A stretch of 33,718 bases of DNA from Fragilariopsis cylindrus CCMP1102 (taxonomy: Eukaryota > Bacillariophyta > Bacillariophyceae > Bacillariales > Bacillariaceae): NCBI GenBank assembly GCA_900095095.1, contig FMBT01000153.1, positions 1 through 33,718 of the forward strand, written 5' to 3'. The position numbers and the translations under genes are program-made. The notes under the pieces were generated by a model. It saw nothing but the letters and a program-made list of their open reading frames with translations. It searched no databases and was not told the origin of the DNA. This document shows positions 1-33,718 of the stretch, in pieces. Each line of letters starts with the position of its first letter. Position 1 is the stretch's first letter.

Positions 1-53
1 TAGTTCTATGATAATAGCCCATAGTTGTTAGTAAGGACACAAAGTCAAATGTA

Positions 54-61
54 CTCATCAT
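54..61. repeat. Target-site duplication, left copy (CTCATCAT)
   Basis: The 8-bp sequence CTCATCAT lies directly outside the left terminus of the inverted-repeat element, and the identical octamer lies directly outside the right terminus at 679-686. An 8-bp duplication is typical of hAT-superfamily insertions. Confidence 0.8.
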
Positions 62-678
62 CAGGGGAAATAATCTATACGGGGTGCCATCCGACGTTGA
101 CGGTCCAAATAAGAAATTCCCAATAATTTTTCACAATTTTTTCAACTAATATTACTAGTTAACTATACCATTGGACCACATATAACATACAAAAAAAACA
201 TAAAAAAAAATAAAACACTTTTTAGACCGTATTTCAATGCTGATTCTGAAAATATCCTTATTCATGGCTAACTTGTTGCAAAAATTATGCAGTTGTTTTT
301 ACAGTGAGTTAGTTTTGAGCCCACGAACTTAAGTCATGATTTGGTTCATAAAACTCCCTGTAAAAACAACTGCATAATTTTTGCAATTTTCAAGGAGCAG
401 ATCAAGCTCAAGTTAGCCATGAATAGAGGATATTTTCAGAATCAGCATAGAAATACGGTCTAGAAAAGTGTTTTGAATTTTTTCATTTTATGTTTTTTTT
501 TGTATGTTCTATGTGGTCCAAGTTGGTATAGTTAACTAGTAATATCTAGTTGAAAAAAATGTGAAAAAATTTATTGGGGCACAATTTCCTTATTTGGACC
601 ATCATAGGGAATTTATTTGTGCAACGATTTTAACGCGACGCGCGGATCTTGGCGCACCCGTATAGATTATTACCCCTG
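62..678. mobile_element. Non-autonomous hAT-type foldback MITE
   Basis: This 617-bp element begins CAGGGG and ends CCCCTG. The terminal inverted repeats match over about 22 bases: CAGGGG, then A or T, then AATAATCTATACGGG. The inverted match continues almost to the centre; for example 276-304 is a perfect reverse complement of 358-386. About 53 bp (305-357) form the loop. The right arm carries about 21 extra bases near 387-410 that are absent from the left arm. Both ends are flanked by CTCATCAT. No transposase-like reading frame fits inside, so mobilisation would need a transposase from elsewhere. The CAGGG-type terminus plus an 8-bp duplication is diagnostic of hAT elements. A transcript would fold into a long hairpin. 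Confidence 0.82.
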
Positions 679-686
679 CTCATCAT
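679..686. repeat. Target-site duplication, right copy (CTCATCAT)
   Basis: This octamer is identical to the one at 54-61 and abuts the CCCCTG terminus of the element. The perfect match suggests a fairly recent insertion. Confidence 0.8.
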
Positions 687-2151
687 GCCATCCTAGATTT
701 ATAAAGTAGTATTTTGTGTCTTGGTAATGGAGTGTGTAGTAATTTATGGAACGTAAGCTTGGCAAGCAATTCTATCCTATTATTATGCAAGTATCTTCTT
801 ATCTGTGGGGAATAGTGGACCCCTAGAAGAGCATTTATGCTGTACAAACAAAAAGGAGTGACAATGCCTCCCACATTTAAGACCAGATTACTTGTTCTGG
901 TACCAATTTTTAATACTTGCCTGCTTCAAAATACACGATTCAAAAGTGGTTGGTAAAGGGGGTACTTAGATAAATAGATGGAGCCAATTGATTGGGTATG
1001 CATTTTTTGTAATAGTGGTACAGAAAGTTATAGCACAAACCCCACCCCTGGGATGCAAAACAGTCCCTATTTTCAGCTTATATCAATACCAAAGGCAATA
1101 CAGCCATTGTTGCCTTACAAATTCAAAAGGAAAGGAGTTGATAAGGCCTACTACTATTCTGCCTTCCATATCAAAGTCACATATATTATATCTCCAACAA
1201 AAAGAGACAAGAAAAGAATTACAATATAATATAGATTCTATAGCAGAATCAGCAAAAAAGGGGCAAAAATACACACATGCCAGGATCATACTCCCCTTAA
1301 TAACTTCCACAATTTCGGAACACCGAACTTACCAGGCACCTTCTCTCTATCTGAGGAGTTTAATCCACCAAACTACATACCAACCAGTAGACTTGAATCA
1401 ATTTTTGCTGTTGGAACAAGCCAGAATAAATTTGAATAGAGAGGCTTTTGATAAATTTTGTTCCCACTATCTGCATTATTTGCTATCGCGCACACATGGA
1501 TGGTTGAACTGAAAGTGTGATAAGAGTATGAGATTTCTTCTGCAATTATAGTCTACGTTTAAACGGAGGTAAAAGGAAGAATTAGAACAGGGGAAAGCTG
1601 GCCAGAACTAGCTCTTGATGTCCCTGCACAGATGATATGTTGGGGAAGGGGGGGGGGGTAGTCTGTATGTAGAAGCAAGTAAAATAGGAGTACATCAGAG
1701 TTCAAAATTGAGTCACGTCGGATGGAGTTTTTGTGTGCAAGACCCTCGTATAAATTTATCGATAGGACGGACGGAGGCGGAAATAAATCAGAAGCAAATT
1801 ACAAATTACATAAGATACACATCGAACATTCAACATCATTCAACATTGAACATAATATTATTCAATACACAATAATAAATGTGAATCACAATTATCTTCT
1901 ACCACTTGACTTATTTATTAATTTATAATCATTCATTCAAGATCTTCGATTGACGTCGGCTTTGGTTTGGAATTTATTTTCGACAAAAAAAAAATCTTCT
2001 CGTTCCTCTTCACGGTTATCACATCATCGCGAGAACGAACACAACGAACGATGTGGACAACAACAATAAAGAAAACAATATCAGCAAGAATGTTTTTCGT
2101 TTCCTTCAAAAAAACATCAATAACGTTTTCTTTGTCTTCACTACAACTATT
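687..2151. other. Intergenic region, no supported gene
   Basis: No convincing gene was found. A 174-codon open stretch at 988-1512 (+) has no recognisable domain, overlaps other open frames and is not credible as a gene. A run of eleven G lies at 1648-1658. The A/T- and CAA-rich sequence from about 1800 to 2050 looks like leader or promoter sequence of the next gene. It contains TGACGTC at 1951-1957, a half-site type bound by bZIP factors. Confidence 0.5.
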
Positions 2152-2877
2152 ATGTTGTTACTATTATTTGAAAAGGTGTCTCTGGTGAATTCTTTTGCAA
2201 CAACAGGATCAACAAGAGTAACGACAACGACGAAGTCACCAACAACAACTTTATTTTACAACCAATGCTATCACAATTACAACAAATACTCGCCTTCGAC
2301 GTCGTCGTGCCAATCGTCTATATCTTTAATTTCAGCACCTATTAGAAGTGTTAGACATCGATCATCGATTGTTTTACACGCCAATAACGTCGACGACGAC
2401 GATATCGACATCGACAAAGGGAAGAGCGATGTTAATAGTAACACTGAAATGGTTAAAATACCTATAGCTACTGCAATAACGTCACGACCTTCGTTGTCTG
2501 GCTTTGATGGTGTTGATTTTGACATTACTGGAATTCTTGGAATACTCGCATCGATGGTTGTATTGCATTCCGAATTTGTGTTAAAAACAACTGGTTGTGG
2601 ACTACCAGCTGGTCCGTTCGGGCTTGTTGGTGCTATAGAAGGTATAAGTTATCTAGGAGTAGTTGCTACTACTGCGACAGCTATCGTAGCAGCCACAAGT
2701 GGTAGTAAAGACAACAATGACAATGACAATGACAATAATATTGGCCTATTACGTCGTCTCGCTATATCGTTGAGTGTTTCGGGTATTATTTTTGGTATTT
2801 TTGTATTGGTACTTCAAATTTTTGACTATGGATACATTCCTAATGCTGTACCAATGGAAGGAGGAATGTGCGAGTAA
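2152..2877 (+). CDS. Predicted plastid membrane protein, conserved but uncharacterised
   Basis: The product is 241 residues and no function is assigned. The frame is open upstream to 1954 but has no ATG before 2152, so the start is placed there; an upstream exon cannot be excluded. The N-terminus has a hydrophobic Leu-rich core followed by VNSFATTG, resembling a diatom signal peptide with an ASAFAP-like site and then a Ser/Thr-rich transit region. The mature part has three hydrophobic segments. It also carries a glycine/proline signature, TTGCGLPAGPFGLVG, preceded by HSEFVL. I recall similar motifs from uncharacterised chloroplast membrane proteins of plants and algae, but cannot name a family. 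An Asp/Asn repeat separates the second and third hydrophobic segments. Thylakoid or envelope location is inference. Confidence 0.6.
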   Translation: MLLLLFEKVSLVNSFATTGSTRVTTTTKSPTTTLFYNQCYHNYNKYSPSTSSCQSSISLISAPIRSVRHRSSIVLHANNVDDDDIDIDKGKSDVNSNTEMVKIPIATAITSRPSLSGFDGVDFDITGILGILASMVVLHSEFVLKTTGCGLPAGPFGLVGAIEGISYLGVVATTATAIVAATSGSKDNNDNDNDNNIGLLRRLAISLSVSGIIFGIFVLVLQIFDYGYIPNAVPMEGGMCE

Positions 2878-3449
2878 TATAGTAAAAATCATGAAAAAGA
2901 AAAGATAGAACAAAAAGTTTTGTTGTTGTTATCATTATAGTAAAATAGACAATTTCAGATACGATGTTCGAATGTACTATGTATAATGTTCAATAAAAAT
3001 GGAATATTTTCTTCTTGTGCACCCCAAATAATTCAAAAATATGTTGGTTCCAAGTATCTATCTTAGCTAGTTAGTGACGCCAATGCAAACTTTGTTTCAT
3101 TCCAAAGTAAATAATAAACATCATTTGTCTACAGTATCTTAGAGAGGAACTCAGTTGATAACATTCTATAGAATAATAGGGCGTTTACTATTTAATTCTA
3201 TTTTTTTCTTTTTTTCACAATATTTCCAGTCGGTATTTTTAATTTTTATCCACGTATGAACGGAAGATGGTCCTGTAAATAATAGAGGTATGATGATATC
3301 GGACGAGAATTTGACTTATTGAACACACACAACAATCGCCGAACACAACAATCGAACAACGACAGCAAATACAAGCTTCAGTTTCGATCCGCTTCGACGA
3401 CATTAGCACCTAGCAAAGTAGAAAGCGTATCACCACACTCTTGTTGATA
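2878..3449. other. Intergenic region
   Basis: It holds the 3' end of the upstream gene, with an AATAAA motif at 2992-2997, and the CA/AAC-rich likely 5' leader of the MATE gene (about 3325-3440). No other gene or repeat was seen. Confidence 0.5.
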
Positions 3450-5404
3450 ATGGGGAACCATCAGAATCGAAAGAGTAACGAATACACTATACGAAATCCT
3501 GCAACCCGCCAAGTTACTTATTGTTCTTCTCGTCGTCGTCGTCGTCGTCCGTCGCCCTACCAATACCAATACCATTACAAATACAAATATAATACAATTT
3601 TCTTTGTCTTAGTTTTATTCGTAGACATGGAATGTTTTACAAAAGCCTTCTCGTCTATTTCACTGACAACCACCACGAGGACTGTAAGGAAGAACAGCTA
3701 CGCGAATTTGATAGGAGAAACGAAATATTTCTCAACCTCGAATGAAAGGGAAGATGATAGTCCGATAAGATATAACTATTCATCGATCTCCGCCGAAGAA
3801 AAAGTCAATCAACTTGAGATAAGCAATGATAACAAGAACAACAGCAACAACAACAACAACGATGATGGTAATGATGATGAGACAAGTACAGGGAGGAAAA
3901 TACTAAATCTTGCTATACCAGCGTTAGGCGCGCTACTTATCGATCCATTACTAACGATTGCCGATACAGCCTTTGTTGGACGGTACAGTGAATCCCCTTA
4001 CGAATTAGCGGGTATGGGATCGGCTTCCGCTTTATTGATATTTTCCTTTTACATATTCAATTTTTTATGCACGGCAACAACACCCCTAGTTGCATCAAAA
4101 CGAGCCACCAAAGATGAATCGGGAGCAATGGCTGTAGGAGGACAGGCTTTATCACTCGCATTCGGACTGGGTGCAATATTAACAATATCATTGATATTAT
4201 TTCGTCAACCATTATTAGATCTGATGGGAGCAACAACAATGACAAATGATTACGCAATGGATTTTTTAATGATACGTGCATTGAGTGCTCCAGCTGTATT
4301 TATTATTTCAGCATCCACGGGAATACTACGAGGATACCTTGACACAAAAACACCAATATATGTATTGTTCCTTGCCAACATCGTTAACTTCGGTCTCGAT
4401 GTAGTCCTTATTACCGTACTTGGTCTTGGACCAAAAGGCGCAGCAATAGCAACAACAACGGCAGAATGGATTTCTGCAGTACTATTCCTTTTTGTGTTAG
4501 CAGGTAAGATTCCATCAGCCGATGGTGAACTTGGAAAAAAGAAAGAAGATTTTGACATCAGCAATAATTTAGTAACGAACGGACAAAGTGATGACGGCGA
4601 TGATGATGATGTTAATGTTAATGTTGCTACGAGTAGTACTACTTCTACGAATACCTTGGTGATTACACCGAAACTATCAATCCCACCGTGGAATGAAATA
4701 AAACCACTAATCGTTGCATCTTCTTCCGTTTTTATCCGATCCTTGGTGATACAGCTGCTCCTTACATCCGCTGCTGCATTTGCTACTCGTGGAGATGGTG
4801 ATAGTGACAACGGTACAGCTTTCATATCTGCTCATCAGATAGCGATACAATTATGGATGCTTTGTTCGTATATATCTGACGCCCTGGCAGCCGCATCTCA
4901 AGGCTTGTAGCTGATGCTATCGGTAGAAAGGATACAATAGACGTCCATGATATTTCTAAAACTGTGTTCGTATATAGTGCAGTACTCGGGTTGTTGTTGT
5001 CCGGGTTGCTATTCGTTGGATTTTATTCGACACATTTTTTGGTTGACTTTTTCACTTCCGATACCGGTACACAAAATGCATTGCTTGAAATTGCTGGTTT
5101 GATCATATTCTCTCAACCATTAAATTCATTAGTTTTTGCTGCCGATGGTGTACTTCAAGGGGCGTCAGAATTTCCGTATCAAGCTAAGAGTATGTTGATA
5201 AGTGGATTCGTTACAGCGATATTTTTTTGGACTCTACAAACCACGGGCGAATCAGACAAGTCATTACTTTTCAATATATGGGCAGCATTGATTTGTCTTC
5301 AATTGATGCGCGGGATCACTTCCGCCGTGAAAATCTTTGATAGAAATGGACCGATCAAACTTGGAGGATCTCCAGTCGAAATAAAAGAAAAAGATATAAT
5401 ATAG
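3450..5404 (+). CDS. MATE/DinF-family transporter, probably plastid (one frameshift)
   Basis: Multidrug and toxic compound extrusion (MATE) transporters move organic solutes out against Na+ or H+. The start ATG gives MGNHQNR. The first ~65 residues are basic, then a hydrophobic stretch ends near TKAFSS, an ASAFAP-like plastid signal; an Asn/Asp-rich linker follows. The MATE core begins at about residue 148 with LAIPALGALLIDPLLTIADT and AFVGR, followed by the multiple-helix fold typical of the plant plastid DETOXIFICATION/DinF branch. An acidic insert (DDGDDDDVNV) sits in the mid-protein loop. The frame stops at TAG 4908-4910 right after SQGL, but one frame back, from G4907, the family sequence continues as VADAIGRKD to the stop at 5402-5404. 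One missing base near 4905-4908 explains this. Repaired length is about 651 residues. No plausible intron removes the stop. Confidence 0.85.
4905..4910 (+). other. Single-base frameshift in the MATE gene
   Basis: TTG-TAG ends the first frame. Reading G4907 twice gives TTG-GTA-GCT and restores the expected residues. The simplest explanation is loss of one G from a GG pair. Confidence 0.75.
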
Positions 5405-5598
5405 ATATCATAGATCACGTTTACCACAATCAATAAGTACAATAGAATTATAGAAATATTTCGCATGCAAATAACATGAAAATGTTAGATAGTATTAAAT
5501 ATGATGTATACGCACTGTATAATACTTCTCTAAGATACTTTATCTGCTAATAAATGATTGAATTTTATAAACAATTCATTTTAATTGCTTTTCTTTAT

Positions 5599-6856
5599 TT
5601 AATGCGATCGCTTGTAAACCTTCGCTAAAAATTTCTCAAATACAGTCCATGGTACACCGGCCTTATTAAGTGTTTCACCTGCTTGACTATCTTTCATTGA
5701 CATGATTTTGTCATATGAGTCTTGTTCGTACTTGGCATAAATTTCTTTTAACCCCAATTCCGTGTACAATTCTTTGATCTTAATCTCCTCAGGAGAATCG
5801 ACTGTACATTTACCATAATGTTCATCGAGGTATGCCTTTTGTGTTTCATTGGCAAGTTCATGGTACGCTTTAGTAAATAACCAACCACATTTCTTATCAG
5901 CAATGTCTGTTCCAATCTTTCCTAAAACTTCATGACTGCCATAACAATCTAAAAAGTCATCTTGTGCTTGAAAGTAAACACCCATTTCAATTAAGATATC
6001 TCTTGCCGCATTGTATGCTTCCTTGTCGGTAACACCTGCCAATGTCATAGCAAATGCAACACTTAGATAAAAACTATAAAATGATGTCTTGTATTTCACA
6101 ATAAGTTGCCAACGTTCAGGAGTAAGATCTGATAATGTCAATACGTCACAAAGTGTATCACTTAATTGTCCCAATTCAGTTTGTAACGTCGTTTCCATCA
6201 TAAGATCTAATAATTGTAATTGTAAATCAGAATCGTAACCGAAATGATGTTTAATATTCTGTATACAAATGCCTCAATAGTAACAGCATCATTGATAGCA
6301 ATATACCAAGCATCACCTAATGTTTTATACCAACATGGTTGTCCCCGACGAGTTACGGACGAATCCATAATATCATCAGCGACTAGTAACCATGCTTGTA
6401 ACCACTCAATGGCCCATCCCAATACAGCCAATTGACATAGTTTGGTGTTGGTTACATTATCTTTACCGATAATAGCAACACCACTTTCAACGACCATCAA
6501 TCCTCTGTTCATTTTCCACCCTTTACGGTGTGCTCTAACATCTTACGTAACCATTCAGTTTCTCGTGGTGGTAGTTCATATTTTTGTGGCAATTCTTTAA
6601 GGATTTCCTCAATGAGCATGTCACAAATCTTTGTGAAACTACCTTTAGGATCATTTTCATAATCGTATGCAGGGTACTCAATCTTTGTTGTTTTGTTTGT
6701 TGCATCTGCATCTGCTGTAGCTGGGAAGCATATGGTTTTCTTCGTCTTTTGCTTTTGATTGTAATATACGGCCGTGGCTAAACTACCTGCAGCAAATGCT
6801 GCTAGGGCACCGATCAAAGTGGAAGAATGAGTAGCATCGCCTATAGAGGGTTTCAT
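5599..6856 (-). CDS. Farnesyl diphosphate synthase-type prenyltransferase (two frameshifts)
   Basis: These enzymes condense isopentenyl with dimethylallyl/geranyl diphosphate for sterol and isoprenoid synthesis. The start MKPSIGD is followed by a hydrophobic segment (about residues 14-31), an unusual possible membrane anchor. The first Asp-rich motif is DDIMD within LLVADDIMDSSVTRRGQPCW; the second is QAQDDFLDCYG, followed by GTDIADKKCGW. The C-terminus ends KVYKRSH. The frame breaks twice. GGK and MNRG are out of register at an A4 run (plus-strand T run 6512-6515). ILN should read on as ILKHHFGYD at an A3 run (6250-6252). Adding one A at each joins the frames into about 419 residues. The residue four before the first DDxxD is Leu, where most eukaryotic FPPS have Phe, so product length is uncertain. 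Confidence 0.88.
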
Positions 6857-7434
6857 GGTCGTTGTTGATGTTGTTCTTTTTGTTGGGTCGTACGACTAAT
6901 GATGTTGAAGGAATATTTGAATATGTGCTGAATATAATATATGAATATACCTCCATACACAATAAAAGAGGGAGCAAATGCTTTTCCGAAATATGTGGTG
7001 TATTTTTGAATGATTTGTCATTTGTCATTTGTCATCATTTTGGGTTCAATTTTGGGTTAATGATTCAGGGGAGTTTTAACCTATTTGAATATGAGAATCA
7101 TAACGTTAAACAAGATCATATCTCTAATTCTTAATACTTAAGCTGACTTTTTCAACTCGCGTACTTTTGATTGAAGATATCATACTCCGTAGTATACGAC
7201 TAATACATAGGACCTAGGGCCTTATTACAATTACTTGTTACTCCTTGATCACAGATCCCAGCTTGCAAGTTGAATGAGAACAGTATAGTTCGAGACTCCG
7301 CTCCGTCATATACAGTACTGCTGTACATTATTACACATATTATATATATTGTAGACTATTAGCTCACAGTATTACATCTTAATACAAACTAAACTGATTT
7401 CAATTTATCTGGTTCGTCTGTCTAATTCAAAAGC
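6857..7434. other. Intergenic region between divergent genes
   Basis: This separates the prenyl synthase (minus) from the SASA esterase (plus) and must hold both promoters. Short direct repeats are visible: TTTGTCA three times at about 7015-7035, and TTTTGGGTT twice at about 7038-7060. No gene was recognised. Confidence 0.45.
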
Positions 7435-9083
7435 ATGGGCTACTGCAATTCCATTGGTGCAAGTAAGAATGGGGATAGCAGAAAGGGAGGTTCTTCTGTA
7501 TCATCACCATCGAGAGCAATTTTGTCGTGGATGTTGACGACAATTCTCAATTTAAACCCCGCAAGTGCGAAGCCCCTCGCCGATAATTATCTTGCCAATT
7601 CCTACGACAACGATGAATGGGTCGACACGTTCCTCAACATTGGGAACGACTCGGTGTTTGGTTCCAAAATTGTGGGTTCCGATTTTGAAGGGGGAAATGT
7701 GGAAAATTTCCCTACGAATTCTGCACCTACACCGAAGCGATGCCGAACAATATGCTCCTCGGGGGGTCTAGTTCTTGCAGCCGATACTCTAGAGGACTGC
7801 CACGGAACGACGGCCGACATTCCTCGCTTCTTATTTGCTGGCCAGAGCAACATGGTCGGGTATTCGAATCAAGCGAAAGGAGGGTTGTTCAATGAGACAA
7901 TTTCATTTGTCAATGAGCGATGGGGGAAAATCACAGGGAAAAAAAAGAAGCGACGAAAGCGCGAGCGCAAAAAGAGAATCCTCGCCGATCTCACTGAGGC
8001 TTTTCGGACGTCCCAGGGAACCACAAATTCTTCCTCCGAAGCGATGGCCGATAAGATTTGGAAACTCGCCGGATCCAAAAAGAGGAAATCGGTCCTCAAT
8101 AATGAGACCATTACGGTTCCGCATCCAAAAAACGTATGTTCTTTTACCGACCCCACTCGAAGGGAATCCCCCGCCGGCCTGTGAGGTCCCATCTCACCGA
8201 CTTCTTGCGGCTCCGAGAGCGAGAACTACGGTCTCGAGCTGATGTTTTCCCAAAAATTCCCGAAACTCAAGAAACCGGGTATACCAAAAAACCAATTGGG
8301 ATCACCAAGGTGGCCGTGGGAGGTACGCTGATTGATCAATGGGTCAAACCTGGAATAGTAACTTTCCTACCCAAGAACCGAACTATTGGGAGTATCTGCA
8401 CGAAGCCATTTATGCCGATCACGGTACCATTGAGGCCTTTGTGTGGTTTCAGGGAGAAAACGACCATTTTAACCCGGACGAAACCGGACAAAGAAACACC
8501 GCAAGCAATATATCTAGAATATTTAAAGAAATTGGTATCGGACGTTCGGCATGACATTTATGAGGCCTACCAACAGAAGCGCAAACGCGATGGGATCCCA
8601 TTGGAAGATTCCCTATTTGCTACGAAGGAAGACATTCCAGTCGTTATTATGGAACTCGGTTGCTGGATTGGGAATGGTATCGCCTTAAGAAATGGAAGAG
8701 TCGCCAGGAAATATTATTAGGGCACAGAGACAATATGTCGACGAAGTGTAAGAACGTAATCGTCATCGTACTAACTTCGCTGCACTACACTGCACTACAC
8801 TGCCGCGTGCCGGATTGATTGATACCATTGCTCATTTATTTTATTTCACACTTTGTTTCTTCATCGCAGGGATGATAATTCTATTTTAGTCAACACTGGT
8901 ACGAGCGATATTGAGAGCGAGCGTCTGTCCTGCTTTTATCACTTTGATGCTGCGTCTCATCTCATAATGGGTGCCGAACTAGCAAAGGTAAGTTTCAATT
9001 ATTGGTTGGGTGTTGGGTGTGCGACCGATACGCACACTATACTATGATTGGTGACTGTACAGAACACGACTAGCAGTCCTTAA
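7435..9083 (+). pseudogene. SASA-domain (sialate O-acetylesterase-like) carbohydrate esterase, multiply disrupted
   Basis: SASA/SGNH esterases remove O-acetyl groups from sugars. The start region has a weak signal-like stretch (AILSWMLTTILNLNPASA). The nucleophile block is FLFAGQSNMVGY at about residue 138. Further family blocks lie in other frames: ITKVAVGGTLIDQW, FVWFQGENDHF, then IPVVIMELGCW, and finally HFDAASHLIMGAELA. Three exons are likely: to 8747, 8870-8987 and 9063-9083, with good GT-AG sites and a clean TAA. The first exon has an in-frame TGA at 8182-8184. It also has frame changes near 8270-8295, 8352, 8480-8500 and 8655-8694. The region 7560-8240 is visibly more GC-rich than its neighbours. 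It is either a pseudogene with intact splice sites or a real gene damaged by consensus errors. Confidence 0.72.
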
Positions 9084-9383
9084 TAATTTCTCATTTGTAA
9101 CTGTTTTGCACTTCGATATCCAGAAATTGGCCGAACTGCTGAATAAATTGAGGATAAAGAAGAATATCGCCGTTTGACGGAACGGTAGATGAACGGTAGA
9201 TGAACGGTAAAATGAAGAAGGATGTTTTGACGATCCAAATTGCGCATATTCCATCATCTTTTGATAACAAAAATACATTTTGTACAAAGTATCTCATATA
9301 ATGAAAGATATTCATTCTTCGGAACAGAATATGAAGTAAGTAACGAGTAATCATGATGTTGTTATATTTCATATTATGATATA
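9084..9383. other. Intergenic region between convergent genes
   Basis: A short tandem repeat of GAACGGTAGAT lies at about 9177-9211 (three imperfect copies). Otherwise AT-rich 3' flanks with no gene. Confidence 0.4.
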
Positions 9384-10508
9384 TTATGACCACATTAACC
9401 AATAGTCTGGTCCATACGTTACCAATATTTCGTCACCTGCCTGAATATCCCTCGTCGCAACCGTTACAACATGGAGCCCTCTAAATTCAAAGCTATGATG
9501 AATTGCATTGGCTACTTCTAAACTCTTCCGAACATATGCAGCAACATTCTCCTCTACTCCGATATTATTGTTATTATCAGATTCTAATGCAATATGACCC
9601 GCACCATCGTTTGCATAATGACCATAATAGGCTGGATTGCCATCTAACGCTGGATGGCCCATGACGGAATATTGATCATCAACAGATACTACGTAGTCTA
9701 TTAAAGGAGGATTTGTTTCGGATCCATCGAAGACTGTATCGTCTTCCCAACGATCGTTATCGGGAACGTGGGTGCCCCATAGCACCATTTCATTATGGTC
9801 TTCATATTCGTCATCGGATTCATCTTCATGGTCTTCATCATATTCTTCATCATCATATTCATCTAATGAGGAGGGACTACTCATCATCTCATATAGCAAA
9901 GCATCTCCTGGATAGCACGTTATTATTTCTCCCTCATTTATGTCAACCGCTGCAAATAGACCACGTCCTGCCCCCTTAATGGTACTTGGACCGACTTTTG
10001 TTTGATGAAGAAATGGCATATGAAATCGACTAGAAAGTAGAACTTCCTTAATCATCTGATCAGTAGTAAGAGTAGTATCTATACTATCTCGCATTATTAT
10101 TTCATTGTCTTCTGCCGAAACTATGCTACTACTCTTTGGGAGGTGTACCTTATGAAGCTCGACGGCGGTATGAGATAGAAGCACTTTTTTCTTGTCCTTT
10201 AATAGTTCATTGATTTGAGACCGTATACTTATACTAGTGACGGAGCCTTCTTCTTCGCTTGTAACAATTTCATAGTCATCGTCAGGCTGTACGCTTTCGG
10301 AAGCGTAAATAGAGATGAGTTTATTATTTCGTGATACTACTGATAGTAGTGCATCATGTTCGCGATTTATTTTGCATATTCGGGTTGCGGCAGTACTACT
10401 TGTCGATTGGAGGAATGCAACTACTGTCGCTGGCAGCATCACTATTAGCATCAGCATAGGTAGTACTTGCAGTAGTAGTAGCAGCATCGGCGAGGAAGTA
10501 ACCATCAT
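9384..10508 (-). CDS. SET-domain protein with secretory/plastid-type leader
   Basis: The product is 374 residues; an in-frame TGA just upstream fixes the first ATG (MMVTSS). A long Leu/Met-rich hydrophobic core ends in ATVVAFLQS, resembling a diatom plastid bipartite presequence. The SET fold starts near residue 176 with IKGAGRGLFAAVDINEGEIIT, and an acidic DE-rich insert of about 25 residues follows. The later core has GHYANDGAGH, where classic lysine methyltransferases have NHSC. It ends with RDIQAGDEILVTYGPDYW, matching the C-terminal SET motif with its conserved Tyr. Probable role: S-adenosylmethionine-dependent protein lysine methylation, perhaps in the plastid as for Rubisco-type SET enzymes. 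Target and localisation are inference. It shares an upstream region of about 270 bp with the divergent first GH20 gene. Confidence 0.82.
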   Translation of the reverse strand: MMVTSSPMLLLLLQVLPMLMLIVMLPATVVAFLQSTSSTAATRICKINREHDALLSVVSRNNKLISIYASESVQPDDDYEIVTSEEEGSVTSISIRSQINELLKDKKKVLLSHTAVELHKVHLPKSSSIVSAEDNEIIMRDSIDTTLTTDQMIKEVLLSSRFHMPFLHQTKVGPSTIKGAGRGLFAAVDINEGEIITCYPGDALLYEMMSSPSSLDEYDDEEYDEDHEDESDDEYEDHNEMVLWGTHVPDNDRWEDDTVFDGSETNPPLIDYVVSVDDQYSVMGHPALDGNPAYYGHYANDGAGHIALESDNNNNIGVEENVAAYVRKSLEVANAIHHSFEFRGLHVVTVATRDIQAGDEILVTYGPDYWLMWS

Positions 10509-10779
10509 CAACCATCAAATAAATGAATGGAGAAATGAAGAATGACAATAAGATTTCATGTTTATTTCTTTCCGATTTACTGCGATTTTCCTAAAAACAA
10601 ACAATTTATTTAAAACTTTTTGATATGTTATGTAATGTCATGCATGATTTTATTATCACACTCCAAAAAAGTATGTTCAATTCTCTTATTTTTAAATTTG
10701 CAAAACATACTTCGTGTTATCTTCTTCTTCTAAAACCGAATGTATACTCAGAATACAGCTCATAAAATAATGATACAGG

Positions 10780-13700
10780 ATGGTCTCTTCTAGTAGATCA
10801 GTACTCGTTGCTATTGAGTTCTGGTGTTGCCTGGTCCTGCTGTTAACAATACATAAATTCTCGTGTTTGGTATCGGTCAGAGGTGCAACGGCAGTATTAG
10901 CCGAGGATCATCATCATGGCACGAATAATATTAGAAATAACACCACAACATTATTATCGCGTCCACCGTTTTTACTTGGAGTTATGGTTGATGCAGCTCG
11001 TCATGAATTTTCAGTTGATTGGTTGGAATTATTTATGAATGACATCCATCGAATGAATTTTAATGCAATTCATTTGACATTAACGAACGATCAGCGATTT
11101 TCTTTCACTACTACTGTAAAGGATAATAATAACGATGAAAAAAATAAAAACAACAACAACAATACGAGGTATTATACCGGACAAGATCTGAACTTTTTAG
11201 CACAACACGCACAATCACTCGATAATATGACGATTATTCCAGAAGTTAGTCTACCATTCTACGCGTCATCGTGGGTCGACGACAACGACAGGTATAATCC
11301 TACTGGTATACATAATATACAATTTGATCAACAGCAACAAAAACAACAACAACAACAACAACAACTTCGTTTGTTGCCACCACCATGTCCACGATATGTA
11401 TGCTCTACGGAACGGGCCATTCCGGTGTCAGGAACAAATGTTCCTCTAGATATTCGTCATCCACAAATTAAAGAAATTATTCGTCGAGTACTATTTAATG
11501 TTATTCAGAATTTAAACAGACCGCAATACATACATCTGGGTATTACTACTAGTAAGACTGGTAGTAGTAGTATCAGCAATAAATGTTGGAAGGAAGTAAT
11601 ACAAGATGGGGGTGAAGCACCTGATTATGATTTATTTGAGAAAACTTTAGCAGGAATCATTGTCAATGATCTGGGTTATCAACCACAACAAGTAATACGC
11701 GGTGTTGATGGTGGTGACAATCGTAAAAATAATAATAATGATAAATATAACATCGATAACGAATACGATGACAACTACAGCGACAACAGTGACAATAATA
11801 TAAAAAAGCTAATGGGGGACGCAATTTTATCACAGTATCAAGATCATCACAATCCACGATTGCTGCTAAATCGACAACACCAATATCAACAGCAACATCA
11901 TCATCAACAACAACGACAGCAACAACAACAACACGATAGTTCCTTTTTCTCTTATATACTGCAACCAAAAAAATTGAATATGGCAACGGCATTGCTTCAA
12001 GATACTGGATGGGATATATACCAACATACGATAGAAATCATGAATCTCCATCGATCGAATTACGATGATGGATCCTTTCGAGGAATGATAATTTCAACTG
12101 AAGCGATGCATCCGCGTTGGTTTGATGAACGGAATGTTAGAGGCCGATTGCTGGTTGTGTCTATGGCTGTACGTGACTTTGTCGAATCAGCAGCAACAGT
12201 AAATAATAGTAATAATAACAAAAGTAATGATAAAACAAATAATACGACGACGACGACGACGAAGAATAAGAAGTCAACGATGATGTATACTGATCAATCT
12301 GATTTTGAAAAATCGTACCTATTGCTTTGTAATAAATCATTTCAAAACGATTCCGTGACACCATCCTCGAAGTTTTGTCACCGTCTTGGAGGATCAGATT
12401 CTGAATCTTCTTCTTCCTCGACCACCGACGTGAACGATGGTATAGTAAATAGCCATAGGAAAGTGGGAAACAGTGTGTCTACCCACAATAATCAAAATCA
12501 CAATGATAGTAGACTACTCTTATATAAGAAAGGCTATTTAGAAATGTGGAAGAATTGGGCAGATGAAGTTTGTAATCGGTTTACAGAAACAAGGAAAGAA
12601 TTGGAGTTGCAAACTCTTTCTGTATCGATTACAAACAAGATCCAAGATGAGGCATTTGCAAGTTATTGGCAAGAATTGAGCGAGGATACTTTCAATCAGC
12701 AGGACATTATGACAACTATCAAAGATGAAAACACTATAAAATCGTTCGATGGGGAAAGCTCGATTCGCAACGATAAGAAAGGCGTGTTTATCAACGGGTC
12801 AAAGTTTGTGAGGTTCTCAGGATTTATTGTGGACACCGTGGACGATATAGTCTCGCACAAGGTGCTGCAAGACTTAATGGAACGTATTATGGTTCCGTTG
12901 GGACTGAATACGTTGCAACTGTCATTGATCAATCGTTTGGGGTGTTCACTTCAGCTTAAATCTATTGAGCAACTCTATCATTTGGTACCTAAACCAAGAA
13001 ACGTCGATCCTTTGTCAGATGATGTTTTGCGAAAGATTGTCCGTTCCAGCGAAAGACTTGCCATTGAACTTATTCCAGAAATTTCTATTACTACACAAGC
13101 CACAGGCTGGTATCATGCTGGCTTTCTAGTTGATTGTCCCAGCACGTTGTGTGATAGCGGAGAGATCGCAAACGATATCAATCGTGGATCCCTTTTGCCT
13201 GTAGTCCTCAATACGATACGAAAAATTCGAGACATCTTTTCCAGTTCATTCATCCACTTAGGTAGTGACGAACGCAACTCGAGTAAAGCCTGTTGGAAAG
13301 AGAGCGGCAAGGAACCAAACTATAACCTTTTTGAAGAACGACTGACTGGCTTGCTAAATGAAAGAAAATGGTACGACCCATCAACAAGCATCTTGCGCTG
13401 GGAAAACCGAGAAGGCATTATTTATCCTGAGCGAACTGGCGGGATCACGCATTATCAATACTCAACACCGAATAACAATTCTACAAGAAGTGATATCAAA
13501 ATCGATGATCCATTCTTTGTTAGTCTTTCTATCAGTCCAGAAAAAGAACCATGGACGATTTATCAAGAGACGCGAAGATCAGTTGGTGCAAGTCCACGAG
13601 GTATACTCGCTAAGATATCCCTGAAGGACTTTGAAAATCACAAGAAAGGTTTAATTGCGTTTGCCTTGGGACTTTCCTTGGATGTTCCAATCATGGAGGA

Positions 13701-13911
13701 TCCGACCGCCTTGGACGCATATATAGCAGACATCATTTGTGATGATGACGGCTCGTACTTATGTTCCGTTCCCTTGAAATATGAAGTGGGAAGATCAAAG
13801 CATACTACGCCCCGCGGTTTATTATTGTGCAAAGCTATGACAAGTTTGACGTCTCATTCTGTAATGCGATCGTATTCACAAAGTCTCGACTACATTGATG
13901 GAGGGGATTGA
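10780..13911 (+). CDS. Double GH20-like protein 1 (beta-N-acetylhexosaminidase-related), secreted
   Basis: This intronless frame of 1043 residues is intact. Residues ~8-33 form a hydrophobic signal or anchor. First GH20-like half, about residues 64-470: GVMVDAARHEF, LTNDQRF (102-107), IIPEVSLPFYASSW, CPRYVC (203-208). Its catalytic-loop equivalent reads YIHLGITTSKTG, so the catalytic Asp-Glu pair is missing. Second half, about 678-1000: GFIVDTVDD, LIPEISITTQATGW, CPSTLC, and FIHLGSDERNSSKACW with Asp830-Glu831 kept. Polyglutamine tracts lie at ~184-195 and ~369-385, with Asn/Thr-rich stretches near 475-500. Family enzymes cleave terminal N-acetylglucosamine or N-acetylgalactosamine. Activity of the first half is doubtful. 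It is the first of three tandem paralogues. Confidence 0.82.
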   Translation: MVSSSRSVLVAIEFWCCLVLLLTIHKFSCLVSVRGATAVLAEDHHHGTNNIRNNTTTLLSRPPFLLGVMVDAARHEFSVDWLELFMNDIHRMNFNAIHLTLTNDQRFSFTTTVKDNNNDEKNKNNNNNTRYYTGQDLNFLAQHAQSLDNMTIIPEVSLPFYASSWVDDNDRYNPTGIHNIQFDQQQQKQQQQQQQLRLLPPPCPRYVCSTERAIPVSGTNVPLDIRHPQIKEIIRRVLFNVIQNLNRPQYIHLGITTSKTGSSSISNKCWKEVIQDGGEAPDYDLFEKTLAGIIVNDLGYQPQQVIRGVDGGDNRKNNNNDKYNIDNEYDDNYSDNSDNNIKKLMGDAILSQYQDHHNPRLLLNRQHQYQQQHHHQQQRQQQQQHDSSFFSYILQPKKLNMATALLQDTGWDIYQHTIEIMNLHRSNYDDGSFRGMIISTEAMHPRWFDERNVRGRLLVVSMAVRDFVESAATVNNSNNNKSNDKTNNTTTTTTKNKKSTMMYTDQSDFEKSYLLLCNKSFQNDSVTPSSKFCHRLGGSDSESSSSSTTDVNDGIVNSHRKVGNSVSTHNNQNHNDSRLLLYKKGYLEMWKNWADEVCNRFTETRKELELQTLSVSITNKIQDEAFASYWQELSEDTFNQQDIMTTIKDENTIKSFDGESSIRNDKKGVFINGSKFVRFSGFIVDTVDDIVSHKVLQDLMERIMVPLGLNTLQLSLINRLGCSLQLKSIEQLYHLVPKPRNVDPLSDDVLRKIVRSSERLAIELIPEISITTQATGWYHAGFLVDCPSTLCDSGEIANDINRGSLLPVVLNTIRKIRDIFSSSFIHLGSDERNSSKACWKESGKEPNYNLFEERLTGLLNERKWYDPSTSILRWENREGIIYPERTGGITHYQYSTPNNNSTRSDIKIDDPFFVSLSISPEKEPWTIYQETRRSVGASPRGILAKISLKDFENHKKGLIAFALGLSLDVPIMEDPTALDAYIADIICDDDGSYLCSVPLKYEVGRSKHTTPRGLLLCKAMTSLTSHSVMRSYSQSLDYIDGGD

Positions 13912-14174
13912 GGACAATGCAGTAAAAAAATCATCGAATAGATGTTGTTACAGCATATAAAGGAGATGCAAGGAATCGATATACGACCTATGATTCTTTC
14001 TAAAAATCAGCGACCTGATTTGCTCATGAAAGTGATGCGTAGTCAATCCAGTGGTGACTAGCTAGCAATGTTACAACATCATGGGGAATAAGAAGCTTTT
14101 GAAGTATTCTTTCGCATCATGTACATTAAATTCTTACTGCATGATAGTCATAAATTCACCGTTTTGACCATCTA

Positions 14175-14206
<32 letters not shown>

Positions 14207-14451
14207 ATATTTTAAATTATTATCATGACTTACATAATAATATTATTAATATTATTTATTTAGATTTATGTAGGTTTGGACGCCCAAAAACTAATAAGAA
14301 AATAAGCGATAATTTTTAATATTGCTAAAAATAAGAAATCCATTGTCCCTGTCTTTCTATGGATCCCTACTGGACGGACCTCTTCGTTTCGCTCCATGGC
14401 AAAACACGCGTGCGTGCAAATAATTTTTCTTTGGAGGACACCAAAAAAGCT

Positions 14452-14459
14452 TATAAATA
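14452..14459 (+). promoter_or_regulatory. Possible TATA box of GH20-like gene 2
   Basis: TATAAATA lies about 350 bp upstream of the ATG at 14807. It is the best TATA match in this spacer. The implied leader is long, so the assignment is tentative. Confidence 0.3.
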
Positions 14460-14735
14460 CACTACTACCGGAACCACTGTACAGTAGCTAATTCACAAGT
14501 GAGGGCTTTATATGACTGTAGTACGCGACCAACTACAAGTAATTACAATATAATATAATATTATAATAATAGAATAGCTGGCCATTTGATAACTTTAGAT
14601 CCGAGGAGGAAGGTTTCGACAAAATCTGTTAGATTGGACAATATTCTATGGTGATTTATTTTTGTACAAAAATAATCTAACACTTTATACGTACAGTTGT
14701 AAATTGTTTGTTTGTTTAAAAATACACTGTAGAGA

Positions 14736-14747
14736 GAAAAAGAGAAA

Positions 14748-14779
<32 letters not shown>

Positions 14780-14800
14780 AAAAGAGAAAGAGAAAGAGAC
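14736..14800 (+). repeat. (GAAA)n purine microsatellite
   Basis: A nearly pure purine tract of GAAA and GAGAAA units ends six bases before the start codon of GH20-like gene 2, so it would form the end of the 5' leader. Confidence 0.8.
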
Positions 14801-14806
14801 AGCAAC

Positions 14807-17800
14807 ATGGGGGAATCAGGATTCGATACCAATCCTCGTCGTCAATCCATGAAACAGTTACGACGTGTTCCTCCGACGAGGAAGAGGAACAGCAAAAATC
14901 GTCGACGTTCATCTACCCTATCCGCATTATCTCGGAAAAAGAATGTCGCTGTGATATTTTATGCAATCGTAGCGTTCTCGATCCTATCTCTTTGTGTACA
15001 ATTTAGTAGGGACCACCACGGGATACAAACAACGACGGCAGAAGGAAACTTTTTAACTATTCCGAATCCGCCGGAACGACGAGATGCTCATGCAAAGAAA
15101 TCACGACAACTAAAAGATCCAGGAGAGGGCGACAACAAGAATCCGAAAACAGAAAACGAATCTGCCGTGGAACACAAGAATGACAACACAGGAGAAAATG
15201 ATGACAATGAAGACAACACAGGTGACAATAATGATGACAATAATGATGACAATAATGATGACAGTAATGATGATGGTAATGATGATGGTGATGATGATGG
15301 TAGTGATGACAATAATGATGGTAATGATGACAATGATGACAATGATGACAATGATGACAATGCTGATAATGATGATAACGATGATAATGATGACGATGGT
15401 ACTGATGACGATGGTACTGATATCTCGGTCAAAAAAATACTCCGTGATCGTAAAAATAAAGATATTAAAAATGGTGCTACAACATCGGCTAGAATGGGTA
15501 TAAAAGAAAAAAGAAAAATTCGCGACAATTGGAATGGTCGAAAGAATAAGAACCATGTCCATAATCATATTGAAAGCACGACTAAAAGAATTCCTAAAGA
15601 TTGGTTTGATTTTATTCTGCCAACGCAAAGACGTTTTCATAAAGCAAGCTCAACTGAATACATCGATGTTGCCAATTTTTCTATGGGAGAACCTATTGAT
15701 ACTCTCAGTAATAAATTCGATATTTCGTCCCTTCATTCTACCAATCTTACAAACGAACTTCCACATCTTGGGTTCTCTTAGACGCTGGTAGACACTATTT
15801 TCCGATAGAATGGATCAAAAGGATGATTGACGTTTTATCGATCATGAATTACAATCTAATACACTTCCGTCTTACTGATGATCAAACGTTTAACGTCCAA
15901 CTTGAATCACAACCACTGTTGGCATATCCGACCACATTAAACAATAATACTAAAGTCTACAGTCCAAATGAACTTCGAGATATTGTCAAGTATGCGAAGA
16001 GCAAAGGTATTCAAGGTAAGAAAAAGTGTGTGCAACATAACCAGTAGCGACGATGGATGCATCGACAACAGAGAGACATTATATATTTGATACATTATTT
16101 CATATCTATACTAACTATTATTCTTCTTCCACGAATCAACAATTATATTATATTGAATCTCATTTAAGTCGTTCCTGAAATCAATGTCCCAGGTCATGCT
16201 GCTTCGTGGGGTGGAATACCTGAGCTGATTGTTCAATGTCCTCAATTCATATGTCGGAAAGGATATGGGGTCCCATTAAATGTGAGTAGTCCTAAATTAC
16301 GACCAGTTTTGAAAGATATATTGGAAGAAATTGTGGATATTTTTGATAAACCACCATATCTACATTTGGGTGGCGATGAGGTTGACATGGCAAAGCCTTG
16401 CTTTGATGAGATCGGAGAGACTATGTTTGATTATAACGATTTTGAGAATATGCTTAGATCGGTTCTTTTGGAAGTTGGTTACAATGACACACAGGTTATA
16501 CGTTGGGAAATGACACATATCCCAAAAGGTCTCACTCGAGCGGGTGACATAACGCAATTTTGGTTTGGACACCTGGGAGAAGAAGTTTGGTTGCAAAAGT
16601 ACGGTAAAGATTTTTCTAAACCGGTGTTTTTATCTACGGGTTTGTACTTTGATACGAACGAAGAAGAGTCAGCGTGGGATGTTTATGTCAAAACTAAAAG
16701 ACTGAAACACAACCAGCATCAAAAATCTCCTATTCTAGGCGTTATTGGAGGAACTTTCGAGTTAAGTACACAATACTGGCATGATCGTAACGTTATCGGT
16801 AAGCTTTTAGCAGTATCGATGGGAGTGTCAAACATTAATACGTTTGATAGATTGGAATTTTTTAGCCGGTATAGAGAAATCTGTAAGTCGACCGGTTTTG
16901 ACGATAGCGTGTGCAACTTGTATGGACTTGCCCCTAGACGTTACGAGGAATTCAGAATGGAGCTAAAAGATGGAAGGGGAGAGGATTGTGTGTGGACGAA
17001 CTGGATTGCCAACGTATGTAATCGTCTGACAAAAGGCGAACATGGAAGAGGATACCAACAATTATCAACCAACAGAGGATCTCGTAGTAAAAAAATAAAA
17101 AATGCGTACGAGACAGCACAAGTCGCGAAGGAATGGTTCTGGTTGTCATATTTTAAGGACACTGAATGGGAAGTTATAAATACTGATACTACAAATAAAA
17201 CTCTCGATGACATACTCAGTCATGTTCATGAAGCGTTTCGGGTAAAGAGATTCGTGCAACATACTGGGATTATAATGGATATCGCCCAATTCCCAGTGAG
17301 AAAAATCGAAAGACTGGAAGAAATCGTCCATAAGACGATGAGTCGATTGGGACTCAATACTATTCAACTTCGTCTTATAAATGATTTCTCCTTCGCGTAT
17401 TATTCAAGTCGTCACGCGCATATGTTCTATATGCCACCGATCGGTATCCCTGACTCGATATCAAACGAATACCCATCGATGAAAGATTTGATGGTGTTTC
17501 GAGGATACGCAGCCACTCTTGGTGTTGCAATTATGCCCGAAGTTTCCATCAGCACCAATGCTGGCGGATTATACAGATCGGCCTTTAATGTGGAATGTGC
17601 GAACTTTTTATGCGAACACGGGAGATACATTCCACAAGATATTGGCAATGCCAACTACGTTCCTGTAGCTTATTCGATAGTCCAGGAATTACTGAAATTG
17701 TCAAGTAGCAAATACTTACATCTTGGATACGACGAACGCGAGATGAGTACACCTTGCTTTCTTGAAGCGAGTATAACACCAGACTTTGATCAGTTTGAGG

Positions 17801-18504
17801 CTAAACTTCAACAACTTCTTAAGCTTGCGGGCGTTAAAAGTGATCGAGTGGTGAGATGGGAAAATATGGAAAAGGTACACTATCCTGGAAGGCTTGGTGA
17901 TATCACACAATGCAGCGCCGGCGAAAGTTGTGAATCAATTGCTATTTCAAAAGGAAGTAACAGCGAAGATGTTACCAGCTCCCCATGGTTTGGTACTGTT
18001 GACATTCTTCGAGGAGGACCTTGGAAGATTTACGAAACGACATATGATTTGGCTTCTCGCTCACCTATCGGTCTAATGGCAGAGGTTGGTGGCTTAAGAA
18101 GGGACAATTTCAGCGAAAATTTTCTCAGCTACCGTTTGTTAGCATTCAATATAGGGACCTTGGATTTACCTAAGATGGATAGAGATAAATTCGAGAAAGC
18201 ATTTGTTGATACCTGCTCTGCGCTTGCATCCAAAGAGGATTTCGATAATGACGGTAAGATGGCGGCTACTTTAATTTTGAAGTGTAAGGGCTTCGCTAGT
18301 ACAAACGATGATGCTCTATCGATTGTACAAATCAACGAAGATAAGAAATTGCAAGATTTCGCTCAAGCGATATGTAAGGAAAGAACCATGAGGACCGTAT
18401 TTCGTGGGATGAAAAATGCAAGCAGCATCCCCACTGCTATTTCTATGCATGAAGGAATAGTAGACCGAGAACATGAAGAAATATCTCGAGGAAGGAAGCA
18501 TTAA
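14807..18504 (+). CDS. Double GH20-like protein 2, type II membrane/secreted (one frameshift)
   Basis: Repaired length is about 1181 residues. Exon 1 (14807-16015) encodes a basic N-terminus and a signal-anchor helix at about 47-66 (VAVIFYAIVAFSILSLCV). A long Asp/Asn-rich linker follows (15190-15420), then the GH20 start. The frame stops at TAG 15779 after HLGFS; one extra G in the GGG at 15770-15772 restores LGVLLDAGRHYF. Intron 16016-16168 has phase 1 and GT-AG ends. Exon 2 runs 16169-18504. First half: LTDDQTF, VVPEINVPGHAASWGG, CPQFIC and HLGGDEVDMAKPCF near residue 470, a complete GH20 catalytic motif. Second half: HTGIIMDIAQF, IMPEVSISTNAGG, CANFLC and HLGYDEREMSTPCF near 920. This is the copy most likely to be an active hexosaminidase. 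The extracellular or vacuolar side is inferred from topology. Confidence 0.85.
15190..15420 (+). repeat. In-frame GATGACAAT-type repeat coding an acidic linker
   Basis: Imperfect tandem trinucleotide-based repeats (GAT, GAC, AAT) encode runs of Asp and Asn between the membrane anchor and the first GH20-like half. The repeat also creates long spurious open frames on both strands. Confidence 0.8.
15770..15772 (+). other. Single-base frameshift in GH20-like gene 2
   Basis: CTT-GGG-TTC runs into TAG. Four G instead of three would give CTT-GGG-GTT-CTC (LGVL), which matches the start of the GH20-like domain in the two sister genes. Confidence 0.75.
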
Positions 18505-19193
18505 GTTTATTACATGCTGACAGCAAAATTGTAAAAGACAAAGACTTTGTAAATTAAATTTTATAATTATATACATGTACAGTATACTTCACATTCATTT
18601 TTGTTTTTCTTTCATGTAAAATATAACACACGTGATTTCTAGAATAGCGCATAAGCTCAGCCCTATACTGCCAAAGGTATACTGCTGATAAGGACTATAA
18701 GCCTAGTCTAAAGTTATTCCCATAGACTTTCGGTAATTTAACCTAGTACCTAGTAAATCAAGTTGGCAATCTACGATTGTACCGATAGATTCGAAGATAG
18801 GGGGGCTAGGGGAATATTCCTCTTTTCGCTCATTTTTTCAATACGCGAACAAAGGCGTTAACAGCGGTTACTCTATATTTTTTTTGAATTAAGGGTTACT
18901 TTCCACGAAAATTGCCGACAACACGACAACACTAACCCACTTCACAACTAACAATTAAATTGTCAATAAGAACTACTTCGTCCTATACCAGTTAACATAT
19001 TTTTATTTCTCCAGACAACCCAACATTACTGATTGCCGAAGGAGAAGAACAATGGCTGCATCCTCACTTGAAGCCCGAGAAAGCAAACAAATTATATGAT
19101 TGGATTGAATCGAATCTAGAATCAAGGAGCTATTTTTTCTTAAATTGCATAGAACCATTCTATATTCTACACATTGTAAGGCAATTCTTTAAA
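18505..19193. other. Intergenic region between GH20-like genes 2 and 3
   Basis: AT-rich 3' flank followed by the upstream region of gene 3. A 15-codon upstream frame (19052-19099) starts with the well-placed ACAATGG. No other gene was recognised. Confidence 0.45.
19052..19099 (+). promoter_or_regulatory. Upstream open reading frame of GH20-like gene 3
   Basis: ATG GCT GCA opens a 15-codon frame ending in TGA, 94 bases before the proposed main ATG and in another frame. Its start context is stronger than that of the main start. It could repress translation, or show that an upstream exon or frame error has been missed. Confidence 0.35.
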
Positions 19194-22100
19194 ATGTCAA
19201 TGGTGTCAATGATGCCTCGCCATCCTTCGGCGTCGATACAACAACGGCCAAAGCGACGTGTATTCCGAACTGTTTATATCTTACAACTTTTAGTTGCTCT
19301 GATATTCTCTGGTCTTATGATGTCTATATGGTTAATGATTCAATTAGAAGTATCCTATAAGGATGTTGTTACTGAAAATCCAGGCGGCGTGGTTTTGAAA
19401 AGACGTACTAGTAGACGACGGATGGCTTTATCCACAGAAATTCGTACTATTTCTGTCGATGACGATGATAATATATTAGAGCAACAAAACCAAAATCGTC
19501 CCTCGGTAGTGGGTGATGGCGCCATAATTGATCGAAGCCGTCATCATCTATTATCGAAATCACGATTATCCAACAACAATACACATGTAGTATCATCCAT
19601 GTCGAATGCGATGTCATTTCCTCCTCTTCCGCCTTCTCTCGATTATCTTGGTGTATTGATAGATACAGGTCGTCATTATTTCCCTCTAGGGTGGTTATAC
19701 GAACATCTTCGTCATTTACATAACATGGGATACAATTATATTCATTTCCGTCTGACAGATGATCAAAACTTCGTTCTTAATCTCACAATACCATCATCCA
19801 CCGTAAATCATAATGCTAATAATGATGCTACTACTGATAACGGTGGTGGTACTAGCTTTGCATTTGTCGCGCGACAAGAACATCCTGACGGCAGTAGCAG
19901 TAGCAGTAGCAGCAGCAATGGAGGAAACGGAAATGTTTACCAACCCCATGAATTGTCTGAGTTTGTTAAATTTGCTAAGGATAAGTACAACATTACGGTT
20001 ATACCAGAAGTCAATATTCCGGGCCATGCAGGTGCATGGGGTGCCAACAAGGACTATCCTGACCTTGTTATTTCCTGTCCAGAGTTTGTTTGTTCAAAGG
20101 GTTATGGTGTACCACTGAACGTGTCGCATACAGAATTGCCAAGAATATTAAGATATGTACTAAAGCAGGTTGTAGAAATATTCGATTATCCTCCGTTTTT
20201 ACATTGGGTGGTGACGAATTGCATATGTCAACACCCTGTTTGGAGGAAGCTGGAATACTTGATCCATCATCGTGGTTAAAGGAATCTGTCCCATACTTTG
20301 AAGAATACGTCCTTCGACCAATAGTGGCAGAGCTTGGATATGGTCCCCATCAGATATTGCGATGGGAAACAAGAACATCACACAGACAACATCGATTTGG
20401 TGGAATTACTCATACTGGGAATCTACTCCGTTACATCATCATCTTACGATCCTTATGCTGTTTCTACGGGATTATATTTGGACGTTGTTGGAACTGGTCG
20501 TGGATACGGTCATTGGGATTATTTAGCTGCTCAAAAATTGATAATCGACCTTCAGTTGAATCCACCCTTTGCTATTGTGGTGGGCACATTTGAATTGAAT
20601 ATGGAATTTTGGAGGGATCGTAACGTTTTGGGGAGACTATTGGCAATTCGAATGGGTGTGTCTTCTCCTACCACCACTACAAGTGTAGCTACGACTTCAA
20701 TGGATCAACAACAACGAGTGCAAAAACAAGTCGTGGACGACGTCACCGTCTCTCGTACTTCAATGGAAGACTTTCGGAGACAGTACATTACAAAATGCAA
20801 TTCGATTTTCAATTCTTTAAAGTACGAGTCTATGTGTCAAAATGCTGGATGGCCTCTCCTAGATGATCGTAGCTATCAAAAGAAATGGACGTGGGTATGG
20901 AAGCAATGGAAAGATGGGCTATGTAGGTACGTTCTTGTCGATGCAAAATTCATGATGGGAATTTATTAGTAAACATTCAACTCACCATATTCTTACTATT
21001 TCTACTTATTCGTCGGTACGGTGAATAATTGATTCTAATCATTCGCTCATATCATCTATATTATTACTCCATATCTATTCATAATGATAAGTGGACTGAC
21101 ATATCCCGAGCTAACTGTTCATATCAAAAAAAATGATGTAAGATTATTGCAGCGAGAAGCCAATTACTACTATTGGAATGAAATATTATCATTGCCAGCA
21201 TCGTCTGATTCGTTACTTTCTGGTGTGGTTACTCGACCACTGAACCAAAATACCACTATCGCAGCAGAATCTGCTACGAATATAATACCGAATGTTGGCA
21301 TCTTAGTAGATCTTGTGCAGGATCCGTTATCCCAACAAGAATTTCAGGAATTGCTTAAAGCTATTCAGCCTCTTGGTTTTAATCTGATTCAATTACGGGT
21401 AACTGACGATTTTGGACAAGTGATTGACTACGATTCTATTCGAAACGTTGCATGCCATCACACTTCCTCCCAAGTTAACAAGAGCAATGGGGAGAATCCA
21501 ATCGCATACAAATACTATGGTCGACATCGTTTGGAACAAATGGTTGAATGGGCAAATAAGGTTGGAATTCAATTAGTACCTGAGATAAATTTAGCAACAA
21601 ATGGAGGTGGCTGGTACAAGACTGGATTTTTAATGGACTGTCCGGTCACGTTATGCTCATCAATGAAGCAAGGTGTTGCCTTCGATGTGATTGACAAGAT
21701 CGAAAGCGTCATTCCGGTGGTGATGGCTGCTATTCGTGAATTGCGAGATATTTTCTCCTTGTCGTCGTCGTCGATGCAGTTCTTACATTTAGGATCAGAC
21801 CAACGAGAAAAAGCCATATTAGGGTGCTTTCGAGAGGCTGGTCATACTATCTCCGAATCGCATGCTGCATTGAGTCGATTTGAAAGAAAATTAACAACAG
21901 CTCTGTCGACGATTGGTATTGATCAAAATCATATCATACGATGGCACAATCAAGAAAATATCCAATATCCAGATCGAACGGGAAGTATTACCCATTACAC
22001 TGATATTTCTGATATGGTAAATAATGAGTTAAACAGTTACTTTTTCGGGACAGTACATCTAACTGGTGAAATGACACCAAGGGAGGTTTATCTGGCAACG

Positions 22101-22444
22101 CGACGCTGGACGATGAAATCGCCATATCCTCATGGCATTGTTGCCAGGGCGACCAATGGACAAATCCCAAAGCTCGCTCATTTAGTGGCCTTTACCATAG
22201 GACTTAGACGAACTGAGAATGAATTTTTACCTACAACGAAGAGGAATTTCAGAGAGAATTTGACGCGTTATGTGAGCGACTACATTGTGCTGATAAAGAG
22301 CCTGTCGTAAGAGCAACCAATAATGAATTGATGTCAACAGCTTTGAATTTGATGGAGTCCTGCGCCGAACGAACGACAAATGTTACCACGAAGGGGTCTA
22401 GGGCATCCCTTCTGTGGTCGCGAAGAGAACAATTATATCCATAG
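19194..22444 (+). CDS. Double GH20-like protein 3, type II membrane/secreted (three frame breaks)
   Basis: About 1028 residues after repair. Start MSMVSMM; a signal-anchor helix lies at about 27-52. First half: LGVLIDTGRHYFPL, LTDDQNF, VIPEVNIPGHAGAWG, CPEFVC. A missing T near 20204 breaks FLHLGGDELHMSTPCLEE, which is then read in another frame; the full GGDE motif is present. A second change lies near 20425-20445, just after FGGITHTG. Exon 1 ends at 20926 (AG before GTACGT) and exon 2 starts at 21092. Second half: VGILVDLVQD, LRVTDDFG, LVPEINLATNGGGW, CPVTLC and HLGSDQREKAILGCF, with catalytic Glu changed to Gln. A last missing base near 22230-22240 hides the true C-terminus, FDALCERLHCADKEP, which ends at TAG 22442. 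It is the third member of the tandem array. Confidence 0.82.
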
Positions 22445-22808
22445 ATCAACCTCTGAAGTCCTGTGTTGCTATTATTAAGTACAAAAACTTTCTCATTCTA
22501 GCTTGTAATGGTTTACTAATAGTTTGAGACGGAATTAGTTATATAGAAATTGTACGCCTGACATGTATATGAACAAGATAAATACAGTCTACTAGTCCTA
22601 TTACAACTATATGTACCAATATTCTTCATCCTGGTCTCCTAACTTTGTCAATGTATCGATCTTAAAGCCTGTATAGATATTCTCAGGTGTGATCAACTAC
22701 TACCTCTTTCTTCTTGTAAAGATTTTCGATCGAATTATATGTTAACTGGGTGCCAATACCATAGTGACTCACTCACTCGAGATGAAATCTCGGAAATAAT
22801 CAAGCACT
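22445..22808. other. Intergenic region between convergent genes
   Basis: AT-rich 3' flanks of GH20-like gene 3 and DGAT2. Nothing else was recognised. Confidence 0.4.
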
Positions 22809-24220
22809 TTAACTTTTTAGTGTCTCTCTGATTCCCCATTTGGAATGTGGAGTCGTATTCCTTGGCCGTTTAACTGCTCGCTATATTTATATAGTTACAT
22901 TTCCTTTTTTTACTTACCGAATTTCCAGAATTCGATCCTTAACATTTTTGGAATGCAACTCTATCAATGCATTGATATACTTGGTATGATATTCGTCGAC
23001 CAAGTCATCATCTGGTTTTGCCCCGATTACTTTGGGTCTTGGCGTTGAAATCGGCTTTCCGATCAATACTCGTACCTGTCGTTTGTGTGGAATTGGTGTA
23101 CCCCATCGCCCATGGAACAAGGGAAGGGCAATCCCAAAGTTCTTTTGAATCCAAAGTCGGGGTCCTAAAAGGAATGAATAAGTCTACAAAATCAAAGAGG
23201 TAATATTATCGAATATACAGATATTAATCTGTCAGTAAACCGTGGCAATATCAACATAATTAATAGCACCAAAACCAAAAACAACAGTAAAACTCAAAAT
23301 GACATCGTTATAAAACGCACCGTGTATAAATCATTATTACCAACACCAAAAACGGGGACCAAATCAGCTCCATAACTTAAGGCCAATCGAACAAAGCCCT
23401 TGCGTCGTTTTAATACTACTGTATCCTTTCCGGGTGTCGTATACATGCTCTCCTCTTCTCCTCCGGTACAAACAAATAAGGAACGTCCCTCTTCCAAGAC
23501 TTTGCTGGCAACCGTTCTTGATGCATCGACATATCCCATATTCAGAAACATTTCTCTTACCAGTGGTATTTTAAATATAATCGTTGCAGCCAAACCAGTT
23601 AGTTTACAACCTACTAAACCCGGAAATTGCACGTCAAAGGAACTTCCGACCGTCGAAAATAAACCCAATGGTGTACAATGAATTCCGTGAGGATGAACTG
23701 CAATCACGTATTGTTTATGGGGCGGAAGCTTAGCCACATCATTATCATTATTATTATCATCTGACTCTGACGACGACCATGGAACGCATGTCATTTGAAG
23801 GTAATCTTGATGAGAATATAAAAATTTTGCTGATGCTCTTTCTAGAATATTCCGATTGTTGGGACAACAGTTAGCATCCTTCACGGATAAATGTTGTTGG
23901 TTGAATATCAAGATAAATACCACGTAGTAGATCGAAAATGGGATGATGAACCATTGTGCCACCATCCAAACGAAATTAGAAGGAAGAAGCTGTGTATATT
24001 CAAGCAAATAAACGATACCCACACCGAATAATATAGGAATAAGTATCAGACCAAAAAATCCTCCAACGACGAGACCTGACATAACTAATTCAAAACCAAG
24101 CGGGGATGTAACATAATGGAGACATGCTGTTGTCACAGCAACTGGAAACCAAATCAATTCACTAGCCCATGGAAGTGATCGGTATGAGCAACTTGTGTTA
24201 TTTTCGTGCTGTTGGCTCAT
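22809..24220 (-). CDS. DGAT2: Acyl-CoA:diacylglycerol acyltransferase type 2 (DGAT2)
   Basis: DGAT2 makes triacylglycerol from diacylglycerol and acyl-CoA at the endoplasmic reticulum. Exons: 24220-23321, 23183-22918 and, less certainly, 22860-22809, for about 405 residues. Long hydrophobic segments occupy about residues 23-115 as the usual membrane hairpin. Family motifs: YVIAVHPHGIHCTPLG, FVCTGGEEESMY, LKRRKGFVRLAL, LVPVFGVGNNDLYT. Across intron 1 the reading continues TYSFLLGPRLW, then LPLFHGRWGTPIP and VLIGKPI, and the H-x-x-Y-like EYHTKYINAL. Intron 1 is phase 0 with a weak GTGCG donor. Intron 2 is only 57 bp and leads to a 16-residue tail ending WGIRETLKS. The final acceptor choice is my inference from frame and similarity to typical DGAT2 tails. 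Confidence 0.9.
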
Positions 24221-24723
24221 ACTTACAACAATGTCAAATGAACAGTGAACAAACAGTGAACAATGAACGCAGTGAAAATAAATGAAATTATGATAATTGG
24301 GCTAAAAAAATTACATAGCAAGTGCATACAGTAGTCGTACAAAATTCCACCAATCATTTCTCGTACAAGCGTATTTGCTCTCGATTTGCTCTCGCATTAA
24401 TCTTCATAGATTTAAGCCTCTCCATATTTGTGCGAAGCAACTACGTGTGACGTCTACAGCAACATAATGAAACGAGATGACGAAACCACTACGTACAGAG
24501 GGTAATAATTATTACCCTGACTACTACGTACAAGTTTGTGCCAAATACCTCTCTCGTCCAACCATCGTCACAGAGATGAAACAAAAGTAAGTAGCAGGAC
24601 TACAGACACCCATTCTGCTCAAAGTATTGAATGTATCTGGTCTATAGCCGCCCGCCCATCGCAACCCAATCGATACTTAGAAGCCATCAATAATTTAAAA
24701 AGGCTAGGAGAAAAACATCAACG
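24221..24723. promoter_or_regulatory. Divergent promoter region between DGAT2 and the kinase
   Basis: Both flanking genes start here. It contains TGACGTC at 24448-24454, a half-CRE type site, and a 20-bp perfect palindrome at 24499-24518. The palindrome is flanked on both sides by CTACGTACA in direct orientation. Which gene these sites serve is unknown. Confidence 0.4.
24499..24518. repeat. Perfect 20-bp palindrome in the divergent promoter
   Basis: AGGGTAATAATTATTACCCT is its own reverse complement. CTACGTACA occurs just left and again just right of it. It could be a dimeric transcription-factor site. Confidence 0.7.
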
Positions 24724-27339
24724 ATGGCGAATCGCAATCTACTAAAACGAATACCAAAATATGATGGAACGCGACAATTTCCATATGCAGTTGTTGCCGT
24801 GGCCGCTACATCGATGATCGGAATTTTGACAGCATCATCGACATCATCCAATAATAATAATACCGCTATTGAAGAAGATGATTCTTCCTCACGACAACAT
24901 CTTGCATCAAGCAGCGAGAGTCATCATAATATTTACAAAAATACTGATACGAACAGTACAACAATAAGCAATCCGTCATCATCAAAGTGGACACGACGAC
25001 CCGAAACAATATTGTACAATACCCTAAGCAACATTAACAACAGCATATCCAATTCGATGACAGCTGATCCTTGTTTATGCGAACGCGAACGAAAAACGCA
25101 ACAAGTCCGTGATGAAGATCCGAGATTCACAACCAATCCACGTCCACAATCTATTTCTACACAAGATTATAAAGATAAGAGTGCACTTGTACGTAAACAC
25201 AGGACGCTCCGTCTTCTGGACATGAAAAAAACAGAGGCCTCAGTCGATTCGAAATATGATTGGAACAAGGATGAGATGGTCGGTGAGGGAGCATATTCAA
25301 AGGTCTATCAGGCAGTATGCAAAGATACCGGTGAAGTCGTTGCTCTGAAGAATATATCAAAAAAGTATACCGATTCACAATACTTTCAACAAGAAGTGGA
25401 GGCAATGTTGTACATTCAAGAGAGGGGTGGACATCCTCGTGTTATTACATTACATGAGCACTTCGAGGATGGAGATTCATACGTTCTTATTCTAGACTTT
25501 ATCCGGGGTGGAGAACTTTTCGATCATTTGATTGAGATGGGTGCATATTCTGAAATGGACGCCTCCAGAATCGTTCGGGAAGTTGCATCCGCTTTACTAT
25601 TTTTGCATGGTATCGGTTTAGTGCATGCCGATCTTAAACCGGAAAATATTCTATTAACTACGACCCGACGAGGAGATTCTGTCGTAAAGGTAGCTGACTT
25701 CGGTACGGCAATCTTTGTTGGGAATGATAGCGATACTACCGTAACTAACAAGAATAAATTACAACCCGAAAAAGTCTACGGGGCACCTACGCCCGCCTAC
25801 TCACCACCAGAATCTATTCTTCGAACATCTCCTATACAACCCTCCATGGATATGTGGTCTCTGGGTGTAATTTTGTTCATTATGCTAACTGGGTGTCACC
25901 CGTACGACGTTAGTGGAGAATCAACAGACGTAGAGATTGAAGATCGTATCAAGGACACAAAATATAAAATACCGATTAATGATCCAGGAATTGCCGGACA
26001 TCTATCAAAAAGTGCTAAGGACCTTATAACAAAACTAATGAATCGAGATTGTACAAAACGATTAACAGCCTATCAAATGCTTCAACATCCATGGGTACAA
26101 GGAGAAACGGCTACCACAGAAATCATTCAAGGAAGTGACCAGCGGTTGTCAAAATTTCGAGTATTTAAATCACGGCTTCAGGCGAAGTTCTTTGAAAATG
26201 CCATCAAGTGGAGTGATTTAAACAACGATCCTGACACTGATAGTAAACGGAAAACTGGTTTGATTGAACGGTCGTTTAATGCCTTTGGTACAGATAAGGA
26301 TGGTTTTTTAGGTTCCAAAGAGATATTGGGAACGGCTGACGGTAATATTGAAGAGATCGTAGAGGGAGAGGGACCGACTATCAATATATCCGATTACGAA
26401 AATTTGCTGAGAGAAAACATGCAAAACAAATACTATCCAGCGGGACATACTATTTACCAGGAAGGTGATACTGGTCGAGCCATGTACTTTTTGGAAAGTG
26501 GAGCCGTAGAAGTCGTTGCCAATGGGACAAGAGCTGTTCGAACAGGTGGAGATTTTTTTGGTGAAGGAGCCTTGCTGCATCCTCAAAAGATTCGATCAGC
26601 GTCGGTTCGATGTTTAACGCCCATTCATGCACTTGAAATCAGTCAAGAATACTTTGAAAAGTATATTGCTTCGTCCAGTTCGGGTTTGTACCTAACATTG
26701 AAGAAAAAGATAAGATCCGAAAGCGCAATCGTGCTAAGACAATATTAAGAATGCAAAAAGATTTGAAAACCGTGGCAAGCCTCGTAAAGCTAAGTTCTAC
26801 AAGGATGGAGACGATGGAGATACGATGTGGATCTTGGAAAAGGGAAGGTTAATATCGAGGTATCTAGTGGTCAGACCGTTTTTTCGGTATACCCCGGTAA
26901 CATTTTCGGCGAGCATGCACCTATCACGGGCAATAGGAGAAATTGTGATGCGACATGCGTCGCAAAGGAAGGCTGTATAGCTCAGGAACTTTCGGGTCTT
27001 CAATTTCGCAAGTTATTGGAATCTTCTACAAGCGTAAAGGATTCGATTAAAGAATTGTATCTCCGACGAGAATTCAAGAAGGCGATCGTTCTGAGGATGC
27101 GTAGGAGCTTTCCCTACGATGATCCTGAGGAGGCTTTTGCGGCTGCCGATGAAAAACGTGTAGGGCGTTTGGATAGAGAGAATGTTTCTAAATTAATGAG
27201 GGAAATGAATCCAAATTATACGAACCAGGATATAGATGATGTTATACACTCTTTGAACTTAACGGGATCAGGAAGTGTTACATTTGCTGAAATGAAAAAG
27301 GCTCTCATTGGAGATAAAATTACTGCTGCTTCTATGTAA
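24724..27339 (+). CDS. Ser/Thr kinase with C-terminal cyclic-nucleotide-binding domains and EF-hand-like segments (three frameshifts)
   Basis: About 872 residues after repair. A short N-terminal hydrophobic segment (20-38) precedes a Ser/Asn-rich region. The kinase domain starts near residue 178: VGEGAYSKVY, VALKNI, catalytic loop HADLKPEN (HRD Arg replaced by Ala), DFGTA, and PPES in place of APE. A degenerate EF-hand (GTDKDGFLGSKE) follows. The first cyclic-nucleotide domain has GHTIYQEGDTGRAMYFLESG and FGEGALLHPQKIRSAS. The second has DGDDGDTMWILEKG and FGEHAPITGNRRNCDATC. The end holds two more degenerate EF-hand loops. Three single missing bases near 26701, 26780 and 26842 separate the two cyclic-nucleotide domains into four frames; together they restore register, which supports one gene. 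The kinase precedes the binding domains, the reverse of PKG. Confidence 0.83.
26700..26846 (+). other. Cluster of three single-base frameshifts in the kinase gene
   Basis: One base each seems missing at TTGAAG (about 26701), GCCTCG (about 26780) and GGGAAGG (about 26842). Reading through with all three restored gives EKDKIRKRNRAKTILRMQKD, then RKAKFYKDGDDGDTM, then KVNIEVSSGQTVF, in cyclic-nucleotide-domain order. Confidence 0.7.
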
Positions 27340-27830
27340 CAATGGTCACGATCAATTATGGTTTTTTGCGACCGTAATAAATCCAATGCAATTCGGAAAA
27401 ATAATGATAATTAGGCCTTGTATTCAATCAAACATCGTTTTTCACAACTTTTGATTTTTATATCAGAAGAGGCATGAATAAGGTGCCATATAGCTATAGA
27501 ATTATCACAATTTAGTTAAAGAAGCTGGGAGAGATTTCATCAGAGGAAAGAGAATTGGTAGTTGCGACGTTTCAGTCTAACTACACCATTGTTTTCTTTT
27601 GAGTGAGTGAGTGAGTGAGTCGTACCGGCAGAGATTTGATTCATTAAAAATGGAAACACTACTTCTTGGTTTTACACCAGCTTGCTTAAGCTGGTGTGGT
27701 CGGAAGTTCGCTAGTGACATAGTATTTGATATAGGCTGTTTAATAAAAGTACTATTATGCCTAAGAATTGCTTTAAATTTATTGTTTATTTCGTGTATTT
27801 CTTATTATAATTATAATTTATGATAATATT
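27340..27830. other. Intergenic region between convergent genes
   Basis: It contains a (GAGT)n microsatellite at about 27601-27620 and a perfect hairpin at 27674-27697. No gene was recognised; the short open frame across the hairpin is not credible. Confidence 0.45.
27674..27697. repeat. Perfect 10-bp inverted repeat with 4-base loop
   Basis: ACACCAGCTT, loop GCTT, then AAGCTGGTGT. Its position between two converging gene ends suggests a 3'-UTR stem-loop, but no known RNA class is recognised. Confidence 0.6.
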
Positions 27831-29021
27831 TTAAATGCCAGCAGGGAGTTCACGCATTAACCAAAATCCAGCAGGGTCATCATCTTCATCACGTTGAACA
27901 CAAACAAAGTGTAATCCATTTAATGCATCCTTACCTTCTTCAAATGCGACACCTTCCTCACGTTGATTATCATCTAATCGTGCCATTAAATATCGTGTAT
28001 CGATATCGGTATCCATAATTAAATTTCTTTTTCGTAAATCAGCTGACATAGATGCAACCTCTGTTCCTGCTAACCATGCTGCTAATGGTTCAGGACGTTG
28101 AGTTAATATAACAACACCTTGTACGAATGTATCAGCGGGTGGTAAATCTTCTAAAAAACTATCACTGATTGTACATAATCGTCCAACACCAATATTATTA
28201 TCATTAATATCACCACCAGGTAAAAATTCTGCAAGTGGTAATGCAACAAATGCATATTTTTCTCCACGTAACGCATCTGGCATCTTAACGGGTGTTCGTA
28301 CATCTAAAAATGATGGCACACCAGCACCTAAACCACTACCAACACCCATATTAGCTTGGTACCTGTATAATATGGACAAATAAAAGAGCAGAGCAATTTG
28401 TTAGAAGAAAATAATGATAAGAAAGAAACGAAAAAAAGTCACGAGAAAATTACTCATGTATTTAAATCTTGCGAGTCAAGTCGCATCGCTAATATATAAC
28501 ACTTGGAAACGTTTCATTGTCGCGATAGTAGTTACATTTGCATCTGCATTTGTATCTTTTTGTTTGTCTTCTTCAAATTTAACTTACCCTTCCATTTTTG
28601 GATATACATCCTTATGTCGTTCTTCTAACCATTGTGCAATAGAATATGTACCACGTGATGGTCGACTAACAACGTCTAGTTCACTTAATGCGATATTAAT
28701 CATATTAAACATTGCACCACGAAAAAAACGAATAGTTGATGGTTTGGATTCAATTCTTGAATCTTCCATTAAATCTTCAACAGTTTGACGTACTTCTTTT
28801 GAATTAACTTTATTGGATGGTAAAGTTTTAACAAATCGAAAACTACCTGTTGAGTCTGTAATTAATACTTCCCATAATTTTTTACCACCTGGTGCAATAA
28901 CCGGTCGACTATAACAATCTAATTCCCAATCATCTGATGTTTTTTTATCCGAATATTGAATAAATTCAATCTGATCATCAGTATTAATGGATGCTGTCGG
29001 TGTACTTCTCAGTTGAATTAA

Positions 29022-29055
<34 letters not shown>

Positions 29056-29246
29056 GATACTGAAGACGATGAAGACGATGGTGTTGATATGCTTCTTCCA
29101 TACGTATTTCTCATTCTGGTATTACTACTAGAAGTAGAAGAAAACCCACTGACGACATTGATTGACGATGCCGTTATTGTCAGAATAACAAGTAGTAACA
29201 AAAATAGTTGACTTTGGCAACATGAGGATGATGATAATGACGACAT
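27831..29246 (-). CDS. TAB2: TAB2/ATAB2-family RNA-binding protein, plastid
   Basis: Tab2 in Chlamydomonas and ATAB2 in Arabidopsis promote translation of photosystem I psaB mRNA, and the family is confined to oxygenic phototrophs. Exon 1 (29246-28588) has a signal peptide ending VVSGFSST, an ASAFAP-like plastid site, then Ser- and Asn-rich stretches (GAT/AAT microsatellite). The family core is WELDCYSRPVIAPGGKKLWEVLITD, VNSKEVRQTVEDLM, STIRFFRGAMFNMI and PSRGTYSIAQWLEERHKDVYP. The phase-2 intron 28363-28587 joins MEG to YQANMG. Exon 2 (28362-27831) carries LRGEKYAFVALPLAEF, ILTQRPEPLAAWLAG and a C-terminus ending GFWLMRELPAGI. Total 396 residues, near the family norm, and the frame is intact. 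Confidence 0.92.
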
Positions 29247-30069
29247 GTTATTTTTCGGCTATTCGTTTCTACACTTTGGAGATGATATACAGTTTACGTA
29301 GACTATATAAGAATTCGTAGTAGAATTTAAATTCTTCGTTTGTTTTTTGAAAAAAATATTGTGTTGGTTACTTTCAATCAATCATCATTGTCATCTGCGG
29401 CACAAAGACATCATATTCTTTCTTCAAAACATCATTTACGATCATGATTTCGTCGAACAAGAATAAAGAAAATGAAAAAAACCCGCCTAACAGAACAAAG
29501 ATCCACGTGAAGCTCTGTCTGTCTGTATGACGTGGCATGTATTTAAATACTTTAAGGTTCGAGATTTCAAGGATTTTTTATTGACCGCTGTCTGTCTGTA
29601 TGACGTCATATATTTCGATAACTTTAGAGTTTGAGAGTCTGTCTGTATGACGTCATATATTTAGATACTTTAGGGTTCGAGATTATAAGGCGTCTTGCAT
29701 GCCTCCAACTTCACGACGTCCATCGCTTTTTCTGAAGCACAAACCTCTCAAAACCGATCAAAAACAAAATATCTGCCAAGACAAAAGCAAATAATCCATC
29801 GTTATCATCATCAGACACCACCTACATGACGAGTTGATCAATAGCAGTAAAACGATATCGTATTGAATAACACTACCGCACCATACTACAGTAGACCATC
29901 ATTTTCGTAAATCAAATTCGAATTGAAAAAGATAACAATCGTCTACACTACCAACATAAGCAACCCAATATTGTACATCACAGGATCCAATATAAGTGCT
30001 AGCTAGAATATAACTATATAATTTACTACTCGAATACTCAACAATTAATTACAATCATAAACAATAATT
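29247..30069. promoter_or_regulatory. Divergent promoter region between TAB2 and NOP58
   Basis: This spacer of about 820 bp feeds two divergent genes. Its central feature is three imperfect ~50-bp repeats (29515-29690), each carrying a TGACGT core. The NOP58-proximal part is CA/AAC-rich leader-like sequence. Confidence 0.5.
29515..29690 (+). repeat. Three imperfect tandem repeats with CRE-like TGACGTCA cores
   Basis: Units begin CTGTCTGTATGACGT at about 29515, 29588 and 29638 and continue with a TATTT-GATACTTTA-GGTTCGAGA-like tail. Copies 2 and 3 hold the full palindrome TGACGTCA (29601-29608 and 29648-29655). Copy 1 holds TGACGTGG (29528-29535). TGACGT is the core of the CO2/cAMP-responsive elements described upstream of diatom carbonic anhydrase genes and is bound by bZIP factors. 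Confidence 0.7.
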
Positions 30070-31800
30070 ATGTTGGTTTTATTTGAAACTCCGGCTGGAT
30101 ATTCGCTATTCAAGGTAAATATTCAATAATGATACAGTATGCGAATATTATGAATGCAGTGTCGATCATTATTTATATCATGCCAGCCAATATGATTTAC
30201 TACCAACAAAATCTAACTATGTTATTTAATTGATATGTTTCTTCTTCTATACTATTTTTATGATATATATATTCTTACCGCGTAGGTTTCCGATGAAAAG
30301 AAACTAAAGAAAACTGATGCAGAAGATATCCACGAAACATTCTTCAAGGATAGTAAAACTGCATCTAAGTACATGTCATTAGTGAGTTTTCAACCCTTTG
30401 AAGATACAGCCGATGCTGTTACGGCTGCAACAAGTATCTTAGAGGGTAAGGTATCAAAGTCACTCAAGAAATTCTTGAAGAAGAAACTTAAGAAGGCTGC
30501 ATCATCATCATTAGCTGTTGCTGATAAAGCACTTGGTTTATCAATCAAGGAGGGATTCGGTGATGCAACGAAGGTTGTATCTGATGATAAAACGAATGAA
30601 TTATTCCGTGGACTACGTTGTTACATGGATGAGTTATTCGATACCGATGGTGGAATCAAAGCAGAGGACTTACGTGCAATGCAATTGGGTTTATCACATT
30701 CATTGAGTCGATACAAACTCAAATTTTCTGCTGATAAAGTTGATACGATGGTTGTGCAGGCTGTTGGATTATTGGATGAACTTGATAAGGAAATTAATAC
30801 GTACGCAATGAGAGTTAAGGAATGGTACGGATGGCATTTTCCAGAATTACAGGCTATTTTAAATGAAAATTCACATTATGCCAAGCTGGTATTAAAATGT
30901 GGTATGAGACCAAACTTTTCTAAGACTGATCTATCTGAAATTTTAGATGATGAAACTATTGAAGCTACCGTTAAGGAGGCCGCCGAAGTTAGTATGGGAA
31001 CAGAAATTGCTGAAATTGATATTATTAACATCCAGGCATTAGCCGAACAGGTCTTATCGATGTCGGAATATCGTGCACAACTATTTGAATACCTTAAAAA
31101 TCGAATGAATGCGATCGCACCCAATCTAACCGTTTTGGTCGGTGAACTTGTTGGGGCACGATTAATCGCTCATGCAGGATCACTTATGAACCTTGCTAAG
31201 CAACCTGCCTCAACAGTACAAATATTGGGTGCAGAAAAGGCTTTGTTTCGTGCACTTAAAACAAAGAGTGATACACCTAAATACGGTTTGATCTACCATG
31301 CATCTCTTGTTGGACAAGCTGCACCAAAGAATAAGGGAAAGATCAGTCGTGTCCTTGCCGCGAAGTGTGCCTTGGGTATCCGTGTTGATGCCTTAACTGA
31401 TGAAACTGCCGAACAAGTCGATACTACCATCGGATACGAAGGTCGGGCTAAGGTCGAAGCTCGATTACGTCAACTTGAGGGTGGAAGTATCGGTGCATCC
31501 AATGGGGACTTAAAATCAAAGAAGACTGCTAAGTACGATCCAGTGGCCGCAAAAACTTCTGCATCCGGATCGACTTATAACGCTTCAAGTGATATGATTA
31601 TGGACGATGCTGCACCTGCAACTGAAGAGAAAGAAAAGAAAAAGAAGAAAAAGGATAAACGCAAGTCGAAGAGCGGTGGTGATGACGACGAAGACGATGC
31701 TCCCAAGAAAAAGAAGAGAAAAACAGAAGAGGATGGTGACGAAGAGAAAGAAAAGAAATCCAAAAAGGAAAAAAAGAAGAAAAAGAAATCCATGTCTTGA
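30070..31800 (+). CDS. NOP58: Nucleolar box C/D snoRNP core protein NOP58
   Basis: NOP58 is a core protein of box C/D snoRNPs, which guide 2'-O-methylation of rRNA in the nucleolus. Exon 1 (30070-30114) encodes [15 protein letters not shown], the classic N-terminus. The phase-0 intron 30115-30285 (171 bp, GTAAAT to TAG) leads to VSDEKKLKK and the remaining frame without a break. Total 519 residues. Then come the NOP5 N-terminal domain ([11 protein letters not shown]), the central coiled region ([20 protein letters not shown]) and the Nop RNA-binding domain ([20 protein letters not shown], then [16 protein letters not shown]). A Lys/Glu/Asp-rich KKE-type tail (about 430-519) is typical of NOP58 rather than NOP56. 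The stop codon overlaps an AATAAA motif at 31800-31805. Confidence 0.96.
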
Positions 31801-32219
31801 ATAAAAATAAACTAAAAAGATGATGGTGGTAGTTGGGGATGTTACACAATGATACAACATAAAATTCCTCCGTGTAATATTAGCTTGATTTTATATTTTA
31901 CTCAGTACCACTCTTTTGTTGTATTTCTTAGATTCTTTAGTCTTAGGATTGTGAAGTCATCGTATAAAATTGAATGAAACATACATAAATAGTGTATTGA
32001 GATTCGAAGCCAAAATAGGATCAAAAAAAGGGTCTGAATTCTACCGTATCGAATGTCTAAAAGGTACTGTGTATAATTAGAGAAATATTATAATAAGAAA
32101 ATAACCATCATATTATATACAGTAAATCTGGCAAACTAATAGGAAGTATTAATAGATCTTTAGTCATCGTCAGGGTTGGAATACTAGACATCCTATTGGT
32201 ATTCGATATATATATCTTT
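31801..32219. other. Intergenic region between convergent genes
   Basis: AT-rich 3' flanks of NOP58 and SEN54 with no recognisable gene. Confidence 0.45.
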
Positions 32220-33706
32220 CTAATTATTATTCTCACTTTGTGCTGCTTTAACAAGCGGAGGAATACCATAATCAGTTACACCAAACATGACGACCCTGTA
32301 CATAGTGTTTAGAAAAATAGTAATATTGATGCATCAACGCAGCAATAGAAGCGATCGATTATGATAGAAGAGAAAATAGCATTAGTATATTGCATATCAA
32401 CCCACACAAGCGAAATCAATGAACATTGAATGAAGCAGAGAGAGAGAGAGAGAGAGAGCGAACGAAAACACGACAGAAGATTTTGCATGGCAGTAAATGT
32501 TGGTACTTACGTTCCCGAATCTGACACGGTAGCAACCTTGAGTGGAATTCCATTACATTGTTCTCGTATCAACGCTTTGAGGTCAGAAAAACGCACGGTC
32601 GGAACATTATAGTAGGTTGCAGCAACATAAAAATTAGGTTTTCCCGGATGTGTTTTTCCAAAGTTGGAATTGGGATTGTATGCATCCCAACATAGACGTA
32701 TCTTATCATCATCATGTTTGTGGCTGTTACTGTCATCGTCCTTGTTATCCTCTCCATTATTGTTACCATCAGGAAAAGGAATCGACGGAGGTTCCGCATT
32801 TTGAATGGAGTCTCGGACCTGATGACGGAGACGGAGTGATTGTTTCCGATTAGTTTTATGGGGCAACGAGTCAGAATTCTGTTCGGTATTACAATCTTTT
32901 TCTCCCTCCTCCTCTTTAAGTTGCTGATGCTGTTGCTGTTGTTGTTGTTGTTGTTGTTCCTGCTGCTGCTGCTGCTGATCTTTTTGATATTCTTGTTGTC
33001 TTATTCGTTTATCTTCTTGGTGTTTTTGTTGTCGACATAGAATACCGTACCGATTAGGATCATGTCTCAATACTCTAAAATCTTGTTGTCGTAAATGCGA
33101 ATATACTCGGTAAACGGCGAGACTAATTCCCATTATGGGAAGCAATTGATATAGTTGAGATGTATCAAGAGATGTCACGATGTCATTTATGATATCTTTA
33201 TTCTGGCCAACATCGTCTATTTCTTCTTCTCTCGTCGCGGAGGTCGACATCAAGACTCGCGCCAATCCTCGTTCGTGTAGAAACAAAACTTCTTCCATGA
33301 ATAAATATTCTGCAGAAGTATCACTTTCTTTTCCATTTGAAGACGTAACAACTGTCACACCGAATCCACCGGATGCCAAAGCCTTTCCTTTCGATCGAAT
33401 CACACGAAACATTCGACACCTACGTCGTTTTGTCGTCGTCGTTGTTGACACAGTAGACGAGCGACGCAATGGCTCCTCCAATATGCATACGATAGGTCGG
33501 TCATGGAACACCGATAGCTCATCCTCCTTATTATTGATGGTATCTTTGTTTGTCGCTAATTTCTTGCCATCATCTATATTGATATTTGCGTTAGTATTAG
33601 TGCTTCGCGAGTCTAACATTCTTTCATTGGCATCATATTCGGTGATAAATTTCGAAGGATCTTCCGAAGTAGGTTTTCCTTCGTTGTTGTTTATTTCTGA
33701 GCTCAT
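32220..33706 (-). CDS. SEN54: tRNA-splicing endonuclease subunit SEN54
   Basis: SEN54 is a structural subunit of the tRNA intron endonuclease. Exon 1 (33706-32511) starts MSSEINNN; the frame stays open to the window edge, so a further upstream start is possible. After a low-complexity N-terminus, the SEN54 domain reads FRVIRSKGKALASGGFGV, SAEYLFMEEVLFLHERG, then LYQLLPIMGISLAVYRVYSHL and QDFRVLRHDPNRYGI. A Gln-rich tract encoded by CAA/CAG repeats follows, then the C-terminal motif CWDAYNPNSNFGKTHPGKPNF and VRFSDLKALI. The phase-2 intron 32296-32510 (GTAAGT to CAG) contains an (AG)n microsatellite. Exon 2 (32295-32220) adds VVMFGVTDYGIPPLVKAAQ and TAG. Total 423 residues. The catalytic residues reside in other subunits. 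Confidence 0.85.
32437..32458. repeat. (AG)11 microsatellite in the SEN54 intron
   Basis: A pure AG dinucleotide run on the plus strand, that is, a CT tract in the transcript, near the 5' end of the intron. Confidence 0.85.
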
Positions 33707-33718
33707 AATAAATACCTC

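Follow-up and report, generated by a model that had tools for sequence, protein, structure and literature searches.

Three consecutive plus-strand genes, occupying positions 10780-22444 of the window (the whole stretch of DNA analysed, 33,718 nucleotides long, positions 1-33718 of contig C95 in a 68-Mb eukaryotic assembly), each encode two GH20 barrels in a single chain, and the second barrel lacks the full catalytic set in every row that we examined. Judged by their residues, genes 2 and 3 look to have an active barrel 1 and an inactive barrel 2, and we consider that on balance they are probably membrane-anchored exo-beta-N-acetylhexosaminidases of the secretory pathway in which the dead barrel serves as a partner. 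Gene 1 looks to belong to a conserved class of pseudoenzymes with two degenerate GH20 barrels. The GH20 family itself is known; what is new is the conserved pairing of a catalytic with a degenerate GH20 barrel, together with a conserved paralog in which both barrels are degenerate.

Organisation of the tandem array

The original prediction of three tandem same-strand genes at 10780-22444 is borne out by the reading frames and introns, which give the following features.

10780..13911, plus strand: gene 1, single exon, 1043 amino acids, open frame with PF00728 in both halves
10798..10854, plus strand: gene 1, predicted N-terminal hydrophobic segment, signal peptide or signal anchor (hydropathy and model)
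10975..12600, plus strand: gene 1, barrel 1 and extension (residue alignment)
12763..13779, plus strand: gene 1, barrel 2, with HLGSDERN at 13249-13278
14807-18504, plus strand: gene 2, with one GT-AG intron
14807..16015, plus strand: gene 2 exon 1, predicted type II anchor, Asp/Asn-rich stalk and start of barrel 1
16016..16168, plus strand: gene 2 intron, GT-AG, 153 bases (spliced frame open on contig C158)
16169..18504, plus strand: gene 2 exon 2, remainder of barrel 1, extension, barrel 2 and second extension
16360-16389, plus strand: gene 2 barrel 1 motif LHLGGDEVDM; the extension reaches about 17046
17716-17742, plus strand: gene 2 barrel 2 motif LHLGYDERE; the barrel runs from about 17254
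19194 to about 22444, plus strand: gene 3, with one GT-AG intron
19194..20926, plus strand: gene 3 exon 1, predicted type II anchor and barrel 1
20204-20236, plus strand: gene 3 barrel 1 catalytic motif LGGDELHMSTP
20927..21091, plus strand: gene 3 intron, GT-AG, 165 bases
21092..22444, plus strand: gene 3 exon 2, barrel 2 and extension
21780-21812, plus strand: gene 3 barrel 2 motif FLHLGSDQREK, with Glu replaced by Gln

Within this assembly the region is present again on contig C158, at 99.94-99.95% identity over the 13.5 kb compared; C158 differs from C95 by 1-base or 3-base gaps at four places and by one two-base change. Three of these gaps, 1-base deletions after 15771 in gene 2 and after 20203 and 20411 in gene 3, disrupt coding frames in the window only; since C158 does not carry them, they are probably sequence errors. 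The gene 2 protein was therefore analysed from the C158 letters, in which its frame is unbroken: once spliced, it is open over 1181 amino acids and joins conserved residues. In both contigs the frame of gene 3 appears broken near 20430 and again near 22235, so that the gene may not be intact. Among the best candidates scored, a search of the whole assembly recovered the three genes, their C158 copy and one ordinary-looking GH20 gene on contig C35.

Both halves of each protein match GH20

The prediction that both halves are related to GH20 was upheld when the proteins were split, since all six halves, scanned singly with hmmscan, exceed the PF00728 cut-off of 22.3 bits. Gene 1 scores 43.5 for the first half and 25.8 for the second, gene 2 (C158 letters) 139.8 and 26.0, and gene 3 69.9 (for the piece 19194-20198, before the first frame break) and 34.6, so that the second halves of genes 1 and 2 clear the cut-off by a narrow margin. 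The two halves of gene 2 match each other by BLASTP (26% identity over 339 residues, E 5e-28), and profiles of first and second barrels align over 351 columns with an E value of 2e-89, the helical extension and conserved cysteines included. Structure matches identify the GH20 TIM-barrel fold for the barrels tested, a comparison in which barrel 2 of the relative P0006 was barely covered, its barrel 1 having filled the match list, and in which barrel 1 of gene 1 was likewise barely covered. In the predicted model of P0006, a comparable series of helices and a closing strand (405-413 and 848-856) follow each barrel. A chance or low-complexity match is ruled out by the curated cut-offs together with the structure matches. 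Pfam detected no GH20b family in P0001, the six halves, the gene 2 leader (14807-15769), P0004, P0006, P0015, P0055, P0071, P0106 or P0110, and no carbohydrate-binding module in the proteins scanned.

Catalytic residues are retained in barrel 1 and lost from barrel 2

Nine positions were scored, which we take to be R211, D240, H294, D354, E355, W405, W424, Y450 and D452 of HexB and which were located through alignment with the HexB stretch. The counts cover domains of 141 proteins (139 relatives, gene 1 of the window and gene 2 of C158); rows covering fewer than 290 profile positions were dropped, and the 229 rows kept comprise 99 first, 97 second and 33 single barrels, the gene 1 class contributing 9 first and 10 second barrels. 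Outside that class, 84 of the 90 first barrels show all nine residues; of the six that do not, five have a truncated start and lack just the Arg position, and P0056 has real losses. The set is complete in all 33 single-barrel rows, in barrel 1 of gene 2 (9/9, C158 copy) and in barrel 1 of P0055 from Pseudo-nitzschia multistriata (9/9), the relative through which barrel 1 of gene 3 was judged.

Second barrels outside the gene 1 class never have the complete set, whether all rows (0/87) or gap-free rows (0/45) are considered. The GlcNAc-site residues W424, Y450, H294 and R211 are kept in only 0, 2, 3 and 13 of the 87, respectively, the Tyr region being less sure, as is D452, a weak position that is gapped in 42 of the 87. 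The Arg, His and W424 losses adjoin conserved anchors (G-V/I-x-x-D, P-E-I...A-G and I-T-Q/H), so that misalignment is unlikely.

This outcome bears on StrH of Streptococcus pneumoniae, a GH20-GH20-G5-G5 protein (PMC4449183, PMC4161441) whose existence runs against the earlier remark that a duplicated GH20 barrel in one chain was not an arrangement known as a named family. As StrH is described in these sources, the diatom proteins resemble it in carrying two tandem GH20 barrels in one chain and no GH20b domain (PMC4449183), and they might be read as its diatom counterpart, with two working modules produced by an independent duplication. We regard this as highly improbable: both StrH modules recognise terminal GlcNAc (PMC4161441), whereas barrel 2 of the diatom proteins is degenerate by its residues, and the residue table thus disfavours a pair of active modules. 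A further difference is that the diatom proteins scanned have no G5 repeats.

Other positions in barrel 2 are widely retained, with D354 kept in 81, W405 in 71 and E355 in 70 of the 87 rows; where the Glu is replaced (17/87), the substitute is Asp in 13 cases and Asn in four. The best second barrel, that of P0045, keeps seven of the nine residues and three others keep six. In alignment A1 (19 rows) the Arg that follows the Asp-Glu pair is invariant in second barrels, as are the first and last residues of an Arg-Trp-Glu-Asn run. Such retention, seen also in gene 1-like second barrels, which keep Asp and Glu in 10 of 10 rows, would be expected if barrel 2 were carbohydrate-binding (lectin-like) or differently catalytic, with an Asp-[Glu/Asp/Asn/Gln]-Arg motif contacting a ligand of its own. 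We find this rather unlikely in view of the loss of the GlcNAc-site residues and the replacement of the Glu, and the kept residues may be structural, having been inherited with HLGxD.

Strand 8 of ordinary GH20 enzymes such as HexB ends in a GGE..xW.E motif (W489, E491). This motif was scored by motif count, MAFFT placement of W489 and E491 having been discarded as unreliable, and occurs in none of the 99 first, 33 single or 97 second barrels; an EL...W.DRN-type motif is present instead in 76 of the 99 first barrels and in 27 of the 33 single ones. Without the beta-8 motif, barrel 1 is a type of its own in diatoms, which may bind a different sugar or even differ in activity.

Gene 1 represents a class with two degenerate barrels

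No catalytic loss was noticed when the array was first described, but neither barrel of gene 1 has the catalytic set and, as shown above, the second barrels have lost it too. In barrel 1 of gene 1 the HLG motif reads IHLGITTSKT (11530-11559), the Asp-Glu pair, the His, two Trp and the Tyr being lost and the Arg and D452 kept; in barrel 2 the Asp-Glu pair is kept, and Arg, His and Tyr are lost. Across the class, in which P0001 and its 98% copy P0061 are counted as two, no barrel has the complete nine-residue set, whether first (0/9) or second (0/10). None of the nine first barrels has either residue of the Asp-Glu pair; the second barrels, which all keep that pair, have lost Arg and Tyr throughout and His in nine of 10.

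Missing catalytic sets in gene 1, together with the two frame breaks that gene 3 shows in both contigs, could be taken to mean that the array is decaying, with gene 1, and perhaps gene 3 too, reduced to a pseudogene or to debris of recent tandem copying. This seems improbable to us, because gene 1 is an open frame of 1043 codons with six relatives that span 99% of it at 36-46% identity and show the same catalytic-residue losses, the second barrels of gene 3 and P0055 pair in the tree at 100/100, and C158 is free of the three window breaks in genes 2 and 3. We prefer to view gene 1 as a pseudoenzyme paralog that would persist as such, perhaps as a glycan-binding or assembly partner.

Origin and distribution of the two-barrel proteins

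A tree was built from 83 rows picked for spread (30 first, 31 second, 14 single and 8 outgroup). The 31 second barrels sampled all fall within a single clade (100/99), and every diatom barrel lies apart from those of bacteria and human (100/99). The single second-barrel clade indicates one duplication of barrel plus extension that predates the split of the three paralogs, and since it spans many proteins, a recent duplication confined to this locus is ruled out. As the diatom first and second barrels group apart from the outgroup, the duplication was probably separate from that of StrH, a comparison for which the tree held no StrH sequence. The tree nests the second barrels within the first, but the alternative of grouping first with single barrels costs 1.7 log units (p-AU 0.448), so that second barrels may have arisen either inside the first barrels or beside them. 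The earliest-branching second barrels are those of three proteins, one of them from Fragilaria crotonensis, which fit the first-barrel profile better than the second and in which the set is already gone. Rows with a single barrel are interspersed with the first barrels (9 changes), a pattern consistent with barrel 2 having been lost repeatedly or with partial tandem copies, and some may be truncated predictions.

A scan of viral contigs found no relative of the two-barrel proteins, and a mobile or viral origin was set aside on this basis. The bacterial search yielded 17 genome-contig loci with GH20-type genes; a bacterial source was rejected: these match at 24-32%, mainly within barrel 1, and the seven sampled form one outgroup with HexB (100/99).

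The profile search reached 791 proteins, the best 120 of which were examined. Among the 141 proteins classified, 94 have a first-second layout (a few with a mere fragment of one barrel), nine more have this layout with a split match, three still match the first-barrel profile with their second barrel, and 35 have one barrel. The layout is thus not confined to this locus: most classified relatives share the two-barrel layout, and all 12 of the 139 relatives that carry an organism label are from genera that we take to be diatoms. A lineage-specific, membrane-anchored or secreted glycan system, as first proposed, is still the best reading. The closest labelled relative, P0003 (Bacillariaceae sp.), is 89% identical to gene 2. 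P0015 (Nitzschia inconspicua), P0055, P0029 (Seminavis robusta) and P0106 (Fragilaria crotonensis) belong to the same two-barrel family and bear hexosaminidase names, assigned by similarity, that are silent on the layout of two barrels with one of them dead. Tandem copies recur elsewhere: on scaffold 31 of Nitzschia sp. Nitz4, a two-barrel gene (47767-50844) and a one-barrel gene (51671-53310) lie close together according to their names. The longest contig is 13718 alike for P0034, P0044 and P0128, and 25701 alike for P0036 and P0119; the members of each set probably sit together.

Predicted membrane anchor and proposed role of the dead barrel

The hydrophobic segment of gene 1 has a 19-residue Kyte-Doolittle mean of 2.16 from residue 7, and the predicted structure has a helix at residues 5-27. 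The N-termini of genes 2 and 3 have a basic head followed by one hydrophobic segment, and are type II-like. We surveyed the leaders of 116 proteins that start with Met and have their first profile-start match at residue 100 at the earliest; two of these are genes 2 and 3, and a few are truncated (for example P0002), the match then being to the second barrel. A hydrophobic leader segment is present in 84 of the 116, at least two net positive charges preceding it in 67. The conserved cysteines and sequons fit the secretory lumen.

We propose an architecture that comprises an anchor, a stalk, barrel 1 with a cysteine-bearing helical extension, and a degenerate barrel 2 with the same extension. 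Barrel 1 would carry out the usual GH20 chemistry through its Asp-Glu pair, and barrel 2 would be non-cutting, packing on barrel 1 and helping to shape or position the active site. It would act as a built-in dimer partner, doing within the chain the job of the second subunit in human HexA/HexB. This idea draws on a study of GH20 architectures in which the remote element of Model A sites is described as coming from the site's own long loop, from a further domain or from a partner in a dimer, and HexA and HexB as dimerising via their catalytic domains (PMC4449183). Two points count against it: the remote-element rule is stated mainly for GH20b-bearing enzymes, whereas the diatom proteins are without GH20b, and second barrels keep the Asp-Glu pair and W405 more than pure decay predicts. 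The single-barrel rows suggest, in addition, that some proteins can do without barrel 2. The diatom form differs from human HEXA/HEXB in being one chain rather than two, in having a hydrophobic anchor, in the absence of the beta-8 Trp/Glu motif and of any GH20b found, and in a barrel 2 that is inactive by its residues. No description of a diatom two-barrel GH20 form was found in the open-licence PMC literature, searched mostly at listing level and in part with other aims, and one search of it for GH20, hexosaminidase and pseudoenzyme in combination gave no paper.

Candidate substrates and implications

The leading candidate substrate would be the terminal GlcNAc of N-glycans, which is the most speculative step of the proposal. 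Fdl and the plant HEXO enzymes have one GH20 barrel each, as against two in the diatom proteins. The likeness to them lies in the proposed removal of GlcNAc in the secretory pathway (PMC4006722, PMC12507850): in flies Fdl is described as removing terminal GlcNAc there (PMC4006722), and for diatom glycoproteins the trimming of terminal GlcNAc by HEXO enzymes is assumed (PMC12507850). For P. tricornutum the location of the GlcNAc-removing HEXO enzymes is given as undetermined (PMC11775308), and two putative enzymes were noted earlier (PMC4584364).

Alternatively, the proteins could act on glycans of the cell wall, on chitin-like glycans or on sulfated ones, either at the surface or along the pathway of silica deposition. 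We judge this possible rather than probable, and wall or chitin-like glycans are a serious alternative to N-glycans. The long anchored stalks and the diatom expansion would suit such a role, as would the beta-8 change, which suggests an unusual sugar, and diatoms are described as having genes of the chitin pathway, the centric T. weissflogii being reported to have 17 beta-N-acetylhexosaminidase unigenes (PMC8307304). The Pfam result for carbohydrate-binding modules speaks against it, as does the position of HexB D452, which is Asp in all 90 first barrels counted. Such an Asp we take to be of the neutral-sugar rather than the sulfate-binding type.

Returning to N-glycans, we tentatively suggest a wider picture, in which pennate diatoms would possess an old fused hexosaminidase with the dead barrel, duplicated a single time and retained throughout the lineage, as an obligate partner, the gene 1 class would be glycan-binding or regulatory, and the two would jointly provide the missing GlcNAc-trimming step. 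GH20 is a well-studied glycosidase family. The conserved fusion of a live with a dead barrel would offer a natural covalent pair for testing the GH20 remote-element idea, and the proteins are candidates for the open GlcNAc-removal step in diatom N-glycosylation (PMC12507850), a step that bears on glycoprotein production in diatoms.

Sequence context of the GH20 array

The segment of the window at 10192-23686, which holds the tandem two-barrel GH20 genes, has a near-identical counterpart on another contig of the same assembly (G000:C158:30000-43500), which may reflect redundancy in the assembly, a pair of nearly identical haplotypes or duplication of the segment. Single-base gaps between the two copies suggest sequence errors. 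Within the array, barrel 1 of gene 1 carries Asn-rich and Gln-rich inserts, and the stalk of gene 2 contains a long Asp/Asn-rich tract (window 15150-15430) encoded by a short DNA repeat.

Among the matches listed, the sole further GH20 gene in the assembly is L011 (G000:C35:54937-55848, - strand), which lies in several pieces with stops between them and therefore probably contains introns or errors. The first barrel of P0056, a relative from the two-barrel family, reads RGHNDWRND across the nine catalytic positions, several catalytic residues being lost, and is a second, separate instance of predicted first-barrel catalytic loss.

Genes flanking the array, identified by Pfam matches, look unrelated to it:

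3414-5401, MATE transporter
5602-6273, polyprenyl synthase
9387-10514, SET protein
23297-24301, DGAT
24694-27336, kinase with cNMP-binding domains and EF hands
27834-29258, Tab2
30286-31797, Nop56-like

Upstream of gene 1 lie two overlapping + strand frames (window 7426-8717), one containing the stretch AGQSNMVG, which we take to be an SGNH/SASA-type esterase motif, and the other matching PF03629 weakly (E 0.005, below the cut-off). From their sequence, the frames look like a single SGNH/SASA-type carbohydrate esterase, broken or frameshifted, and this putative esterase could be a glycan-related neighbour of the GH20 array.
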